Shown here: one piece after another, positions 1 to 64,000 of the stretch
How the letters are laid out: each line of letters opens with the position of its first letter
Numbering within the stretch: position 1 is the first letter of the stretch
The notes under the pieces: generated by a model
Databases searched by the model: none
What the model was told of the DNA's origin: nothing
What the model saw: the letters and a program-made list of their open reading frames with translations, nothing else
Translations under genes and position numbers: made by a program
NCBI GenBank assembly: GCA_013204985.1
Contig: JABMLG010000009.1
Coordinates: 1 to 64,000 of the forward strand
Reading direction: 5' to 3'
From: Microbacteriaceae bacterium VKM Ac-2855
GTDB taxonomy: Bacteria > Actinomycetota > Actinomycetes > Actinomycetales > Microbacteriaceae
Length of the DNA stretch: 64,000 nt

Positions 1-78
1 CTGAACTTGCTTCCATTCGTCCACGCCATCACACGCTCCGATCATCAAAGCGTTGCAACGACCGTATGACTCTGCCCG

Positions 79-290
79 AGGGTTCCAGGGCGGTTCTCGA
101 CAACCCGGGCTCACGTGCGCCTGGGGGCACGGCCCGGGTTGGCGCGAAACGGCCCTTCCGCGGCGTTCCAGGGCGATCCTCGACAACCCGGGTCCGGCCC
201 ACGCGCGGGCGGTCCGCGACAACCCGGCCTGCCGGCCGTGCGGAGGGCGGTTCGCGACGATTCCGGGTCGCGGCGCGCGGACCGGTGAGG
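79..290 (+). repeat. Intergenic palindromic repeat cluster, copy 1
   Basis: The 330 bases before lipB hold no convincing gene. Four heads of the form GGGCGGTTCTCGACAACCCG or close variants start near 88, 171, 207 and 245. The first unit is 83 bp long and also contains GGCCCGGGTTGGCGCGAAAC. The same family occurs in the opposite orientation at 8800-9070. Bases 1-78 show nothing recognisable; they may be the end of an upstream intergenic region. Confidence 0.7.
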
Positions 291-318
291 TTTATTGGGC
301 TCGGTCTATTTAAGCGCG

Positions 319-324
319 TAGGGT
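319..324 (+). promoter_or_regulatory. -10 hexamer for leaderless lipB
   Basis: TAGGGT lies exactly 6 nt before the GTG at 331, and no Shine-Dalgarno sequence is present. The spacing places the transcription start on the start codon. Confidence 0.5.
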
Positions 325-330
325 GGGCGC

Positions 331-990
331 GTGATCGAGACTCAGATCGTCGGCGACGCCGCGCATCCGCTGGAATACACCGAGGGCTGGACGCTGCAGC
401 GCCGGATCCATGACGAAGTCGCGGCCGGTACGAGGCCCGACACGCTGCTGCTGTGCGAGCACGCCTCCGTCTACACCGCGGGCAAGCGCACCGAAGCGCA
501 CGAACGACCGGTGGACGGCTCGCCCGTGATCGATGTCGATCGCGGGGGCAAGATCACCTGGCACGGTCCGGGTCAACTGGTCGGCTACCCGATCGTGCGG
601 CTGCGTGAGCCGGTGGATGTGGTTGCGTACGTGCGCTCGCTCGAAGGCGCCTTGATCGAAGCGATCGCGGGCTTCGGCATCGCGGGCGTGCGCATCGAGG
701 GACGCAGCGGTGTCTGGATCCGCCGGCCCCTCGGTGCCGACAAGATCGCCGCGATCGGCATCCGCATCGCGAACGGAGTGACGATGCACGGCTTCGCACT
801 GAACGTGTCCAACTCCCTCGAGCCCTACGAGCGCATCGTGGCCTGCGGCATCGCGGATGCGGGCGTCACGACGATGGAACGGGAGTTCGGCGGTCGGCTC
901 GACCCCGCCGCGGTGCGGTCGCGGGTCATCGAGGAGTTCGAGCGCGCCGCAGCCGACTTCACCGTCGCTCCGATCGGCGTCGCCGCGTGA
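331..990 (+). CDS. lipB: Octanoyltransferase LipB
   Basis: Transfers octanoate from octanoyl-ACP to lipoyl domains of 2-oxoacid dehydrogenases and the glycine cleavage H protein, in the cytoplasm. The 219-residue length is normal. The family signature lies at residues 71-87 ([17 protein letters not shown]). The catalytic pair is visible as Lys138 (ADKIAAIG) and Cys172 (VACGIAD). The GTG start is chosen because a -10 hexamer lies 6 nt upstream. Its last four bases overlap the lipA start (GTGA), so the two genes are translationally coupled. Confidence 0.96.
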
Positions 991-1973
991 GCGCCGAGCC
1001 TTCCGGTCGCAAGATGCTGCGGCTGGAAGTACGCAACGCGCAGACGCCGATCGAGCGCAAGCCCGAATGGATCCGCACCACCGCGAAGATGGGCCCGGAA
1101 TACCGCCAGTTGCAGAACCTCGTGAAGAGCGAGGATCTGCACACGGTCTGCCAGGAGGCGGGCTGCCCCAACATCTTCGAGTGCTGGGAGGACCGCGAGG
1201 CGACGTTCCTCATCGGCGGCGCGCAGTGCACGAGGCGCTGCGACTTCTGCCAGATCGACACCGGCAAGCCCGCCGACTACGACGTGGACGAACCGCGCCG
1301 CGTCGGCGAATCCGTGGCGCGGATGAACCTCCGCTACGCGACGGTCACCGGTGTCGCCCGCGACGACCTTCCGGATGAGGGCTCGTGGCTGTACGCCGAG
1401 ACGATCCGGCAGATCCACGCACAGGCGCCCGGTACCGGCGTCGAGATCCTGGTGCCCGATTTCTCCGGTCGACCGGAACACCTCGGCCGTGTGTTCGAGG
1501 CGCAGCCGGAGGTGTTCGCCCACAATGTCGAGACGGTGCCGCGGATCTTCAAGCGGATCCGTCCGGCGTTCACGTACGAGCGCTCGCTGGGCGTGCTGAC
1601 GCAGGGTCGCGAGGCCGGCCTCATCACGAAGTCGAACCTGATCCTCGGCATGGGCGAGGAGCGCGAGGAGATCTCGCAGGCGCTGCAGGACCTGCACGAC
1701 GCCGGGACCGACATCATCACGATCACCCAGTACCTCCGCCCGACGCCGAGGCATCTCCCTGTCGCTCGTTGGGTGAAGCCGCAGGAGTTCGTCGAGATCA
1801 AGGAGGAGGCGGAGGACATCGGCTTCCTCGGCGTGCTCTCCGGCCCGCTGGTGCGATCGTCCTACCGCGCCGGCCGGCTGTGGGCGCAGAGCATGACGGC
1901 GAAGGGACGCGACATCCCCGACAATCTGCGCTCGCTCGCGGACGCGGCGGCGGGATTCGCTCAAGCCGTGTAG
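987..1973 (+). CDS. lipA: Lipoyl synthase LipA (radical SAM)
   Basis: Inserts two sulfurs into protein-bound octanoyl groups to make lipoate. The 328-residue protein shows both cluster motifs of the family. The auxiliary 4Fe-4S ligands are Cys55, Cys60 and Cys66. The radical SAM motif CTRRCDFC supplies Cys81, Cys85 and Cys88. A C-terminal RSSYRAG stretch supplies the usual serine ligand region. It starts on GTG overlapping the lipB stop and completes the lipBA operon. It ends facing ftsY across a 78-nt gap. Confidence 0.97.
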
Positions 1974-1983
1974 TCCCGCGGTT

Positions 1984-2042
1984 GCGAGGTGCCTCCTCGT
2001 CTCACGCCACTCGCCATGTCGAGCGTCGCAGAGGCATCTCGC
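1984..2042. terminator. Inverted repeat between convergent lipA and ftsY
   Basis: GCGAGGTGCCTC (1984-1995) pairs with GAGGCATCTCGC (2031-2042) with one mismatch and a 35-nt loop. No T tract follows. The right arm is identical to part of the long inverted repeat at 42088-42152, so this may be a degenerate member of that repeat family acting as a bidirectional terminator. Confidence 0.45.
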
Positions 2043-2051
2043 GCAGGCGCG

Positions 2052-2927
2052 TCAGGCGACCAGCTGCGCGGCGAAGACGTGCGGCGTGAAGCCGGTGAGA
2101 TCGCCGATACCCTCACCCTGACCGACGAGCTTGATCGGGATGCCGGTCTTCTCCTGCACGGCGAGCACGAAGCCGCCCTTGGCCGAGCCGTCGAGCTTGG
2201 TGATCACGAGACCGGTGACACCGGCGTGCTCGATGAACGCCTGCGCCTGAGAAAGGCCGTTCTGGCCCGTCGTAGCGTCGAGCACCAGCAGGATCTCGGA
2301 AATCGGCGCCTGCTTCTCGACGACGCGCTTGATCTTTCCGAGCTCGTCCATCAGCCCGCCCTTGGTGTGCAACCGTCCGGCGGTGTCGATGATGACCATC
2401 TCGGTGCCGGTGCGCTTGGCGTACTCGACGGTCTGGAACGCGACGGATGCGGGATCCTGACCCTGCTGCTGCGGACGCACGATCTGCGCATCCGCACGCT
2501 GCGCCCAGGTGGCCAGCTGGTCGACCGCGGCCGCACGGAATGTGTCGGCCGCGCCGACGACGACGCTGCGATCGTAGTTGCGCAAGAACTTGGCGAACTT
2601 GCCGATAGTGGTCGTCTTGCCGACGCCGTTGACGCCGACCACGAGGATGATGGCCGGACGCTCGCTGAGCTTGAGGGTGGTGTCGTACTTGCTCAGCCGC
2701 TCCTCGAGCGACTCGCGCAGCATCCGCTGCAGGTCGCGCGGATCAGTGGTGTTGTACCGGGCGACCTTCGCTCGCAGGTCGTCGATGATCGCCTCGGAGA
2801 TATCGGGGCCGAAGTCGGCGGTGATCAGAGCCGTCTCGAGATCGTCCCAGGTCTGCTCGTCGATCGTGCGCTTCTCGAACAGGCCGCGCAGCGCGCGACC
2901 GAGCGACCAGGAGTTGCGTTCAGCCAT
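2052..2927 (-). CDS. ftsY: Signal recognition particle receptor FtsY
   Basis: GTPase that receives SRP-bound ribosomes at the membrane for co-translational insertion. Its 291 residues comprise only the N and G domains. The P-loop is at 98-106 (GVNGVGKTT), DTAGR at 181-185 and TKLD at 243-246. The long acidic A domain or N-terminal helix of some FtsY proteins is missing, leaving a short N-terminal region that must bind lipid by itself. It lies 70 nt downstream of smc. TAGCCT lies 7 nt before the ATG, so it probably also has its own promoter. Confidence 0.96.
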   Translation of the reverse strand: MAERNSWSLGRALRGLFEKRTIDEQTWDDLETALITADFGPDISEAIIDDLRAKVARYNTTDPRDLQRMLRESLEERLSKYDTTLKLSERPAIILVVGVNGVGKTTTIGKFAKFLRNYDRSVVVGAADTFRAAAVDQLATWAQRADAQIVRPQQQGQDPASVAFQTVEYAKRTGTEMVIIDTAGRLHTKGGLMDELGKIKRVVEKQAPISEILLVLDATTGQNGLSQAQAFIEHAGVTGLVITKLDGSAKGGFVLAVQEKTGIPIKLVGQGEGIGDLTGFTPHVFAAQLVA

Positions 2928-2934
2928 GGATCAC

Positions 2935-2940
2935 AGGCTA
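2935..2940 (-). promoter_or_regulatory. -10 hexamer for ftsY
   Basis: TAGCCT read on the minus strand, 7 nt from the ftsY ATG. It would allow expression independent of smc. Confidence 0.4.
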
Positions 2941-2997
2941 CCGGGGCGCCGAACGCCCTGCGGCGCCCGCCGCGGAATCGAGCGGATGCGGCGCGCC

Positions 2998-5900
2998 TCA
3001 GCCCGGTACGGAGACGCGCTGCCCGACGACCGCCGAGACTCCGTCCTGCCGCATCGAGACGCCGTAGAGCGCATCCGCGATCTCCATGGTGCGCTTCTGG
3101 TGCGTGATCACGATGAGCTGACTGGAGGTGCGCAGCTCCTCGAAGATGGTCAGCAGCCGCCCGAGGTTCGCGTCGTCGAGCGCGGCCTCGACCTCGTCCA
3201 TGATGTAGAACGGGCTCGGCCTCGACTTGAAGATCGCGACCATGAAGGCCGCGGCGGCGAGCGAGCGTTCTCCACCGGAGAGCAACGACAAGCGCTCGAT
3301 CTTCTTGCCGGCCGGCCTCACCGCGACCTCGATGCCGGTGGTGAGCAGGTTGTCGGGATCGGTGAGCCGGATGCTGCCGGTGCCTCCCGGGAACAGCACC
3401 GGGAACACCTCGGCGAACGCCGCCTGCGTGTCGTCGAATGCGGCGGCGAAGACCGTCTGCATGGTCTCATCGAGCTCGTCGATGATCATCAGCAGGTCGC
3501 GGCGGGTGTTGGTGAGGTCGGTGAGCTGTTCGGTGAGGAAGAGATGCCGCTGCTCGAGAGCGGCGAACTCCTCCAGAGCGAGCGGATTCACGCGCCCGAG
3601 TTGCGCAAGCTGCTTCTCGGCCGCGCCCAGGCGGCGGCGCTGCTGCTCCCGGTCGTACGGTGTGGGCTCAGCACCGTCCTCTTCCGCCGGCACGGGCTGA
3701 TCCGGTCCGTACTCGGCTACGAGCACCGTCTCATCGAGTCCGAATTCAGAGGCGGCGCGATCGAGCATGCCCGAGATCTGCAGGCGCTTCTCGTAGAGCT
3801 GCAACTCGAGGCTGTGCACGCTGTCGGTCACGGCCTGCAGCCGCTCGCGCAGTCCCGATTCTTCGCGGCGCAGACGCACGAGTTCTTCGTTCTGCTGCTG
3901 GCGTGCGGCCTCGGCTCGCGTCAACTCCTCGCGAGCCTGGGCGACCGAGCGGTCGACGGAGTCCAGCACGGGAGGCAGCTCGTCGACCACGCCCTGCGTC
4001 GCCACGATCCGCCGACGGCGGATGACCGCCCGCCGGGCCGCCTCCTCCGCCGCCGCCCGATCGGCTTCGAGTTGGCGGACCAACGCCTCGCCGCGCGACT
4101 GCTCGGCTCGCACTCGCTCTTTCGCGGTCTCGACGCCGAGTCGCGCCTCGATCTCGACCTCGCGCGCACGATCGACGTCGGCCTGCATGCTCTCCCGGGC
4201 GGTGGCGTCGAGCAGCGGGCGCGGGCGCGACCGAACCGTCTCGAGCGCCAGCTTCGCGGCGGCCGCAGCGGACTCCGCCTCGGCGACACGCTCGCTCGCG
4301 GTGGCCAACGCACGAGTCGCGCGCTCCTGCTCCGAGCCAGCGCTCTCGAGCTGGGCCGTCACCCGGCCCAGACGCTCCGTCCGCGCCGCGCGGGCCGCAT
4401 CCTGAGCCCGCAGAGCCGCGAGGGCCTGCGACGCCTGCTCCTTGGCGGAGCGCAGTTCACCGCTGTGCTCGGCGAGCTCGAACCGGCTGCGTTCGATCGC
4501 CGAGACGACCTCCTTCGACCGCTCGGCCGCAGCATCGCGCTCGGCGACCAGCTCGATGCGGCTGCGCTGGGCACCGGCCCCGCCGCTGAGCACGTGCGAT
4601 CGGAGCACGGCGCCGTCTCGCGTCACGAGCGTCGCACCGGACTCGGCGAGCGCCGCCCACAGGCTCCGTCCGGCGGCGAGATCATCGACGATCAGCACCT
4701 GGACGAGCAGAGCTGAGACACCGGGCGGTGCCGTGACGACATCGCTGGCGCGGACGGTTCCGGCGGCCTCCGCGATCGGTGCCGTCGAGGCGCCTGATGC
4801 GATCACCAGATCGACGCGACCCAATTCGTGGTCGATGGCGAAATCGAGCGCGCGGGATGCGGTGCTGCGGTTCTCGGCGAGCACCGCATCCGCGAGGGCG
4901 CCCAGTGCCGCTGCGATCGCCGTCTCGTAACCGGGGTGAACCTGCACGTGGTCGGCGACGCGCCCGAGCACCCCATCGGGTCGGGTCGCGACGAGTTCGG
5001 CCGTGCCATCTTTCACGTCGAGAGCCAGTGAGAGCGCTCCGACCGTGGCGGCGAGAGCGTCGCGCTCCCGTTCGAGCCCGTGCAATTCGTCGCGCAGCGC
5101 GTCGATTCCGTTCTCGGCGGCGGTGACGATCGTTTGCGCGTTCTCGTACCTCTCATCGAGGGCGTCATCGGTTCGCTCCCCCGCATCCACCTCCGACTCG
5201 ATCTCGTCGAGCTGTCGGCGCGCGTGCTCGCGTCTCTGGACGGCGGCGTCGAGGGCATTCTGTGCGCGCAGGACCTCTCCGCGCACGCCCGCGAGCTTCG
5301 ACGCCGCGGTGTCGGCCTGGCCCGTGAGTTTCGAGAGTTCGAGGTCGTGCCGCGAGATCAGGGCGGCCTGGGCGGCGATCTCCTCATCCACCGCGTCGAG
5401 AGCGGTCCGGCTCGCGAGGGTCGAGCGTTGAGCGTCGAGCCAGGCCGTCTCCGCATCCGCCACTGCCTGGCGCAACCGGGCGACCTCGGCGCCTGCATCG
5501 GCGACCATCTGCGGTGTGACCCGCGGGCTGAGGTCCGGGGCCTCGCTCTCGGCGTTGAGGAAGGCGAGACGCTGGGTGGCCAGGGCGGAGAGGTTGCGCA
5601 GCTTCTCCTGCACCGATTCGAGGGCGAAGGTCGTGCGCCGGGCCTCGTCGACGGCGTCGCCGATCATGGCGTCCTCGATGCGCGCCGTGCGTGCACGATT
5701 CTGTTCCAGCTGCTCCTGCAGCACCATCCGCTCACTCGACCGATCGCTCTCGTCGCGCGCGAACGCGTCGAGGGCCCGGCGCAGCGCGACCACGTCATCG
5801 GCCAGGATGCGCGCCCGCGCGTCGCGCACGACGGCGGCGATCGTCTGGGCGCGACGCGCGACCTCGGCCTGGCGACCGAGTGGCTTGAGCTGCCGACGGA

Positions 5901-6492
5901 TCTCGCCCGCGAGGTCCGAGAGGCGGGTCAGGTTCGCCTGCATCGCGTCGAGCTTGCGGAGCGTCTTCTCCTTGCGCCGACGATGCTTCAGGATGCCCGC
6001 CGCCTCCTCGATGAAGCCACGACGATCCTCCGGGGTCGCCTGCAGCACCGCATCGAGCTGACCCTGCCCGACGATCACGTGCATCTCGCGGCCGAGGCCC
6101 GAATCGGAGAGCAGTTCTTGCACGTCGAGCAGGCGGCAACTCTGCCCGTTGATCGCGTATTCGCTGCCGCCGTTGCGGAACAGCGTGCGCCGAATGGTGA
6201 CCTCGGAGTACTCGATCGGCAGGGCGCCGTCGGAGTTGTCGATGGTGAGGGAGACCTCCGCCCGGCCGAGCGGACCGCGGGTCGACGTCCCGGCGAAGAT
6301 GACGTCCTCCATCTTGCCGCCGCGGAGCGTCTTCGCCCCCTGCTCGCCCATCACCCAGGCGAGCGCGTCGACGACGTTGCTCTTGCCCGAGCCGTTGGGG
6401 CCCACGACGCAGGTGACACCGGGTTCGAAGGCGAAGGTCGTCGGCTGAGCGAAGGACTTGAACCCTTTGAGGGTGAGCGCTTTCAGGTGCAC
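2998..6492 (-). CDS. smc: Chromosome segregation ATPase SMC
   Basis: Forms the condensin core that compacts and aligns chromosome arms. The 1164 residues match bacterial SMC. An N-terminal ATPase half carries GPNGSGKS near residues 32-39. Long heptad-rich coiled coils (about 165-500 and 660-1000) flank a hinge near 505-640. The C-terminal half carries LSGGERSLAAAAF and the Walker B segment FYIMDEVEAALDD. The GTG start has GGAGG 8 nt upstream, so it is SD-led. mutM, its usual upstream neighbour, is absent here and lies 36 kb away. Confidence 0.97.
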   Translation of the reverse strand: MHLKALTLKGFKSFAQPTTFAFEPGVTCVVGPNGSGKSNVVDALAWVMGEQGAKTLRGGKMEDVIFAGTSTRGPLGRAEVSLTIDNSDGALPIEYSEVTIRRTLFRNGGSEYAINGQSCRLLDVQELLSDSGLGREMHVIVGQGQLDAVLQATPEDRRGFIEEAAGILKHRRRKEKTLRKLDAMQANLTRLSDLAGEIRRQLKPLGRQAEVARRAQTIAAVVRDARARILADDVVALRRALDAFARDESDRSSERMVLQEQLEQNRARTARIEDAMIGDAVDEARRTTFALESVQEKLRNLSALATQRLAFLNAESEAPDLSPRVTPQMVADAGAEVARLRQAVADAETAWLDAQRSTLASRTALDAVDEEIAAQAALISRHDLELSKLTGQADTAASKLAGVRGEVLRAQNALDAAVQRREHARRQLDEIESEVDAGERTDDALDERYENAQTIVTAAENGIDALRDELHGLERERDALAATVGALSLALDVKDGTAELVATRPDGVLGRVADHVQVHPGYETAIAAALGALADAVLAENRSTASRALDFAIDHELGRVDLVIASGASTAPIAEAAGTVRASDVVTAPPGVSALLVQVLIVDDLAAGRSLWAALAESGATLVTRDGAVLRSHVLSGGAGAQRSRIELVAERDAAAERSKEVVSAIERSRFELAEHSGELRSAKEQASQALAALRAQDAARAARTERLGRVTAQLESAGSEQERATRALATASERVAEAESAAAAAKLALETVRSRPRPLLDATARESMQADVDRAREVEIEARLGVETAKERVRAEQSRGEALVRQLEADRAAAEEAARRAVIRRRRIVATQGVVDELPPVLDSVDRSVAQAREELTRAEAARQQQNEELVRLRREESGLRERLQAVTDSVHSLELQLYEKRLQISGMLDRAASEFGLDETVLVAEYGPDQPVPAEEDGAEPTPYDREQQRRRLGAAEKQLAQLGRVNPLALEEFAALEQRHLFLTEQLTDLTNTRRDLLMIIDELDETMQTVFAAAFDDTQAAFAEVFPVLFPGGTGSIRLTDPDNLLTTGIEVAVRPAGKKIERLSLLSGGERSLAAAAFMVAIFKSRPSPFYIMDEVEAALDDANLGRLLTIFEELRTSSQLIVITHQKRTMEIADALYGVSMRQDGVSAVVGQRVSVPG

Positions 6493-6598
6493 GTCGCGCT
6501 CCTCCCGCTTCGCCGATCGGTGTCTTCTCGCCGGTCAGCTTCGCACAGACCCGAGCGGATCCGCGGTTGCCTGACGGTCACGTGCGGTCGCGGCGGTG

Positions 6599-6604
6599 CA
6601 GACT
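6599..6604 (+). promoter_or_regulatory. -10 hexamer deciding the start at 6611
   Basis: CAGACT is followed by 6 nt and then the GTG at 6611. This favours that start over the in-frame GTG at 6596. Confidence 0.4.
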
Positions 6605-6610
6605 GGAGCG

Positions 6611-7663
6611 GTGAGCACCGTGCACGTCCGCGAGATCCCGATCCCCGCCCAGCCGGGTGCCGCGGGGTGGGCCGACTTCGTCGAGGCGATGGCGATCGGC
6701 AACGAGGTGGAGGCCGAGCAGTTCGGCACCCGGGATCTCGCCTACCCGCCCGAGATCGATCTCGCCGAGTTCCAGCTGCAGGCGGTCGAGCCGCGGCGCG
6801 CCTTCGTCGCCGAGGCCGACGGACGGATGCTCGGGCTCGGCCGGATCGAGTGGACGCTCGAAGAGGACGATGACGCGACCTGGATATCGGTCCGCGTGCT
6901 GTCGAGCGAACGACGCCGAGGCGCAGGTCGAGCATTGTTCGGGCGACTCCTCGAGGTGACGCGGGATCTCGGACGCACGGTGGTGCAGACCTGGACGGCC
7001 GATGCCGTGCCCTTTGCCGGAGCTCCCCTCACCGCGGCGTCGGGCGCCGGCGCGATCGATGCGCAGACGCCCGGCGCACGAATCCTTCTGAAGGAGGGCT
7101 GGACCCTCGAACAGGTCGAGCGGGTGAGCCGCATCGAGCTGCCGGTCACGGCGGGCCCACCACCGACGTCCGACGACTTCGACATCGTCACCTGGACGGG
7201 CCCGACTCCCCCGGAGTGGGAGCTCGACATCGCGCGGCTGCACTCTGCGATCTCTGTCGACGCCCCGAGCGCCGGGCTCTCCACTGCCGCCGAACACTGG
7301 ACGCTCGATCACCTGCGCGCGCGCGATCGGATGCACAACACGGCCGGGATGACCGAGGTCACCGTGGCCGCCCGCCATCGACCGAGCGGCCGGCTCGCCG
7401 GCTACTCCTCCCTGGACGTGTTCGACCACCCCACCCGACCCGCCCTGCAGAACGACACCATCGTGCTCTCGGGGCATCGGGGGCACCGGCTCGGGATGCG
7501 CTTGAAGCTGGCCGGCTTCGCCGCCCTTCGCGCGAAGGCACCGCGCTGCCGCGCGATCTACACGTGGAACGCCGAGGAGAACCGCGCCATGCTGAGCGTC
7601 AACGAGCAGGTCGGCTTCACGGCCGTTGCGGTCGAGGGACTCTGGAAGAAGGTGCTCTCGTGA
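6611..7663 (+). CDS. GNAT-family N-acetyltransferase, two domains
   Basis: Predicted acyl-CoA-dependent acetyltransferase of unknown substrate. The 350 residues form two GNAT folds. The N-terminal one has the acetyl-CoA loop ERRRGAGRALFGRLL near residue 103. The C-terminal one has a degenerate loop (SGHRGHRLGMRLKLAGF) followed by the YTWNAEENRAMLSVNEQVGF segment seen in actinobacterial MshD-like double-GNAT proteins. It resembles mycothiol synthase in domain plan, but identity with MshD is not claimed. It overlaps the next gene by one base (TGATG). It is the first gene past smc, where mutM would be expected. Confidence 0.8.
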   Translation: MSTVHVREIPIPAQPGAAGWADFVEAMAIGNEVEAEQFGTRDLAYPPEIDLAEFQLQAVEPRRAFVAEADGRMLGLGRIEWTLEEDDDATWISVRVLSSERRRGAGRALFGRLLEVTRDLGRTVVQTWTADAVPFAGAPLTAASGAGAIDAQTPGARILLKEGWTLEQVERVSRIELPVTAGPPPTSDDFDIVTWTGPTPPEWELDIARLHSAISVDAPSAGLSTAAEHWTLDHLRARDRMHNTAGMTEVTVAARHRPSGRLAGYSSLDVFDHPTRPALQNDTIVLSGHRGHRLGMRLKLAGFAALRAKAPRCRAIYTWNAEENRAMLSVNEQVGFTAVAVEGLWKKVLS

Positions 7664-8736
7664 TGCCTCTGGTGGATCCCGTCGCCGAGCTGAGCGCGGC
7701 AGCGCGCATCCGCTTCGCCCGGCAGATCCGGCTCGCCGCCTTCGGTGAACTCGGGCAACGACGACTCGCGGCGGCGCGCGTGCTGGTGCTCGGCGCGGGC
7801 GGAATCGGCTCGCCGGTGATCACGGCGCTCGCCGCAGCCGGCGTCGGCACGATCGGTATCGTCGACGCCGACGTCGTCGAGACGTCGAACCTGCCTCGCC
7901 AGACCGCGCACGCTGAGGCGGATGTCGGACGCTCGAAGGCCGAGTCCGCTGCCGAAACAGCACGAGCACTGGGTGCCGAGGCGATCGCTTTCCCCGAGGA
8001 GTTCACCTCTGCCTCTGCCGACGAACTGCTCCGCGGCTGGCACCTGGTCGTCGACGGCTTCGACACGTTCGGCTCGCGTTATGTGGCGAGCGATGCCGCC
8101 GCACGCGCGGGGATCCCGCACGTCTGGGGCTCGGCGCTCGGCTTCGACGGTCAGCTCTCGGTGTTCTGGGCGGCCGCGCCCGGGGGCGGCGTGACGCTGC
8201 GCACGCTGCATCCGGATGCGCCCGATGAGGCGGACAGCTGCGCCACCGTCGGCGTCCTCGGCACCGTCTGCGCCACGATCGGCGCGGCGATGGCCGGCGA
8301 GGCGATCAAGCTGATCACGGGTATCGGCGACCCGCTGTTGGGTCGGGTACTGGTGCACGACGGCCTCGACGGAAGTTGGAGCGAGATCGCCCTGCACCGA
8401 GACGCGGCGGATGCCGACGGAGCGGCCACTGTCGCCCCGGACGTGACCGCCGGAAGCATCACGGCACCTGAGCTGCGGACCGCACTCGCCGGACCCACGC
8501 CGCCGCTGCTCGTCGATCTGCGCGAGGACGACGAGGCGCGCACCGTCGAGATCGAGGGTTCGGTGCGGATGCCCATGTCGCGCTTCGATCCGGCAGCATT
8601 ACCGGACGCCGATGAGTTGGTGCTCTTCTGCGCCTCCGGTGCGCGGTCTCGGACCGCCGCAGAACTCGCCGCTCGTGCCGGGCGCCGAACCGCCTCGCTG
8701 CGAGGCGGCGCTCTCGCCTGGAACCTCGCGCGCTGA
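7663..8736 (+). CDS. moeB: MoeB/ThiF-type adenylyltransferase with rhodanese domain
   Basis: Adenylates the C-terminal Gly-Gly of a sulfur carrier, here most likely the MoaD at 9256, so that sulfur can be loaded for molybdopterin synthesis. The ThiF domain has the nucleotide loop GAGGIGS at 44-50 and a catalytic-type Cys in ADSCATVGVLG. The C-terminal rhodanese domain (about 265-357) carries the active loop CASGARS from Cys323, which would supply persulfide sulfur. The paired CXXC zinc motifs of many MoeB and MoeZR proteins are not visible. It overlaps the acetyltransferase by one base. Confidence 0.88.
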   Translation: MPLVDPVAELSAAARIRFARQIRLAAFGELGQRRLAAARVLVLGAGGIGSPVITALAAAGVGTIGIVDADVVETSNLPRQTAHAEADVGRSKAESAAETARALGAEAIAFPEEFTSASADELLRGWHLVVDGFDTFGSRYVASDAAARAGIPHVWGSALGFDGQLSVFWAAAPGGGVTLRTLHPDAPDEADSCATVGVLGTVCATIGAAMAGEAIKLITGIGDPLLGRVLVHDGLDGSWSEIALHRDAADADGAATVAPDVTAGSITAPELRTALAGPTPPLLVDLREDDEARTVEIEGSVRMPMSRFDPAALPDADELVLFCASGARSRTAAELAARAGRRTASLRGGALAWNLAR

Positions 8737-8799
8737 TCAGCGAATGCGGCGAAGCGCTGAACCAGCGTGGCCGGACCGCCGGCGGGACATCGCGGAGCG

Positions 8800-9070
8800 C
8801 CTCCGAACACGCCCGAAACGGGCGATTCACGCCAACCCGGGCCACGCCCGCACCCCCGCGGCAAACCCGGGTGGTCGCAAACCGCCGCCTCGCACGCACG
8901 AAACGGGCGGTTGGCGCCAACCCGGGCCACGCCCACACCCCGGCGGCAAACCTGGGTGGTCGCAAACCGCCCCCGAACACGCCCGGAACGGGCGGTTCAC
9001 GCCAACCCGGGCCACGCCCGCACCCGCGCCCCGAACCAGCGTGGTCACGAACAGCCCCGGACACGCTCGA
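8800..9070 (-). repeat. 85-bp tandem palindromic repeat, copy 2 of the family
   Basis: The 519-bp gap between convergent moeB and moaD holds three tandem units with an exact 85-bp period (GAAACG or GGAACG at 8815, 8900, 8985) and a truncated fourth from about 9055. Heads read on the minus strand are GGCGGTTTGCGACCACCCGG at 8866-8886 and 8951-8971, and a degenerate one at 9036-9056. Each unit contains two CCCGGG cores and a GGCGGTT/AACCGCC dyad. The rest of the gap (8737-8799, 9071-9255) shows nothing recognisable. Confidence 0.85.
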
Positions 9071-9255
9071 CGAGGACGATGAGCAGGGCGCGAACGCGAC
9101 GTGGCCCAGGACCGGTCGGACAGGCGGCACCGCCGCAGGCGACATCGAGATCCGCGGAATGCCGGCAATCTGTGCCGTCCCAAGCGCTGTGGCCGTGCAC
9201 CCGACCGGTCCTCGGCCACGGCGAGCGAGTCGCCGTGCCCGGAGATGGGGCGCGA

Positions 9256-9504
9256 TCAGCCGCCGGCGAACGGTGGGAGCACGTCCACGCGCGCAACACC
9301 CGCCAGAGTGGTGGAACGATCGCGCGTGGAGACGCCGTCGACCATGAACGAGCAGCGTGCGAGCACCGCCGCCGCCTCAGGCACGCGTGCGAGCAGCTCG
9401 ACCTCGAGGGCCCCGAGAGTCGGCGCCGTCACGGTCTCGCTGCGGATACCCAACGCCGCTTTGGCGGCGGCGAAGTACCGGACCTCGGTCACGGGCCCGC
9501 TCAT
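9256..9504 (-). CDS. moaD: Molybdopterin synthase small subunit MoaD
   Basis: Ubiquitin-like sulfur carrier. Its thiocarboxylated C-terminus donates sulfur to cyclic pyranopterin in the MoaD-MoaE synthase. The 82-residue length and the terminal Gly-Gly (VDVLPPFAGG) fit. It starts on ATG overlapping the last four bases of moaA, so the pair forms a minus-strand operon divergent from moeA-moaC-mogA-moaE. MoaE is encoded separately at 12876. Confidence 0.93.
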   Translation of the reverse strand: MSGPVTEVRYFAAAKAALGIRSETVTAPTLGALEVELLARVPEAAAVLARCSFMVDGVSTRDRSTTLAGVARVDVLPPFAGG

Positions 9505-10583
9505 CCGCCGATCGCACTCATCGTGCGCTCGGGCTGCACGAAGCCGACCCGGTTCATCTCATGGCCGGCCGGCTTGGCCCACATCGCACCGCGCCACAGG
9601 TCGGCGACCACCTGGTCATCCGCACCATCCCTCATCGGGGTGAGCAGGTCCGTCTCTTCATTGGAGAAGAGGCAACTGCGAACCCCGCCCTCGGCGGTGA
9701 GCCGGGTGCGCCGGCAGTCGCCGCAGAAGTTCTCGGTGACCGAAGCGATGATGCCGACCTGACCGAGCACTCGCCCGTCGCCGCGGTGACGCACGTCGAA
9801 CAACTCGGCCGGTGCGCCGTCGCGCGGTGCGGCGTGCGGGGCGAGCTCGAAACGCTCGGAGAGAAGCTCGCGGATGCGCGCCGCGGTGATCATCGCGTCT
9901 CGGTCCCAGTTGTGGTCGGCGTCGAGAGCCATCTGCTCGATGAAACGCAACTGGTGACCTCCGTCGAGAGCCCATTCGAGGAGCTCCGGCGCTTCGAGAT
10001 CGTTGATGCCGGGGAGCAGCACCGCGTTGATCTTGGTCTGCGCGAGCCCGGCGGGCCGAAGCGCGTCGATCCCCGCGAGCACGCGATCGAGGAACGGCCG
10101 ACGGGTGACGGTGGCGAAGGTCTCGGCGCAGATCGTGTCGAGGGACACATTGACTCGATCAAGACCTGCCGCGGCGAGCGCCTGCGCCCGACCGGACAGG
10201 CCGATCGCATTCGTGGTCAACGAGATCTCGGGGCGCGGGTCGAGAGCGGCCACGTCGGTGATGATCTCGATCAGATCCTTGCGCAGCAGTGGCTCGCCGC
10301 CGGTGAATCGCACCTGGCGCACGCCGAACTCCGTCACGGCGATGCGGGCGAGGCGCACGATCTCCTCGCGCGTCATCAATCGCGGGCCGGCGAGGAACGG
10401 AAGCCCTTCGGCGGGCATGCAGTACGTGCAGCGCAGATTGCATTTGTCGGTGAGAGATATCCGCAGGTCGGTCGCGACGCGGCCGAAGCGGTCCAGCAGC
10501 GCCGGGTCAGAGGGGCGGTCGGCGGGCAGAGCGGTGCCGACGGATCGGGAGCGGATGGGCGGCATACCCAGGGCGGTACTCAC
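9501..10583 (-). CDS. moaA: GTP 3',8-cyclase MoaA
   Basis: Radical SAM enzyme that starts Moco synthesis by cyclising GTP. The N-terminal cluster motif is KCNLRCTYC (Cys48, Cys52, Cys55). The C-terminal second cluster is in NFCGDCRRTRLT with a further Cys in RSCLF. The protein ends in the functional Gly-Gly (AIGG). The GTG start at 10583 gives 360 residues and is favoured because TACGCT lies 6 nt upstream. An ATG at 10565 is the alternative. Confidence 0.96.
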   Translation of the reverse strand: MSTALGMPPIRSRSVGTALPADRPSDPALLDRFGRVATDLRISLTDKCNLRCTYCMPAEGLPFLAGPRLMTREEIVRLARIAVTEFGVRQVRFTGGEPLLRKDLIEIITDVAALDPRPEISLTTNAIGLSGRAQALAAAGLDRVNVSLDTICAETFATVTRRPFLDRVLAGIDALRPAGLAQTKINAVLLPGINDLEAPELLEWALDGGHQLRFIEQMALDADHNWDRDAMITAARIRELLSERFELAPHAAPRDGAPAELFDVRHRGDGRVLGQVGIIASVTENFCGDCRRTRLTAEGGVRSCLFSNEETDLLTPMRDGADDQVVADLWRGAMWAKPAGHEMNRVGFVQPERTMSAIGG

Positions 10584-10589
10584 CCCCAC

Positions 10590-10595
10590 AGCGTA
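10590..10595 (-). promoter_or_regulatory. -10 hexamer deciding the moaA start
   Basis: TACGCT on the minus strand, followed by GTGGGG and the GTG start codon. It faces the moeA promoter in a 107-bp divergent gap. Confidence 0.5.
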
Positions 10596-10677
10596 CGCGG
10601 CGGACCCGTGCGACTGCGGAGGTCGCCGCATCCCGGCCACTTCTCGGAGCCGAGCGCCGTCGAGGTGGTCGAGCGGG

Positions 10678-10683
10678 CAAGAT
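10678..10683 (+). promoter_or_regulatory. -10-like hexamer for moeA
   Basis: CAAGAT lies 7 nt before the moeA ATG. It is a weaker match than the TANNNT elements elsewhere. Confidence 0.3.
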
Positions 10684-10690
10684 AGAAGCC

Positions 10691-11941
10691 ATGACGTCGA
10701 TCGAGCTCTACGCCGCACGGATCGCCGCCCTCCTCTCTTTCCTCACGGACTCTCCCCTGCGCTCCGAGACCCTCCCGCTCACTGCTGAAGCGATGTCCGC
10801 GGATCCCGGGCGCTACGACCGTCGAGTCCTCGCGCGGAGCGTGACGGCCGGGATCGACCTTCCCCGCTTCGACAACTCCCAGATGGACGGCTACGCCGTG
10901 AGCTCGGCCGACCTCGCGGAAGTGCCGCGCCGCTTGAGCGTCGCGGCGCCCGTGCCCGCCGGCGACGCCGCTCCGCAGCACGATCCCGGCACTGCGACGC
11001 CGATCATGACGGGTTCGCCGCTGCCCGCCGGGGCGGACGCGGTCGTGCCCATCGAGCGCGCGGATCCGCCCCGATTCGGTGTCGATTCCGTCACCTTCAG
11101 CGCCTCCGTCGCCGCCGGTACGTTCGTTCGTTCGACCGGGTCCGACCAACGTGCAGGCGAACTCCTGCTCCCCGTCGGGACGACATTGCACGCCGCCCAT
11201 TACGGTCTGCTCGCATCCGTCGGGCTCACCGAGGCGGAGGTGGTGTCGCAGCTGCGGGTGCTCGTTGTGCCGACGGGCAACGAGATCCGGCCGGCAGGTA
11301 CGGAACTCACCGCGGCGCAGATCTTCGACGCGAACGGGCCACTGCTCGCCGAGGCACTCCGTGAGATCGGCGCCCGCGCAACTGTCGTGCCGTGCACGAG
11401 CGACACCGCGGAGGATCTGCTTGCGATCCTGCGTCGGTACGCCCCCGCCGTCGACCTCGTGGTAACGATCGGCGGTGTCAGCGCCGGAGCGTACGAGGTC
11501 GTCCGCGACGCTCTCGAGCCGCTCGGCGCCGTGTTCGGCCACGTCGACATGCAGCCCGGGGGGCCGCAGGGCCACGGCCTCGTGACGGTCGACGAGGGGA
11601 CGAGCCACGTGCCGATCGTGTCGCTTCCGGGCAATCCGGTCAGTGCGCTGGTGTCGTTCGAAGTGTTCCTGCGGCCGCTGCTGCGCTCACTCGCCGGTCG
11701 CGTGCCCGCGGAGCGGCCACGGCTGCGCGGTCGGTTGACCGAGTCGCTGGACTCTCCCGCCCATCTGCACCAGATCCGCCGCGGACTGCTCGATGACGAG
11801 GGTCTCGTGCGGCCGATCGGCGGCCCCAGCTCGCACCTGCTCTCGTCGTACGCGCGCTCGAACGTGCTCATCCACGTTCCGATCGGCACCGGCCGCCTCG
11901 CTGCCGGCGACACCGTCGAACTCTGGAGGATCGATGACTGA
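10691..11941 (+). CDS. moeA: Molybdopterin molybdenumtransferase MoeA
   Basis: Inserts molybdate into adenylylated molybdopterin to finish Moco. The 416 residues show the family blocks DNSQMDGYAV near 58, GSPLPAGADAVVPIE near 107, PGGPQGHG and SLPGNPVSALVSFEVFLRP near 315. The C-terminal domain IV is present (residues about 340-416). It is the first gene of moeA-moaC-mogA-moaE, in which each gene overlaps the next by 4-11 nt. It overlaps moaC by 8 nt. Confidence 0.95.
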   Translation: MTSIELYAARIAALLSFLTDSPLRSETLPLTAEAMSADPGRYDRRVLARSVTAGIDLPRFDNSQMDGYAVSSADLAEVPRRLSVAAPVPAGDAAPQHDPGTATPIMTGSPLPAGADAVVPIERADPPRFGVDSVTFSASVAAGTFVRSTGSDQRAGELLLPVGTTLHAAHYGLLASVGLTEAEVVSQLRVLVVPTGNEIRPAGTELTAAQIFDANGPLLAEALREIGARATVVPCTSDTAEDLLAILRRYAPAVDLVVTIGGVSAGAYEVVRDALEPLGAVFGHVDMQPGGPQGHGLVTVDEGTSHVPIVSLPGNPVSALVSFEVFLRPLLRSLAGRVPAERPRLRGRLTESLDSPAHLHQIRRGLLDDEGLVRPIGGPSSHLLSSYARSNVLIHVPIGTGRLAAGDTVELWRIDD

Positions 11942-12416
11942 CACCGCGCCCGAACTCACCCACGTGCGCTCGGACGGCGCCGTGCACATGGTCGACGTCG
12001 GAGACAAGGCCGTCACGAAGCGGACCGCGACCGCGGCGGCGACCGTGATCACCACCCCGGAGGTGGTGGCGCTGCTCGTCTCGGGTGAGCTGCCGAAGGG
12101 CGAGGCGCTCGCCGTGGCCCGGGTCGCGGGAATCATGGGCGCGAAGCAGACCTCCACTTTGATCCCGCTGTGCCATCCGCTGCCGATCAACGGCGTGAAC
12201 GTCGACCTGGTCGCGCACGACGATCGCGTCGACGTGACCGCGAGCGTGAAGACCACCGGCAAGACCGGGGTCGAGATGGAGGCGCTCACCGCCGTCAGTG
12301 TCGCCGCCCTCACGGTCTACGACATGATCAAGGCGGTCGACCGAGCAGCCGTGATCACCGATATCCGCGTACTCGCCAAGGACGGCGGCCGAACGGGCGC
12401 CTGGGAGCGTCCGTGA
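11934..12416 (+). CDS. moaC: Cyclic pyranopterin monophosphate synthase MoaC
   Basis: Works directly after MoaA to make cyclic pyranopterin monophosphate. The 160 residues carry the family features: VHMVDVGDKAVTKRTA at the N-terminus, LIPLCHPLPI near 80, TGVEMEALTAVSVAALTVYD near 110, and the C-terminal DGGRTGAWERP. The ATG sits inside the moeA end, just after GGAGG. Confidence 0.96.
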   Translation: MTDTAPELTHVRSDGAVHMVDVGDKAVTKRTATAAATVITTPEVVALLVSGELPKGEALAVARVAGIMGAKQTSTLIPLCHPLPINGVNVDLVAHDDRVDVTASVKTTGKTGVEMEALTAVSVAALTVYDMIKAVDRAAVITDIRVLAKDGGRTGAWERP

Positions 12417-12886
12417 CCCGGGCGGTGGCCATCGTCGCCTCGACTCGAGCGGCCTCCGGCGTCTACGAGGATCGAACCGGGCCCGCGTTGCTGGCCTGGT
12501 TCGAGCAGCGCGGCTGGAGCGGACGGACCGTGGTCGTCGCGGACGGTGACGCGGTAGGAGAGGCGATCGCCGACGCGCTCGATGCCGGCGTCGCTGTTGT
12601 GATCACCACTGGCGGCACCGGAGTGAATCCCAGCGATGTGACCCCGGAGCAGACGGCGCCGCTGCTGCAGAGGAGCCTGCCCGGGGTCGCCGAGGCGATC
12701 CGGAGCCACGGTGCCGACAAGGTGCCCACGGCCGTGTTGAGCCGCGGTCTCGCGGGGGTCGCCGGCCGCAGTGTGGTCGTGAATCTGCCGGGGTCACCCG
12801 GCGGCGTGCGCGACGGCATCGCGGTGCTCGACCCGATCATCGGTCACGTGCTCGACCAGCTCGCCGGCGGCGATCATGTCCGCTGA
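12413..12886 (+). CDS. mogA: Molybdopterin adenylyltransferase MogA/MoaB
   Basis: Adenylylates molybdopterin before molybdenum insertion by MoeA. The 157 residues include the MPT-binding segment ITTGGTGVNPSDVTPEQT and the later LPGSPGGVRDG block. The GTG start overlaps the moaC stop (GTGA). Stand-alone MogA and MoaB cannot be told apart by eye; the size and motifs suit either. Confidence 0.92.
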   Translation: MTRAVAIVASTRAASGVYEDRTGPALLAWFEQRGWSGRTVVVADGDAVGEAIADALDAGVAVVITTGGTGVNPSDVTPEQTAPLLQRSLPGVAEAIRSHGADKVPTAVLSRGLAGVAGRSVVVNLPGSPGGVRDGIAVLDPIIGHVLDQLAGGDHVR

Positions 12887-13316
12887 GGCGAGCCAGGCCG
12901 TCGCCTTCGCGACCGTCGGCGAGGCCGCCATCTCGGTCGATGCGTGCGCGGCCGCAGTCGACGGCCCGAGTCACGGCGCGGTGGTCACCTTCGCGGGAGT
13001 CGTGCGCGACCACGACGAGGGCCGAGGAGTCGCACGACTCGCCTATGAGGCGCATCCGGAGGCGCAGGCTGCGATGCTGGCAAGCGCCGAACGCATCGCG
13101 GCGCGCTGGCCCGAGGTTCGTATCGCGGTTGCCCACCGGGTGGGCGAGCTGGTGGTGGGCGATCTTGCGCTCGCCTGCGCCGTCGCATCCGCCCACCGAG
13201 CCGCGGCCTTCGAGGCGTGCGCGGCCCTGATCGACGACGTCAAGAAGACGGTGCCGATCTGGAAGGAACAGGGTTTCACGGACGGCAGCACTGAGTGGGT
13301 GGCGTCGCTGGGGTGA
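12876..13316 (+). CDS. moaE: Molybdopterin synthase large subunit MoaE
   Basis: Catalytic partner of MoaD. The 146 residues contain HGAVVTFAGVVRDH near 33 and the active-site stretch KKTVPIWKEQ near 122-131 with the conserved lysines. It overlaps mogA by 11 nt and ends the operon. A perfect 17-bp palindrome follows directly at 13318. Confidence 0.95.
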   Translation: MSAEASQAVAFATVGEAAISVDACAAAVDGPSHGAVVTFAGVVRDHDEGRGVARLAYEAHPEAQAAMLASAERIAARWPEVRIAVAHRVGELVVGDLALACAVASAHRAAAFEACAALIDDVKKTVPIWKEQGFTDGSTEWVASLG

Positions 13317-13317
13317 T

Positions 13318-13334
13318 CCGGACCGCCGGTCCGG
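13318..13334. terminator. Palindrome after moaE
   Basis: CCGGACCGCCGGTCCGG is a perfect odd palindrome 2 nt after the moaE stop. It could form an 8-bp stem only with a tiny loop, and no T tract follows. A terminator role is inferred from position. Confidence 0.3.
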
Positions 13335-13340
13335 ACGGCC

Positions 13341-13378
13341 CTGTGCGATCAGCACTGTGCGATCAACACTGTGCGATC
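13341..13378 (+). repeat. Three 14-bp tandem repeats before the xanthine dehydrogenase genes
   Basis: CTGTGCGATCAGCA, CTGTGCGATCAACA and CTGTGCGATC start at 13341, 13355 and 13369, an exact 14-bp period. They lie in the 190-bp gap between moaE and the FAD subunit gene. Confidence 0.7.
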
Positions 13379-13506
13379 CGCCGGATCGGCCTCGCGCGTC
13401 TCGTGCGGACTCGCCTAACGTCGAGAAACACAACCGTCACATCCGTGCGGTTCACTGAGGCGACGGAGTGTGTCGGTAGTCGCGGCGCATGAGGGATGGA
13501 GCGCGG

Positions 13507-14337
13507 ATGGACCTGAACACGATCGAACGTGTCCGTATCGTGCGCGATCGGGCCGAGCTCGCCGACATGCCCGAAGGTACCGCCGTCATCGGCGGCGGCT
13601 CCTGGGTCTTCTCGACGCCGCACGACCACCTCACCGAGCTGATCGACTTGCAGGGATTCGGCTGGCCGGCGCTCACCGTCACCGACGACGGTCTCTCGAT
13701 CGCGGCCACGTGCACCCTCGCCGAGCTCGCCGCGATGCCCGCACCGGCACCGCCCGTCGGGCCGTGGCCCGCGCATCCGCTCTTCTACCAGTGCTGCACG
13801 GCGCTGTACGGCTCGTTCAAAGTCTGGAACGTGGCCACCGTCGGTGGCAACATCGCCACCTCTCTGCCGGCCGGACCGATGACGAGCCTCGGCGCAGCAC
13901 TCGACGCCGATGTGATCCTCTGGCGCGCCGATGGCACCGACGAGCGGATGCCGGTGAGCGAATTCGTCACCGGCAACACGCAGAACCGGCTGGAGCACGG
14001 CGACGTGCTGCGCTCGATCGAGATCCCGAACTCGTCGCTGCAGGCGCAGACGGGCTATCGCAAGATCGCGCTGTCGCCCCTCGGCCGGTCGGGAGCCGTG
14101 TTGGTCGCACGCCACGACGGCGACGGATCGTTCACCCTCACCGTCTCGGCCGCGACCGTGCGCCCCGAACCGTTGCGCTTCGACCGCATCCCCACCGCGG
14201 CTGAACTCGCCGACGCGATCGGCGGCATCCGCACCTGGTTCACGGATCCACACGGTGCGGCGGACTGGCGCCGCGGCGTCTCGGGAATCCTCGGCGAGCA
14301 ACTGCGCGTCGAGCTGCTCGAACGGAGCGACTCATGA
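13507..14337 (+). CDS. FAD subunit of xanthine dehydrogenase-type molybdenum hydroxylase
   Basis: Carries electrons from the FeS-Mo subunit to NAD or another acceptor. The 276 residues are of the CO-dehydrogenase/XDH subunit M family. The FAD loops are visible as VIGGGSWVF (28-36) and TVGGNIATS (111-119). The ATG at 13507 is chosen over 13489 because GGAG lies 5 nt before it. It overlaps the next gene by 4 nt. The purine context makes xanthine or hypoxanthine the likely substrate. Confidence 0.9.
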   Translation: MDLNTIERVRIVRDRAELADMPEGTAVIGGGSWVFSTPHDHLTELIDLQGFGWPALTVTDDGLSIAATCTLAELAAMPAPAPPVGPWPAHPLFYQCCTALYGSFKVWNVATVGGNIATSLPAGPMTSLGAALDADVILWRADGTDERMPVSEFVTGNTQNRLEHGDVLRSIEIPNSSLQAQTGYRKIALSPLGRSGAVLVARHDGDGSFTLTVSAATVRPEPLRFDRIPTAAELADAIGGIRTWFTDPHGAADWRRGVSGILGEQLRVELLERSDS

Positions 14338-17141
14338 GCATCTCGATCAACGGCACACCGAGCGACGCGGCGCCGCACGCCGGCCAAGTGCTGCGCACGT
14401 TCCTGCGCGATCAGGAGCACTTCGAGGTGAAGAAGGGCTGCGACTCGGGCGACTGCGGCGCATGCTCGGTGCTGGTCGACGCAACGCCCGTGCACTCCTG
14501 CATCTACCCCGCCTACCGGGCGGAGGGCAAGAACGTCACCACCGTCGCCGGCCTGGGCACAGTCGACGACCTCAGCCCGGTTCAGCAGTCGTTCGTCGAC
14601 GCCGGCGGCTTCCAGTGCGGATTCTGCACCGCCGGGATGGTCGTCACCGCGACAGCGCTGCAGGGCGCCGATCCGGCCGAACTCCCCCGGCTGCTCAAGA
14701 GCAACCTGTGCCGCTGCACGGGCTACCGAGCGATCAGTGACGCGATCGGTGGCGTCACCAACATCGAGGGCGCCGAGGCGAGCTGCGGCCACGACCACGA
14801 ACCGCGCTCCACCGGCGTCATCAAGACTCGGCCCAAGACCGTCGACGGCTCCCGGGTGGGGCGCTCGCTCGGTGCTCCGGCCGGTCGCCGCATCGTCAGC
14901 GGCAGCGAGCCCTACACGCTCGATGTGGCGGTGCCGGGCCTGCTGCACCTGAAGGTGCTGCAGAGTCCTCTCGCGCACGCCCGCATCCGCTCGATGGACG
15001 TCTCGGCCGCCGAACGGATGCCCGGTGTCGTCGCTGTACTCACCTCCGCCGATGTGCCGGATGTGCTGTACTCCACCGCTCGACACGAGTCGCGCCTCGA
15101 TGATCCCGACGACACGCGAATGCTCGACACGGTCGTCCGGTTCCGCGGGCAACGCGTCGCGGCCGTCATCGCCGAATCCGTGCGGATCGCCGAGGCCGCC
15201 TGCCGCGCCATCGTGGTCGACTACGAAGAGCTCCCCGCCGTTTTCGACCCCGAGCAGGCACGCCTTCCGGGGGCTCCGCTGCTCCACCACGACAAGGACC
15301 CGATCGCCTCGCGGATCGCACGCCCCGGCAGCAACATCGTGGCCGAGCTGCACGGCGAGTACGGCGACGTCGAGGCGGGGCTGGCTGCCGCCGACGTCGT
15401 GGTCTCGGGTCGCTGGCAGACCCAGCGGATCGCGCACACCCACCTCGAGACGCACGGCACGATCGGCTGGCTCGAGGACGACAAGCTCGTGCTGCGCACC
15501 TCCTCGCAGGTCCCCTTCCTGGTCCGCGACGAGATCGCGCGCCTCTTCGACCGCGATCCCGCGAGCGTGCGGGTCTTCACCACCCGCGTCGGCGGCGGCT
15601 TCGGCGGCAAGCAGGAGATCCTCACGGAGGACCTCGTCGCGCTCGCCGTGCTGAAGACGGGCCGACCGGTGCAGTACGAATTCACCCGCACCGACGAGTT
15701 CACCCTGTCGCCGTGCCGTCACCCCATAAGGGTCGACATCACGCTCGGGGCCACGGTCGACGGCCGGCTCACCGCGCTGGCCATCGACGTGCTCTCCGAC
15801 ACCGGCGCCTACGGCAATCACGGCCCCGGGGTGATGTTCCACGGCACCTCGGAGTCGGTCGCGGCGTACAACGCACCCGCGAAGCGCGTCGACGCGCAGT
15901 GCGTGTACACGAACAACCTGCCCTCCGGTGCGTTCCGCGGCTACGGTCTCGGACAGGTCATCTTCGGCATCGAATCGGCGATGGACGAGCTCGCCGTGAA
16001 GCTCGGCATCGACCCGTTCGAGCTGCGCCGGATCAACATGGTGCGGCCCGGCGACCCCCTCGTGGTCACCCATGTCGAGGGCGACGACCTCGTCTACGGT
16101 TCGTACGGACTCGATCAGTGCCTCGATCTGACCGAACAGGCCCTCGACCGCGGTAACGACGCGGTCGAACCGGAGGGCGACGAGTGGCGGACGGGTCGCG
16201 GCGTGGCGCTGGCGATGATCGCCACGATCCCGCCGCGGGGCCACTACTCGGAGGCGACCGTCTCCGTCGACGCGGAGGGCATCATCACCATCGGCGTCGG
16301 CACCGCAGAGTTCGGCAACGGAACCACGACCGTGCACACGCAACTGGCGGCGAGCGTGTTGAACGCCTCCGCCGAACGGATCCGCATCCGCCAGTCCGAC
16401 ACGGATGCAGCACGCTACGACACCGGGGCGTTCGGCAGCGCGGGCACCGTCGTCGCCGGGAAGGCCGTCTACTCGGCCGCCACCGTTCTCGTGGCCGAGC
16501 TGCAGTCGATCGCGAAACGACTGACCGGGATCGACGACTTCGTGATCGATGAACTCGGTCTGGTCTCGGGTGACGTGCGCGTCGGCTTCGCCGACCTCGT
16601 CACCGCGGCGGGCGGCCCCGTCACGACCACGAACAACCAGGACGGCGGCACGCGCTCGCTGGCCTTCAACGTGCACGGCTTCCGCGTCGCCGTGAACACG
16701 CAGACCGGCGAGGTCCGCATCCTGCAGTCGGTGCAGGCCGCGGATGCGGGCTTCGTCATCAACCCGGAGCAGTGCCGCGGCCAGGTCGAGGGCGGCGTGG
16801 CCCAGGCGCTGGGAACCTCGATGTTCGAAGAGGTCATCCTCGACGGTGCCGGCACGGTGACGACCTCGATCCTGCGCAACTATCACATCCCGCAGCTGTC
16901 GGACCTGCCGGTGACGGAAGTGTATTTCGCGAACACGGCGGACGATCTCGGCCCGTTCGGTGCCAAGTCGATGAGCGAGTCGCCCTACAACCCGGTCGCG
17001 CCGGCTCTGGCCAACGCGGTGCGCGATGCCGTTGGTGAGAGGCCCTACGAACTGCCGATCTCGCGCGATCGGGTCTGGCGGATGCTGCAGACCGGTGAGA
17101 CGCGCGTCGCCGAGGTGGCCACCGCCGCACCACGGGGATGA
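14334..17141 (+). CDS. Xanthine dehydrogenase-type FeS-molybdenum fusion subunit
   Basis: Oxidises the purine at the Mo centre and passes electrons through two 2Fe-2S clusters to the FAD subunit. The 935 residues fuse what are often two genes. Residues 1-150 are the FeS subunit with Cys36, 41, 44, 56 and Cys95, 98, 126, 128. The rest is the Moco domain, with RVGGGFGGKQE near 420 and SGAFRGYGLGQ near 530. The region AKSMSES near 885 holds the candidate catalytic Glu. Uricase, guanine deaminase and XdhC genes nearby point to xanthine. Confidence 0.9.
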   Translation: MSISINGTPSDAAPHAGQVLRTFLRDQEHFEVKKGCDSGDCGACSVLVDATPVHSCIYPAYRAEGKNVTTVAGLGTVDDLSPVQQSFVDAGGFQCGFCTAGMVVTATALQGADPAELPRLLKSNLCRCTGYRAISDAIGGVTNIEGAEASCGHDHEPRSTGVIKTRPKTVDGSRVGRSLGAPAGRRIVSGSEPYTLDVAVPGLLHLKVLQSPLAHARIRSMDVSAAERMPGVVAVLTSADVPDVLYSTARHESRLDDPDDTRMLDTVVRFRGQRVAAVIAESVRIAEAACRAIVVDYEELPAVFDPEQARLPGAPLLHHDKDPIASRIARPGSNIVAELHGEYGDVEAGLAAADVVVSGRWQTQRIAHTHLETHGTIGWLEDDKLVLRTSSQVPFLVRDEIARLFDRDPASVRVFTTRVGGGFGGKQEILTEDLVALAVLKTGRPVQYEFTRTDEFTLSPCRHPIRVDITLGATVDGRLTALAIDVLSDTGAYGNHGPGVMFHGTSESVAAYNAPAKRVDAQCVYTNNLPSGAFRGYGLGQVIFGIESAMDELAVKLGIDPFELRRINMVRPGDPLVVTHVEGDDLVYGSYGLDQCLDLTEQALDRGNDAVEPEGDEWRTGRGVALAMIATIPPRGHYSEATVSVDAEGIITIGVGTAEFGNGTTTVHTQLAASVLNASAERIRIRQSDTDAARYDTGAFGSAGTVVAGKAVYSAATVLVAELQSIAKRLTGIDDFVIDELGLVSGDVRVGFADLVTAAGGPVTTTNNQDGGTRSLAFNVHGFRVAVNTQTGEVRILQSVQAADAGFVINPEQCRGQVEGGVAQALGTSMFEEVILDGAGTVTTSILRNYHIPQLSDLPVTEVYFANTADDLGPFGAKSMSESPYNPVAPALANAVRDAVGERPYELPISRDRVWRMLQTGETRVAEVATAAPRG

Positions 17142-17147
17142 GCGGCG

Positions 17148-17153
17148 TAGCGT
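17148..17153 (+). promoter_or_regulatory. -10 hexamer for the SRPBCC gene
   Basis: TAGCGT lies 7 nt before the ATG at 17161 and just after the end of the Mo subunit gene, so this gene is probably transcribed by itself. Confidence 0.4.
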
Positions 17154-17160
17154 GGGCGGC

Positions 17161-17634
17161 ATGACTCCCGCACCCTCCGGCACACTCCGACGCGCGGAGG
17201 ACGCCGCCGTCGAGCTCGTGCTCACGCGACGCTTCGACGCGCCCATCGAGGACGTCTGGGCGAGTCTGACCGACCCCGCCCGCACCGCCTCGTGGTTCGG
17301 GCCGTGGCGCGGTACACCGCCCGAGATCGAGGTGCAGATGGCGTTCGAGGAGGGCGATCCGTGGTTCGGCGCGACCGTCGAGTGCGAAGGTCCGCGGCTG
17401 CTGCGGCTCACAGCCGACGGGATGGATCTCGCGTTGCGCCTGGACGGCAGTACCACGCTCACCTTCGTCCATCGTCTGGCGAACGCATCCGACGCCGTGG
17501 CCTACGGGCCCGGATGGGAGTACTACCTCGACCTCCTGGTGGCCGCTCGGGCGGGTACCACGACGCCGGTATTCGGCGACTACGACCCCTCCCAGTCGGC
17601 CTACTTCGCGGCTCAGGTCGACGCCCTGGGCTGA
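17161..17634 (+). CDS. SRPBCC/AHSA1-domain protein
   Basis: A 157-residue single-domain START-like protein. The pattern RRFDAPIEDVWASLTDPARTASWFGPW near residues 22-48 and the closing GWEYYLDLL helix are typical of the AHSA1 branch. Members bind small hydrophobic ligands or assist Hsp90-like proteins, but no function can be set from sequence. It faces the TetR gene tail to tail. Confidence 0.75.
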   Translation: MTPAPSGTLRRAEDAAVELVLTRRFDAPIEDVWASLTDPARTASWFGPWRGTPPEIEVQMAFEEGDPWFGATVECEGPRLLRLTADGMDLALRLDGSTTLTFVHRLANASDAVAYGPGWEYYLDLLVAARAGTTTPVFGDYDPSQSAYFAAQVDALG

Positions 17635-17680
17635 CAGGGTCGGCACGTCATCGAGTTCTGGGCGACGACGTACCCACCCG

Positions 17681-18226
17681 TCACGCGCCGACGGTGATCC
17701 GGGCCACCGCGTCGACGGTGAGTGCGCGGTCGTGCGGCTCGGTGTCGAGAGCGCGGTGCAACGAAAGACCCTCGATCAGGGCGTCCAGCTGGCGCGCCAT
17801 CAGCGGCGGGAAGTGCCGTTCCAGCTCGACTCGACTCCGGCGCATCCACTCGTGCGTGATCGCACGGAACTCGGGCTCGCGGGCCGCCAGCGTGTACAGC
17901 TCGTAGCTGAGCACCTGGTCACGGGCGGCCTGCTCACCCGTGAGGTCGTCGTGGATCAGTGCGACCACGGCGTCGCGAGCCTCCGCCACGGTGTTCGCCG
18001 CGCGCAGCCGGTCCTCGAAACGCAGGATGATCGTCTCGGCGAAGCGCTGGAACGCCTCACGCAGCAGCTCGTGCATCCCCTCGAAGTGGTACGTCATCGA
18101 ACCGAGCGGCACGTCGGCGCGCGCTGCGATCTTGCGGTGCGAGACACCGGCTACGCCCGACTCCGCGATGAGTTCGATCGTGACGTCGATGAGACGATCA
18201 CGACGCTCCGGATCCGCCCGGCGCAT
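17681..18226 (-). CDS. TetR-family transcriptional regulator
   Basis: A 181-residue repressor-type protein. The N-terminal helix-turn-helix (about 10-55) reads RLIDVTIELIAESG, then SHRKIAARADVPLGSMTYHF. The C-terminal ligand-binding region shows no family signature. It starts one base inside the acetyltransferase stop, so the two are cotranscribed. A strong palindrome at 18820-18839 covers the promoters of this operon and of the divergent MFS gene and is the likely operator. Confidence 0.85.
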   Translation of the reverse strand: MRRADPERRDRLIDVTIELIAESGVAGVSHRKIAARADVPLGSMTYHFEGMHELLREAFQRFAETIILRFEDRLRAANTVAEARDAVVALIHDDLTGEQAARDQVLSYELYTLAAREPEFRAITHEWMRRSRVELERHFPPLMARQLDALIEGLSLHRALDTEPHDRALTVDAVARITVGA

Positions 18227-18807
18227 CAGATCGACCGCACCACCCGCGCCGGATTCCCGACCGCTACCGAGTTCGCCGGCACATCCTTCGTGACCACGGC
18301 ACCGGCGCCGATCACGCTGTTCTCGCCGATCGTCACCCCTGGCAGCACGATCGCGCCGCCCCCGAGCCAGACGTTGTCACCGATCGTGATCGGCTTCGCA
18401 GCCTCCAACTTGTCGCGGCGCGGCTCGGGTTCGACCGGATGCGTCGGCGTGAGCAACTGCACGTTCGGCCCGACCTGGCAGTCGGCACCGATCACGATGG
18501 GAGCCACGTCGAGAGCGGTCAGGCCGTAGTTGATGAACGTGCGCGGGCCGATCGTGATGAACGAGCCGTAGTCGACGTAGACGGGCGGGCGCACGTGCGC
18601 CGTCCGGTCCATGTCGCCGAAGAGCTCTCGGGCGATCTCCTGCGCCGCTTCCACGTCGTCGGCGAAGGCTGCGAGGAAGCGGGCCGACAGGGTGATCGCT
18701 CGCTGCTGCTGGGACGCGATGGCGGGATCGTCGGAGATGTACAGGTCGCCGGCGAGCATCCGCTCGTGGTTCGTTCGGGGGTCGTTCGCGAAGTAGTCGG
18801 TCGTCAT
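18226..18807 (-). CDS. Maltose/galactoside O-acetyltransferase-like (hexapeptide repeat)
   Basis: Predicted acetyl-CoA-dependent sugar O-acetyltransferase of the Maa/NodL/LacA group, 193 residues. An N-terminal Maa-type helix domain (MLAGDLYISDDPAIASQ) precedes left-handed beta-helix repeats such as FITIGPRTFINYG and ITIGDNVWLGGGAIVLPG. The probable catalytic His is in TPTHPVEPEPR. The ATG at 18807 is preferred over a GTG at 18816 because TAGAGT lies 7 nt before it. Acetylation of a sugar that the adjacent MFS pump exports is one possible role. Confidence 0.85.
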   Translation of the reverse strand: MTTDYFANDPRTNHERMLAGDLYISDDPAIASQQQRAITLSARFLAAFADDVEAAQEIARELFGDMDRTAHVRPPVYVDYGSFITIGPRTFINYGLTALDVAPIVIGADCQVGPNVQLLTPTHPVEPEPRRDKLEAAKPITIGDNVWLGGGAIVLPGVTIGENSVIGAGAVVTKDVPANSVAVGNPARVVRSI

Positions 18808-18814
18808 GGGCGAC

Positions 18815-18820
18815 ACTCTA
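18815..18820 (-). promoter_or_regulatory. -10 hexamer for the acetyltransferase-TetR operon
   Basis: TAGAGT on the minus strand, 7 nt from the ATG at 18807. It abuts the palindromic operator. Confidence 0.45.
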
Positions 18821-18839
18821 TATGTACGATCGTACGTAT
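18820..18839. promoter_or_regulatory. Probable TetR operator between divergent promoters
   Basis: GTACGATCGTAC (18824-18835) is a perfect 12-bp palindrome. It extends to a 20-bp imperfect palindrome with one mismatched pair. It overlaps the MFS -10 hexamer TACGAT (18825-18830) and ATG and abuts the opposite -10 hexamer. A repressor bound here would block both transcripts. Confidence 0.6.
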
Positions 18840-20028
18840 GTCACTCACCCCGGCGCTCGCGCGACGCCGTCTCGCCACCTTCGTCTTCATGTTGTTCATC
18901 GGAACCGGTTTCGCATCGTTCGTGGTCCGCACTCCCGCGATCCGCGATCTGCTCTCGGCGTCGACGGCCCAGATGGGCATCGTGCTCTTCGGCGTATCGA
19001 TCGGGTCGATCACCGGGGTGCTCAGTTCAGCGGCGGTCGTGCGCCGTTTCGGCGCCCGTCGCGCCATCGCCTCCGGGGCGGTGTCGTTCGTCGTCGGTCT
19101 GGCCGTGGTGGCCGTCTCGGCGGGAGCCGGCTTCGCGCCCGGCGTCTTCGTCGGGCTCGCGTTCGTCGGTTTCGGCTTCGGCCACTCCGAGATCGCGATC
19201 AACATCGAAGGCGCGGCATTGGAGACCGCCTCCGGGCGCTCGATCCTGCCGATGCTGCACGGTTGCTTCAGCCTCGGCACCGTGATCGGGGCGACGCTCG
19301 GCATCGCGATGACGGCCATCGCTTTCCCCGTCGAATGGCACCTCGGCATCATCGCCGCCCTCGCCGCCGGAGCGCTGCTGTGGGCGGTCCCGATCGTCCC
19401 GAGCGACACCGGGCGCGCAGCCGCCGACGTCGCCACCCCGGGTTGGCGTGCACAGCTCGGGGTCTGGAAGCAGAACCGCATCGTTATGCTGGGAATCATC
19501 GTGCTCGCCCTCGCCCTCGCGGAAGGCTCGGCGAACGACTGGCTGCCGCTGCTGATGGTCGATGGCCACGGCGCCACGGCGACCATCGGTTCCGTCGTGT
19601 TCACGGGCTTCGCGCTCGCGATGACGATCGGCCGCTTCGTGGGTGAGCCACTGCTGAAGCGCTTCGGCAACGCTGCTGTTCTGCGGGTCTCGGCCATCGT
19701 CTCGGCGATCGGCATCGCGTTGGTCGTGTTCGCCGACAACCTCGTCGTCGCCAGCATCGCCGTCGGGCTCTGGGGTCTGGGCGCGGCGCTCGGGTTCCCG
19801 GTGACGCTCTCCGCAGCCGCGGACAGCGACGACCCGACGACGACGGTCGGCGCGGTGGCGACCGCGGGGTACGTCGCCTTCCTCGTCGGACCGCCTCTGC
19901 TGGGCTTCCTCGGCGAGCACTTCGGCTTGCGCGGCGCGATGATCGTGGTGCTCGTGGTGGTCGCCGCAGCCTCGTTGCTCACCTCGGCGGCGCGTCCTCG
20001 TCAACGCGAGGAGGCGGCCGTCGGCTGA
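18838..20028 (+). CDS. MFS transporter
   Basis: A 396-residue major facilitator with about 12 hydrophobic helices, for example RRLATFVFMLFIGTGFASFV at the start. The loop VVRRFGARRAIASG between helices 2 and 3 is the MFS motif A region. The layout resembles the YbjJ/inner-membrane sugar or drug efflux group. Substrate is unknown. No SD is present; TACGAT lies 7 nt before the ATG. Divergence from a TetR-controlled operon suggests inducible efflux. Confidence 0.85.
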   Translation: MSLTPALARRRLATFVFMLFIGTGFASFVVRTPAIRDLLSASTAQMGIVLFGVSIGSITGVLSSAAVVRRFGARRAIASGAVSFVVGLAVVAVSAGAGFAPGVFVGLAFVGFGFGHSEIAINIEGAALETASGRSILPMLHGCFSLGTVIGATLGIAMTAIAFPVEWHLGIIAALAAGALLWAVPIVPSDTGRAAADVATPGWRAQLGVWKQNRIVMLGIIVLALALAEGSANDWLPLLMVDGHGATATIGSVVFTGFALAMTIGRFVGEPLLKRFGNAAVLRVSAIVSAIGIALVVFADNLVVASIAVGLWGLGAALGFPVTLSAAADSDDPTTTVGAVATAGYVAFLVGPPLLGFLGEHFGLRGAMIVVLVVVAAASLLTSAARPRQREEAAVG

Positions 20029-20054
20029 CGGTTGACGGATGCGGGTCACGGGCG

Positions 20055-20060
20055 CAGAGT
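20055..20060 (+). promoter_or_regulatory. -10-like hexamer for the VOC gene
   Basis: CAGAGT is 6 nt before the ATG at 20067. It matches the CAGACT element before the gene at 6611. Confidence 0.35.
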
Positions 20061-20066
20061 GGCGCC

Positions 20067-20501
20067 ATGGTCGCCTTCGCTCAGATCAACGTCATCGTCG
20101 CCGACATGTCCGCCTCGTCGGCGTTCTATCGCCGCCTCGGGCTGACGGTCGATCTCCCGATGCCCGATCACGCGTCCGTGCGCCTCCCGGGCGGATTCCG
20201 GCTCGAACTGGACACCGCGGCGTCCGTTGCGACGTGGAGCGGCGCGGCGATCGCCCCGGTCGCCGGCAGTGTCGTGCTCGGCTTCGAGCTGTCGGATCGC
20301 GCCGCGGTGGACGCCGTGTACGCGGACCTGGTGGACGCCGGATCGCGGCCGCTGACTCCGCCGTACGACGCGTTCTGGGGTTCGCGCTACGCGATCGTGG
20401 CCGATCCGGACGGCAACCCGGTCTCCCTGATGAGCCCGGCGGAGCCCGCGCGCGAGAACTGGCCACCCGACGTCCCGGTGCTGCACAGCCCCGACGAGTA
20501 G
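20067..20501 (+). CDS. VOC-family (glyoxalase/bleomycin resistance-like) protein
   Basis: A 144-residue protein with two beta-alpha-beta-beta-beta modules. INVIVADMSASSAFYRRLG opens the first. The second ends with WGSRYAIVADPDGNPVSLM, which holds the typical metal-site region. Metal residues are only partly conserved, so it may bind rather than transform its ligand. It stands alone and converges on the amidohydrolase gene. Confidence 0.75.
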   Translation: MVAFAQINVIVADMSASSAFYRRLGLTVDLPMPDHASVRLPGGFRLELDTAASVATWSGAAIAPVAGSVVLGFELSDRAAVDAVYADLVDAGSRPLTPPYDAFWGSRYAIVADPDGNPVSLMSPAEPARENWPPDVPVLHSPDE

Positions 20502-20529
20502 CGCTCGGCCGCGACACCCCTACGTGCGG

Positions 20530-20580
20530 TCGAGACACCCCGGTGCTCCTGGGTGCCTCGCACGAAGTCGGGCGTCTCGA
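20530..20580. terminator. Inverted repeat between convergent VOC and amidohydrolase genes
   Basis: TCGAGACACCC (20530-20540) pairs with GGGCGTCTCGA (20570-20580) with one mismatch over an 81-bp convergent gap. There is no T tract, so a bidirectional terminator role is inferred from placement. Confidence 0.45.
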
Positions 20581-20581
20581 G

Positions 20582-21973
20582 CTAAAGCCGCTGCGTGAGC
20601 TCTTCGCTCGCCGCCGCCACCGCCTCCGCGATCGAGCGCTCATCCGCCCGCGTCAGGCGAGAGTGCTCGACGACCGGCTCGCCCTGCACCAGGAGAAGCG
20701 TCAGCGGCGGCATCGCACCCAGGCTCAGCGCCGCGACCGGATCCGCGATGCCGGCGTGCTCGACGGTGTCGACCTGCCAGAGCGCGAGGTCGGCGAGCTT
20801 GCCCACCTCGACCGAGCCGATCTCGCTCTGCCTGCCGAGCACGCGAGCACCGCCCATGGTCGCCACGTACAGGCCCTGTCGGCCCGACATCTTGTCGGCG
20901 CCGGCACGCAGCCGGTTCATCAGCACCGACTCGCGGATCTCGATGCCGAGCTGGCCGGATTCGTTCGATGCAGCGCCGTCCACTCCGAGCCCGACGGGTG
21001 CGCCCGCGGCGAGCAGCTGCGGAACCGGGGCGATGCCCGCGGCCAGGCGTGCGTTCGACGACGGGCAGTGCGCCACGCCGGTTCCGGTCGCGGCGAACTT
21101 GCGAATGGCGTCGTCGTCGAGGTGCACGCAGTGCGCCATCCAGACGTCGTCGCCGAGCCAGCCGAGCGTCTCGAGGTAGTCGGTCGGCGACATGCCGAAC
21201 TTCTCGCGCGTGTAAGCGTCCTCCTCCTTCGTCTCGGAACCGTGGGTGTGCAGCCGCACGCCGAGGCCGCGGGCGAGAGCGGCGGATTCGGTGAGCAGAT
21301 CCGCGGTCACGGAGAACGGAGAGCACGGCGCGATCGCCACCTTGACCATCGCGCCCCACGAAGCGTCGTGATACTTCTGCACCGCCTCGCCGCTCGCCTG
21401 CAACGCCGCGGATGTGGTCTCCACGGCGAAGTCCGGCGGCAGGCCGCCTTGGCTGGCGCCGAGGTCCATGGAGCCGCGGGTGGCGTGCAGTCGGAGGCCG
21501 AGGTCGGTCGCCGATTGCACGATCCCGCCGACGATATCGCCCGAGTCCTTCGGGAAGACGTAGTGGTGGTCGCCCACCGTGGTGCAGCCGGAGCGGGCCA
21601 GCACGGCCATCGCGCCGAGCGACGCGGTCTGCGTGAGGTCGGCGTCGATGCGCGACCAGGCCGGGTACAGCGCGGTGAGCCAGTCGAAGAGGATCGCATC
21701 CTGCGCCCAGCCCCGCGTGAGCCACTGGTAGAGGTGGTGGTGCGTGTTGATCAGGCCCGGGGTGAGCAGATGCCCGCGGCCGTCGATCGTGGTGACGCGG
21801 ATGTCTGCGGCTTCGCCGTCGGGCGTGAGCGCATCCGTCGCCCACACCGGAGGCGCGCCGTCGCCGACCGCGACGATGCTCGCTCCGTCGACGACGACGT
21901 AACCGTGCGGATGCTCGGTGCCGGCGGCGTCGACCGTCGCGACGTGGGCACCGGTGATGATCGTGCGCTTCAT
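20582..21973 (-). CDS. Amidohydrolase, probable 8-oxoguanine deaminase
   Basis: A 463-residue metal-dependent deaminase of the AtzA/TrzN/8-oxoguanine deaminase branch. The metal motif is INTHHHLYQ (His78, His80). Further ligands are in LHTHGSETKEE and LGVDGAASNES. INTHHHLYQ followed by LTRGWAQDAILFDWL recalls 8-oxoguanine deaminases, which turn 8-oxoguanine into urate and so feed the uricase at 28084. Other substrates of this family (s-triazines, isoxanthopterin) are not excluded. AGGAG lies 6 nt before the ATG. Confidence 0.75.
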   Translation of the reverse strand: MKRTIITGAHVATVDAAGTEHPHGYVVVDGASIVAVGDGAPPVWATDALTPDGEAADIRVTTIDGRGHLLTPGLINTHHHLYQWLTRGWAQDAILFDWLTALYPAWSRIDADLTQTASLGAMAVLARSGCTTVGDHHYVFPKDSGDIVGGIVQSATDLGLRLHATRGSMDLGASQGGLPPDFAVETTSAALQASGEAVQKYHDASWGAMVKVAIAPCSPFSVTADLLTESAALARGLGVRLHTHGSETKEEDAYTREKFGMSPTDYLETLGWLGDDVWMAHCVHLDDDAIRKFAATGTGVAHCPSSNARLAAGIAPVPQLLAAGAPVGLGVDGAASNESGQLGIEIRESVLMNRLRAGADKMSGRQGLYVATMGGARVLGRQSEIGSVEVGKLADLALWQVDTVEHAGIADPVAALSLGAMPPLTLLLVQGEPVVEHSRLTRADERSIAEAVAAASEELTQRL

Positions 21974-22087
21974 GGTGGACTCCTGTCGTCGCGTGCTGCG
22001 AGCATGCCAGAACGGTGTTTCGGAGGAGTTACCCGCGCTTGGCCGAAACCTCGTCGACCGAGTGCGGAATGGGCCCGACGCGACGGA

Positions 22088-23065
22088 TCAGCCGAGCGTC
22101 TCCCGTCCGTGCGCGGTGTACCAACCGGCCTCGTCGGGACCCTTCGGCACGATTCCCGACGGGTTCACGTCTTGGTGCACGACGTAGTAGTGCGTCTTGA
22201 TCTGATCGAAGTCGATGGTCTCGCCGAAGCCGGGAGTCTGGAAGAGGTCGCGGGCGTAGGCCCAGAGCACCGGCATCTCGGTCAGCTTGTTGCGATTGCA
22301 TTTGAAGTGGCCGTGATAGACCGCGTCGAAGCGGGCCAAGGTCGTGAACAGCCTGACGTCGGCCTCCGTGATCGCATCGCCCATGAGGTAGCGACGATCG
22401 GTCAGGCGCTCCTCCAGCCAGTCCATGGCGGTCCACAGCCGGTCGTACGCGTCGTTGTACGCCTCCTGCGACCCCGCGAAACCGCAGCGGTAGACACCGT
22501 TGTTGACCTCGGTGAAGACGCGCTTCATCACGATCTCCATCTCGTCGCGGACATCGTCCGGCCAGAGATCCGGTGCGTCCGACCGATGGTGATCGCGCCA
22601 CTCGAAGAAGAAATCGTGGGTGATGTCCGCGAATTCGTTGGTGACGACGGCCCGGCTCGGCACATCGACGATCGCAGGAACGGTGATGCCACGGGGATAG
22701 TCGGGGTCGCGGGCGAAGAACGCCTGCTGGAGCCGCTCGTACCCGAGCACGGGATCGACCCCGCCGGGGTCGAGATCGAAGGTCCAGCTGCGGCGATCGT
22801 GCGTGGGGCCGGCGAGTCCCATCGAGATCACGTCCTCCAGGCCGAGCAGGCCGCGGACGATGATCGCCCGATTCGCCCACGGGCAGGCCCGCGCCGCGAT
22901 CAGGCGGTACCGGCCGGGTTCCACAGGCCACGTCGGCGCATCGACCTCGCCGACGCGCGGGTCGGCGGACCGCCCCGGCGTCACGGTGATCCGGTCGGGG
23001 ATGTACTGCATGTCCCGCTCGAAGGGCTTGCCCTTCTCGGTGTACGTGGTGTCGGCGTCGCTCAT
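22088..23065 (-). CDS. Xi-class thiol transferase (glutathionyl-hydroquinone reductase family)
   Basis: A 325-residue member of the ECM4/YqjG family. These enzymes reduce thiol-hydroquinone adducts. The nucleophilic motif is CPWANR at Cys61, followed by a helical C-terminal domain with the ADVRLFTTLARFDAVYHGHFKCN block. Actinobacteria of this type generally use mycothiol rather than glutathione, so the real thiol is probably mycothiol (inference). TAACGT lies 7 nt before the ATG. Confidence 0.88.
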   Translation of the reverse strand: MSDADTTYTEKGKPFERDMQYIPDRITVTPGRSADPRVGEVDAPTWPVEPGRYRLIAARACPWANRAIIVRGLLGLEDVISMGLAGPTHDRRSWTFDLDPGGVDPVLGYERLQQAFFARDPDYPRGITVPAIVDVPSRAVVTNEFADITHDFFFEWRDHHRSDAPDLWPDDVRDEMEIVMKRVFTEVNNGVYRCGFAGSQEAYNDAYDRLWTAMDWLEERLTDRRYLMGDAITEADVRLFTTLARFDAVYHGHFKCNRNKLTEMPVLWAYARDLFQTPGFGETIDFDQIKTHYYVVHQDVNPSGIVPKGPDEAGWYTAHGRETLG

Positions 23066-23072
23066 TCTCCTC

Positions 23073-23078
23073 ACGTTA
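23073..23078 (-). promoter_or_regulatory. -10 hexamer for the thiol transferase
   Basis: TAACGT on the minus strand, 7 nt before the ATG at 23065. AGGAG in between is too close to act as a normal SD. Confidence 0.4.
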
Positions 23079-23249
23079 CGGGCGCACCGCCCGTCGCCGC
23101 CCGCATCCGCTCGCCGCAGGCCGTAATCGCAGCTTCTCCGGAGGTTCACCGGAGGCGGATCCGGATCGATCGGGTGAGCCCCGCGGCAGAGGGCGAGTCA
23201 TGACTTCATTCATTCCTCAGCGAGAACTCCCGAGTGGAACGGCGGCGAC

Positions 23250-23819
23250 TCAGGGTTGTTGCACGCGCTCGTAGACGAGATCGGCGTACTCCTCGAGCCG
23301 GGCCCCGCAGCGGCGCAGACGGATGAGCGCCTCGGCGCCGGCGGGCACACCGAAGACATCACGCTTCTTGAGGTCGTGATGCCAGCGGCGCAGGCGATCC
23401 AGACTCTGCTCCTCCTCTTCGAGCTCGGCCATCGTCAGCTTGTCGATCGCGATCTCACGGTCGATCTCCGCCTCGAACTTGGCGCAGTCGGCGATGAACT
23501 CGCTCCAATCGTCCGTCCGCGCCGCCGCGAACAACCGGGCGAGTTTGGCCTCGTCAGCCGGAGTGCGCCCTCGCGAACTGAGCAGGAGGACGTCACCGTC
23601 GCCTTCTGCGGCGAGTGCTGCGACACGGCTCAGCGCCTCGGCGCAGACCGGCACGTCGGGCACGGTCCAGACGCCCTGAGCGACGGGTGCCGCGCCGATC
23701 TTGCGCAGCTCGCGCCACACGGCGACCCGATGGCGAGAGGGTTGCGCCGGTACCTTGATCGCGGCGATGATCCATCCCGCCGTCGCGCCAGGTGAGGGCA
23801 CCGACTCCGTTGCGTTCAT
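23250..23819 (-). CDS. ChrB N-terminal domain protein
   Basis: A 189-residue protein matching the N-terminal part of ChrB, the chromate-resistance regulator: WIIAAIKVPAQPSRHRVAVWRELRKIGA at 16-43, then the GVWTVPD segment. A helical middle contains EFIADCAKFEAEIDREI. Full ChrB has an added C-terminal domain, missing here. No chromate transporter ChrA is in the window. The gene is divergent from an MFS gene with an 89-bp gap. Confident on family, not on chromate. Confidence 0.75.
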   Translation of the reverse strand: MNATESVPSPGATAGWIIAAIKVPAQPSRHRVAVWRELRKIGAAPVAQGVWTVPDVPVCAEALSRVAALAAEGDGDVLLLSSRGRTPADEAKLARLFAAARTDDWSEFIADCAKFEAEIDREIAIDKLTMAELEEEEQSLDRLRRWHHDLKKRDVFGVPAGAEALIRLRRCGARLEEYADLVYERVQQP

Positions 23820-23825
23820 CCACCG

Positions 23826-23831
23826 AGGGTA
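23826..23831 (-). promoter_or_regulatory. -10 hexamer for the chrB-like gene
   Basis: TACCCT on the minus strand, exactly 6 nt before the ATG at 23819. Confidence 0.45.
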
Positions 23832-23896
23832 ACAAGCGCTACTCCTCCGGACGACTTTTCTCGTGATCTGTTTTCACCGTTGGATGTGACGCGTGT

Positions 23897-23902
23897 TACA
23901 TT
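23897..23902 (+). promoter_or_regulatory. -10 hexamer for the second MFS gene
   Basis: TACATT, 6 nt before the GTG at 23909. A weak -35 TTCACC (23873-23878) lies 18 bp upstream. Confidence 0.5.
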
Positions 23903-23908
23903 CTGCTG

Positions 23909-25132
23909 GTGTCGCCGTCTCGAGTCCCATCCTCACAGCCCCGAGAGAACGGTGAACCGACTCTCGCACCGCTGTACGCGGCGGGTTTCGTCACGGCTTT
24001 CGGCTCGCACAGCGTGGCCGCCGGATTGGGCGCCAGCGGCGAAGACATCGGGCTCACACTGCTCCGGATCGGAATCCTCCTCGCGGTGTACGACGTCGCC
24101 GAGGTCATCCTGAAACCCGTGTTCGGAGCCCTCGCAGACCGCATCGGACCCAAGCCGGTCATCGTCGGCGGCCTGCTGGCATTCGCTGTCGTCTCCTTCG
24201 TCGGAATCGGCGCCGCCGATCCGCTGCTCCTGATGGTCGCCCGATTCGGCCAAGGAGCAGCCGCGGCGGCCTTCTCCCCTGCCGCATCCGCCGGAGTCGC
24301 CCGCCTCGCCGGGCCCGGGAGGTCCGGTCGCTACTTCGGCCGTTACGGCTCGTGGAAGAGCCTGGGTTACACCGTCGGACCACTTCTCGGCGCCGCACTG
24401 ATCACCATCGGTGGACTACCGCTGCTCTTCACCGCCCTCGGCGTACTCGCCGCTGCGACCGCTGTCTGGGTGCTCTGCGCCCTCGCGCCCATCGACGTGC
24501 TCCCACGTCGGCGCTACACCGTGCTCGACCTGGTGCGGCAGGCATCGGAGCGCGAGTTCGTGATTCCCACTCTCGCCCTGGCGACGTCGAGTGCAGCTCT
24601 CGGGGCCGCTGTCGGATTCCTCCCGGCTCTTGCCGTTCTGTCCGGTGCGCCTGTCGTGGCGAGCGTCGCGATCGCGTCAGTGCTGGCGGTGACCTCGGCC
24701 GCGGTGCAGCCACGGATAGGCGCCCTGCGCGACCGGCATCCGGGTCGCGATCGCGCCGGGATCGTCGCCGGTCTCGTCACCATCGCACTCGGCATCCTCC
24801 TCGCCGCTGCAGTCCCTTCCGTTGCCGCCCTGTACGTCGCAGCCATCGTGATCGGCGCCGGAATCGGTGTCGTCACTCCTCTCGCGTTCGCGGTGCTCGC
24901 GGATTCCACACCGCCCGAGCGGATCGGACGCACGATGGGCTCGGCCGAACTCGGTCGCGAGCTCGGTGATAGCGCCGGCCCGTTGCTGGTCGGCGCCGTC
25001 GCGACCGCCGTAGCTCTTCCGGCCGGGCTCGCGGCCCTCGGTGGAACCACCCTGATCGCCGGCGGGATCGTGGGCACTCGACGGCTGAGATCTCAGGGGG
25101 GCCGCCGGGAGTCGACCCCGACGAAGCGTTAG
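23909..25132 (+). CDS. MFS transporter divergent from chrB-like gene
   Basis: A 407-residue major facilitator with about 12 helices. The loop GALADRIGPKPVIVGG near 70-85 is MFS motif A. The second half has a shorter central loop ending near residue 205 (VLDLVRQASERE). ChrB-MFS pairs occur in actinobacterial chromate-resistance regions, so metal oxyanion or drug efflux is possible. The last four bases overlap the end of xdhC on the other strand. Confidence 0.83.
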   Translation: MSPSRVPSSQPRENGEPTLAPLYAAGFVTAFGSHSVAAGLGASGEDIGLTLLRIGILLAVYDVAEVILKPVFGALADRIGPKPVIVGGLLAFAVVSFVGIGAADPLLLMVARFGQGAAAAAFSPAASAGVARLAGPGRSGRYFGRYGSWKSLGYTVGPLLGAALITIGGLPLLFTALGVLAAATAVWVLCALAPIDVLPRRRYTVLDLVRQASEREFVIPTLALATSSAALGAAVGFLPALAVLSGAPVVASVAIASVLAVTSAAVQPRIGALRDRHPGRDRAGIVAGLVTIALGILLAAAVPSVAALYVAAIVIGAGIGVVTPLAFAVLADSTPPERIGRTMGSAELGRELGDSAGPLLVGAVATAVALPAGLAALGGTTLIAGGIVGTRRLRSQGGRRESTPTKR

Positions 25133-26217
25133 GTCGTCGCGTGGATCGGCCCGCTGCCTACCGCCAAAGGCGCTCCGGACGCGCCGGCTCGAACCGCGAC
25201 CACCTCGGCGAGAATCGACACGGCCGTCTCCTCCGGCGTCGAGGCGCCGATGTCGAGACCGATGGGCGAACGCAGGCGAGCCGCAGCGTCTGCAGGCACG
25301 CCCGCCTCGGCGAGCAAACGCATCCGCCGCTCGTGGGTTCGCCGAGAACCCATCGCGCCGATGTAGGCGACGTCGAGGGTCAGAGCTGTCTGCAGGAGGG
25401 GGATGTCGAACTTCTCGTCGTGGGTGAGCACCGCGATCACGGTGCGCTCGTCGGTCGGCGTCGCAGCCAGATAGTCCGCCGGCCACTCCACCACGATCTC
25501 GTCCGCACCCGGAAAGCGCTCGGCCGTCGCGAAGACCGGTCGTGCGTCGCAGATCGTGACCCGGAAGCCGAGCAGAACAGCGGATGCGCAGAGCGCCGCC
25601 GAGAAGTCGACGGCACCGAAGATGATCATCCGCGGCGGCTCGGCGTACACGACGAACGTCACCTCGAGCTCGCGGCCGAGGCAGTCGATCTCGATCGTCG
25701 CAGAGCGACCGGAACGCATCCGCACCTCGAGTTCGCCGAGGATGCGCCGGGCGGACGCCTCGTCGAAATCGGGTGAGACCACGTCCTGCAGGCGGGTCGC
25801 CCCGGTGAGCACGAGGCCCCGAGCGGGTCCACCGACGACCATCGCCAGGCCCGCGGACCGACCGGCGTCGGCAGCGCGCAACTCGGCGACGACCGCTGTG
25901 GACGTCGCGTCGACGGCCTGGCCGAACACGCGGATCTGGCCGCCGCAGGAGAGACCGGCCGAGAACGCCGTCGCGTCGTCGAACCCGAAATGCTCCGACG
26001 CGGGGATCGCGGTACCGAGAACCTCCTCGGCGAGCGCGTACGCCTGTCCTTCGACGCACCCGCCGGAGATGCTGCCGATCGCGGCTCCGCGCTGGTCGAC
26101 GGCCATCGACGAGCCGAGTGCTCGGGGAGCGCTGCCGAAGATGTGCGTCACGGTGACGACGGCGACGCGCTCACCGGCGTCGATGCGCTGCAGCAGTTCT
26201 CGGGCGAGTTCGAGCAT
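25129..26217 (-). CDS. xdhC: XdhC/CoxI-family molybdenum hydroxylase maturation factor
   Basis: XdhC proteins bind Moco, help form its sulfurated form and deliver it to xanthine dehydrogenase. The 362 residues show the N-terminal block THIFGSAPRALGSSM with GSISGGCVEGQ near 47-57, then a Rossmann-type C-terminal domain from about 170 (RMIIFGAVDFSAAL). It is 8 kb from the dehydrogenase genes but divergent from allantoinase. The ATG is set by TAGCGT 6 nt upstream. Confidence 0.9.
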   Translation of the reverse strand: MLELARELLQRIDAGERVAVVTVTHIFGSAPRALGSSMAVDQRGAAIGSISGGCVEGQAYALAEEVLGTAIPASEHFGFDDATAFSAGLSCGGQIRVFGQAVDATSTAVVAELRAADAGRSAGLAMVVGGPARGLVLTGATRLQDVVSPDFDEASARRILGELEVRMRSGRSATIEIDCLGRELEVTFVVYAEPPRMIIFGAVDFSAALCASAVLLGFRVTICDARPVFATAERFPGADEIVVEWPADYLAATPTDERTVIAVLTHDEKFDIPLLQTALTLDVAYIGAMGSRRTHERRMRLLAEAGVPADAAARLRSPIGLDIGASTPEETAVSILAEVVAVRAGASGAPLAVGSGPIHATT

Positions 26218-26223
26218 GTACTC

Positions 26224-26229
26224 ACGCTA
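26224..26229 (-). promoter_or_regulatory. -10 hexamer for xdhC
   Basis: TAGCGT on the minus strand, 6 nt before the ATG. TTTCACGAAA lies 11 bp further upstream in the -35/-10 spacer. Confidence 0.5.
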
Positions 26230-26240
26230 CCCGCGCTGTG

Positions 26241-26250
26241 TTTCACGAAA
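26241..26250. promoter_or_regulatory. Candidate operator of the nucleobase regulon, xdhC side
   Basis: TTTCACGAAA is an inverted repeat TTTC-N2-GAAA in the spacer of the xdhC promoter. Confidence 0.45.
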
Positions 26251-26290
26251 GAGACGGGGTGAGGTGCGGATCCTCCGCTCGTTCATGTCG

Positions 26291-26308
26291 CTCACCTGCA
26301 CGAAACAT
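26291..26308. promoter_or_regulatory. Candidate operator of the nucleobase regulon, allB side
   Basis: CTCACCTGCACGAAACAT ends 8 bp before the allB -10 hexamer. It shares the 12-mer CCTGCACGAAAC with 41291-41308 upstream of the formamidase gene. Confidence 0.5.
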
Positions 26309-26316
26309 GGCGCGTA

Positions 26317-26322
26317 TATGGT
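26317..26322 (+). promoter_or_regulatory. -10 hexamer for allB
   Basis: TATGGT, 6 nt before the ATG at 26329, with no SD. Confidence 0.5.
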
Positions 26323-26328
26323 CGATCC

Positions 26329-27708
26329 ATGCTCCCCGATGCCGCAGACCCCCGTGCCATCCTCGACGAGATCCCCGCCTACGATCTCGTGATCCGCGGC
26401 GAGAAGGTGCTCACCGAGCACGGCTGGCAGCCTGCCGCGATCGCCGTCGCGAACGGCGTCATCGCCGCCATCGGCGAGGTCGACGCCCCCTGGACCGCTG
26501 TCACCGCCGTCACCGTCCCCGACGGCCAGGTGGTCATCCCCGGCATCGTCGACAGCCACGTCCACGTGAACGAACCGGGCCGGACCGAGTGGGAGGGATT
26601 CGCCACCGCGACGCGCGCCGCCGCGGCCGGCGGTGTCACGACCATCATCGACATGCCGCTGAACTCGATCCCTCCCACCACCAGCGTCGCCGGGCTCGAC
26701 GCCAAGCGCGGCGCAGCGGCACCGCAGGCGAGTGTCGATGTCGGATTCTGGGGTGGCGCGATCCCGAGCAATCTGGGCACCCTTCGCGAGCTGCAGGATG
26801 CCGGAGTCTTCGGGTTCAAGTGCTTCCTCTCCCCCAGCGGCGTCGACGAATTCCCGCACCTGTCGACCGAACAGCTGTATGTCGCGGCACGTGAGATCGC
26901 CGCCTTCGACGGGCTGCTCATCGTGCACGCCGAAGACCCGGCCGAGCTCGACGCCTCCGAGAACGACGGCGGCGTCTCCTACCCGGCGTTCGTACGCTCA
27001 CGCCCGCAGCAGGCCGAGAAGGCAGCGATCGCTCACGTGATCGAGGCGGTCCGCGAGACCGGCGTGCGGGCACACATTCTGCACCTCTCCTCCGCGGACG
27101 CCCTCGCCCTCATCCGTGAGGCGAAGGCCGAGGGCCTTCCTCTCACCGCCGAGACCTGCCCGCACTACCTCACCTTCGACGAGGAGAGCATCCCCGACGG
27201 GGCGACCCAGTACAAGTGCTGCCCGCCGATCCGCGACGAGGCGAACCGCGAACTGCTCTGGGCCGCGCTTCTCGACGGCACGATCGACATCATCGCCTCC
27301 GACCACTCACCCTCGACGAAAGAACTGAAGTTCGCCCACGACGGCGACTTCGGCCTGGCGTGGGGCGGGATCTCGGGCCTCGAATTGAGCTTCCGTGCCG
27401 TGTGGACCGGCGCCAAGCAGCGCGGCATCCCCCTCGAGCAGGTGATCGCGTGGATGTCGACCGGCACGGCCGCCTTCGTCGGACTGCCGCAGAAGGGCCT
27501 GCTGCGAGCGGGCGCGGATGCGGACATCGTCGCCTTCGATCCCGACGCCGAAGTGCGGGTCAGCGTCGAGCAGCTCGCGCACAAGAACAAGGTCAGCGCC
27601 TACGACGGCTCGGTCGTGCACGGCGCGATCTCGGCGACCTGGGTCGGCGGCGTGCTCGTGCAGCCGAACGCGGCCTCGCCGATCGGCCGGTTGCTGCAGC
27701 GCCCCTGA
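26329..27708 (+). CDS. allB: Allantoinase AllB
   Basis: Opens the hydantoin ring of allantoin to give allantoate. The 459-residue cyclic amidohydrolase has the metal motif DSHVHVNEPGR (His77, His79) and the bridging lysine Lys164 in GFKCFLSPSG. Later metal ligands are visible in HAED, HILHLSS and IASDHSPS. The segment after Lys164 is characteristic of allantoinase rather than dihydropyrimidinase, whose homologue at 50922 has SFKLFMAYKG. A hairpin followed by TTATTGTTTT lies just downstream. Confidence 0.93.
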   Translation: MLPDAADPRAILDEIPAYDLVIRGEKVLTEHGWQPAAIAVANGVIAAIGEVDAPWTAVTAVTVPDGQVVIPGIVDSHVHVNEPGRTEWEGFATATRAAAAGGVTTIIDMPLNSIPPTTSVAGLDAKRGAAAPQASVDVGFWGGAIPSNLGTLRELQDAGVFGFKCFLSPSGVDEFPHLSTEQLYVAAREIAAFDGLLIVHAEDPAELDASENDGGVSYPAFVRSRPQQAEKAAIAHVIEAVRETGVRAHILHLSSADALALIREAKAEGLPLTAETCPHYLTFDEESIPDGATQYKCCPPIRDEANRELLWAALLDGTIDIIASDHSPSTKELKFAHDGDFGLAWGGISGLELSFRAVWTGAKQRGIPLEQVIAWMSTGTAAFVGLPQKGLLRAGADADIVAFDPDAEVRVSVEQLAHKNKVSAYDGSVVHGAISATWVGGVLVQPNAASPIGRLLQRP

Positions 27709-27735
27709 TCGTGCGTTCGACCGGTCGTGCAGACA

Positions 27736-27786
27736 GCGGATGCGCACGTGCGGAGCCGCATCCGCCGACGCCGCCTTATTGTTTTC
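27736..27786 (+). terminator. Rho-independent-like terminator after allB
   Basis: GCGGATGCG (27736-27744) pairs with CGCATCCGC (27757-27765) over a 12-nt loop. After 11 nt comes TTATTGTTTT, the only T-rich run after a hairpin in this window. The remainder of the 375-bp gap before uricase (27787-28083) has an AT-rich stretch near 27778-27810 that may hold the uricase promoter. It also has an SD-ATG at 27852-27861 whose frame runs open into uricase. Confidence 0.5.
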
Positions 27787-28083
27787 GGTTTATTAAGGGC
27801 AGGTAAATTCCGCCCGGGCAGCGCACCGATTTCGACCGATCGCACAACACTGAGGAAAATGCTTCAGAGATTCTGGGGCTCCGGGGGCAGAAGTCGACGC
27901 TTCGACCTGGGCATCCTGATCCCGAGGCTCAAGAGGACTGCCCGAACGCAGCCCGCACGAGGGTCTCCAACCGGCACGGCGTCCCTGATCTGCGCGTTAC
28001 AGGGGACGCACCCGTCACTCGGCAGACAGCCGCTCGACCGACTTCAACACCAGCAACCGCCTCTCGAACACCAGGAGCAAGCC

Positions 28084-29004
28084 ATGTCGATCATCCTCGG
28101 AGCCAACCAGTACGGGAAGGCCGAGAACCGCGTCGTGCGCATCTACCGGGATTCCCCCCGGCACGAGATCCACGACATCAACGTCTCGAGCGCCCTGCGC
28201 GGCGACTTCTCGGCGGCGCACCTGGTCGGCGACCAGAGCGCGATCCTGCCCACCGACACGCAGAAGCAGATCGCATATGCGTTCGCGAAGTCGAAGGGTC
28301 TGGAGAACATCGAGGACTACGGTCTAGCTCTGGCGAACCACTACATCGACGACGTCGAGCCCGTCGAGGGAGCTCGCATCGAGATCGAGGAGTTCGCCTG
28401 GGAACGCGCGATCGTCGACGGCGTCGAGCACGACCACACGTGGCTGCGCTCGGGCCAAGAGGTGCGTCTCGCCTCGATCACCGTCGAGGGAAAGGGAGAC
28501 GCGAAGAAGACCTGGGTCACCGGTGGCCTGAAAGACCTCGTGCTGCTCAAGTCGACCGGGTCGGAGTTCCACGGCTTCCTCGAGGACGAGTACACCGTTC
28601 TGGTGCCGACGACCGACCGGGTCATGGCGACTTCGCTCGTGGCGAAGTGGCGCTTCGCGCCGACCGACCAGGACTTCGGCGGCATCGACTGGCAGGCGAC
28701 CTACGACGGCATCAAGACGGCGATGGTGAAGCAGTTCGCCACCGTGCAGTCCTTGGCATTGCAGCAGACGCTCTACATGATGGGCAAGGCGGTCCTGGAG
28801 GAGTTCCCGATCATCGCCGAGATCGTGTTCTCGGCGCCGAACAAGCACCACTTCGTTTACGATCTGGCGCCGTTCGGGCTCGAGAACAACAACGAGGTCT
28901 TCCACGCCGACGACCGGCCGTACGGGCTGATCCAGGCGACCGTCACTCGCGACGACGCGCCCGACGCCGGTCCGGCGTGGCGTGCCTACACGGGGCTCGT
29001 ATGA
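28084..29004 (+). CDS. Urate oxidase (uricase)
   Basis: Cofactor-free oxidase turning urate and O2 into 5-hydroxyisourate and H2O2. The 306 residues match the family length. The catalytic Lys12 (NQYGKAENR) and Thr57-Asp58 (PTDTQKQ) are present, as are SATGSEF-type and NKHH segments near 165 and 260. The ATG at 28084 has AGGAG 7 nt upstream. An in-frame ATG at 27859 would add 75 unrelated residues and is not preferred. It overlaps guaD by 4 nt. Confidence 0.96.
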   Translation: MSIILGANQYGKAENRVVRIYRDSPRHEIHDINVSSALRGDFSAAHLVGDQSAILPTDTQKQIAYAFAKSKGLENIEDYGLALANHYIDDVEPVEGARIEIEEFAWERAIVDGVEHDHTWLRSGQEVRLASITVEGKGDAKKTWVTGGLKDLVLLKSTGSEFHGFLEDEYTVLVPTTDRVMATSLVAKWRFAPTDQDFGGIDWQATYDGIKTAMVKQFATVQSLALQQTLYMMGKAVLEEFPIIAEIVFSAPNKHHFVYDLAPFGLENNNEVFHADDRPYGLIQATVTRDDAPDAGPAWRAYTGLV

Positions 29005-30416
29005 GCCCCGTCACGGCGTCCCGGGCAGGGGTGCACCGCGGGCATGTCTTCCACATCGCGGGGTCCGGGTCCGTCTCCGAGGCCGAACAGAATCTCGTCT
29101 CGGTGCCCGATGGCGCCCTCGTCGTCGATGAAGCCGGAACCATCGTCTGGGTCGGGCCGTACGCGGCGCTGCCCGCCGACTACAGCTCGTGGCCCGTTAC
29201 GGGCGACGGCTCCGCGTACCTGATCCCGGGGTTCGTCGACACGCACATCCACTATCCGCAGACCTACTCCACGGATGCCTACGGCGGCGGCCAGCTGCTG
29301 GAATGGTTGGAGAACTGCATCTTCCCGGCGGAGGCACGGCTCGCCGACGACGACTTCGCGCGCGCTGCGGCGAAGGAGTTCACGCGGCACCGCGTGCAGG
29401 CGGGCACGACGGCGGCGATGGTCTTCGGTTCCGCCTTCCCCTGTGCGCAGGACGCACTCTTCGAAGAGACGCAGGCGGCCGGCCTGCGGCTGGTGAGCGG
29501 ACGCGGGGTGCAGACCAGCGGATCCGCGTCCGCTGCGCCTCTGTTGACGAGTGAAGCGGATGCGATCCGCCTCGTCTCGGAGGAGATCGAACGCTGGCAC
29601 GCTGTCGACACGGGCGATGCGGCGACGGCGCTGCTGCAGGTCGCGGTCGTGCCTCGGTTCTCGCTCTCGGTCACGCGGCAGACACTCGCGGCACTCGGTG
29701 AACTGTACGACGACGTCCGCGGGCGCGGCGTGTACTTCCACTCGCATCTGAACGAGAACAATCGACCGGGAAACGGTGAGATCGCCGTCGTGAAGTCGAT
29801 GTACGAGGTCGACTCGTACCTCGACACGTACGACGGCAGGTTCCTCGCCGGTTCGAAGGTCGGCGGATCGTCCCTACTCGGTCGGCGCTCCATCCTGGCC
29901 CACGCCGTGCACTGCCAAGACGCCGAACTCGCGCGGATGGCCGAGACCGGCACGTCGATCGCGCACTGCCCCACGTCGCAGCAGTTCCTCGGATCCGGGA
30001 CGATGCCGTGGAAGCGCACGGTCGCGGCCGGGGTGAACATCGCACTCGGCTCGGATATGGGTGGCGGCGACGAATGGCTGCTCTCGCGAGTGCTGAACGA
30101 CGTGTACAAGGTGCACATCTCCGAATCCGGTGACGACGGGGTGGCCGTGTCACCGGCCGAATTGCTCTTCACCGGAACTTTGGCGGGCGCTCGCGCTCTC
30201 GACATGGAGCACCGCTTCGGCAACTTCGACCTGGGCAAGGACGCGGACTTCCTGCGCATCGAGCCCGATCGCTGGGAACCGCTCGCCGCGGTGCTCTCGC
30301 GGGGCATCCGCGCCGAGGACGAGGCCATGGCCACCTCGCAGACGCTCTTCGCCCTCCTCATGGCCCTGCGCGAACCCGCCATCGCCGCCGTCCACGTGCA
30401 GGGCCGCGCCCTGTAG
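29001..30416 (+). CDS. guaD: Guanine deaminase GuaD
   Basis: Deaminates guanine to xanthine, the substrate of the dehydrogenase at 13.5-17.1 kb. The 471 residues show the zinc motif FVDTHIHYPQ (His82, His84), the substrate segment HSHLNENNRPGNGEI, HAVHCQD and the closing Asp in GSDMGGGDEW. It starts within the uricase stop (ATGA). A perfect 22-bp stem at 30424 follows the stop codon by 7 nt. Confidence 0.95.
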   Translation: MSPVTASRAGVHRGHVFHIAGSGSVSEAEQNLVSVPDGALVVDEAGTIVWVGPYAALPADYSSWPVTGDGSAYLIPGFVDTHIHYPQTYSTDAYGGGQLLEWLENCIFPAEARLADDDFARAAAKEFTRHRVQAGTTAAMVFGSAFPCAQDALFEETQAAGLRLVSGRGVQTSGSASAAPLLTSEADAIRLVSEEIERWHAVDTGDAATALLQVAVVPRFSLSVTRQTLAALGELYDDVRGRGVYFHSHLNENNRPGNGEIAVVKSMYEVDSYLDTYDGRFLAGSKVGGSSLLGRRSILAHAVHCQDAELARMAETGTSIAHCPTSQQFLGSGTMPWKRTVAAGVNIALGSDMGGGDEWLLSRVLNDVYKVHISESGDDGVAVSPAELLFTGTLAGARALDMEHRFGNFDLGKDADFLRIEPDRWEPLAAVLSRGIRAEDEAMATSQTLFALLMALREPAIAAVHVQGRAL

Positions 30417-30423
30417 GCCGTTC

Positions 30424-30472
30424 TGGGTTGCCGTTTCTTTGACGACTGCGTCGTCAAAGAAACGGCAACCCA
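30424..30472. repeat. Perfect 22-bp inverted repeat, left of the nuclease-like gene
   Basis: TGGGTTGCCGTTTCTTTGAC plus GA (30424-30445) pairs perfectly with 30451-30472 across the 5-nt loop CTGCG. It may terminate uricase-guaD. The same arm sequence recurs three times right of the next gene, at 31457, 31481 and 31512. Confidence 0.9.
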
Positions 30473-30518
30473 TCAACGCCCCTGTGGATAACTTCGGAGG
30501 CGCTCGTGCGATGTCCGC

Positions 30519-30524
30519 CACGAT
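30519..30524 (+). promoter_or_regulatory. -10-like hexamer for the nuclease-like gene
   Basis: CACGAT lies 6 nt before the ATG at 30531. GGAGG at 30496 serves only an out-of-frame ATG. Confidence 0.35.
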
Positions 30525-30530
30525 GTGGCG

Positions 30531-31457
30531 ATGACGAGCGATCTGAGCGGTGGGCGATTGACCGAGCCTTTCCGCGCATCCGAATTCCGCGACCTCGAAC
30601 TGCCCTGGCGGTCCGTGCACGGCGCCGACTATTTCCGCCCGCATCGCGGAGTGCGGACGACGTTCATCCCGGAGACGCTCCGAGAGCGCTGCGAGACGCT
30701 CGCATTGATCATGTCGCCGAAGCAGTTCTTCTCGCACACCACGTGCGCTGCTCTCTGGGGTCTCCCCTTCTGGTACCCGCACGACGATCTGCACGTCTCC
30801 GGATTGCATCCGACACGAGCCATGCGACGTCCCGGCGTCGTCGGCCACCAATCGAAGGTCACGCGGTTGAATGTCGTCGAGGTCCGCGGACTCCGGCTGG
30901 CGGATCCGCTCTCGACGTGGTGCATGCTGGCCTCGATGCTTCCCTTGGACGAGCTGATCGTCATCGCCGACGCGTTGGTTCTGAAGCCTGCGTTCGGCGA
31001 CACTCGCCCGCGTTACTACCGCGAGGATCTAGCCGAGAGAGCTGGTGTGTACCGAGGTCCTCGACACGGGGTGCTCGAAAGCGCCTGGAGACAATCTCGG
31101 ACGGGGAGCGAGTCCCCCATGGAGACACGGCTTCGTCTCCTGCTCGTCCGTGCCGGGCTACCGGAGCCGATCCTGAACCGCAACGTCAACCGGTCCGATG
31201 GGATGTTTCTCGCGCGTCCCGATCAGCACTGGCCCGAGTACCGCACCATCGCGGAGTACGACGGTGCATGGCACGAAGCGACTGCGGAGCAGCGAACTCA
31301 CGACGCAGCGAGGCTGCTGCGTATTCAGGAGGACGACTGGCAACACGTGAAGGTCGTCAAAGAAGACCTTTTCGATAGGCCGCATGAGACGGTGGCTCGC
31401 GTCGCTGCAGCGCTGATCGCTGGTGGGTGGAAGCCGCCGGTCGGCTTCCCGTTCTAG
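30531..31457 (+). CDS. AbiEi-like/PD-(D/E)XK endonuclease-domain protein
   Basis: A 308-residue cytoplasmic protein of a type multiplied in Microbacteriaceae. The N-terminal half (about 25-175) resembles AbiEi-type antitoxin folds, with ALIMSPKQFFSHTTCAALWG. The C-terminal half resembles DUF559/Vsr-like endonuclease domains: ESPMETRLRLLLVRAGLP near 193, then EYRTIAEYDGAWH near 237, with Glu and Asp placed like a PD-(D/E)XK core. No partner toxin gene is adjacent. Inverted repeats of one sequence bracket the gene on both sides. Function is unproved. Confidence 0.65.
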   Translation: MTSDLSGGRLTEPFRASEFRDLELPWRSVHGADYFRPHRGVRTTFIPETLRERCETLALIMSPKQFFSHTTCAALWGLPFWYPHDDLHVSGLHPTRAMRRPGVVGHQSKVTRLNVVEVRGLRLADPLSTWCMLASMLPLDELIVIADALVLKPAFGDTRPRYYREDLAERAGVYRGPRHGVLESAWRQSRTGSESPMETRLRLLLVRAGLPEPILNRNVNRSDGMFLARPDQHWPEYRTIAEYDGAWHEATAEQRTHDAARLLRIQEDDWQHVKVVKEDLFDRPHETVARVAAALIAGGWKPPVGFPF

Positions 31458-31531
31458 GGTTGCCATTTCTTTGACGGGGACGTCAAAGAAACGGCAACCC
31501 GAAGAGGGCGGCGTCAAAGAAACGGCAACCC
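31457..31531. repeat. Repeat arms right of the nuclease-like gene
   Basis: GGGTTGCCATTTCTTTGACG (31457-31476) pairs with CGTCAAAGAAACGGCAACCC (31481-31500) with one mismatch and a 4-nt loop. A second copy of the right arm lies at 31512-31531. The first base is also the last base of the gene's TAG stop. Confidence 0.9.
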
Positions 31532-31548
31532 GAGAGAGGACAGCGGGC

Positions 31549-33117
31549 TCAGACCAGTTGGAGGGCGAGATAGAGGTCGGCGCGATCGGCGGTGACCGAG
31601 AGGTCGCGGCCCGTGAGCTCTTCGACGCGGGCGATGCGGTAGCGGACGGTGTTGAGGTGGAGGTGCGTCTGTTCGGCGGTGCGCACCCACGAACCGCCGC
31701 AGTCGAGGAAGGCGCCGAGGGTCGACAGCAGCGCGGAGTTGTAGCGCGCGTCGTGCTCGACGAGTTTGCCGAGCACGAGCTCGACGAACACGATGCGCAG
31801 ATGGTCGGGTACCGCAGAAAGCAGCTGCACCGAACTGGTCACGTCCTCCGAGTCGTTGATCCGAACGGCCGAGTCCGCCCCCTCCGGCGCCGGCAGCAGC
31901 ATCGCGTACCGTGCGGAACGCAGCGCGCCGCCCAGCTCGCCGAGGCCCGACGCCGGGCTGGTACCCACCCGGAGCACGTCGGCGCCGAGCCCCGCCCCGG
32001 CGCGGCGCAACGCCGATGTCACAACGGCGAGCGGATCCGCCCCGGTCGGGATCGAATCGGTCGCGTCGGCGGGGATCACCGCGACCGCTCGACCGTCCCG
32101 GTCCTTGCCGACGACAGGTCTGGCCAGGTGCGCCATCGCATCCGCCAGCAGCCAGATCGCTAGCGACTGCAGATCGGGTCGGCCCTCGAACGCGGCCGCG
32201 ATCACGATCAGGCGGCCCTCGCTGCTCAAGCCGCCCTGACGCAGGTAGACGGCGGTCTCGGGCTGCTCGCTGTCGGCGTCGATCAGTTCGATCAATCGGT
32301 CGGCCATGGTGCTCCAGCCGAACGCCTCTCCGTTGCGCTGCACTCTGTAGAGCCCGGCGACAGCGGCCAGTTCGGTGGCGCTGTCGAGGATCGACGGATG
32401 CCACTCGTTCCAGTCGCCCGCCAGCACCAGGAACCAGGCGGTGGCGCGGTGCTCCTCCGCGCCCGCGATCACGAAGATCGACAGCGTCTGGCCGCGCGCA
32501 TCCGTCACCGTCACCGGTACCTGCGTCGCCCGCAGCGCAGCCGAGGTGATGAGTTCCACATCCCCCAAGCCGAGCGGCTCGACCGGGTCGACGACCAGGC
32601 GCCCCGTCGCCGTGAGGATCCAGACCGGACGCCCGAGTTCGGTCGACGTTCGCGAGATCAGGTCATCGAGCAGCTGTCCCTTGTACACCTCGGTCAACAG
32701 CTCGCGCTGGCGCACCAGCGAGGCGGTGAGCCGCGCCACGCGATCGCTGGCCATCGTGTTCGAGATGTAAGCGGTGATCGAGGCGAACGAGACATCGGCC
32801 GGCACGGCGAACAGTGACAAGCCGTGCGCCCGGCAGGCTTCGAGCACATCGTCCGGAACATAACCGTAGAGTCCTTCGCCGGCCAGCAACGCGACGGCGC
32901 CGGACTCCGCGATCGCGGCGACGAACGCCTCGCTGTCCTTCGCCGTCCGGCGCCACATCAGGCCGGTCATCACGAGCTGTCCGCGGGTGAGGTAGCGACG
33001 CGGGTCGAGCAGATCGGTCGTGTAGGTCCAGTTCACGAGTTGCGCGAGGGTGCCCGGCGCCGTGTACAGCGAGCGGATGCGCAGCTGCGGCGCATCGAAG
33101 ACGTCCTGCAATTGCAC
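31549..33117 (-). CDS. pucR: PucR-family transcriptional regulator
   Basis: In Bacillus subtilis PucR activates purine degradation genes in response to ureide intermediates. The 522 residues have an N-terminal PucR domain (about 1-120), a middle sensor region, and the family C-terminal helix-turn-helix (about 465-522) with CGGSWVRTAEQTHLHLNTVR then YRIARVEELTG. It starts 1 nt after the HIU hydrolase stop, so it belongs to the uraD-pucM-pucR operon. It is one of two candidate regulators of the purine block, with the RpiR protein at 35079. Confidence 0.88.
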   Translation of the reverse strand: MQLQDVFDAPQLRIRSLYTAPGTLAQLVNWTYTTDLLDPRRYLTRGQLVMTGLMWRRTAKDSEAFVAAIAESGAVALLAGEGLYGYVPDDVLEACRAHGLSLFAVPADVSFASITAYISNTMASDRVARLTASLVRQRELLTEVYKGQLLDDLISRTSTELGRPVWILTATGRLVVDPVEPLGLGDVELITSAALRATQVPVTVTDARGQTLSIFVIAGAEEHRATAWFLVLAGDWNEWHPSILDSATELAAVAGLYRVQRNGEAFGWSTMADRLIELIDADSEQPETAVYLRQGGLSSEGRLIVIAAAFEGRPDLQSLAIWLLADAMAHLARPVVGKDRDGRAVAVIPADATDSIPTGADPLAVVTSALRRAGAGLGADVLRVGTSPASGLGELGGALRSARYAMLLPAPEGADSAVRINDSEDVTSSVQLLSAVPDHLRIVFVELVLGKLVEHDARYNSALLSTLGAFLDCGGSWVRTAEQTHLHLNTVRYRIARVEELTGRDLSVTADRADLYLALQLV

Positions 33118-33118
33118 G

Positions 33119-33466
33119 TCAGCTCCCGCGATACGTCGAGTACGCGAACGGGCTCAGCAGCAGCGGAATGTGGTAGTGCGCGCGCTCATCCGCCAGCTCG
33201 AAACTGATCGAGACCTCGGGGTAGAAACCCGTCTGCGCGGTCGCCGAGAAGTACGCCTCCGTGTCGAACACCACCCGGTAGATGCCGGCCTCCAGCGCCT
33301 CGGGGCCGAAGTCGCCGACGCGGCCGTCGGCGTCCGTCACGGCCGTCGCGAGGACCTCCCACCCTGCCCCGAGCTTGGCGGACAGCTCGACCGGGACCCC
33401 GGCCGCCGGCCGACCTGAGACCGCGTCGAGGACATGCGTGGTGACGTGGCTGCGGTGCGGGCTCAT
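33119..33466 (-). CDS. pucM: 5-Hydroxyisourate hydrolase
   Basis: Transthyretin-related protein that hydrolyses 5-hydroxyisourate to OHCU. Its 115 residues contain the signature residues His11 (THVLDAVSGRPA), Arg49 (TDADGRVGD), His97 and His99 (AHYHIPLLLSP), and the terminal YRGS, which separates the enzyme from transthyretin. It overlaps uraD by 4 nt. Confidence 0.96.
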   Translation of the reverse strand: MSPHRSHVTTHVLDAVSGRPAAGVPVELSAKLGAGWEVLATAVTDADGRVGDFGPEALEAGIYRVVFDTEAYFSATAQTGFYPEVSISFELADERAHYHIPLLLSPFAYSTYRGS

Positions 33467-34008
33467 TCGGTCTTCTCCTCGGTGGGCCGGGCAGCGGATG
33501 CGTCGTCGAAGGCCGGCGCGAACAGGCTGCGGATGCGTAACAGTGCGATCTCGCGCAGCTCGGAGCCGACCACGAACGACTCCGTCTCGTCGTCGAGTTC
33601 GAGCCGGCGGTGCAGCTCCGCCAGGATCTCGGCACGCGAACGGCCGGCAGCGCGGATGAGGAAGACGCGGCCGAAGCGCTGCTCGTAGGCACGGTTGCCG
33701 TCGAGCAGGGCGGCGGCGAGCATCTCGTCGCTCGACTGGCTGCTGGCCTGCTCGGAGGCGGAGAAGGCGGAGGATCGCCCAGCACCGGCGTGCTTCTCGC
33801 CGATACGCGGATGATCGGCGAGAGCTTCGTCGACCTCGGCGGGCGACAGCGGGGACGCCGCGGATCGTGCGACATCGATCAGCGCGTCGAGGGAGGAGTA
33901 AGGGGCGCGTCGGGTTACGTCGTCGACCCAGCGTGGCACGGCGAGGCAAGCGAGCAGGCCGGTGCGGAGCTCGGCGTCGGTGGGGTGCGTCATGGGGTGT
34001 CGGGCCAT
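33463..34008 (-). CDS. uraD: OHCU decarboxylase
   Basis: Converts OHCU to (S)-allantoin. The catalytic segment is DHPRIGEKHAG (His66), followed by SASEQASSQSSDEMLAAALLDGN. A GNRAYEQRFGRVFLIRAAGRS block closes the core. The ATG at 34008 gives 181 residues. An ATG at 33993 would give 176 and is equally plausible, since neither has a good SD. It opens the uraD-pucM-pucR operon, divergent from mocA. Confidence 0.93.
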   Translation of the reverse strand: MARHPMTHPTDAELRTGLLACLAVPRWVDDVTRRAPYSSLDALIDVARSAASPLSPAEVDEALADHPRIGEKHAGAGRSSAFSASEQASSQSSDEMLAAALLDGNRAYEQRFGRVFLIRAAGRSRAEILAELHRRLELDDETESFVVGSELREIALLRIRSLFAPAFDDASAARPTEEKTE

Positions 34009-34087
34009 TCTCTTCGTCGGGGTCTCGGGTGGTGACACGGATCGGCTGGATGCGACGGGATCGGGCCCGCGCACCTCAGCGACTTCG

Positions 34088-34093
34088 TACGAT
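34088..34093 (+). promoter_or_regulatory. -10 hexamer for mocA-like gene
   Basis: TACGAT is 6 nt before the ATG at 34100 in the 91-bp gap shared with uraD. Confidence 0.45.
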
Positions 34094-34099
34094 GGGGCG

Positions 34100-34651
34100 A
34101 TGACCGTGATCGGACTCGTGCTCGCTGCCGGCGCCGGTCGGCGCGCGGGGGGTCCGAAGGCGCTCCGTCGCGCCGAGGACGGCACGCCCTGGCTCGTTCT
34201 CGCAGTCGAGCGGATGCGCGGTGCGGGGTGCGCCGACGTGGTGGTGCTGCTCGGGGCCGGGGCCGACGAGGCGAGCGCGCTGGTGCCGGCCAGCGCTCAG
34301 GTCGTGGTGGTGACGGACTGGACCACGGGAGCATCCGCCGCGCTGCGGGCGGGCATCGATGCCGCGGGCGCGCGCGAGGCAGAGGCCGTGCTGGTGACCC
34401 TGGTCGACCTGCCGACGGCGACGATCCCGGCGGCGCGGCGCGTGCTGGCGGATGCGAAAGGACCCACCGACCTCGCGCAGGCGACTCACGGGGGTCGCCC
34501 CGGGCATCCGGTGTTGATCGGCCGAGCGCACTGGGCCGCGCTGACGGCAGAGCTGACCGGAGACACCGGCGCGCGCGACTACCTGCGCGCTCACGGGGCG
34601 CGTCTCATCGAATGCGGCGACCTCGAATCCGGCGACGACGTCGACCGCTGA
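34100..34651 (+). CDS. mocA: MocA-like molybdenum cofactor cytidylyltransferase
   Basis: An NTP transferase that would attach CMP to Moco, giving the dinucleotide form used by many xanthine dehydrogenase-family enzymes. The 183 residues show LVLAAGAGRRAGGPKAL at 6-22, LVTLVDLPT near 98 and HGGRPGHPVLIGRAHW near 135. A GTP-specific (MobA-type) function is less likely because the metal hydroxylase context predicts the cytidine cofactor. It is the only plus-strand gene between 31.5 and 41.3 kb. Confidence 0.85.
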   Translation: MTVIGLVLAAGAGRRAGGPKALRRAEDGTPWLVLAVERMRGAGCADVVVLLGAGADEASALVPASAQVVVVTDWTTGASAALRAGIDAAGAREAEAVLVTLVDLPTATIPAARRVLADAKGPTDLAQATHGGRPGHPVLIGRAHWAALTAELTGDTGARDYLRAHGARLIECGDLESGDDVDR

Positions 34652-34668
34652 CGCGCGGGCGAGCGCGC

Positions 34669-35082
34669 TCACGACTCCGTCTCCCACGCCTCGGCCGCGG
34701 CGCGCCACGCGAGCGTTGCACACTTCGCCCGCACGGGGTTGCCCGCCAACGAGAGCAGCGCTTCGGCATCGCCGAGCCCCGTGACCGGCGTGCGGTCGCG
34801 CATCCCCTCGAGAAAACGCGCGATCGTCGCGAGGTCAGGCGAGAGCTCGGCGAGCATGGATGCACTCGCCTGCGACACCTCGCAACCGCGGCCCTCCCAG
34901 GCGACGCGCGTGCCCTCATTCGACACGACGAGCGCGAGTGAGATGACATCTCCGCAGGTCGGGCTGATGAGTCTCACCGCGCACGATGCCGCCTGCTCGG
35001 GTAGACCCGCGCCGACGCGGCGACGCGCGTGGTCGAGGATCAGTTCGGTCGGGGTGACCGCACCGTCGAGCAGCGACGTCAT
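34669..35082 (-). CDS. SufU/NifU-like FeS assembly protein
   Basis: A 137-residue SufU-type protein. In other bacteria SufU passes sulfur from SufS to the SufBCD scaffold. All expected ligands are present: SPTCGDVIS, GRGCEVSQASASM and RAKCATLAW (three Cys and one Asp). No sufS, sufB or sufC gene is nearby. It ends the pucG-allC-rpiR operon and overlaps rpiR by 4 nt. A role in supplying the 2Fe-2S clusters of the purine enzymes is possible but inferred only from location. Confidence 0.82.
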   Translation of the reverse strand: MTSLLDGAVTPTELILDHARRRVGAGLPEQAASCAVRLISPTCGDVISLALVVSNEGTRVAWEGRGCEVSQASASMLAELSPDLATIARFLEGMRDRTPVTGLGDAEALLSLAGNPVRAKCATLAWRAAAEAWETES

Positions 35083-35915
35083 CGTCGTTCCTCCAGTTCG
35101 CCGAGTTCGTCGTACAGCGTCGTGATCCCGGCGATCCGCTCACGGGCATCGCGCGGGTTCGCGCTGAGCACCCCGGCCGCCAACAGGTTGGCCAGGCTCA
35201 TCGCCGCCGAGTAACTGTCGAATGCCGAGACGCTGTCGACCGGGCACTCGAGCCACGTCGAAACGTGTTCGGTGTACCGCCGCGCCTGACCGTCGGCGAT
35301 CAGCACGACGGGGACGCCGCGGTCGCCGAGCGCGTGCACGATCGAGGCGAACGACGCGGGCCGGCGGCGGAAACCGACGACGACCGCCACGTCGTTCGCC
35401 TCGAGGGCGACGACGTCCTCCCCCAGCGACTGACCCGGCTGTGGCGCGAGCCTTACCCGCTCGCGCGCCTGGGCGAGTTGCTGGCGCAGGTGCAATGCGA
35501 TCGGGTAACTGTTGCGCAGGCCGATCACCGCGACCTCGCGTGCTTCGGCGATCAGACTCACGGCCTTCTCGAGCCGGCCGTTCTCGAGCCCGGCGATCAT
35601 CTTCGCGTGATTGGCCGCCTCCTGTTCGCTGTGAGTCGAGAGGACCGTCGCGCCGGCACCGATCGGTACCCCTTCGCTGCGCAACGTTCGTGCGTGCTCG
35701 CGAACCTCCTGCGAGTTCGAGAAGCCGAGCCGGCGGAACAGCCGCGACACGGTCGCCTTCGAGACGCCGCTGTGCTGCGCGAGCTCGGTCGCGTTGTACA
35801 CGGCGAGATCGCCGAGGTGGTCGAGGATGAAGTCGGCCGCGCGCTGCTCCTGCCGCGACAGCTCGCCGTAGCTGACGTCGATGCGTTGGCCGATGTCCAT
35901 CGTCACGGCTTCCAT
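35079..35915 (-). CDS. MurR/RpiR-family transcriptional regulator
   Basis: A 278-residue regulator. The N-terminal RpiR helix-turn-helix (1-77) reads LSRQEQRAADFILDHL, then AQHSGVSKATVSRLFRRLGF. The C-terminal SIS domain (about 120-260) normally binds phosphosugars or other small ligands. It is in the operon with allC and pucG. RpiR proteins often bind GAAA/TTTC palindromes, which fits the shared motif in the promoters here. Confidence 0.88.
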   Translation of the reverse strand: MEAVTMDIGQRIDVSYGELSRQEQRAADFILDHLGDLAVYNATELAQHSGVSKATVSRLFRRLGFSNSQEVREHARTLRSEGVPIGAGATVLSTHSEQEAANHAKMIAGLENGRLEKAVSLIAEAREVAVIGLRNSYPIALHLRQQLAQARERVRLAPQPGQSLGEDVVALEANDVAVVVGFRRRPASFASIVHALGDRGVPVVLIADGQARRYTEHVSTWLECPVDSVSAFDSYSAAMSLANLLAAGVLSANPRDARERIAGITTLYDELGELEERR

Positions 35916-35919
35916 GGCT

Positions 35920-37155
35920 CTAGTGCGCGGCCGCGAAAGCGTGCACGGCGGCCTCGAACGCGTCGAGCGAGACGGCGACGTCCTCCTCCGTCACGTTCTC
36001 CTCCGGGTGGTGGCTGACGCCGCCCTCGCATCGGATGAAAAGCATCGCGTAGTCGGTGAGATCGGCGATGGCCATCGCGTCGTGCCCGGCCTTCGAGAAC
36101 AGCACCATCGGGTCCTCGTCACCGGTCGAGACGATACCGGCGCGGATGACGTCCTGCAGCGCATCCGATGCGACCACGGCCGGCGCGCTGTGCGTCTCCT
36201 CCACGGTGAAGCTCAGCTTGCGCCGCTGGCAGGTGCGCAGGATCTCGGCCTGGATCTCGCTCCAGACCCGATCGCGTGCCGCGTCGAACTCGGCGCGGAG
36301 ATCGAGGCTGAAGTCCACACGACCCGGGATCACATTGACCGCCCCCGGGAACGCCTGCAACCGACCGACGGTGGCGATGCAGCCGTTGTCTCGGGCGAGC
36401 CGCTCGATGGTGAGCACCGCCTCCGCGGCTCCGGCCAGGGCGTCGCGGCGGCGGTTGAAGGGCACGCCCCCGGCGTGGCCGGCCTTGCCCGTGAGCGTGA
36501 GCGCGAACCGTCGGGCGCCGGCGATCGAGGAGACGACGCCGAGGGCACGATCCGCCTCCTCGAGGTACGGCCCCTGCTCGATGTGCGCCTCGAGGTATCC
36601 GAGGGTGTCCGCCTTCGAACGGGCGGCGCTGAGGACCTTCGACGGGTCGAGACCGAACGCCTTGAACGCCTCGACGAGCGAGACGCCGTTCTTGTCCTCG
36701 AGCTCCATCCAGTGCTTGTCCCAGGTGCCCGCGACGGCGCGCGACCCGAGCAGCGCGGTGCCGAAGCGGGTGCCCTCCTCATCGCCGAACGCGATCACCT
36801 CGACCGCGAACGGGAAGCGCGTGCCCGCGGCGTTCAACCGCGAGACGACCGCGATCGCGAGCATCACGCCGAGGATGCCGTCGTACTTACCGGCGTTCGG
36901 CACGGTGTCGAGGTGCGAGCCGAGCAACAGAGCCGGCGCATCGGGTCCGGTGCCCTCGTAGCGCCCGCACTGGTTGCCGGCGGCGTCCTGCCACGTCGAC
37001 ATACCGGCCTCGATCATCCACGCAGCGGCCATCGCGTTGACGCGGGCGTGCTCGGGCGAGAGGTAGACGCGCTCGATGGCGCCGCGGGTGCTCGAGACGA
37101 GAGCGAGCCGCTCGCAGCGGTCCATGATCTCCCCAGCGGTGACGACGCTGGTCAC
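35920..37155 (-). CDS. allC: Allantoate amidohydrolase AllC
   Basis: M20-family metal enzyme that removes ammonia and CO2 from allantoate, giving ureidoglycine. The 411 residues carry metal ligands in LLGSHLDTV (His81), KYDGILG (Asp92) and FGDEEGTRFG (Glu126-Glu127). The later HIEQGP and FSKAGHDAM segments are also present. The GTG start overlaps the pucG stop by 4 nt. Carbamoylase or ureidoglycolate relatives share the fold, but the pucG neighbour favours allantoate. Confidence 0.92.
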   Translation of the reverse strand: MTSVVTAGEIMDRCERLALVSSTRGAIERVYLSPEHARVNAMAAAWMIEAGMSTWQDAAGNQCGRYEGTGPDAPALLLGSHLDTVPNAGKYDGILGVMLAIAVVSRLNAAGTRFPFAVEVIAFGDEEGTRFGTALLGSRAVAGTWDKHWMELEDKNGVSLVEAFKAFGLDPSKVLSAARSKADTLGYLEAHIEQGPYLEEADRALGVVSSIAGARRFALTLTGKAGHAGGVPFNRRRDALAGAAEAVLTIERLARDNGCIATVGRLQAFPGAVNVIPGRVDFSLDLRAEFDAARDRVWSEIQAEILRTCQRRKLSFTVEETHSAPAVVASDALQDVIRAGIVSTGDEDPMVLFSKAGHDAMAIADLTDYAMLFIRCEGGVSHHPEENVTEEDVAVSLDAFEAAVHAFAAAH

Positions 37156-38414
37156 GACAGGCCTCCGGTGACCTCGAGGCTCGCATCCTGGTAGATCTCG
37201 TACGCGGCGCCGACACCGCCGCCGGCCGTGATGGTCGCGCCGGCACGGCGCAGGACCGCCTCGAGGGAGGCGAGGGTCGTGAGGACCGCGTCGATGCGGG
37301 CGTTGTACCCCATCGTGCCGATGCGCCACACCTTGCCGTGCAGCGGCCCGAAGGACGTGCCGATCTCGATGCCGAAATCGTCCAGCATCGCCGACCGCAC
37401 CGCGTCGCCGTTCACCGAATCCGGGATGTGCACCGCGACCACGTTGTTCATCTTGAACTCGAGGTCGCCGAAGACCTTCAGGCCCAGGCCCTGCACACCG
37501 TGCAGCATCGCCGTTCCGTGCACGGCGTGCCGGGCGACGGCGTTCTCGATGCCTTCCTCGACGAGCAGGCGGGCGCACTCGCGCGCGCCGTAGAGCATGC
37601 TGGTCGCCTCGGTGTGGTGGTTGAGGCGCTTCGCGCCCCAGTAGTCGAAGATCATGCCCATGTCGAAGTAGTTCGAGCGCACCGGGAAGGCGCTGACCTC
37701 GTCGCCCTCCGAGCGGATGCCTGCCTCGATCGACTTGCGCGCGTTGATGACGGCGACGGCCTTCTCGGAGAAGGTGACGGGGCTCGAGCCGGACGGGCCG
37801 CCGAGGCACTTCTGCAAGCCGGCCGACACGGCGTCGAGACCCAACGCATCCGTGTGGAAGGTGTTGCCGGCGAGGGAGGCGGTGACATCGGTGTAGAACA
37901 GCACGCCGTTGCGCTCGCAGATCTCGCCGAGGCCCTCGAGCGGCTGGGCCATGGTGGTCGCGGTGTCGCCGTGCACCACAGCGAGGATCTTCGGCCGCAC
38001 TTTCTCGATGGCCGCCTCGATCGCCGCGGTGGTGAACACCTGGCCCCACGGCACCTCGATGATGTGCACCTCGGCTCCGCACCGCTCAGCGATCTCGCGG
38101 AGCAGGTGGCCGAACCGGCCGAAGACCGGCACGAGGACCTTGTCGCCGGGCTCGATCATCGAGACCAGCGCAGCCTCGATCCCCGCGCGGCTGGTGCCGT
38201 CGACCAGCAGGGTGTGCTCGTTGTCGGTGACGAACACCTCGCGGTACAGCGCCTGCGTCTCGTTCATGTAGGCGGTCATCGCCGGGTCGTACTGCCCGAC
38301 GAGCTGGGCCGACATCGCCCGGAGCACTCGCGGATCGGCGTTGATGGGCCCGGGACCCATCAGCAGCCGGGGCGGCGGGTTGATCGGGAGGGCGCGGATC
38401 GACGACGGGTGCAC
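37152..38414 (-). CDS. pucG: Ureidoglycine-glyoxylate aminotransferase PucG
   Basis: Class V PLP enzyme that transfers the amino group of ureidoglycine to glyoxylate, giving oxalurate and glycine. The 420 residues show RLLMGPGPINADPRVL at 16-31, PLP-site residues Asp176 (YTDVTAS) and Lys202 (AGLQKCLGG). The GTG start at 38414 has AAGGAG 18 nt upstream, which is far. An in-frame ATT only 9 nt from that SD is a possible unusual start. It opens the pucG-allC-rpiR-sufU operon. Confidence 0.9.
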   Translation of the reverse strand: MHPSSIRALPINPPPRLLMGPGPINADPRVLRAMSAQLVGQYDPAMTAYMNETQALYREVFVTDNEHTLLVDGTSRAGIEAALVSMIEPGDKVLVPVFGRFGHLLREIAERCGAEVHIIEVPWGQVFTTAAIEAAIEKVRPKILAVVHGDTATTMAQPLEGLGEICERNGVLFYTDVTASLAGNTFHTDALGLDAVSAGLQKCLGGPSGSSPVTFSEKAVAVINARKSIEAGIRSEGDEVSAFPVRSNYFDMGMIFDYWGAKRLNHHTEATSMLYGARECARLLVEEGIENAVARHAVHGTAMLHGVQGLGLKVFGDLEFKMNNVVAVHIPDSVNGDAVRSAMLDDFGIEIGTSFGPLHGKVWRIGTMGYNARIDAVLTTLASLEAVLRRAGATITAGGGVGAAYEIYQDASLEVTGGLS

Positions 38415-38486
38415 GGTCGAAATGGGGAATCACTCCTTCAGTCGGCGAAAAGCCTGTTTCAGTGAACTCAGACTACTGCAACATCT

Positions 38487-38503
38487 GTTTCACGCGTGTT
38501 TCG
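38487..38503. promoter_or_regulatory. Candidate operator upstream of pucG
   Basis: GTTTCACGCGTGTTTCG lies about 75 bp before the pucG start. It matches 53352-53368 upstream of the pyrimidine operon at 15 of 17 positions. A weaker GTTTCAGTGAAC lies at 38456-38467. Confidence 0.5.
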
Positions 38504-38559
38504 CGATGCGCGTCCAGCGGATTGTCGCTGCGTCCCACGCTGCCCAGGCAACCAGTGCC

Positions 38560-40101
38560 TCAGAGCGAGGCCGCCAGAGCGATGAGGGCCTGGTCGGAGC
38601 CGCGCGGGCCGACCAGGCAGAGGCCCACGGGCGCCCTACCGACCCGCATCAGCGGTGCGGAGACGGCGGGATACCCGCCGATGCCGGCGACGCAGGTCAT
38701 CCTCAGCGTGCCCGTTCGTGCCGCGTCGATCTCAGCGGCGGATGCGGTCAGCGACGGAGCGGGCGAGGATGCAGAAGGCAGCAGCAGGATGCGCCCACCG
38801 ATCGCCTCGTCGAGGGCCGCGCGGTACTCCGCCAGCCGCGCGCGCATCCGCTCGACCGTATCGTCGTCGATGGTCGCCGCGACATCGAAACGCGACTGCA
38901 CGTCGGGCGCGAGTCGACCTGGATGCGCGGTGATCCATTCACCGTCGCTCTGCCAGGCCTCGGCGGCCTGCACCAGACGGAAGGCCTCGAACAGCTCGGG
39001 CAGCGGGCCGAGGTCGACGGCCTCGGGCGCGGTGATCGCTCCGGAGGAGACGAGCGCTTCGATCGTGGCGACGAAAGCGGCGCGCACCTCGGGAGCTGCC
39101 GCGGCGAGCAGCGCCTCGTCGACGACGAATCCGGGCGCCGGCGCCGCCGTGTCCTCCGGCAGACTCGCGGCAGCGACCGAGGCCAGCGTCGACGCGTCGC
39201 GCGTCAGCCAGCCGACGGTGTCGAAGCTCGGAGCGAGCGGAAGCAGGCCCTCGACGCTCACGGCGCCGTGACTCGTGCGGATGCCCCACAGCCCCTGGTA
39301 GGACGCCGGCACGCGGATCGAGCCGGCGGTATCGGTGGCGAGGCCGATGCTGGCGTGGCCGAGCGCGACAGCGGATGCGGGACCGCTCGACGACCCGCCC
39401 GGGATCGCGCCCGGCACCGCCGCGTTGGGCGGGGTGCCGTACCCGGAGTTGCGCCCCGCGATGCTGTACGCGAACTCGTCGGTCTGCGCGATCCCGCGGA
39501 CGGCGGCGCCGGCGGCGAGCAGGGCCGCGAGCGCGGGTGCCGTGCGCGTCTGAACATCCGCGTCCGCGAGGTAGGCGGGGATTCCCGCACCGATCGCGAA
39601 GTGCTCGAGAGCGAAGAGATCCTTGACGGCGACGGTCAGCCCGTCGAGCGGGCCAGAACCGGTCGGGGTGACGAGTGGCGAGCCGATCACGCGCCAGATG
39701 CTGGGGTTCACCGCCGGCGCCGGAGCTCCGACCTGTGCGGCCTCGACCTGCCAACTGCCGGACGCTCGCGACCACAGCTGGGTGACGAGCCCGCGTCCGC
39801 CCGCTCGCGGGGCGTTCACCGAGACCACGAGCGCTCGATCATCCGTCAGCACCCGTACATGCAACTCGACTATTGCGCGCGCTGGGGCGCCGCCCCGCCG
39901 GCCGCGGAACGCCGTGATGGCGTCGTGGCCCACGAGCAGCCCGCTCGCATCACCACGCAGGGTCGCAGCGCCGAGCGCGAAGGCATCGGCCAACGCCGGC
40001 ACGTCATCGGCCGCCAGCGCCGCTTCGTAGGCGTCGAAGGCGGCGATCAGGCCGTCGGGCAGCTCGCCGACGACACTGGTGGTAACGGTCGGCTCAGTCA
40101 A
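38560..40101 (-). CDS. HpxZ/AtzH-like domain fused to amidase; predicted oxalurate amidohydrolase
   Basis: A 513-residue fusion. Residues about 15-125 look like the NTF2-fold DUF3225 domain of HpxZ and AtzH (VGHDAITAFRGRRG, VTQLWSRASGSWQV). Residues 135-513 are an amidase-signature enzyme with Lys160 (TVAVKDLF), the cis-Ser in GGSSSG (237-239) and nucleophile Ser261 (DTAGSIR). In Klebsiella, HpxY (amidase) and HpxZ take oxalurate onward after a PucG-type step. The gene lies directly upstream of pucG, which makes oxalurate. Function is inferred from this match. Confidence 0.75.
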   Translation of the reverse strand: MTEPTVTTSVVGELPDGLIAAFDAYEAALAADDVPALADAFALGAATLRGDASGLLVGHDAITAFRGRRGGAPARAIVELHVRVLTDDRALVVSVNAPRAGGRGLVTQLWSRASGSWQVEAAQVGAPAPAVNPSIWRVIGSPLVTPTGSGPLDGLTVAVKDLFALEHFAIGAGIPAYLADADVQTRTAPALAALLAAGAAVRGIAQTDEFAYSIAGRNSGYGTPPNAAVPGAIPGGSSSGPASAVALGHASIGLATDTAGSIRVPASYQGLWGIRTSHGAVSVEGLLPLAPSFDTVGWLTRDASTLASVAAASLPEDTAAPAPGFVVDEALLAAAAPEVRAAFVATIEALVSSGAITAPEAVDLGPLPELFEAFRLVQAAEAWQSDGEWITAHPGRLAPDVQSRFDVAATIDDDTVERMRARLAEYRAALDEAIGGRILLLPSASSPAPSLTASAAEIDAARTGTLRMTCVAGIGGYPAVSAPLMRVGRAPVGLCLVGPRGSDQALIALAASL

Positions 40102-41182
40102 AATCGCTCACCCGGATCCGTGCGTGCGCGCCCTTCACGAGGTCGACGACCTGCGAGATGTTGAAGTCGGTGGCGGCGCTGAGGTAGGCGAAGGCCTGGC
40201 TCGGGTCCATCCCGTAGCGCGCCTGCAGGAGCGCGATCGCGGCGCGAACGCAGTTCTGCACCGCGACGTCGAGGTCGGCGTCCATGCCCGTCGGCACGAG
40301 GAACTCGCTGGTCTCGCCCAGCGGACCGGTGAGCTCGCCGAAAGCGGCGACCGCCTCCGCCCTCGGCAACACCTCGAAGCGCACTCGAACGCGCAGCGAC
40401 GCCTCCATCGCCGTTAGAGCCACTTCGCCGTCACCCTGCGCGAAGTGTGGGTCGCCCACGTAGGCGAGCGCCTCCGGCACCTGCACCGGCAGATACAGCG
40501 TCGTGCCCGCCGTGAGCAGGCTGATGTCGATGTTGCCGCCGAAAGGGCCTGGTGGCACCGAGTGCGGACGCACGTCCCCGGCGACGGCGACACCCATGAT
40601 GCCGAGGAACGGGCGCAGCGGGAACCGCGCGACCTTCTCGCCCCCGAGAACCAGCGGCAGCACGCCGCGCTGCGAACCGTCGGGCGCGTCCTCGACCGAT
40701 GCGAAGGCGCTGTAGCTGCCCGGGCCCAGCGGGTACTCCCCCGGCAACGCTCCGCGTCCGTGCCGGTTCGAGATCACACCGTACGGCACCCGCGGCGTCG
40801 CCTCGAGGAGGGTGAGCTTGAGCACATCACCCGGACGCGCGCCGCGCACAGCGATCGGACCGGTCACCACGTGCGGTCCGTCCGTCGCCGGGTCGCGCCG
40901 GTACGACGAGGCTGCGAGCGCGACCGCATCCGCGAGCACCCCGTCGCTGTGCACGCCGTGCGCGCCGAAGAACGCCCGCGGATCGCGGCCCTGGTCCTCC
41001 AGCACACCTTCGTGACTCAGCGTGTCGATCGTGACCTCGGCGCCGGAATCGACCGTGAGAACGACACGATCGGAGGCGCACGGCAGGCGGCCCCAGAGCA
41101 CGGTATCGAGGGTCGCGGGCAGGTAGTCGGCATCCGCCGCCACCTGCTCCCCGGGCTGCAGTACCCATTCGGCCAAGCTCAT
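40094..41182 (-). CDS. Acetamidase/formamidase-family protein
   Basis: A 362-residue FmdA-type amidase with family blocks VTIDTLSHEG near 50, GPIAVRGARPGDVLKL near 107, HSVPPGPFGGNIDISLL near 207 and TDFNISQVVDLVKG near the C-terminus. Characterised members hydrolyse short amides such as formamide and acetamide. It overlaps the amidase fusion by 8 nt, so the two are coupled. In this setting oxamate is an attractive substrate (inference). AAGGA lies 9 nt before the ATG. Confidence 0.85.
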   Translation of the reverse strand: MSLAEWVLQPGEQVAADADYLPATLDTVLWGRLPCASDRVVLTVDSGAEVTIDTLSHEGVLEDQGRDPRAFFGAHGVHSDGVLADAVALAASSYRRDPATDGPHVVTGPIAVRGARPGDVLKLTLLEATPRVPYGVISNRHGRGALPGEYPLGPGSYSAFASVEDAPDGSQRGVLPLVLGGEKVARFPLRPFLGIMGVAVAGDVRPHSVPPGPFGGNIDISLLTAGTTLYLPVQVPEALAYVGDPHFAQGDGEVALTAMEASLRVRVRFEVLPRAEAVAAFGELTGPLGETSEFLVPTGMDADLDVAVQNCVRAAIALLQARYGMDPSQAFAYLSAATDFNISQVVDLVKGAHARIRVSDFD

Positions 41183-41290
41183 CGGAGGCGTCCTTCCCGT
41201 CGTCGTCGCCTCCGAGGCTAGCCGTTCGCCGACGGCCCCCAGACGGGTGCGGCGGCCTTCATGGCATTGTTAGCACGGCCGAAATCGACG

Positions 41291-41308
41291 GTTACCTGCA
41301 CGAAACGT
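41291..41308. promoter_or_regulatory. Candidate operator upstream of the formamidase-amidase pair
   Basis: GTTACCTGCACGAAACGT, about 110 bp before the formamidase start and 55 bp before the DUF1275 gene. It is the second copy of the motif seen at 26291-26308. Confidence 0.45.
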
Positions 41309-41362
41309 CGGCCCTCCCTCCGCTCCCTCACGACCGATCGGACCATCACCGTGCTCGGAAAA

Positions 41363-42067
41363 ATGCGCCGCAACCAGACCGGCGTCCACCTCGGACTCAT
41401 GCTCGCGCTCACCTTCTCGACCGGCATCATCGACGCCGTCGGCTACCTCGGCCTCGACCGCGTGTTCACCGGCAACATGACGGGCAACGTCGTGATCCTC
41501 GGTATGGCTCTCGCCGGCGCGGACGACCTGCCGATCATCGGCCCGATCCTCGCTCTGGCGGGCTTTATGCTCGGTGCCGCGATCGGCGGACGCGTGCTGC
41601 GCCCCGTCAAGGTCGGCTGGACGCACCGCTCGACGATCCTGTTCACGATCGTGGGGGTCGTGATGGCCGCGCTCGCCATCGTCCTCGCCGTTGTGCCCGA
41701 GCATCCAGAGCCACTGGCGCTCTCGGTGACGGCGACCCTCGGCTTGGTGATGGGCCTGCAGGCCGCCACCGCCCGCCATCTCGCGGTGAAGGATGTGACG
41801 ACCGTGGTGGTCACTTCGACCATCACCGGCTTGGCGGCGGATTCGCGCCTCGGTGGCGGTCACGGCCAGCCGTGGTTCCGCCGCCTCGCCGCCGTGATAC
41901 TGATCGGCGCCGGCGCGGGAGTCGGTGCGCTGGCGTTGAACGTGAGCCTTGCGCTGGGCCTCGGCATCGCCGCGTTCATCACCGTGGTCGCGGCCCTGAT
42001 CGGCCACGTCACGGGCCATGTCAAGCACACCCCGGCCAAGGCGGAGGCGGAAGCAGCCGCTGCCTGA
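41363..42067 (+). CDS. DUF1275 (YoaK-like) membrane protein
   Basis: A 234-residue inner-membrane protein with about six helices. The family signature FSTGIIDAVGYLGLDRVFTG leads into NMTGNVVILGMAL near 15-45. The ATG at 41363 with GGAAAA before it is preferred to a GTG at 41351. No biochemical role is established for the family. A link to ureide transport is tempting because no other permease lies in the purine block, but the sequence does not show it. Confidence 0.8.
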   Translation: MRRNQTGVHLGLMLALTFSTGIIDAVGYLGLDRVFTGNMTGNVVILGMALAGADDLPIIGPILALAGFMLGAAIGGRVLRPVKVGWTHRSTILFTIVGVVMAALAIVLAVVPEHPEPLALSVTATLGLVMGLQAATARHLAVKDVTTVVVTSTITGLAADSRLGGGHGQPWFRRLAAVILIGAGAGVGALALNVSLALGLGIAAFITVVAALIGHVTGHVKHTPAKAEAEAAAA

Positions 42068-42087
42068 CACGCGCGCGGCACAGCCGC

Positions 42088-42152
42088 CCCGCGAGATGCC
42101 TCTTATGCACACTGTGTGCGGCGTGTCGCGTGCATAAGAGGCATCTCGCGGG
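42088..42152. terminator. Perfect 23-bp inverted repeat between DUF1275 and mutM
   Basis: Arms at 42088-42110 and 42130-42152 (core GCGAGATGCCTCTTATGCAC) are perfect complements around a 19-nt loop. An internal palindrome GCACACTGTGTGC spans the loop junction. It lies between convergent genes and has no T tract. It shares GAGGCATCTCGC with 2031-2042. Confidence 0.6.
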
Positions 42153-42164
42153 AGGGATTGCAGC

Positions 42165-43082
42165 TCAGGCGGGGCGCAGCACCTGGCAGTGCGGGCAGAA
42201 GTGCGACGAGCGGTTCATCCACGGCGCGCGCTCGATCGCAGCGCCGCATCGCGGGCACGGCTTACCCGTCTGTCCGTAAGCGTTCAGGCTGTGCGAGAAG
42301 TAGCCCGACGCTCCGTTGACGTTCACGTACTGCGCGTCGAAACTCGTGCCGCCCTCCGCCAGAGCACGCTCGAGAACCGAACGCACCTCCGCGAACAGTC
42401 GGCGGATGCGCGCCTCGCCCAGAGAGGACGCCGGCTGCTCGGGGTGGATCTGCGCCGCCCACAGCGACTCGTCGGCGTAGATGTTGCCGATGCCGCTGAC
42501 CGTCGTCTGGTCGAGGAGGACCCTCTTGACGCCGCTGCTCCGCTTCGCGAGAGCCGTCACCAGAGCGGCGACGTCGAAGTCCGGATCCATCGGATCCCGC
42601 GCGATGTGGGCGACCTGCGACGGGATGCGGGCCAGCCACTCGGCCCCGGGCCGCGCGTCGCCCGCGAAACCGCCGGGTCGACCGTCGGGTGTGAGGGCGA
42701 GCGAGTCGACCGCCATCGACCCGAAGATGCGCTGATCGACGAAGTGCAGCGCCAGCTCGCCGTGCTCAGGATGCTCCAGCAGGATCCGGATGCGCAGCTG
42801 CTTCTCGAGCGCCGCATCCGCTCGTCGCAGCAGCACCTGGCCGCTCATGCCGAGGTGTACGAGGAGCGTGCGCTCGGTCGAGACCGGCAGCCAGAGGAAT
42901 TTGCCCCGCCGCGCGGCGCCGAGGAAGCGATGGCCGAGCAGGAGCGTGGTGAACTCGCCCGACGGATTCACGTGGCGCTTCAGTGATCGTGCATCCATCA
43001 CCTCGATACCCGAGACGAGCGCGCCGGTCACGGCGGGTTCGAGTCCGGAACGGACGACTTCGACTTCGGGGAGTTCGGGCAC
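42165..43082 (-). CDS. mutM: Formamidopyrimidine-DNA glycosylase MutM (Fpg)
   Basis: Removes oxidised purines such as 8-oxoguanine from DNA and nicks the site. The start gives the required N-terminus PELPEVEV after the initiator (GTG at 43082), with Pro1 and Glu2 as catalytic residues. The C-terminal zinc finger reads CPRCGAAIERAPWM then CPHC. 305 residues. It is 14 nt downstream of rnc. Its usual next gene, smc, is at 6492. Confidence 0.96.
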   Translation of the reverse strand: MPELPEVEVVRSGLEPAVTGALVSGIEVMDARSLKRHVNPSGEFTTLLLGHRFLGAARRGKFLWLPVSTERTLLVHLGMSGQVLLRRADAALEKQLRIRILLEHPEHGELALHFVDQRIFGSMAVDSLALTPDGRPGGFAGDARPGAEWLARIPSQVAHIARDPMDPDFDVAALVTALAKRSSGVKRVLLDQTTVSGIGNIYADESLWAAQIHPEQPASSLGEARIRRLFAEVRSVLERALAEGGTSFDAQYVNVNGASGYFSHSLNAYGQTGKPCPRCGAAIERAPWMNRSSHFCPHCQVLRPA

Positions 43083-43096
43083 GGCCAGGCCGACCT

Positions 43097-43822
43097 TCAG
43101 GCTCGGGTGAGGCGGGTCCACGCTTCGAGCGCAGCCGCCATCTCGGCGTATTTCTTGCTGGTGCCCTCGCCGGTGGCGCTGACGAGTTCGCCGACCGAGA
43201 CGGTCGCGACGAACACCTTGTTGTGATCGGGGCCCGTGCTGCTGATCGTGTAGACGGGCGCGGGGGCCCCGCGTACGGCGGCGGCCTCCTGCAGGCTCGT
43301 CTTCGGATCCATCGACGCACCGAAACGCAGCGGGTCGGCCTTGAGCGGAGCGACGAGTCGGAGCACGAGCGCCGTCGCCTCGGCGGGGCCGGTGCCCAGA
43401 TAAACGGCTCCGATGAGCGCTTCGACCGTGTCGGCCAAGATGGACGCCTTGTCGCGTCCGCCGGTGAGTTCTTCGCCGCGACCGAGGAAGACGTACTGGC
43501 CGAGTCCGAGTCCACGCGCGACCTCGGCGAGGGCGACCGTCGATACGAGGCTGGCCCGGCGCTTGGCGAGATCTCCCTCGCTCAGCTCGGGGTACTCCGT
43601 GTAGAGCATCACCGTGACGGCCTGACCGAGGATCGAGTCGCCGAGGAACTCGAGACGCTCGTTGTGCGGCACGCCGCCGTTCTCAAACGCGAACGACCGG
43701 TGCGTCAACGCGAGCTGCACGAGCTCCGTATCGAGACTCACGCCGAGCGTGGTCTCCAGACGCGACCGGTCGTCGCTGGTCAGTACCGCGCTCTTCGCGG
43801 GTGCGGCCGATTTCTGTGTCAC
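43097..43822 (-). CDS. rnc: Ribonuclease III
   Basis: Cleaves double-stranded RNA in rRNA and mRNA processing. The 241 residues contain the signature NERLEFLGDSILG near 53-65, the second acidic segment DKASILADTVEALIGA near 125, and a C-terminal dsRNA-binding domain (about 168-240). The GTG start at 43822 is 19 nt after rpmF. Confidence 0.96.
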   Translation of the reverse strand: MTQKSAAPAKSAVLTSDDRSRLETTLGVSLDTELVQLALTHRSFAFENGGVPHNERLEFLGDSILGQAVTVMLYTEYPELSEGDLAKRRASLVSTVALAEVARGLGLGQYVFLGRGEELTGGRDKASILADTVEALIGAVYLGTGPAEATALVLRLVAPLKADPLRFGASMDPKTSLQEAAAVRGAPAPVYTISSTGPDHNKVFVATVSVGELVSATGEGTSKKYAEMAAALEAWTRLTRA

Positions 43823-43841
43823 CGGGTGGTGCGCGGCGTCG

Positions 43842-44045
43842 TTAGACGTCGGCGACCTTGCGGCCCTTGTACTCGAGGAACAGTGCGGTGCCCGCGGAGT
43901 CCTCGACGACCTTGGCACGGTGGGGGAGGCTGTAGACGACCTTGCCACCCTCGATGGTCTTGACCAGGGTGGGGACCTCGGCCTTCCACTGCGAGCGACG
44001 CGAGTGCGTGTTCGAGCGGGACTTCTTCCTCTTGGGAACAGCCAT
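43842..44045 (-). CDS. rpmF: Ribosomal protein bL32
   Basis: A 67-residue large-subunit protein with the N-terminus [20 protein letters not shown]. The zinc Cys residues of some bL32 proteins are absent, so this is the zinc-free form. The gene lies between DUF177 and rnc, the standard order. Confidence 0.96.
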
Positions 44046-44066
44046 GATGTATCTCTTCTCTACCTG

Positions 44067-44657
44067 CTAGTCGGATTCGGCGCGGGCCTGCGTGCTCGCG
44101 TCGTTGTCTGCGGAAGCTCCGGGCTCTGCGGCCCCACTGCTCTCCTGAGTCAAACCGGCGAGCGCGGACCAACGGGGGTCCGCCGGAATCTCGGGTTCGT
44201 ACTCGGGAAGATCAGCCAGCCGCTCCCCCGTGACAGGGTCGAGGCCCGGGCAGTCCGGCCGGCATACCGGCTGGAACGGGAGTGACAAAACAACCGTATC
44301 CCTGACCAGAGGTTCAAGATCCACGTGGTCATCGTGAACCTCATAGTCGAAAGCTTCGTCAGAAGAATACGCGAAAAGTTCCTGGAACTCGACATCGACA
44401 GGCACAGAGATCTCCGTGAGGCATCGGCTGCACTCCCCATCGGCGTCTCCGCGCACCTCTGCGGAGACCAGAATCCCCTCGTGAACGGACTCCACGCGCA
44501 CGCTCGCGTCGAGCGTGGTGCCGACGCGCACGGCCACGATCCCCTCACCGAACTGCTCGGTGACCGGGATCTCGAGCTCGTGCTCCCGCATCTCGCCAGG
44601 CCGGCGGATCAGGTCGCGCACGTGGACGGTGTACGCGGTCTTCTTAAAATTACTCAC
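44067..44657 (-). CDS. DUF177 (YceD-like) protein
   Basis: A 196-residue protein that almost always precedes rpmF and is linked to ribosome or 23S rRNA assembly. Two Cys pairs are visible in GECSRCLTEI and VCRPDCPGLDP. The GTG at 44657 is preferred; TAGGAT lies 8 nt upstream. The C-terminal 25 residues are low-complexity and acidic. Confidence 0.9.
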   Translation of the reverse strand: MSNFKKTAYTVHVRDLIRRPGEMREHELEIPVTEQFGEGIVAVRVGTTLDASVRVESVHEGILVSAEVRGDADGECSRCLTEISVPVDVEFQELFAYSSDEAFDYEVHDDHVDLEPLVRDTVVLSLPFQPVCRPDCPGLDPVTGERLADLPEYEPEIPADPRWSALAGLTQESSGAAEPGASADNDASTQARAESD

Positions 44658-44722
44658 GACCGACAATCCTACGACGCACCCGTCGCCTCGGGCGGCGTTC
44701 GCCCAGGGCTGACGCCACCACA

Positions 44723-44769
44723 TCCGAGAAGTTGCGGCTCTCGGCGACCGAGACCCGCAACTTTTCGGA
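44723..44769. terminator. 22-bp inverted repeat after the pyrimidine operon
   Basis: TCCGAGAAGTTGCGGCTCTC plus GG (44723-44744) pairs with 44748-44769 with two mismatches and a 3-nt loop. It lies 17 nt past the aminotransferase stop, on the side facing DUF177, and probably ends the long minus-strand transcript. Confidence 0.6.
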
Positions 44770-44785
44770 CGGGGTCCGGCGCGGG

Positions 44786-46111
44786 TCAGAGGCCGACCGA
44801 GGTGAAGGCGTCGTCGTAGATGGCGAGAGCCCGCGCGACCTCGTCGTCGGTGACGACGCACGGCGGAACGACGTGGATGCGGTTGTCGGCCGTGAACGGC
44901 AGAAGATCGCGCTCGAGCAGGGCCGCTTTCAGCGATCCGATCACCGACGCCTCGACGGGAGTCTTCGCCGCCGCATCCGACACCAGATCGAGCGCCCAGA
45001 ACACGCCGACGCCGCGTACCTCGCCGATCACCGGATGCTTCGCCGCCAACTCCGCCAGACCCGGTCCGAGGTGATCGGCACCGATCCGCGCGGCGTTGGC
45101 GACGATTCCCTCCTCCTCCATCGCGTCCAGGCTCGCGACGATCGCCGCCATCGCGAGCGGATGCCCGGAGTACGTCAGCCCGCCCGGGAAGACCGTTTCA
45201 TCGAAGTGACGCGAGATCTCGGGTGAGATCACCACACCTCCGGCGGGAACGTAGCCCGAGTTCACTCCCTTGGCGAAGGTGATCAGATCGGGCACGACAC
45301 CCTCGTCGAGCGTCTGGAAGGCGAACCAGTCGCCGGTGCGGCCGAAACCGGCCATCACCTCATCGAGGATCAGCACGATGCCGTAGCGGGTCGCCAGCTC
45401 GCGAACGCCCGCGAGATAGCCGGGCGGCGGCACGATGACGCCGGCGGTGCCCGGGATCGTCTCCAGCAGGATCGCCGCGATCGACGCCGCTCCCTCGGCC
45501 TGGATCACCCGCTCGAGGTGGTGCAGCGCGCGCTGCGTCTCCTGCTCCGGCGAATCCGACCAGAACTCGGAGCGGTAGGTGAAGGGCCCGAAGAAGTGCG
45601 CGTGGCCGCGCGCGAACTGGTTCGGCACCCGGCGCCAGTCCCCCGTGGCGACGATGGCGGCGCCGGTGTTGCCGTGGTACGAGCGATAGGTCGAGAGCAC
45701 AGTGTCGCGGCCGGTGACCAGGCGCGCCATCCGGATCGCGTTCTCGTTCGCATCCGCACCGCCGTTGGTGAAGAAGACCTTCTCGAAGCCGTCGCCCGCA
45801 CGATCGAGGATGCGCGCCGCGGCCTCGCCGCGCGCGAGGTTGGCGTGACTGGGCGCGACGGTCGGGAGCAGCGCGGCCTGGGCCTGGATAGCGGCGACGA
45901 CCTTCGGATGGGTGTGGCCGATGTTGGTGTTGATCAGCTGGCTCGAGAAGTCGAGGTATTCGCGGCCCGCATAGTCCCAGACCGTGCTGCCGGAGCCACC
46001 GGCGATCACCATCGGCGCGAGGGCGGCCTGCGCGGACCAGGAGTGGAAGACGTGGGCGCGGTCGAGGGCGGATGTCCGCTCTCCTGCTGCCGGGTCGGGG
46101 GTGAAGCTCAT
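44786..46111 (-). CDS. Class III aminotransferase, probable beta-alanine transaminase
   Basis: A 441-residue PLP enzyme. The PLP lysine is Lys281 in FAKGVNSGYVP and the Asp is Asp250 in LILDEVMAGFGRTG. FTNGGADANENAIRMARL near 114-131 is typical of the omega-aminotransferase group. It closes an operon that makes beta-alanine, so transfer from beta-alanine to pyruvate or 2-oxoglutarate is the best guess, giving malonate semialdehyde. AAAGG lies 8 nt before the ATG. Confidence 0.85.
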   Translation of the reverse strand: MSFTPDPAAGERTSALDRAHVFHSWSAQAALAPMVIAGGSGSTVWDYAGREYLDFSSQLINTNIGHTHPKVVAAIQAQAALLPTVAPSHANLARGEAAARILDRAGDGFEKVFFTNGGADANENAIRMARLVTGRDTVLSTYRSYHGNTGAAIVATGDWRRVPNQFARGHAHFFGPFTYRSEFWSDSPEQETQRALHHLERVIQAEGAASIAAILLETIPGTAGVIVPPPGYLAGVRELATRYGIVLILDEVMAGFGRTGDWFAFQTLDEGVVPDLITFAKGVNSGYVPAGGVVISPEISRHFDETVFPGGLTYSGHPLAMAAIVASLDAMEEEGIVANAARIGADHLGPGLAELAAKHPVIGEVRGVGVFWALDLVSDAAAKTPVEASVIGSLKAALLERDLLPFTADNRIHVVPPCVVTDDEVARALAIYDDAFTSVGL

Positions 46112-46186
46112 GGTGCTGCCTTTCGATGGAGGGGGTCGTCACCGCGTCCCGCGGAGAGCGCTACGCCGTGACGACCCCCGTAGTGC

Positions 46187-47335
46187 CTAGTTGCCGCCCT
46201 CGGTGAGGGTGACCTCGATGGGCGCGAAGTCGGCACCTTCGGTGTCGACCCCCTCGTCGGCGAGTTCGGCGAGCGCCTTCTCGACGTACTCGTTGGAGTA
46301 GGCCGTCGCCGGCGGATCCTCGGAGATGATCGTCGCGCCGGTCTCGTTCTCGGTCGCCTTGGCGATATCGACGGTCTGCGCCCAGGCGGCTTCATCGATC
46401 ATGCCGATGCCTCCGGAGGTGGAGGGCCAGATCAACTTGTTGACCTCGTTGGTCATCCAGAGCTGGTGGCTGGTGCCGAGGGTCGAACCGGCCGCGGTGA
46501 CGACGTCGGCCGCCGCCTCCGGGTTGTCGCGGGCGTAGATCCAGCCCTTGATCGACGCCTTGATGAAGGCGACGGTCTGCGCGGCGTAGTCCTCGTCGTC
46601 GGCCAGCTTGTCCGCATCCGCCCAGATCGCGTCCTGGAGCATCGCCGTACCGACGTCGTTCCAGTTGATCACGTTGAGGTCGTCGGGTGTGTAGAGCTCG
46701 CCGGTGGCCGGGTTCACGGTCTCGAGCACCTGGGCGTACTCGTTGTAGGTCATCGCCTGGGCCGCGTCGATGTCGCCCGCGAGGAAGCCGTTCATATCGA
46801 ACGCCTGCTGCACGAGCGAGATGTCGGCGAGGGCGACGCCGTCCTTCTGCATGCCGGCGAAGAGCTCCCACTCGTTGCCGTAACCCCAGCTGCCGACGTT
46901 CTTGCCGGCGAGTTCGGTGGGTGAGGTGATGCCCTTGTCCTTGAACGAGATCTGCGTCGTGGCGGAGCGCTCGAAGATCTGCGCCACGTCGGTGATGTTG
47001 GCGCCCTGCTCGATCGAGCCGAGCACCTTCGGCACCCACGAGATCGCGTAGTCGGCGTCGCCACCGGCGAGCACGTCCTGCGGGACGATGTCGCCGCCGC
47101 CCTCCGCGATCGTGACGTCGAGACCTTCATCCTCGTAGTAGCCCTGGTCGACCGCGGCGTAGTAGCCGGCGAACTGCGCCTGGGCGACCCACTGCAGCTG
47201 CAGGGTCACCGGGGTGAGCCCACCGGCGTCATCGGACGAGTCGCCCGAAGACGACCCTCCGCTGCAGCCGGTGAGCGCGAGCGCGACAGTGGCGATGCCT
47301 GCCGTCGCGATCGTGAGACGAGTGCTGTGTTTCAC
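46187..47335 (-). CDS. ABC substrate-binding lipoprotein (NMT1/SsuA type)
   Basis: Extracytoplasmic binding protein with a lipobox LALTGC (Cys24) after a signal peptide. The 382 residues belong to the NMT1/THI5-like group, which binds pyrimidine precursors, sulfonates, nitrate and related compounds. The start is GAAACAC-containing GTG with GAGGAGG upstream. Its location between the permeases and aminotransferase predicts a pyrimidine-type ligand such as uracil, dihydrouracil or a hydantoin. The ligand is not proved. Confidence 0.88.
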   Translation of the reverse strand: MKHSTRLTIATAGIATVALALTGCSGGSSSGDSSDDAGGLTPVTLQLQWVAQAQFAGYYAAVDQGYYEDEGLDVTIAEGGGDIVPQDVLAGGDADYAISWVPKVLGSIEQGANITDVAQIFERSATTQISFKDKGITSPTELAGKNVGSWGYGNEWELFAGMQKDGVALADISLVQQAFDMNGFLAGDIDAAQAMTYNEYAQVLETVNPATGELYTPDDLNVINWNDVGTAMLQDAIWADADKLADDEDYAAQTVAFIKASIKGWIYARDNPEAAADVVTAAGSTLGTSHQLWMTNEVNKLIWPSTSGGIGMIDEAAWAQTVDIAKATENETGATIISEDPPATAYSNEYVEKALAELADEGVDTEGADFAPIEVTLTEGGN

Positions 47336-47408
47336 TGTTCCTCCTCGTGGTGCGGGTACTGGGGTGCGGGTGTTTTCCCGTGGTGGGGGTGGTGCGGGCG
47401 CGGAGTGG

Positions 47409-48173
47409 TCAATCGGCCCGGCGGCGGCGCGACACGAGGGTCTCGAGGCCGAGGGTCGTGCAGTAGAAGACCAGTCCGACGATGACGGCGCCCAGCACGT
47501 ACGCGTAGGCGAGCGCGTAGTTGCTGGAGGCGGCGGCGGAGGTGATCGACTTGCCGAGGCCGCCGATCGGTCCGCCGAAGTATTCGGCGATGAGGGCCGA
47601 GATCACCGCGAGCGACGAGGCGATCCGCAGTCCGGTGAAGAGGAAGGGCAAAGCACCCGGCAACGTGATCGTCCGGGTCGCCTGCCACGGCGTCGCCGCG
47701 TAGGCCCGCATCAGGTCGCGGTGCACGGGTCGCGCCTGGCGAAGACCGCGCAGCGAGTTCACGTACACAGGCACGAAGACCGCGATCGCCGCGACCAGTT
47801 GCCGTGCGGTCTCGACGTTCGCGCCGAACATCGTGTACAGCACGGGCGCCAGCGCCACGATCGGAATCACGGCGAGCGCCGCCACGACCGGTGCGCTGAT
47901 CTCGTCGAACGGCTTCAACAGTGCAGCCAGCACGGCGAAGACAACGGCCACGATCGCGCCGATGATCAGCCCGACGAGCGCGTTGCCGCCCGTGATCAGG
48001 CCGCTCGTCCAGACCGTGGGGATGTTCTGCCCGAACTCCTCCGCGATGAGCAGCGGGCTGGGCAGCACGAACGGCTTGATCTCGAGCGCCGTCACCGCGA
48101 TCTGCCAGAGTGCGACGACGACGACCCCGAGGAGTACCGGGGCGAGTACCGTCCGGGTGGCGGTGGCGTTCAT
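47409..48173 (-). CDS. ABC transporter permease
   Basis: A 254-residue membrane subunit with about six helices. The EAA loop reads DLMRAYAATPWQATRTITLPGALP near 155-178. Domain type is SsuC/TauC/ThiX. It overlaps the ATPase gene by 4 nt. With the second permease at 48982 the importer is probably a heterodimer. Confidence 0.9.
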   Translation of the reverse strand: MNATATRTVLAPVLLGVVVVALWQIAVTALEIKPFVLPSPLLIAEEFGQNIPTVWTSGLITGGNALVGLIIGAIVAVVFAVLAALLKPFDEISAPVVAALAVIPIVALAPVLYTMFGANVETARQLVAAIAVFVPVYVNSLRGLRQARPVHRDLMRAYAATPWQATRTITLPGALPFLFTGLRIASSLAVISALIAEYFGGPIGGLGKSITSAAASSNYALAYAYVLGAVIVGLVFYCTTLGLETLVSRRRRAD

Positions 48174-48985
48174 CGGTTCTCGACCCCGCGGGGTCCGCTG
48201 GCCGGCTGGCCGTGCAGCAGCTCGCGCACCGCGCTGACGTTGGCGAAGAAGGCCTCGTCCTCTCGGATGCCCTCGTCGCGCGCCGCCGCATGGGGCAGGC
48301 CGACATCGAGGATGTCGCGGATGCGCCCGGGCCGCGGCGACATCACGACGACGCGGTCGGAGAGGAACACCGCCTCCGGAATCGAGTGCGTGACGAAGAC
48401 GACCGCGGCGCCCGTCTCGGCCGCGATTCGCAGCAGCTCCGTCTGCATCCGCTCGCGCGTCATCTCGTCGAGCGCGCCGAACGGCTCGTCCATCAGCAGC
48501 AGCTTGGGACTCTCGGCCAGGGCCCTCGCGATCGCGACGCGCTGCTGCATGCCGCCGGAGAGCTGGTCGGGGTAGGAGTTCGCGAAGTCGCCCAGACCCA
48601 CCAGTGCGAGCAGCTCGTCGACCCGCGCCGTGCGCTTCGCCTTGCCCATCCGATGCAATTCGAGCGGCAGTTCGATGTTCGAGCGGATGCTCCGCCATGG
48701 CAGCAGTCCCGCCTGCTGGAACGCGATGCCGTACTCCTGATCCAGCCGCGCCTGCCGAGCGCTCTTCCCGAACACCTGCACCGTGCCGTCGCTCGGGCTG
48801 TCGAGGTCGGCGATGATGCGCAGCAGGGTGGACTTGCCACAACCGGAGGGGCCGATCAGCGAGACGAACTCTCCCGCTGCGACCGTGAGGTCGACGTTCT
48901 CGAGCGCGGTGACGCCCGCGCCCTTCTTCGACGCGAACACCTTGGTGACGCGGGTCGCTTCGACGGCGTTGACGGTCGCGCTCAT
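48170..48985 (-). CDS. ABC transporter ATP-binding protein
   Basis: A 271-residue ATPase of the SsuB/TauB/ThiZ group. Walker A GPSGCGKST at 45-53, signature LSGGMQQ at 142-148, Walker B LLLMDEP at 162-168 and the H-loop THS near 199 are all present. It overlaps both permease genes by 4 nt. Confidence 0.93.
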   Translation of the reverse strand: MSATVNAVEATRVTKVFASKKGAGVTALENVDLTVAAGEFVSLIGPSGCGKSTLLRIIADLDSPSDGTVQVFGKSARQARLDQEYGIAFQQAGLLPWRSIRSNIELPLELHRMGKAKRTARVDELLALVGLGDFANSYPDQLSGGMQQRVAIARALAESPKLLLMDEPFGALDEMTRERMQTELLRIAAETGAAVVFVTHSIPEAVFLSDRVVVMSPRPGRIRDILDVGLPHAAARDEGIREDEAFFANVSAVRELLHGQPASGPRGVENR

Positions 48986-49854
48986 GCGGGCGACTCCCCT
49001 CTGCGATACGGCCGCAACGCGGCTCCGATGAGGGCGACGAACCCGGCGGCGACGAGCCCCACGAGCACGGCGCCGAAGATGGGGGCCCACGGCTTGGCGG
49101 GGTCGCCGCCGGCCGCGGAGGCGAACTCGATGATCATCCGGCCGATCCCGCCGCGCAGGCCGATGGAGACCTCGGCCACGACCGTGCCGATCACGGCGCT
49201 GATGGCGCCCAGGCGGAACGCGGGGATCAGGTAGGGCACGCTGGCCGGCAATCGCAGCCTCACCAGCGTTTTCCACCAGCCGACTCCGTAGACGCGCATG
49301 AGTTCGATGTGGTTGCGATCGGGCGACTCCAGGCCGCGGAGCGCTCCGATCGACACCGGGAAGAACGCGAGGTAGCTCGCGATCAGCGCGACGGACATCC
49401 AGTTCTCCCACTGGAACGCCCCGAGCTCGATCGCCGAACCCCAGCGCTTGACCAGAGGGGCGATCGCGATCAACGGCACGGTCTGGCTCAGCACGATCCA
49501 CGGCATGATGGCCGATTCCGCCGTGCGGAAGCGCTGCATCAGCATCGCCAGCAGCAGGCCCACCACCACGCCGACGACCCAGCCGACGGCCGCGACACCG
49601 AGGCTGAAGGCGCTCGCCTGCAGTACCGCGAGCCAGAGCGCGGGCGCGTTGCGTGCGCCGGTCACGGGCTCGCCGAGCCGCGTCAGCATGTCCCAGAGGT
49701 GCGGCATCGCCAGATCGCTCGTCCGCGGCAGCACGGTGAGGTCTCCGATCACCACTCCCGCGGTCGGGCCGATCGCCTTGTACGCCTCCCACACGACGGC
49801 GAGCAGCACGACACCGAGCACGCCGTACAGCGTTCGACGCACCGTGGGTGTCAT
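48982..49854 (-). CDS. ABC transporter permease, second subunit
   Basis: A 290-residue membrane protein with about six helices and the EAA-type segment IELMRVYGVGWWKTLVRLRLPASVPY near 185. It is longer than the partner at 47409. It starts 6 nt after the flavin oxidoreductase stop. Confidence 0.9.
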   Translation of the reverse strand: MTPTVRRTLYGVLGVVLLAVVWEAYKAIGPTAGVVIGDLTVLPRTSDLAMPHLWDMLTRLGEPVTGARNAPALWLAVLQASAFSLGVAAVGWVVGVVVGLLLAMLMQRFRTAESAIMPWIVLSQTVPLIAIAPLVKRWGSAIELGAFQWENWMSVALIASYLAFFPVSIGALRGLESPDRNHIELMRVYGVGWWKTLVRLRLPASVPYLIPAFRLGAISAVIGTVVAEVSIGLRGGIGRMIIEFASAAGGDPAKPWAPIFGAVLVGLVAAGFVALIGAALRPYRRGESPA

Positions 49855-49860
49855 CGGCGC

Positions 49861-50877
49861 CTAGGCCTTCGCCACGATGTGCGGACCCAGCGCCGGGATG
49901 ATCTTCTCGCCGTAGACCCGGAGCGTCTCCTCCTTGTTGTCGTGCTGGAGGTAGCCGGCGAACTGGTTGACGCCGATCTCGGCGAGTTGTGTGAGTTTCT
50001 GGATGTGGTCGTCCGCTGTGCCGAGCACGCAGAAGCGGTCGACGATGTCGTCGGGCACGAAGCTGGTGTGCGAGTTGCCGGCCCGACCGTGCTCGTTGTA
50101 GTCGTAGCCCTCGCGACCGGCGATGTAGTCGGTGAGCGCCTGGGGCACCGCGCCGCCTTCGCCGTAGCGCGCCACGATGTCGGCCACGTGGTTGCCGACC
50201 ATGCCGCCGAACCACCGGGTCTGGTCGCGCATGTGCGCCCAGTCGTCGCCGATGTACATCGGAGCCGCCACGCAGAAGGAGAGCGATTCGGGATCGCGGC
50301 CGACGTTCGCCGCCGCATCCTTCACCGATTGGATCATCCACTTCGCCAGGTCGACATCGGCGAGCTGCAGGATGAATCCGTCACCCACCTCGCCCGCCAC
50401 CTTGAGCGCGAGCGGCCCGTACGCGGCGACCCACACCTCGAGCTCCGACCCGATGCTCCAGGGGAACTGCAGCATCGAGCCGTTGTACTCGACGGACCGG
50501 CTGTTGGCGAGTTCGCGGATGACGTGGATCGACTGGCGCAGCGTCTTCAGCGTGGTCGGCGCACCATTGGTGACGCGTACGGCGGAGTCGCCTCGACCGA
50601 TGCCGCAGATCGTGCGGTTCCCGTACATCTCGTTCAAGGTCGCGTGCAGGCTCGCGATCACGGTCCAGTCGCGCGTGGCGGGATTCGTGACCATCGGGCC
50701 GACCTTGATCCGGTGCGTCTCGGCGAGGATCTGGCTGTAGATCACGTACGGCTCCTGCCAGAGCAGGTGCGAGTCGAAGGTCCACGCGTAGCCGAAGCCG
50801 TACGTCTCGGCGAGTTTCGCGAGGGCGACGGTGCGGGATGCGGGCGGATTGGTCTGGAGGACGACGCCGAAGTCCAT
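49861..50877 (-). CDS. F420-type LLM flavin/deazaflavin oxidoreductase
   Basis: A 338-residue TIM-barrel protein of the luciferase-like class, close to the Mer-like actinobacterial group annotated as F420-dependent (CPS_4043 family). Segments FGVVLQTNPPASRTVALAKLAE (start), TNPATRDWTVIASLHATLNE near 85 and GIGRGDSAVRVTNG near 110 fit that group. It sits in the pyrimidine operon between ABC genes and dihydropyrimidinase. F420 synthesis is supported by cofD at 53671. A role as the missing pyrimidine reductase, or in a side reaction, is proposed and untested. Confidence 0.75.
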   Translation of the reverse strand: MDFGVVLQTNPPASRTVALAKLAETYGFGYAWTFDSHLLWQEPYVIYSQILAETHRIKVGPMVTNPATRDWTVIASLHATLNEMYGNRTICGIGRGDSAVRVTNGAPTTLKTLRQSIHVIRELANSRSVEYNGSMLQFPWSIGSELEVWVAAYGPLALKVAGEVGDGFILQLADVDLAKWMIQSVKDAAANVGRDPESLSFCVAAPMYIGDDWAHMRDQTRWFGGMVGNHVADIVARYGEGGAVPQALTDYIAGREGYDYNEHGRAGNSHTSFVPDDIVDRFCVLGTADDHIQKLTQLAEIGVNQFAGYLQHDNKEETLRVYGEKIIPALGPHIVAKA

Positions 50878-50921
50878 GAAGGTTCCTAACTGCAGAAGAA
50901 GCGGGTGCGCGGATCGGTGGC

Positions 50922-52355
50922 TCAGATCAGGTACTGGCTGAGGCCCCGCTTGATGTACTGGCCGTCACCCTTGGTGCCGATGTAGTCGTTGTCGTCCACA
51001 ACGACCTTGCCGCGGGAGATCACCGTGTCGACGTGGCCGTCGATCTCGTAGCCTTCCCAGGCCGAGTAGTCCATGTTCATGTGATGCGCCTTGCCGACGC
51101 CGATCGAGGTGTGGCCGTTCGGGTCGTAGATCACCACGTCGCCGTCGGCACCGGGCTGGATCACGCCCTTCTTGCCGTACATTCCGAACATCCGGGCGGG
51201 CGTGGTGCTCGTCAGCTCGACCCAGCGCGGCAGCGTGATCTGGCCGGTGACGACGCCCTGGTACATCAGGTCCATCCGGTTCTCGACCGAGCCGATGCCG
51301 TTGGGGATCTTCGAGAAGTCGCCGAGCCCCATGTCCTTCTGGCCCTTCAAGCAGAACGGGCAGTGGTCGGTGGAGACCATCTGGATGTCGTTGGTGCGCA
51401 GCGACTGCCACATGTGGTGCTGGTGGCCCTCGTGCTTCGAGCGCAGCGGCGTCGAGCAGACCCACTTCGCGCCCTCGAAGTCGCCCCACTCCTCGCTCGA
51501 CGCGCCGAGCTGGTCCTCGAGCGAGAGGTAGAGGTACTGCGGGCAGGTCTCGCCGAAGACGTTCATCCCGCGGTCGCGCGCGGCGGCGATCTGCTCGACC
51601 GCCTGCTTGGCCGAGACGTGCACCACGTACAGCGGCGCGCCGGTGAGGTCGGCGATCATGATCGCGCGATGCGTCGCCTCCTCCTCCGCCTGCCAGGGGC
51701 GCGTGAGCCCGTGGTACAGCGGCGAGGTGTTGCCGGCCTCGAGGGCCTGCTTCACCAGAGTGTCGATGATCGCGCCGTTCTCGGCGTGCATCATCATCAT
51801 CGCGCCGTTGGACGCGCCCTTCTGGAACGCGCGAAGGATCTGCCCGTCGTCCGAGAGGAAGACGCCCTTGTAGGCCATGAACAGCTTGAAGCTGGTGACG
51901 CCCTCGTCGATGAGTTCGTCCATCGCGACGAGGCTCGAGTCCTGCACGTCCGACAGGATCTGGTGGAATCCGTAGTCGATCGCGCAGTTGCCCGCGGCCT
52001 TCTCGTGCCAGGCCTGGTAGCGGTCGAGCACGTTCTCGTTCGGGTACTGCACCACGAAGTCGACGATGCTCGTGGTCCCGCCCCAGGCTGCGGCGCGGGT
52101 GCCCGTCTCGAAGGTGTCGGATGCGAAGGTGCCGCCGAAGGGCATCTCCATGTGCGTGTGCGCGTCGATTCCGCCCGGGATGACGTACTTGCCGGCGGCG
52201 TCGATCACGCGGTCCACGTTCGACGCGATATCGAAGCCGAGCAGCGTCGAGCCGGGCGCGAGCACCGCCGCGATCGTCTCGCCGTCGATCAGCACATCCG
52301 CCTGGGCGGTGCCGGTCGCGTTCACCACCGTTCCGTTCGTGATGAGGGTCTTCAT
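50922..52355 (-). CDS. hydA: Dihydropyrimidinase
   Basis: Opens dihydrouracil or dihydrothymine to N-carbamoyl-beta-amino acids; D-hydantoinase activity is common. The 477 residues have the metal motif DAHTHMEMP (His66, His68) and the bridging Lys157 in SFKLFMAYKG. MVSTDHCPFC near 315 carries the last metal Asp. GGGAG lies 6 nt before the ATG. It is 11 nt downstream of the ureidopropionase gene. Confidence 0.94.
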   Translation of the reverse strand: MKTLITNGTVVNATGTAQADVLIDGETIAAVLAPGSTLLGFDIASNVDRVIDAAGKYVIPGGIDAHTHMEMPFGGTFASDTFETGTRAAAWGGTTSIVDFVVQYPNENVLDRYQAWHEKAAGNCAIDYGFHQILSDVQDSSLVAMDELIDEGVTSFKLFMAYKGVFLSDDGQILRAFQKGASNGAMMMMHAENGAIIDTLVKQALEAGNTSPLYHGLTRPWQAEEEATHRAIMIADLTGAPLYVVHVSAKQAVEQIAAARDRGMNVFGETCPQYLYLSLEDQLGASSEEWGDFEGAKWVCSTPLRSKHEGHQHHMWQSLRTNDIQMVSTDHCPFCLKGQKDMGLGDFSKIPNGIGSVENRMDLMYQGVVTGQITLPRWVELTSTTPARMFGMYGKKGVIQPGADGDVVIYDPNGHTSIGVGKAHHMNMDYSAWEGYEIDGHVDTVISRGKVVVDDNDYIGTKGDGQYIKRGLSQYLI

Positions 52356-52366
52356 GATCGTCTCCC

Positions 52367-53215
52367 TTACGGCTTGGTGATAGCGGTGTACGAGTCGGGG
52401 CGTCGGTCGCGGTAGAACTGCCACGAATCGCGCACCTCCCGGATCATGTCCATGTTCAGGTCGCGGATCACGAGTTCCTCCTCCTCGCCACTGCCGTAGC
52501 CGCCGATGACGTTGCCCTGCGGATCGACGAACTGGCTGTTGCCGTAGAAGGTCACGGCCAGCTCGCCGTACTCGTTGTCCTCCCGGCCGACGCGGTTCGG
52601 CGCGGCGACGAAGTAGCCGTTGGCCCCCGCCGCGGCCGGCTGCTCGACCTCCCACAGCCGGTTGGACAGGCCGGGCTTAGTGGCGTTCGGGTTGAACACG
52701 ATCTGGGCACCGTTCAGACCGAGCTCGCGCCAGCCCTCCGGGAAGTGCCGGTCGTAGCAGATGTACACCCCGATCGGCCCGACGGCCGTCTGGAACACGG
52801 GGTAGCCGAGGTTGCCCGGACGGAAGTAGAACTTCTCCCAGAAGCGATCGACGTGCGGGATGTGGTGCTTGCGGTACTTCCCGAGGATCGTGCCGTCCGC
52901 ATCCACTACGACCGCGGTGTTGTAGTAAACGCCCGGCATGTCCTCCTCGTAGATGGGGAGCACCGTCACGAGCTTCAGCTCCTTCGCCAGGGCGGCGAAG
53001 CGCTGCACGATGGGGCCGTCGGCGGCTTCGGCGTAGGCGTAGTACTTCACGTCCTCCGTGATGCCGAAGTACGGGCCGTAGAAGAGTTCTTGGAAGCAGA
53101 TGACCTGGGCGCCCTGGTCGGCCGCGTCACGCATGAACTGTTCGTGCTTGTCGAGCATCGAGGCTTTGTCGCCGGTCCAGGTCGTCTGAGTGATTGCGGC
53201 ACGGACTACGGTCAT
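52367..53215 (-). CDS. Beta-ureidopropionase (N-carbamoyl-beta-alanine amidohydrolase)
   Basis: Nitrilase-superfamily enzyme that hydrolyses N-carbamoyl-beta-alanine to beta-alanine, CO2 and ammonia. The catalytic triad is Glu43 (FQELFYGPYFG), Lys116 (YRKHHIPH) and Cys153 (YICYDRHFPE). 282 residues. The ATG at 53215 is preferred to 53230 because TGGAGG lies 7-8 nt before it. It is the first gene of the eight-gene pyrimidine operon. Confidence 0.93.
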   Translation of the reverse strand: MTVVRAAITQTTWTGDKASMLDKHEQFMRDAADQGAQVICFQELFYGPYFGITEDVKYYAYAEAADGPIVQRFAALAKELKLVTVLPIYEEDMPGVYYNTAVVVDADGTILGKYRKHHIPHVDRFWEKFYFRPGNLGYPVFQTAVGPIGVYICYDRHFPEGWRELGLNGAQIVFNPNATKPGLSNRLWEVEQPAAAGANGYFVAAPNRVGREDNEYGELAVTFYGNSQFVDPQGNVIGGYGSGEEEELVIRDLNMDMIREVRDSWQFYRDRRPDSYTAITKP

Positions 53216-53302
53216 TGCGTTTGCCTCCACGGTGCTCTGCCGGAGCCGGTGGACGTGCAGGCCCTCGGCTCACTCTGGCGCTGGACCAGGCAAAAGGCAA
53301 TG

Positions 53303-53332
53303 CAGTACCGCTCCGGCCTCGGATCGGTACTG
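53303..53332. promoter_or_regulatory. Dyad in the leader of the pyrimidine operon
   Basis: CAGTACCG (53303-53310) and CGGTACTG (53325-53332) are perfect inverted 8-mers 14 bp apart, 90-120 bp before the ureidopropionase start. It could be a protein site or a leader hairpin. Confidence 0.4.
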
Positions 53333-53346
53333 GCCACTCTCGTCAT

Positions 53347-53368
53347 GAAACGTTTCTCACGTGTTTCG
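53347..53368. promoter_or_regulatory. Candidate operator of the nucleobase regulon, pyrimidine side
   Basis: GAAACGTTTC (53347-53356) is a perfect palindrome and runs into GTTTCTCACGTGTTTCG (53352-53368), the near copy of 38487-38503. It lies about 135 bp before the operon start. Confidence 0.5.
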
Positions 53369-53475
53369 GGCGAGGTCCCCTCCGGTAAAGCTCTCGGTTC
53401 CGCCCCTGCGCGGGACCGCGCTCGGTTCGAAGGCGCATACACCGGCGCCTCACGTGTCGATGTCGAGACCCCTCT

Positions 53476-53549
53476 CGACGCAACCTCGGCTGAGAGCGCG
53501 CGTCGGCCCCCATCGAAGCCGACCACCACTCTCAGCCGAGGTTGCGTCG
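53476..53549. repeat. Perfect 21-bp inverted repeat in the ureidopropionase-cofD gap
   Basis: Arms at 53476-53496 (core GACGCAACCTCGGCTGAGAG) and 53529-53549 are exact complements around 32 nt. The gap of 455 bp is between divergent genes, so a terminator is unlikely. Apart from this and the regulatory motifs, the gap shows nothing else. Confidence 0.8.
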
Positions 53550-53658
53550 CCGTCCCTGCCGGCTCCGGCGAAGGGTGGCGCCAGAACCGCCCTCACCGCT
53601 CGAGCGCGCCTCCGCCGACGGGTCCGCCGCACAGGCGGGTGGGCCCGTGCGGGCCGGA

Positions 53659-53664
53659 TACGGT
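53659..53664 (+). promoter_or_regulatory. -10 hexamer for cofD
   Basis: TACGGT, 6 nt before the ATG at 53671. Confidence 0.45.
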
Positions 53665-53670
53665 GGTCGG

Positions 53671-54657
53671 ATGCGGATCACGGTACTTGCGGGCGGCGTC
53701 GGCGGAGCGAAGTTCATCGGAGCTGTGCGGAGCCACCTCGCCGCTGTGGAGGCGGCCGGTGGAGAGAGGTCCGAGATCACCGCCGTTGTGAACACGGGGG
53801 ACGACATGTGGCTCACCGGGCTCAAGGTGTGCCCCGATCTCGACTCGATCACCTACGCGCTCGGGGGCGTCAACGATCTCGAGCGCGGCTGGGGCCGCGC
53901 CGGCGAGTCGGAGCGCGTCTCCGCAGAGCTGACCGCGTTCGGCATCGGCTGGCCCTGGTTCACCCTCGGCGACCTGGATCTGGGCACGCACATCGCCCGA
54001 AGCTCGATGCTGCGCGATGGCCTGACACTCTCGGAGGCGACCGAGCGGATCACGGCCCGCTGGCCGCTCGGCGTGCGTTTGCTCCCGATGAGCGACCAGG
54101 ATGTGGAGACGCACGTCGAGGTGGAGCTGCCCGGCGAGGGTGTGCGCCTCATCCACTTCGAGGAGTGGTGGGTCAAGTACCGCGCCGGCATCGTCGCGCG
54201 TCGCTTCGTGCAGCAGGGCGTGGCGGATGCCACGCCCGCTCCCGGTGTGATCGAGGCGATCCACGACACGGACGCGGTGCTCTTCGCCCCGTCGAACCCG
54301 GTCGTCTCGATCGGCACGATCCTCGGCGTACCGGGCATCGCCGAGGCCGTCCGCTCGACGCGCGCTCCGGTCGTCGGCGTCTCCCCCATCATCGGCGGCG
54401 CGGCCGTGCGCGGTATGGCGGATGCGTGCCTGACCGCGATCGGCGTCGCCACCGACGCGGCCGCCGTCGGCCTGCACTACGGCGCGCGCGCATCCGGTGG
54501 CCTGCTCGACGCCTGGCTCGTCGGTGAGGAAGACGCGGCGGCCGTCGAGCCGCTCACCGCCGCCGGCGTGCGAGCGCACGCCGTGCCGCTGTGGCTGCGC
54601 GACGAGGAGACGAGCGCTCGGCTCGCGGCCGACGCCATCGCGGCCGCCCGCGCCTGA
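53671..54657 (+). CDS. cofD: CofD/FbiA, F420 synthesis phospholactate-type transferase
   Basis: Joins the Fo deazaflavin to the phospho-acid moiety to make F420-0 (or its dehydro form in actinobacteria). The 328 residues show LAGGVGGAKFIGA at 7-19, NTGDDMWLTGL near 41 and APSNPVVSIGTILGVPG near 212. FbiB and FbiC genes are not in the window. Its position beside the F420-type oxidoreductase operon supports F420 use in this organism. Confidence 0.95.
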   Translation: MRITVLAGGVGGAKFIGAVRSHLAAVEAAGGERSEITAVVNTGDDMWLTGLKVCPDLDSITYALGGVNDLERGWGRAGESERVSAELTAFGIGWPWFTLGDLDLGTHIARSSMLRDGLTLSEATERITARWPLGVRLLPMSDQDVETHVEVELPGEGVRLIHFEEWWVKYRAGIVARRFVQQGVADATPAPGVIEAIHDTDAVLFAPSNPVVSIGTILGVPGIAEAVRSTRAPVVGVSPIIGGAAVRGMADACLTAIGVATDAAAVGLHYGARASGGLLDAWLVGEEDAAAVEPLTAAGVRAHAVPLWLRDEETSARLAADAIAAARA

Positions 54658-54853
54658 GGTACCCGTCGCGCCGGTGTTCACCCCTTCTGCGCGCCGGAAT
54701 CAGCGCCACGATGAGCCGAACCACGCCGCCGCGATCCGGTCGGGAGGTCGTCATCAGTCGGTGCGAATCGTGGAGACACCTGCCGCGCGGACCGGCGTCT
54801 TACGAACCGATGACAGCTCGGCTTATTCCCCCACACCGTGTCGACCCGGCTGG

Positions 54854-54859
54854 CAATGT
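54854..54859 (+). promoter_or_regulatory. -10-like hexamer for mtnP
   Basis: CAATGT, 6 nt before the ATG at 54866. The 208-bp gap after cofD is otherwise featureless. Confidence 0.35.
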
Positions 54860-54865
54860 GACCGC

Positions 54866-55687
54866 ATGAGCACGCACGATCCAGCAGTCACTCAGCCTCC
54901 GTCCACGAGCATCGCGGTGATCGGAGGTTCGGGTCTGTACTCCCTGTTCGCCGGCGAGACGGAGGCGATGACCGTTGAAACGCCGTTCGGCGCGGTGACC
55001 CTCACCGTCGGTGAGCTGTCGGGCCGACGCGTGGTGTTCATCCCGCGGCACGGCTCCGATCACTCGGTGCCGCCCCATCGCATCCCGTATCGAGCGAACA
55101 TCTGGGCACTGGCATCGGTCGGGGTGCGCGCGATCGTCTCGACGGCAGCCGTCGGCGCGGTGAACGCGGAGTATCCGGTCGATTCGTTCGCACTCGTCGA
55201 TCAATACATCGATCGCACTCACGGGCGGGCTGACACCTTCTTCGACGGGTCGAACGTTCAGCACCTCGGCTCCGCCGACCCGTTCTGCCCCGAACTCCTC
55301 GCGATCGCGCGCGAGCGCCTTTCCCCGACGGTGGAGCAGGTGGGAACCGTGGTCGTGATCCAGGGTCCGCGCTTCTCGACCCGAGCGGAATCGAAATGGT
55401 TCCGCGATGCGGGCGCGCACCTGGTGAACATGACCTTGTATCCGGAGGTGCCTCTCGCCGCTGAGCTCGGCATCGGAACGGTGACGCTGGCGTACATCAC
55501 CGACAACGACGCCGCGCCGAGCGAGGACCTCAGCGCGGAACTGGTCTTCGCCCGTCTCGCGGCGGCGCAGCCTCGTATCGTCGACGCGATCGAGCGGATC
55601 GTCGCGGGGATTCCAGCCGACTACGTGGCACGCCGACCCATCGGTGCGGCAGCCGTCGCAGAGGTCCTTTCCGGGCACCGATCGTGA
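54866..55687 (+). CDS. mtnP: 5'-Methylthioadenosine phosphorylase-type nucleoside phosphorylase
   Basis: Splits methylthioadenosine (or a related purine nucleoside) with phosphate. The 273 residues contain IGGSGLYSL at 19-27, PRHGSDHSVPPHRIPYRAN at 60-78 and NMTLYPEVPLAAELGI near 190, the substrate loop. MTA and MTI/inosine-type members are hard to separate by eye. It overlaps the epimerase by 4 nt and opens the 54.9-58.1 kb operon. Confidence 0.9.
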   Translation: MSTHDPAVTQPPSTSIAVIGGSGLYSLFAGETEAMTVETPFGAVTLTVGELSGRRVVFIPRHGSDHSVPPHRIPYRANIWALASVGVRAIVSTAAVGAVNAEYPVDSFALVDQYIDRTHGRADTFFDGSNVQHLGSADPFCPELLAIARERLSPTVEQVGTVVVIQGPRFSTRAESKWFRDAGAHLVNMTLYPEVPLAAELGIGTVTLAYITDNDAAPSEDLSAELVFARLAAAQPRIVDAIERIVAGIPADYVARRPIGAAAVAEVLSGHRS

Positions 55688-56736
55688 GGCTGCTTGTCAC
55701 GGGCGGCGCGGGGTTCATCGGTGCTGAGATCGTCCGGGCAGCGCTCCATCACGGCTGGGTCGTGCGGGTGCTCGATTCCCTCCGCACCGACGTTCACGGG
55801 TCCTCCGCCATGGCGACCGACGACATGGAATTCGTGCAAGCGGATGTGCGGGACGAGACTGCGGTGGCCGATGCGTTGGTCGGTGTCGATGCAGTCAGCC
55901 ATCAGGCCGCGAAGGTGGGCCTCGGAGTGGACTTCTCGGATGCGCCCGACTACGTCTCCTCCAACGATCTCGGCACGGCGACACTGCTCGCAGGCATGGC
56001 TGCGGCGGGAGTTCGCCGCCTCGTCCTCGCGAGTTCGATGGTCGTCTACGGGGAGGGCGCCTACCGGGGGCGAAACGGTATCGAAAGGCCCGAGCCGCGC
56101 CGCATCGAGGATCTCGATGAGGGCCGATTCGATCCGATCGGCATCGACGGGCAGGTGCTGACGCCGGAACTGGTGTCGGAAGACGCGGCCTTGGACCCCC
56201 GCAACGTGTACGCCGCGACGAAGCTGATGCAGGAGCATCTCGTGAGCGCGTGGGCGCGCGCGACGGGAGCGACCGCGATCGCTCTGCGGTACCACAACGT
56301 GTACGGGCCGGGAATGCCGCAGAACACTCCCTACGCGGGCGTCGCGTCGTTCTTCCGGAGCGCGCTCGAGCGTGGCGAGGCGCCGCGTGTCTTCGAGGAC
56401 GGACGCCAGCGCCGCGACTTCGTGCACGTGCGCGACGTCGCGAGCGCGAATCTCACCGCTCTGGCATCCCTCGACCGCACGGATCGCGGGTCGTTCCGGG
56501 CGTACAACGTGGGCAGCGGAGACATCCGCACGATCGGTGAGGTCGCCGAACGTCTCAGCCACCATTCGCGCGGACCCGTCCCCCTCGTCACCGGCGAGTA
56601 CCGACTCGGAGACGTGCGCCATGTCACCGCCTCAACGGCCCGGTTGCGCGACGAACTCGGCTGGAACCCGGCGGTCCCGTTCGAAGACGGTATGCGCGAA
56701 TTCGCGACGGCCCCATTGCGAGCGAGCGTCGTATGA
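55684..56736 (+). CDS. NAD-dependent nucleotide-sugar epimerase/dehydratase
   Basis: Extended SDR protein of 350 residues. The NAD loop is TGGAGFIG at 6-13, the catalytic-type Tyr-Lys pair is in NVYAATKLMQEH near 178 and a Ser/Tyr region lies in ASSMVVYGEGAY. The insertion between the beta-sheet and YAATK (ERPEPRRIEDLDEGRFDP) is like actinobacterial UDP-glucose epimerase relatives in glycan clusters. Substrate is unknown. GTG start overlaps mtnP. Confidence 0.85.
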   Translation: MRLLVTGGAGFIGAEIVRAALHHGWVVRVLDSLRTDVHGSSAMATDDMEFVQADVRDETAVADALVGVDAVSHQAAKVGLGVDFSDAPDYVSSNDLGTATLLAGMAAAGVRRLVLASSMVVYGEGAYRGRNGIERPEPRRIEDLDEGRFDPIGIDGQVLTPELVSEDAALDPRNVYAATKLMQEHLVSAWARATGATAIALRYHNVYGPGMPQNTPYAGVASFFRSALERGEAPRVFEDGRQRRDFVHVRDVASANLTALASLDRTDRGSFRAYNVGSGDIRTIGEVAERLSHHSRGPVPLVTGEYRLGDVRHVTASTARLRDELGWNPAVPFEDGMREFATAPLRASVV

Positions 56737-57407
56737 CGGTGGATGTCGTGTTCCCGTGTCTGAACGAAGAGGCCGCGCTGCCCTGGGTCCTGTCCCGCCT
56801 CCCCGATGGCTACCGGGCGATCGTCGTCGACAACGGCTCCATCGACCACTCCGCCCACGTCGCAGGTGAGTTCGGAGCGCTGGTCGTGCAGGAGCCGCGC
56901 CGCGGGTTCGGTGCCGCGGCACACGCGGGTCTGCTGGCGGCGACGGCTCCGATCGTCGCGTTCTGCGACGCGGACGCGTCGATGGATCCTGCCGAATTGC
57001 CGATCGTCGCTGCGGCCGTCCTCGACGGCAGCAGCGACCTCGTCCTCGCCCGACGCCGCCCGACGAGTCGGCGCTCCTGGCCGATGCACGCGCGGGTCGC
57101 CAATCGCGCGCTCGCGTTCCTGCTGCGCCGGGCGACGCGGATCCCGCTCCACGATCTGGGGCCGATGCGCGCCGGCCGACGCGAAGCACTCCTCGAGCTC
57201 GACCTCCGCGATCGCCGCAGCGGCTACCCGCTCGAGATGGTGCTGCGCGCGTCAGCCTGCGGATGGCGCATCCGCGAGGTCAGCACGTCGTACTCGCCGC
57301 GGATCGGCCGCTCCAAGGTCACCGGGACAGTGCGTGGAACCGTGACCGCTATCGCCGATATGTCGCGGCTGCTTGCCGCCGAACGCACGCAGGCAGCGCA
57401 GCCGTGA
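56733..57407 (+). CDS. GT2-family glycosyltransferase
   Basis: A 224-residue GT-A fold protein. VVFPCLNEEAALPWVLSRLP opens the nucleotide site and FCDADASMDP is the DXD-type metal motif. SGYPLEMVLRASACGW and SYSPRIGRSKVTGT recall the dolichyl-phosphate or polyprenyl-phosphate sugar synthase branch. There is no membrane helix. It is coupled to the genes on both sides by 4-nt overlaps. Confidence 0.83.
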   Translation: MTVDVVFPCLNEEAALPWVLSRLPDGYRAIVVDNGSIDHSAHVAGEFGALVVQEPRRGFGAAAHAGLLAATAPIVAFCDADASMDPAELPIVAAAVLDGSSDLVLARRRPTSRRSWPMHARVANRALAFLLRRATRIPLHDLGPMRAGRREALLELDLRDRRSGYPLEMVLRASACGWRIREVSTSYSPRIGRSKVTGTVRGTVTAIADMSRLLAAERTQAAQP

Positions 57408-58063
57408 CGGCACTCGTCGTCATCGCGAAGGAGCCGCTGCCGGGCCGGGCGAAGACACGGTTGCATCCGCCGTTGACCCTCGAGCAGGCCGCGAACGTCG
57501 CAGCAGCCTGCATCGACGACACGATCGCTGCCGTCAGCGGGCTACCCGCCAGCCGGAGGATCCTTTTCTTCGACGGCGAGATCGTGCCCCGTTCTGCCTG
57601 CGGTTTCGACCTGATCCCTCAACCGGCCGGCTCCCTCGACGAACGCCTCGCGGCCCTGTTCGATCAGCTGAGCGAGCCGGCGATCCTGATCGGGATGGAT
57701 ACCCCTCAGATCACCGCCGCGGATCTCGAGCCGGTCTTCACCGAACCCGCCGGAATCGATGCCTGGTTCGGCCCCGCGCAGGACGGCGGATTCTGGGCAC
57801 TGGGCATGCGCGAACCCGACGGGGGTCTCATCCGTGGTGTGGGGATGTCGCGCGAGGACACCGGTGCTGTGCAGCGCGCCCGCCTGATCGCGGCGGGCCT
57901 GAACGTCGGGATGCTGCCGCGGCTGCGCGATGTGGACACCTTCGTCGACGCCCGGGCCGTCGCCCAGGACGCGCCGCGAACCTCGTTCGCCGCTCTGCTC
58001 AGCTCCTTCGGGCCGACGAGCTCCTTCGGGCCGACGAGTTCCTTCGAGCCAGGCCCCGTGTGA
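57404..58063 (+). CDS. DUF2064 (TIGR04282-type) glycosyltransferase-like protein
   Basis: A 219-residue GT-A-like protein of the DUF2064 family, some members of which are annotated in arsenosugar synthesis. Motifs: KEPLPGRAKTRL at 8-19, LIGMDTPQITAADL near 84 and AQDGGFWALGM near 123. The last 20 residues are made of SSFGPT units from an 18-bp tandem repeat that the divergent-strand neighbour shares as its own tail. No arsenic gene is present. Confidence 0.8.
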   Translation: MTALVVIAKEPLPGRAKTRLHPPLTLEQAANVAAACIDDTIAAVSGLPASRRILFFDGEIVPRSACGFDLIPQPAGSLDERLAALFDQLSEPAILIGMDTPQITAADLEPVFTEPAGIDAWFGPAQDGGFWALGMREPDGGLIRGVGMSREDTGAVQRARLIAAGLNVGMLPRLRDVDTFVDARAVAQDAPRTSFAALLSSFGPTSSFGPTSSFEPGPV

Positions 58064-58481
58064 CCAGAACCAGCGCTGACGCCGCGGCCGCGAGTGCCAG
58101 GAGCACCGCCCAGACCATCACGAGGTTGCCGAGGTAATCGGAGGGAAGCAGCGTTGGGTTCGCGGATCCGATCACCTTCTTCACGATTTCCGGAACCACG
58201 AGCAACGACAGGATGCCGCCGATGGCGAGGGTGCTCTGAATAACGATGGCGACGCCGAACGGAACGCGCAACGCGGGACGTCGAAGGATCACACCCACGC
58301 TGACGACCAGCGCCGCAATGACACCGTCGTGCAGGATCAGCGCCCCCAGAAGCCAGGCCCCGATGCCCACGTAGCGGGTGGGCGGGATCTCGGTCAGGAG
58401 CACCACGAATCCCATCAGCAGAATCGACGTGCCCAGAGCGATCAGGGCGATCCGCCAGCGCTGCACCGTGCGCGGCGTCAT
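57999..58481 (-). CDS. Small integral membrane protein of unknown function
   Basis: A 160-residue protein with four likely helices (about 11-30, 38-62, 73-93, 117-140) and a basic serine-rich tail (RRNSSARRSSSARRS). The tail is read from the same DNA repeat as the DUF2064 tail on the other strand, a 65-nt overlap. It starts in the stop of the Moco oxidoreductase (ATGA), so it is likely its partner. Confidence 0.65.
   Translation of the reverse strand: MTPRTVQRWRIALIALGTSILLMGFVVLLTEIPPTRYVGIGAWLLGALILHDGVIAALVVSVGVILRRPALRVPFGVAIVIQSTLAIGGILSLLVVPEIVKKVIGSANPTLLPSDYLGNLVMVWAVLLALAAAASALVLVTRGLARRNSSARRSSSARRS
58001..58050. repeat. 18-bp tandem repeat in overlapping gene ends
   Basis: AGCTCCTTCGGGCCGACG occurs twice exactly (58001-58018, 58019-58036), then a partial AGTTCCTTCGAGCC. 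Both strands are coding here. Confidence 0.85.
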
Positions 58482-59788
58482 GGCAGAACCACGATCTCGC
58501 TCAACCATTTCGTCTGCAACACTCCAGGTCGCGCGGGCGCGATTATTCGTGCCGGATAACCGTGATCAAGATCCAACGGGTCGCCCTCCAGATCGAGAGC
58601 GACGAGAGTGAGGTCGTCGCGGATGAATTCAGGAGTCATGCTCGTTCGCCCGTACATGCTGTTCGTCTGCAGGCTCACGATGCGCACCATAGCGTCCTGG
58701 GGAGCATCGACGAGCGCGAGTAGATCCTTCAAACGCGGGCCACGCCAGTTCGCGTTCTGGCTCCATCCCTCCACGCAGGCGATCGGCAGACGCACCTCGT
58801 ACTGCGGCAGCGCCCGCAACTGCGCGGCGTCCAGCGCCTTCGACACACCGCCATTGGTGAGCGTCAAGGACCAGTTCGGCGACGACGCCGCCTCGACCAC
58901 CTCCGCAGCCTGGGCCGTCCGGTTCACCGGGAGCGCCTGCGGTCCGATGCCGCTGCGGCGCGGGCCGAAGAGGTTGAGCCGGTCGAACAGGCGGAAGGAC
59001 TGACCGGCAGTGAGTGCAACGACCGCGGCCGCGGTGATCGCGACGGTGGCCATGAAGGCGCGACGGCTGACGCCCACCCGCGGATCCGCGCCGGCGGGAG
59101 CCGGTTCCCTGTCGATCCACGCGAAGATCCGCCCGGTCACACCCGCTGTCTCTGGGCGGCCGGTCAGGCGCTGGTACTCATCAGGCCCATCCAGTGCCAC
59201 CTCGTCGATAGCGTCCGCCGTCGGCTCGTCGACGGAGGGGTCACCAGGCTGTGGTCGGTTCCAGTGTCGCGCGATGATCGGCAGCTTGACCCCGATGTGG
59301 ATCGCGAGAGAGCCGACCACGATGAAGGACAGCATCCAATGCGTGTTCCGGAAGGAGAACGGGAAGAGGGAGTAGAACTGGTACGTGTTCAGCAGGCCGA
59401 TCGTGATCTGTACCAGTGACGCCGCCACGAATACGGCGATCGACGCCCGCTCCACCAGGTGGGCGAGCGAGCGCACCGGTGGAGTCTGGAACAACGCCGG
59501 GAACACGGCGTACAACTTCGCGAGGATCAGCGGGAAGCAGACGATCCCTGCCGTGACATGGAGGCCCTGCGTCACCTGGTAGAGCGAGACCGGTCGTGTC
59601 ACGAACTGCATCCACGGCAGCGGCTCTTGCAAGAAATGGCTGTAGAGCCCCGTGCCGAAGCAGAGCAGGAAGGCCAGACCGAGCAGCCGACCGATGACTA
59701 CGGCCGTTCGCGGCGTCCGTGATGGGGCACGAAGGCTGCGGCTGGCCTGATGGAGCACGCGCTGCACGAAGGCGGTCGTCGTCATCAT
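58478..59788 (-). CDS. Membrane-anchored sulfite oxidase-fold molybdoenzyme, five helices with internal Tat motif
   Basis: A 436-residue protein. Residues 1-175 hold four helices (about 32-52, 73-95, 112-133, 150-170). A cytoplasmic loop then leads to SRRAFM at 241-246 and a fifth helix (247-263), a twin-arginine-type signal. The outside domain (about 295-436) has the sulfite oxidase fold with the Mo-ligand Cys338 (IACVEGWSQNANW). Related actinobacterial five-helix proteins are assembled by Sec and Tat together. Substrate unknown. The genes downstream are a membrane protein, upstream a two-component system. Confidence 0.82.
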   Translation of the reverse strand: MMTTTAFVQRVLHQASRSLRAPSRTPRTAVVIGRLLGLAFLLCFGTGLYSHFLQEPLPWMQFVTRPVSLYQVTQGLHVTAGIVCFPLILAKLYAVFPALFQTPPVRSLAHLVERASIAVFVAASLVQITIGLLNTYQFYSLFPFSFRNTHWMLSFIVVGSLAIHIGVKLPIIARHWNRPQPGDPSVDEPTADAIDEVALDGPDEYQRLTGRPETAGVTGRIFAWIDREPAPAGADPRVGVSRRAFMATVAITAAAVVALTAGQSFRLFDRLNLFGPRRSGIGPQALPVNRTAQAAEVVEAASSPNWSLTLTNGGVSKALDAAQLRALPQYEVRLPIACVEGWSQNANWRGPRLKDLLALVDAPQDAMVRIVSLQTNSMYGRTSMTPEFIRDDLTLVALDLEGDPLDLDHGYPARIIAPARPGVLQTKWLSEIVVLP

Positions 59789-59890
59789 CGTTCGGCTCGT
59801 TCCATGCGCTCACCGTAGGTGCGCGTCCTGGCCCGCGTCCGCCGGAAAGTGTGACGAGACGGGGACAGTGTCGCACGGCAGCCGGCCGGG

Positions 59891-61045
59891 TCAGGCTGCG
59901 GCCGGCTCGTGGCGGGGAAGGCGCACGTCGAAGCGGCAGCCGCCTGCCACGTTGCTCACGGTGACACCGCCGGAGTGCGCTTCGACGATGCCGTGCACGA
60001 TCGCCAAGCCCAGCCCGGCGCCGGCGGATCGACCCCAGAGCTGAGCAGGAGTGCGCGAAGCGCTGGCCCGCCACCCCGCCTGGAAGACCTTCGACAGGTC
60101 CTCCTCCGCAATTCCTCCGCCCGCGTCCTCGACGCTGAGAATGACGTCGTCATCCCGCCCATGCGCCGTGGCGACGGTGATCTCACTGCCCGGGGGTGAG
60201 TGCTGAATGGCGTTGACGAGCAGGTTGCCGACGACACGGGCGAGTTCTCGAGGATCGCCGACGACGGTGAAATCGCCGTTGACCGGCGGCCGCAAGGTGA
60301 CGGAGCGGGAGCGCGCGAACGTGCTGAGCTCGGCGACGGCATCGCTGGCGAGGTCGTACAGCGATACCGGCTGCATCGAGAGCGCCAGCGCCCCCGAGGT
60401 GATCTTCGACAACTCGAACAAGTCGTCGACCATCGCGGAGAGGTGATCGACCTGCGAGCGCATCTGCCGGTGGAATCGCTGCGGATCTTCCGCCAAGCCA
60501 TCCTCGAGTGCCTCCGCCATAGCCCGAAGACCAGCCAAGGGCGTCCGGAGATCGTGCGAGATCCAGGCCAGCAGCTCCCGTCGCGCCGCGTCCATCGTGG
60601 CGACCTCCTCGCGAGCAATGGCGAGCTTCTCGCTGGTACGGGCCAGATCCGCTGCCAGCACGGAGAATTCGGGAACCGCTGCCGCCACGTCGCCGGCTAT
60701 CAGTCGGCGTCCGTCGCCGAGGTCTTGCGCCAGACCGCGCAGCCGACGGCTGTCTCGGGCGAACGCGCGTCCGAGCAGCGCGGCAACGCCGAGGGTCACG
60801 ACCGTGGAAGCAGCGGCGACGTACACCATCACGACGAGGTCGTGCTCGGACACGTACATGTACAGAGAGATCGCCACGATTCCGGCGACGACGGAGAGCA
60901 CCGCTGCGACGACCACCACGAACAGGCGTACCAGCATCGTCGCGCGTCGGGTGAGGCGCAGCACCAATAGGGTGGCCGCCCCGACGATGACGGAGCAGCC
61001 GAGCGCGACGGCGACGATGATGAGCAGATCGAACGGGGCCAGCAT
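59891..61045 (-). CDS. Sensor histidine kinase
   Basis: A 384-residue membrane kinase. Three helices (about 7-29, 39-61, 70-92) give almost no outside loop, so it may sense from within the membrane. A HAMP-like linker (93-150) is followed by WISHDLRTPLAGLRAM (phospho-His164), NLLVNAIQHSPPG (N box), EDAGGGIAEEDL and GAGLGLAIVHGIVEAH. ATG overlaps the regulator stop by 1 nt. Confidence 0.93.
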   Translation of the reverse strand: MLAPFDLLIIVAVALGCSVIVGAATLLVLRLTRRATMLVRLFVVVVAAVLSVVAGIVAISLYMYVSEHDLVVMVYVAAASTVVTLGVAALLGRAFARDSRRLRGLAQDLGDGRRLIAGDVAAAVPEFSVLAADLARTSEKLAIAREEVATMDAARRELLAWISHDLRTPLAGLRAMAEALEDGLAEDPQRFHRQMRSQVDHLSAMVDDLFELSKITSGALALSMQPVSLYDLASDAVAELSTFARSRSVTLRPPVNGDFTVVGDPRELARVVGNLLVNAIQHSPPGSEITVATAHGRDDDVILSVEDAGGGIAEEDLSKVFQAGWRASASRTPAQLWGRSAGAGLGLAIVHGIVEAHSGGVTVSNVAGGCRFDVRLPRHEPAAA

Positions 61046-61776
61046 CACAGTGTTCCCTCGAGATCGAGCCGGTAGCCGACGCCCCACACCGTCGAGAGGA
61101 TGGCGGGTTTCATCGGGTCGTCCTCGATCTTCTCCCGCACCCGCCGCACGGTCACCGTCACGGTCGACAGGTCGCCGATCTCCCACAACCACACCGACCG
61201 CAGCAACTGCTCACGACTGAAGGCCTGGCGCGGATGCTTGAGCAAGAACGCGAACAGGTCGTACTCCCGCACCGACAACGCCAACGGCGTCCCGTTCTTC
61301 GTGATGATCCGCGCGGACGGGTCCAGGCTGAACGCGCCGGCCGTGAGCGGCGCCTCCGGCGTGAGCTCGGTGAGGCTGCGGCGAAGGATCGATTGCACCC
61401 GGAGCACCAGCTCCCGCGGCGAGAACGGTTTGGTCAGGTAGTCGTCCGCGCCGGCCTCCAGCCCCGCGATCCGATCCTCGGTCGCTCCCAGCGCTGTCAG
61501 CATGATGATCGGCACCGATCTGGTCATCCGGATCCGGCGGCAGACCTCGACTCCGTCGATCCCGGGCAGCATGCGATCCAGAACGATGAGGTCGGGTCGG
61601 GCCCGCTCGACCTGCTCCAGAGCCGCGAAACCGTCGGGCGCCGTCGCGACGATGAAGCCCGATGCCGCGAGGTAGGTACCGGCGACTTCGCGCACCGTAG
61701 GGTCATCCTCGACGACGAGAACCCGCCGATCGGCGAGGACGTCGCGGCTTCGGGCGGTCGGGCGCTGCGAACTCAC
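61045..61776 (-). CDS. OmpR/PhoB-family response regulator
   Basis: A 243-residue regulator. The receiver domain has acidic residues Asp24-Asp25, phospho-Asp67 (LIVLDRMLPGIDG), then LTALGA and Lys near 117 (YLTKPFSPREL). The C-terminal winged helix includes FLLKHPRQAFSREQLLRSVW. TATCCT lies 5 nt before the GTG start. It is the partner of the kinase at 59891 and may control the Moco oxidoreductase genes downstream (inference from order). Confidence 0.93.
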   Translation of the reverse strand: MSSQRPTARSRDVLADRRVLVVEDDPTVREVAGTYLAASGFIVATAPDGFAALEQVERARPDLIVLDRMLPGIDGVEVCRRIRMTRSVPIIMLTALGATEDRIAGLEAGADDYLTKPFSPRELVLRVQSILRRSLTELTPEAPLTAGAFSLDPSARIITKNGTPLALSVREYDLFAFLLKHPRQAFSREQLLRSVWLWEIGDLSTVTVTVRRVREKIEDDPMKPAILSTVWGVGYRLDLEGTL

Positions 61777-61885
61777 GCTTCAGGATAGGTACGAGACCGC
61801 CCCGATGCGCCCGTCCCTCGGGAGACGGATGAGGCCGTCCGCGGTTCGTAATGATTCCGGGCGGTGAACGAGAGCGCGTCTTTCC

Positions 61886-61891
61886 TAGTGT
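61886..61891 (+). promoter_or_regulatory. -10 hexamer for the methyltransferase
   Basis: TAGTGT, 6 nt before the ATG at 61898. Confidence 0.45.
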
Positions 61892-61897
61892 CGGACC

Positions 61898-62560
61898 ATG
61901 TCGACCCCTCTTCCCGCCTCCGAGTTCGGCGCCGCCTACGAATCAGCGCTGCGCGATCCGGGACGAATCCTGCACTTGATCGAGCAGCACTCCGATCCGA
62001 ACGAACGGGTGCGGATGGCGACGGAGCGGTTCCGGGGTTCCGCCGACGACATCGACCGCGACGTGATCCGGTCCGTAACCGGTCCGCTGCTGGACATCGG
62101 TTGCGGCCCGGGGCGCATGGTGCGCGCCGGGATCCTCGCCGGTGAGATGTCGCTCGGTATCGACATCTCCCGCGCCGCCGTCGAGATCGCAACCACCGCC
62201 GGCCTCCCCGTCCTGCTTCGCTCCGTCTTCCAGGATCTACCCGGTGAAGGCACCTGGGGTGCGGCGCTACTCATCGACGGGAACATCGGCATCGGCGGTG
62301 ATCCTCGTCACCTGCTCGAACGCTGCCACGACCTCGTCCGACCCGGCGGCCGACTGATCGTCGAGGCGCACCCCGACGCCCGACGCGACCGCATCTTCGA
62401 CGCGATCCTGATCGACGATGAAGCCAGAACCGGGTCGCCCTTCCCCTGGGCCGAGATCGGTGTGATCCCCCTGCGCCGCTGCGCTGTGGAGTCGGGATGG
62501 AACCTCCACAGGGAATGGCGCCGTGCCGGCCGCTCCTTCGCGGCGTACACGAAGGAGTGA
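61898..62560 (+). CDS. Class I SAM-dependent methyltransferase
   Basis: A 220-residue Rossmann methyltransferase. The SAM loop is LLDIGCGPGRMVRAG at 64-78. An acidic residue pair (GIDISRAAVEI) ends the second strand, and LVRPGGRLIVEAHPDA near 148 is the motif III region. No substrate domain is visible. It is separated from the next gene by 3 nt. Confidence 0.87.
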   Translation: MSTPLPASEFGAAYESALRDPGRILHLIEQHSDPNERVRMATERFRGSADDIDRDVIRSVTGPLLDIGCGPGRMVRAGILAGEMSLGIDISRAAVEIATTAGLPVLLRSVFQDLPGEGTWGAALLIDGNIGIGGDPRHLLERCHDLVRPGGRLIVEAHPDARRDRIFDAILIDDEARTGSPFPWAEIGVIPLRRCAVESGWNLHREWRRAGRSFAAYTKE

Positions 62561-62563
62561 GCG

Positions 62564-63898
62564 GTGCGCCGCTCCGCTCAGCAATCGCGGGCGGCGGCGA
62601 TCGGTCTCGTCGTCGCCGTGCTCCTCATCGTCGCAGCGATCGCGATCCCCGCCGTGACGGGGTGGGAGGTCTGGGCGAACCACTTCCCACCGCTCCACGC
62701 CGAGTGGGCCCCGCACCTGGGCCCGGGAACGATTCCGGCGCTGATCCTCTCAGTTCTCGCCCTCCGCTACGCTGCGCGTGCCGCCGCACGGCTCACGTGG
62801 CGCGAACTGCTGGTGTGGACCTTCCTCGCAACGTTGCTGTGGCTCGTGAGTCTCGCCCTCGTCGACGGACCGAACGGACTCGGCGCGATCCTCGACAGCA
62901 GCCACGAATATCTGCAGACCGCCCGATCCATCACGGATGTGCCGGCCACCCTGCACGAATACATCTCGCGGATCCCGCTGCACTCCCCGGACAACTGGCC
63001 CACCCACGTCGCCGGACATCCACCCGGCGCCGTGCTGTTCTTCTGGGTGCTCGTCCAGCTCGGCTGGGGCGGCTGGCCCACTGTCGGTGCCGTTGTCATC
63101 CTCGCCGCGGCCACGACGCCACTCGCCGTGCTCATCACCCTCCGTCGTCTCGCCGCCGAGAACCTCGGGCGCACCGCAGCCCCGTTCCTCGTTTTCGGAC
63201 CCGCCGCGATCTGGACCGCCGTCTCCGCCGATGGACTGTTCGCCGCGGTCGCCGCGTGGGGCTTGTGCACCCTCGCCGTCGCCGCGACATCGACGCGGCG
63301 CTCGCCGATGATCCTGTGGAGCGTTCTGTCAGGCCTCCTGCTCGGCGCCTGCGTGATGCTCTCCTACGGGCTCCCCCTCCTGTGCCTCCTCGCGATCGCG
63401 ATCCTCCTCATCGCACGCAACGGGAGCCCTTTGCTGTGGGCTGTGCCGAGTGCGGTCGCCGTCGTGATCGCCTTCGCGATGGCCGGATTCGTCTTCTGGG
63501 ACGCGTACCCCGTCCTCGTACAGCGTTACTGGGACGGCATCGCTGCGCGGCGACCTCTCGACTACTGGATCTGGGGCAACCTCGCCGCGCTCGCCATCAG
63601 CAGCGGCCCTCTCGTCGGCGCCGCCATCGGCATCGCCGTCACAGGATCGTGGCGGCTGAGGCGTCTCGCCGACGATCACCGTGTCGTTGTGGCGCTCTCG
63701 CTCGCGGCCGTCGCGAGTGTCGTCCTCGCCGACCTCAGTCAGATGAGCAAGGCCGAAGTCGAACGGATCTGGCTCCCCTTCGTTCCCTGGCTGCTCCTCG
63801 CCACCGCGCTACTGCCCTCCCGCTGGCGCCGCTACGGCCTCGCGGGGCAACTCGGCTTCGCCGTCCTCACGCAACACCTGCTCTTCACAGGGTGGTGA
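62564..63898 (+). CDS. Multi-helix membrane protein, GT-C-like
   Basis: A 444-residue protein with roughly ten to twelve helices. A long first outside loop (DSSHEYLQTARSITDVPA, then WPTHVAGHPPGAVLFFW) resembles lipid-linked sugar transferases of the GT-C fold, where an acidic residue in that loop is catalytic. It is not recognised as a named family member. AAGGAG lies before the GTG start. With the GT2, epimerase and DUF2064 genes it suggests a surface glycan pathway. Confidence 0.65.
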   Translation: MRRSAQQSRAAAIGLVVAVLLIVAAIAIPAVTGWEVWANHFPPLHAEWAPHLGPGTIPALILSVLALRYAARAAARLTWRELLVWTFLATLLWLVSLALVDGPNGLGAILDSSHEYLQTARSITDVPATLHEYISRIPLHSPDNWPTHVAGHPPGAVLFFWVLVQLGWGGWPTVGAVVILAAATTPLAVLITLRRLAAENLGRTAAPFLVFGPAAIWTAVSADGLFAAVAAWGLCTLAVAATSTRRSPMILWSVLSGLLLGACVMLSYGLPLLCLLAIAILLIARNGSPLLWAVPSAVAVVIAFAMAGFVFWDAYPVLVQRYWDGIAARRPLDYWIWGNLAALAISSGPLVGAAIGIAVTGSWRLRRLADDHRVVVALSLAAVASVVLADLSQMSKAEVERIWLPFVPWLLLATALLPSRWRRYGLAGQLGFAVLTQHLLFTGW

Positions 63899-64000
63899 TG
63901 AGCGCGTGGCCACACCTTTCCCGCACTCGTCGCATAACCGCGACGCGATCGACCGGTAGCGTCGATGCGGGGTCAGGCGGCCCCGCAGAACGGGAGCACG
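63899..64000. other. Intergenic tail of the window
   Basis: The final 102 bases hold no supported feature. A TAGCGT near 63957 could be a -10 element for a gene beyond the window. Confidence 0.3.

Follow-up and report, generated by a model that had tools for sequence, protein, structure and literature searches.

A fused AtzH-like/amidase protein and a second amidase probably complete purine breakdown from oxalurate to oxalate in Microbacteriaceae: predicted reactions

Within purine breakdown, the use of oxalurate is poorly assigned. In the Klebsiella hpxWXYZ branch, HpxY is described as an oxalurate amidohydrolase and HpxW as an oxamate amidohydrolase (excerpts of PMC12625717 and PMC5270733). 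The E. coli enzyme for oxalurate, the oxamic transcarbamylase AllFGH, which converts it to oxamate, is said in the excerpted text of PMC11326118 to have been identified only in 2024. A further point of reference is the AtzE-AtzG/AtzH system of cyanuric acid breakdown in Pseudomonas sp. ADP, where the product of AtzEG is unstable and AtzH accelerated the whole cascade and not the AtzEG step, as given in the excerpted part of PMC6219798.

We analysed a window of 64,000 nt at the start of contig JABMLG010000009.1 of Microbacteriaceae bacterium VKM Ac-2855, an actinobacterium of plant or soil type, for which an earlier note had predicted an oxalurate branch encoded by three neighbouring genes. We recovered the three open reading frames consecutively on the minus strand, inside a purine-degradation cluster and beside allC. 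They code for an FmdA-like amidase of the acetamidase/formamidase family (40094..41182, 362 aa), a fusion of an AtzH/HpxZ-like NTF2-type domain with an amidase-signature domain (38560..40101, 513 aa, TTG start) and the ureidoglycine-glyoxylate aminotransferase PucG (37152..38414, 420 aa). The predicted 8-nt overlap between the fusion gene and its upstream neighbour (TTGACTGA) was present, with the fusion start codon lying inside the 3' end of the FmdA-like gene. The naming of PucG also held, as its best solved relative was 3nnk, annotated 'Ureidoglycine-glyoxylate aminotransferase' (598.7 bits, residues 10-409), followed by 3isl, 'Purine catabolism protein pucG' (440.4 bits), and 1vjo (293.2 bits); solved enzymes of the PucG type clearly outscored other aminotransferases of class V. 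The AllC-like allantoate amidohydrolase (35920..37158, minus strand, start codon not fixed) reached 559.3 bits with NF006775 (cut-off 479) and only 209.8 bits with the AllC model TIGR03176 (cut-off 597.75). After allC, the minus strand carries genes for an RpiR-type regulator (35079..35915, PF01418 and PF01380), the OHCU decarboxylase UraD (33463..34005, TIGR03180, 153.7 bits, cut-off 139.4) and the hydroxyisourate hydrolase UraH (33119..33460, TIGR02962, 136.9 bits, cut-off 87.45), the starts of the last two not being fixed. Genes for the allantoinase AllB (26329..27708, TIGR03178, 559.3 bits, cut-off 357.85) and uricase (27727..29004, TIGR03383, 335.2 bits, cut-off 168.4) lie on the plus strand.

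With moderate confidence, we propose that these genes form a purine-nitrogen recovery module whose final steps lead from oxalurate to oxalate via the fusion and the FmdA-like enzyme. Judged from sequence, the fusion and this second small amidase would probably take purine waste the rest of the way to oxalate and ammonia. By homology, AllC is expected to yield ureidoglycine, which PucG would transaminate to oxalurate. The amidase half of the fusion would then hydrolyse oxalurate at its terminal amide, releasing ammonia and leaving N-carboxyoxamate, and the AtzH-like half, equipped with the Tyr/Arg pair of AtzH and most of its arginine pocket, would speed the loss of CO2 from N-carboxyoxamate to give oxamate. 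This would parallel the conversion of 1-carboxybiuret by AtzE to 1,3-dicarboxyurea and then by AtzH to allophanate. Finally, the FmdA-like enzyme may act in the place of HpxW, hydrolysing oxamate to oxalate and ammonia. The observations behind this proposal are the domains, residue conservation, gene order, co-occurrence and the lack of a PF01019 or AllG match in the organism's own genome; from them we infer all substrates, which amidase takes which step, the decarboxylation and any advantage gained from the fusion.

Residues 19-125 of the fusion matched the AtzH-like family PF11533 in Pfam (55.7 bits, cut-off 27, E 5.2e-15). We take PF11533 to be the later name of DUF3225, the profile by which the earlier note had suggested checking this domain, and its view of an HpxZ/AtzH-like domain joined to an amidase was borne out by the PF11533 and PF01425 matches and the conserved catalytic residues. 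Its name HpxZ fits in part: the family match and the retained Tyr and Arg stand, but the HpxZ equivalog NF033625, the only NCBIfam match of the domain at E <=0.1, gave 46.9 bits and missed its cut-off of 135. The counterparts of AtzH Tyr22 and Arg46 in the window fusion are Y25 and R49, both invariant across an alignment of 30 sequences. Among the best 80 of 547 confirmed loci, Tyr22 was kept in 80/80, Arg46, Arg73 and Gln108 in 79/80 each, and Arg63 and Arg66 in 78/80 each. Against our explanation count the pocket residues Phe94 and Arg96, which have no counterpart in the N-terminal domain, and Gln106, which is V in the window fusion and Gln in 49 of the same 80. Because the fold matches listed for the whole model were all amidases, the domain was modelled separately, and its predicted structure aligned with AtzH chains at TM scores of 0.79-0.90.

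The domain might instead have a structural or dimerising role only, with decarboxylation occurring spontaneously and the amidase alone performing the oxalurate step. This alternative, which is compatible with the rest of our explanation, appears rather unlikely to us. It would account for the amidases without an AtzH-like domain in 6 of 57 PucG genomes and for the Rathayibacter iranicus locus, in which the domain is mostly deleted and the amidase intact, yet it leaves unexplained why the catalytic Tyr and the Arg set are so uniformly kept in a domain with only eight invariant positions in the 30 sequences. Under our preferred reading, the domain being lost most often fits a step that also runs spontaneously, since the AtzEG product is unstable. 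Variant arrangements were found at two loci, with the AtzH-like and amidase parts fused in the opposite order at one (L096) and encoded by adjacent, unfused genes at the other (L237). Because the domain is fused, the HpxZ role could be tested by one active-site change in one protein.

Across 199 sampled Microbacteriaceae genomes, the amidase occurred in all 57 with PucG and in 3 of the 142 without it, Fisher p-values for such co-occurrence being blind to shared ancestry. The FmdA-like enzyme was present in 54 and the AtzH-like domain in 51 of the 57 PucG genomes, and this pattern of absences (amidase 0, FmdA-like 3, AtzH domain 6) fits the proposed order of steps. The 80 named loci, as the best of the 547, are skewed to close relatives and lack independence (L125 and L126 share a chromosome, and the matches of L171 and L172 are identical); the 40 family loci L046-L085 were hand-picked, with roughly one for each genus and some unusual cases added. 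In these 80, the FmdA-like gene immediately preceded the fusion in 75 and PucG lay within the fetched stretch in 67; of the 75, 70 have a start codon in the fusion frame at -1, -4 or -8 relative to the FmdA-like stop. Identical gene order recurred in loci of Microbacteriaceae, Cellulomonas, Nocardioides and Propionibacteriales. Because the amidase tracks PucG and the FmdA-like gene sits directly upstream, we favour the role in an oxalurate branch, in agreement with the earlier note.

It is improbable, in our judgement, that the pair acts on a different ureide or amide, imported or formed by another route, and shares purine clusters only through a common role in nitrogen supply. Such a substrate would suit the absence of PucG from 8 of 20 chosen amidase-bearing genomes, the isochorismatase-family gene adjoining the fusion in a Kineosporia locus, and a Pseudonocardia locus with genes for creatininase-family, cupin, NMT1-type binding and luciferase-like monooxygenase proteins near the pair. 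The FmdA-like gene and fusion without PucG in the Kineosporia, Amycolatopsis and two Pseudonocardia genomes also count against our explanation, as do three genomes (G007, G090 and G153) in which PucG has the FmdA-like gene as its neighbour and the fusion is located at another place. Outside the family, PucG was found in 3 of 10 genomes (G229, G248, G483 and those of L137, L141, L159, L164, L169, L171 and L176; L159 is counted here though its family is not stated). Within Microbacteriaceae, however, the amidase follows PucG with only the three exceptions: G039 is an 83% complete genome, at L070 the amidase adjoins UraD, UraH and xanthine dehydrogenase, and at L052 it stands beside molybdenum-cofactor genes.

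The second half of the fusion (residues 149-506) matched Amidase PF01425 in Pfam with 156.7 bits (cut-off 27). Its residues K160, S237 and S261 were invariant in the 30 sequences and aligned with a Lys/Ser/Ser set in 2dc0 and 6c62; presumably they form the Ser-cisSer-Lys triad of amidase signature enzymes. The description of this half as HpxY-type had to be given up by family, as the AtzE-family models NF006631 and TIGR02715 gave only 123.1 and 115.5 bits against cut-offs of 461 and 425.75. Its nearest model was PRK08310 (NF006169) with 372.7 bits, just under the cut-off of 391, which was also the nearest for the reverse fusion at L096 (274.8 bits). We know of no function for PRK08310-type amidases. 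The small partner HpxX/AtzG (PF13318) was matched in 0/20 genomes, in a search in which every control was silent too.

The upstream enzyme matched FmdA_AmdA PF03069 in Pfam (104 bits, cut-off 27) and had six solved relatives within the acetamidase/formamidase family. Thus, the earlier label of formamidase survives at family level, while identity with the FmdA formamidase equivalog NF045496 is ruled out by 66.8 bits against a cut-off of 500. Its suggestion of a substitute for HpxW has room in the organism's own genome, where we found no protein of the HpxW superfamily PF01019 (controls matched in 8/14); overall, 14 of 22 genomes searched had one. AllG (PF06545), the marker of the oxamic transcarbamylase, was found in 0/20 genomes including its own, the E. 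coli control being matched. No oxalyl-CoA decarboxylase above cut-off was found in 20 genomes, which counts against our explanation. As for HpxW replacing an absent FmdA-like enzyme, the difference was too weak, with PF01019 present in 6 of the 7 genomes selected for having no linked FmdA-like gene and in 8 of 15 others; in that set, absence was checked only at the locus for G598, G599 and G600, and G034 has a distant, unlinked copy. The swap is also unsupported because the PF01019 protein of G040 resembles 6j3a, with 5hft, presumably the HpxW structure, far lower, and the best one of G045 resembles ordinary gamma-glutamyltranspeptidases. The two amidases might also have swapped roles, with the FmdA-like enzyme attacking oxalurate, the amidase half hydrolysing oxamate, much as malonamidase E2 hydrolyses malonamate, and the AtzH-like half acting on a carboxylated intermediate, but we think this hardly likely, as the FmdA-like enzyme is missing in three PucG genomes and the amidase in none, which fits the amidase acting first, and the closest precedent in chemistry has an AtzH domain working on what a ureido-type deamination yields (excerpt of PMC6219798).

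Divergent from the module lies a gene for a DUF1275 membrane protein (41261..42067, plus strand, PF06912, 117.3 bits), which we propose as a transporter of oxalate or a ureide. It recurred in 57 of the best 80 of 547 loci, of which 49 have it divergent and no more than 1 kb away from the 5' end of the module. Searching for a shared operator, we found no exact inverted repeat with 6-nt arms common to more than 2 of 103 upstream regions. More tentatively, the module may be a widespread actinobacterial end of purine breakdown, in which a single polypeptide both removes ammonia from oxalurate and, on the spot, decarboxylates the N-carboxyoxamate, a labile compound, the formamidase-family enzyme is a new oxamate hydrolase unrelated to HpxW, the DUF1275 protein moves oxalate or a ureide, and enterobacterial HpxZ decarboxylates N-carboxyoxamate as well. 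If our explanation is true, the AtzH-amidase fusion and an enzyme of the formamidase family, which most of the 57 genomes with PucG in the sample of 199 carry, would gain assigned functions, ureide nitrogen would be recovered with no urea formed after allantoate, and AtzH/HpxZ-type domains would be predicted to decarboxylate N-carboxy amides generally.

We found no description of an AtzH-amidase fusion in titles and abstracts of the open-licence literature. The E. coli AllFGH proteins would share the conversion of oxalurate to oxamate with the module but are unrelated to its proteins, and AllG was absent from all 20 genomes. Among named families, the PRK08310-type amidases come closest to the amidase half, which scores just below their cut-off. 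The upstream enzyme belongs with the FmdA/AmdA family by its PF03069 match, but differs by its low equivalog score and its tie to purine genes. As in Klebsiella hpxWXYZ, an HpxZ/AtzH-like domain is tied to an amidase-signature enzyme in an oxalurate setting, and the proposed oxamate step falls to a distinct amidase; unlike there, both parts form a single polypeptide, its amidase half is of PRK08310 type rather than AtzE-family, and the search of the organism's genome for PF01019 proteins found none. AtzE-AtzG/AtzH differs by its unfused parts, amidase family and pathway, and by the pocket positions Phe94 and Arg96, not kept here, and Gln106, which is variable. It shares with our fusion the predicted AtzH fold and the residues Tyr22, Arg46, Arg63, Arg66, Arg73 and Gln108, and its sequence of deamination and then decarboxylation is the chemistry that we propose here.

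The three open reading frames that the earlier note had assigned to an oxalurate branch were found at its positions, all on the minus strand. An acetamidase/formamidase-family (FmdA-like) gene at 40094-41182 (Pfam PF03069) overlaps by 8 nt (TTGACTGA, read directly from the sequence) with a gene at 38560-40101, which codes for a fusion of an AtzH-like domain (PF11533; residues 19-125, E 5.2e-15) with an amidase domain (PF01425; residues 149-506) and starts with a TTG codon inside the 3' end of the FmdA-like gene. The third frame at 37152-38414 (Pfam Aminotran_5) was verified as PucG by comparison with solved structures: the ureidoglycine-glyoxylate aminotransferase 3nnk from Klebsiella scored 598.7 bits over residues 10-409 and PucG (3isl) 440.4 bits, followed by 1vjo with 293.2 bits. 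The observation is confirmed, and the interpretation attached to it is partly supported.

Because at least 547 related places were confirmed, a part of which was checked for both domains, the AtzH-like/amidase architecture is common and its existence unsurprising. In the best 80 of these 547 places, the AtzH-like domain was present throughout, the FmdA-like gene was located directly upstream of the fusion in 75, and PucG was contained in the fetched stretch in 67; three of the 13 loci without PucG (L119, L121 and L155) stop shortly past the fusion. Relative to the stop codon of the FmdA-like gene, the fusion frame has a start codon at -1, -4 or -8 in 70 of these 75 loci (-8 in 47, -4 in 23), indicating that the close coupling of the two genes is kept. 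Forty hand-picked Microbacteriaceae loci contained the AtzH-like domain in 31, the directly upstream FmdA-like gene in 30 and PucG in 32 cases, and an additional set of 12 (eight loci of other families, two of the same family and two of divergent paralogues) in seven, five and four cases, respectively. The module follows allantoinase in Cellulomonas, precedes UraD and UraH in Nocardioides and, in Frigoribacterium, has uricase and xanthine dehydrogenase in its vicinity; because the surroundings vary between lineages, the linkage represents more than mere inherited order.

All four co-occurrence searches used one fixed sample of 199 Microbacteriaceae genomes, which yielded the amidase in 60 (E up to 1e-40), PucG in 57 (E up to 1e-100), the FmdA-like gene in 57 (E up to 1e-40) and the AtzH-like domain in 52 genomes. 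Amidase and PucG occurred together in 57 genomes, the amidase alone in three, PucG alone in none and neither in 139 (Fisher's p = 9.5e-47, ignoring shared ancestry). The corresponding numbers were 54, 3, 3 and 139 for PucG and the FmdA-like gene, and 51, 6, 1 and 141 for PucG and the AtzH-like domain. The FmdA-like matches without PucG (G044, G056 and G101) and that of G034 are distant (51-58% identical), and 52 of 55 AtzH-like places represent the fusion, the exceptions being G093:C12, G155:C53 and one sub-cut-off place in G132. The three amidase places without PucG look like remnants of a purine island: one belongs to an 83% complete genome (G039), one lacks the AtzH-like domain and adjoins UraD, UraH and xanthine dehydrogenase (G066, locus L070), and one lies beside molybdate-transport-like and molybdenum-cofactor genes (G139).

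The window encodes predicted enzymes leading from xanthine to oxalurate, which leaves the fusion and the FmdA-like gene as the unassigned end of the pathway. Its genes include xanthine dehydrogenase parts (13489-17141) and XdhC (25129-26217), followed at 26329-30416 by allantoinase, uricase and a guanine deaminase-like gene, the latter falling short of two guanine deaminase models with 334.7 bits (cut-off 351) and 293.1 bits (cut-off 375.4); PucR, UraH, UraD, allantoate amidohydrolase, an RpiR regulator and MobA- and SufU-like genes are also present. The xanthine dehydrogenase-like protein of 935 aa (14334-17141, plus strand) carries its iron-sulphur domains N-terminally on the molybdenum subunit, with a separate FAD subunit. 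The SufU-like protein (34669-35082, minus strand; TIGR01994 71.3 bits, cut-off 92.5), whose gene is flanked by the RpiR regulator and MobA-like genes and also occurs in the clusters of several relatives, perhaps serves this iron-sulphur enzyme. A pyrimidine- or hydantoin-type degradation cluster (44786-52655, minus strand) contains a TIGR03842 LLM oxidoreductase, a class III aminotransferase, an NMT1-type ABC transporter and a dihydropyrimidinase (TIGR02033 544.7 bits, cut-off 393.25).

Divergent from the FmdA-like gene lies a gene for a DUF1275 membrane protein (41261-42067, plus strand). By hand count, 57 of the best 80 of 547 loci contain such a gene, 49 divergently and less than 1 kb from the 5' end of the module, one close on the same strand and seven elsewhere in the locus; in L238 and L239 its neighbour is the FmdA-like gene, and in L240 the amidase. 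A paper on E. coli YfdE describes DUF1275 beside oxalyl-CoA decarboxylase in the Acetobacter aceti region uctB-oxc-uctC-duf1275 (PMC3720670), and TCDB places it among families that share a six-helix repeat with MFS transporters (PMC7778945). The obvious guess, but no more than that, is that the protein transports oxalate or a ureide.

Several findings count against the pathway reading. The FmdA-like gene and fusion occur without a PucG match in the genomes of Kineosporia, Amycolatopsis and two Pseudonocardia. Such pairs lie near cupin, creatininase-family, NMT1-type and luciferase-like genes in L171 and isochorismatase-family and NMT1-type genes in L141, and possibly belong to another ureide pathway; both neighbours with an assigned family in L169 are unrelated. 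For two Curtobacterium loci that lack a nearby PucG, the gene is present at another place of the same genome (G031, G591). In three genomes (G007, G090 and G153), the FmdA-like gene adjoins PucG but the fusion is located elsewhere, next to recR and dnaX-like genes in G007. Finally, no oxalyl-CoA decarboxylase over cut-off was found in 20 genomes searched.

A working relation between amidase and AtzH-like domain is favoured by their repeated pairing in other arrangements. Locus L096 of a relative (8579-10135, minus strand) encodes a reverse-order fusion with the amidase first (best stretch 9-174) and the AtzH-like domain C-terminal (379-490). In L237 (8801-10491, minus strand), an amidase 35% identical to that of the window and an HpxZ-like stretch (107.1 bits) are adjacent in different frames; a nearby gene resembles a urease alpha subunit by eye. 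In L091, an AtzH-like frame and the amidase share one strand, the former lying upstream and separated from the latter by another called gene. A natural test case is L135 of Rathayibacter iranicus (8001-9293, plus strand), where an in-frame deletion removes most of the AtzH-like domain and leaves the amidase part intact.

The FmdA-like family acts on small primary amides, which would make this enzyme a natural candidate for the last step, the conversion of oxamate. No HpxW superfamily protein was found in its own genome, and a search of 20 genomes for AllG, which is part of the three-protein OXTCase, found it in none. The oxamate step is the least secure. By analogy to AtzEG and AtzH, the amidase half would convert oxalurate to N-carboxyoxamate, from which the AtzH-like N-domain would drive the loss of CO2, leaving oxamate. 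Losses among the 57 PucG genomes (amidase none, FmdA-like gene three, AtzH-like domain six) match what would be predicted for a scheme in which the PucG product is removed by the amidase, the AtzH-like domain speeds a self-running step and the FmdA-like enzyme acts last. New are that the amidase is almost completely coupled to PucG, that the fused domain strictly conserves the catalytic residues of AtzH, that a reverse fusion exists, and a testable division of labour between the predicted enzymes. In the known system, as described in section 12 of PMC6219798, AtzEG forms an unstable product, and AtzH made the full cascade run faster without accelerating the AtzEG step.
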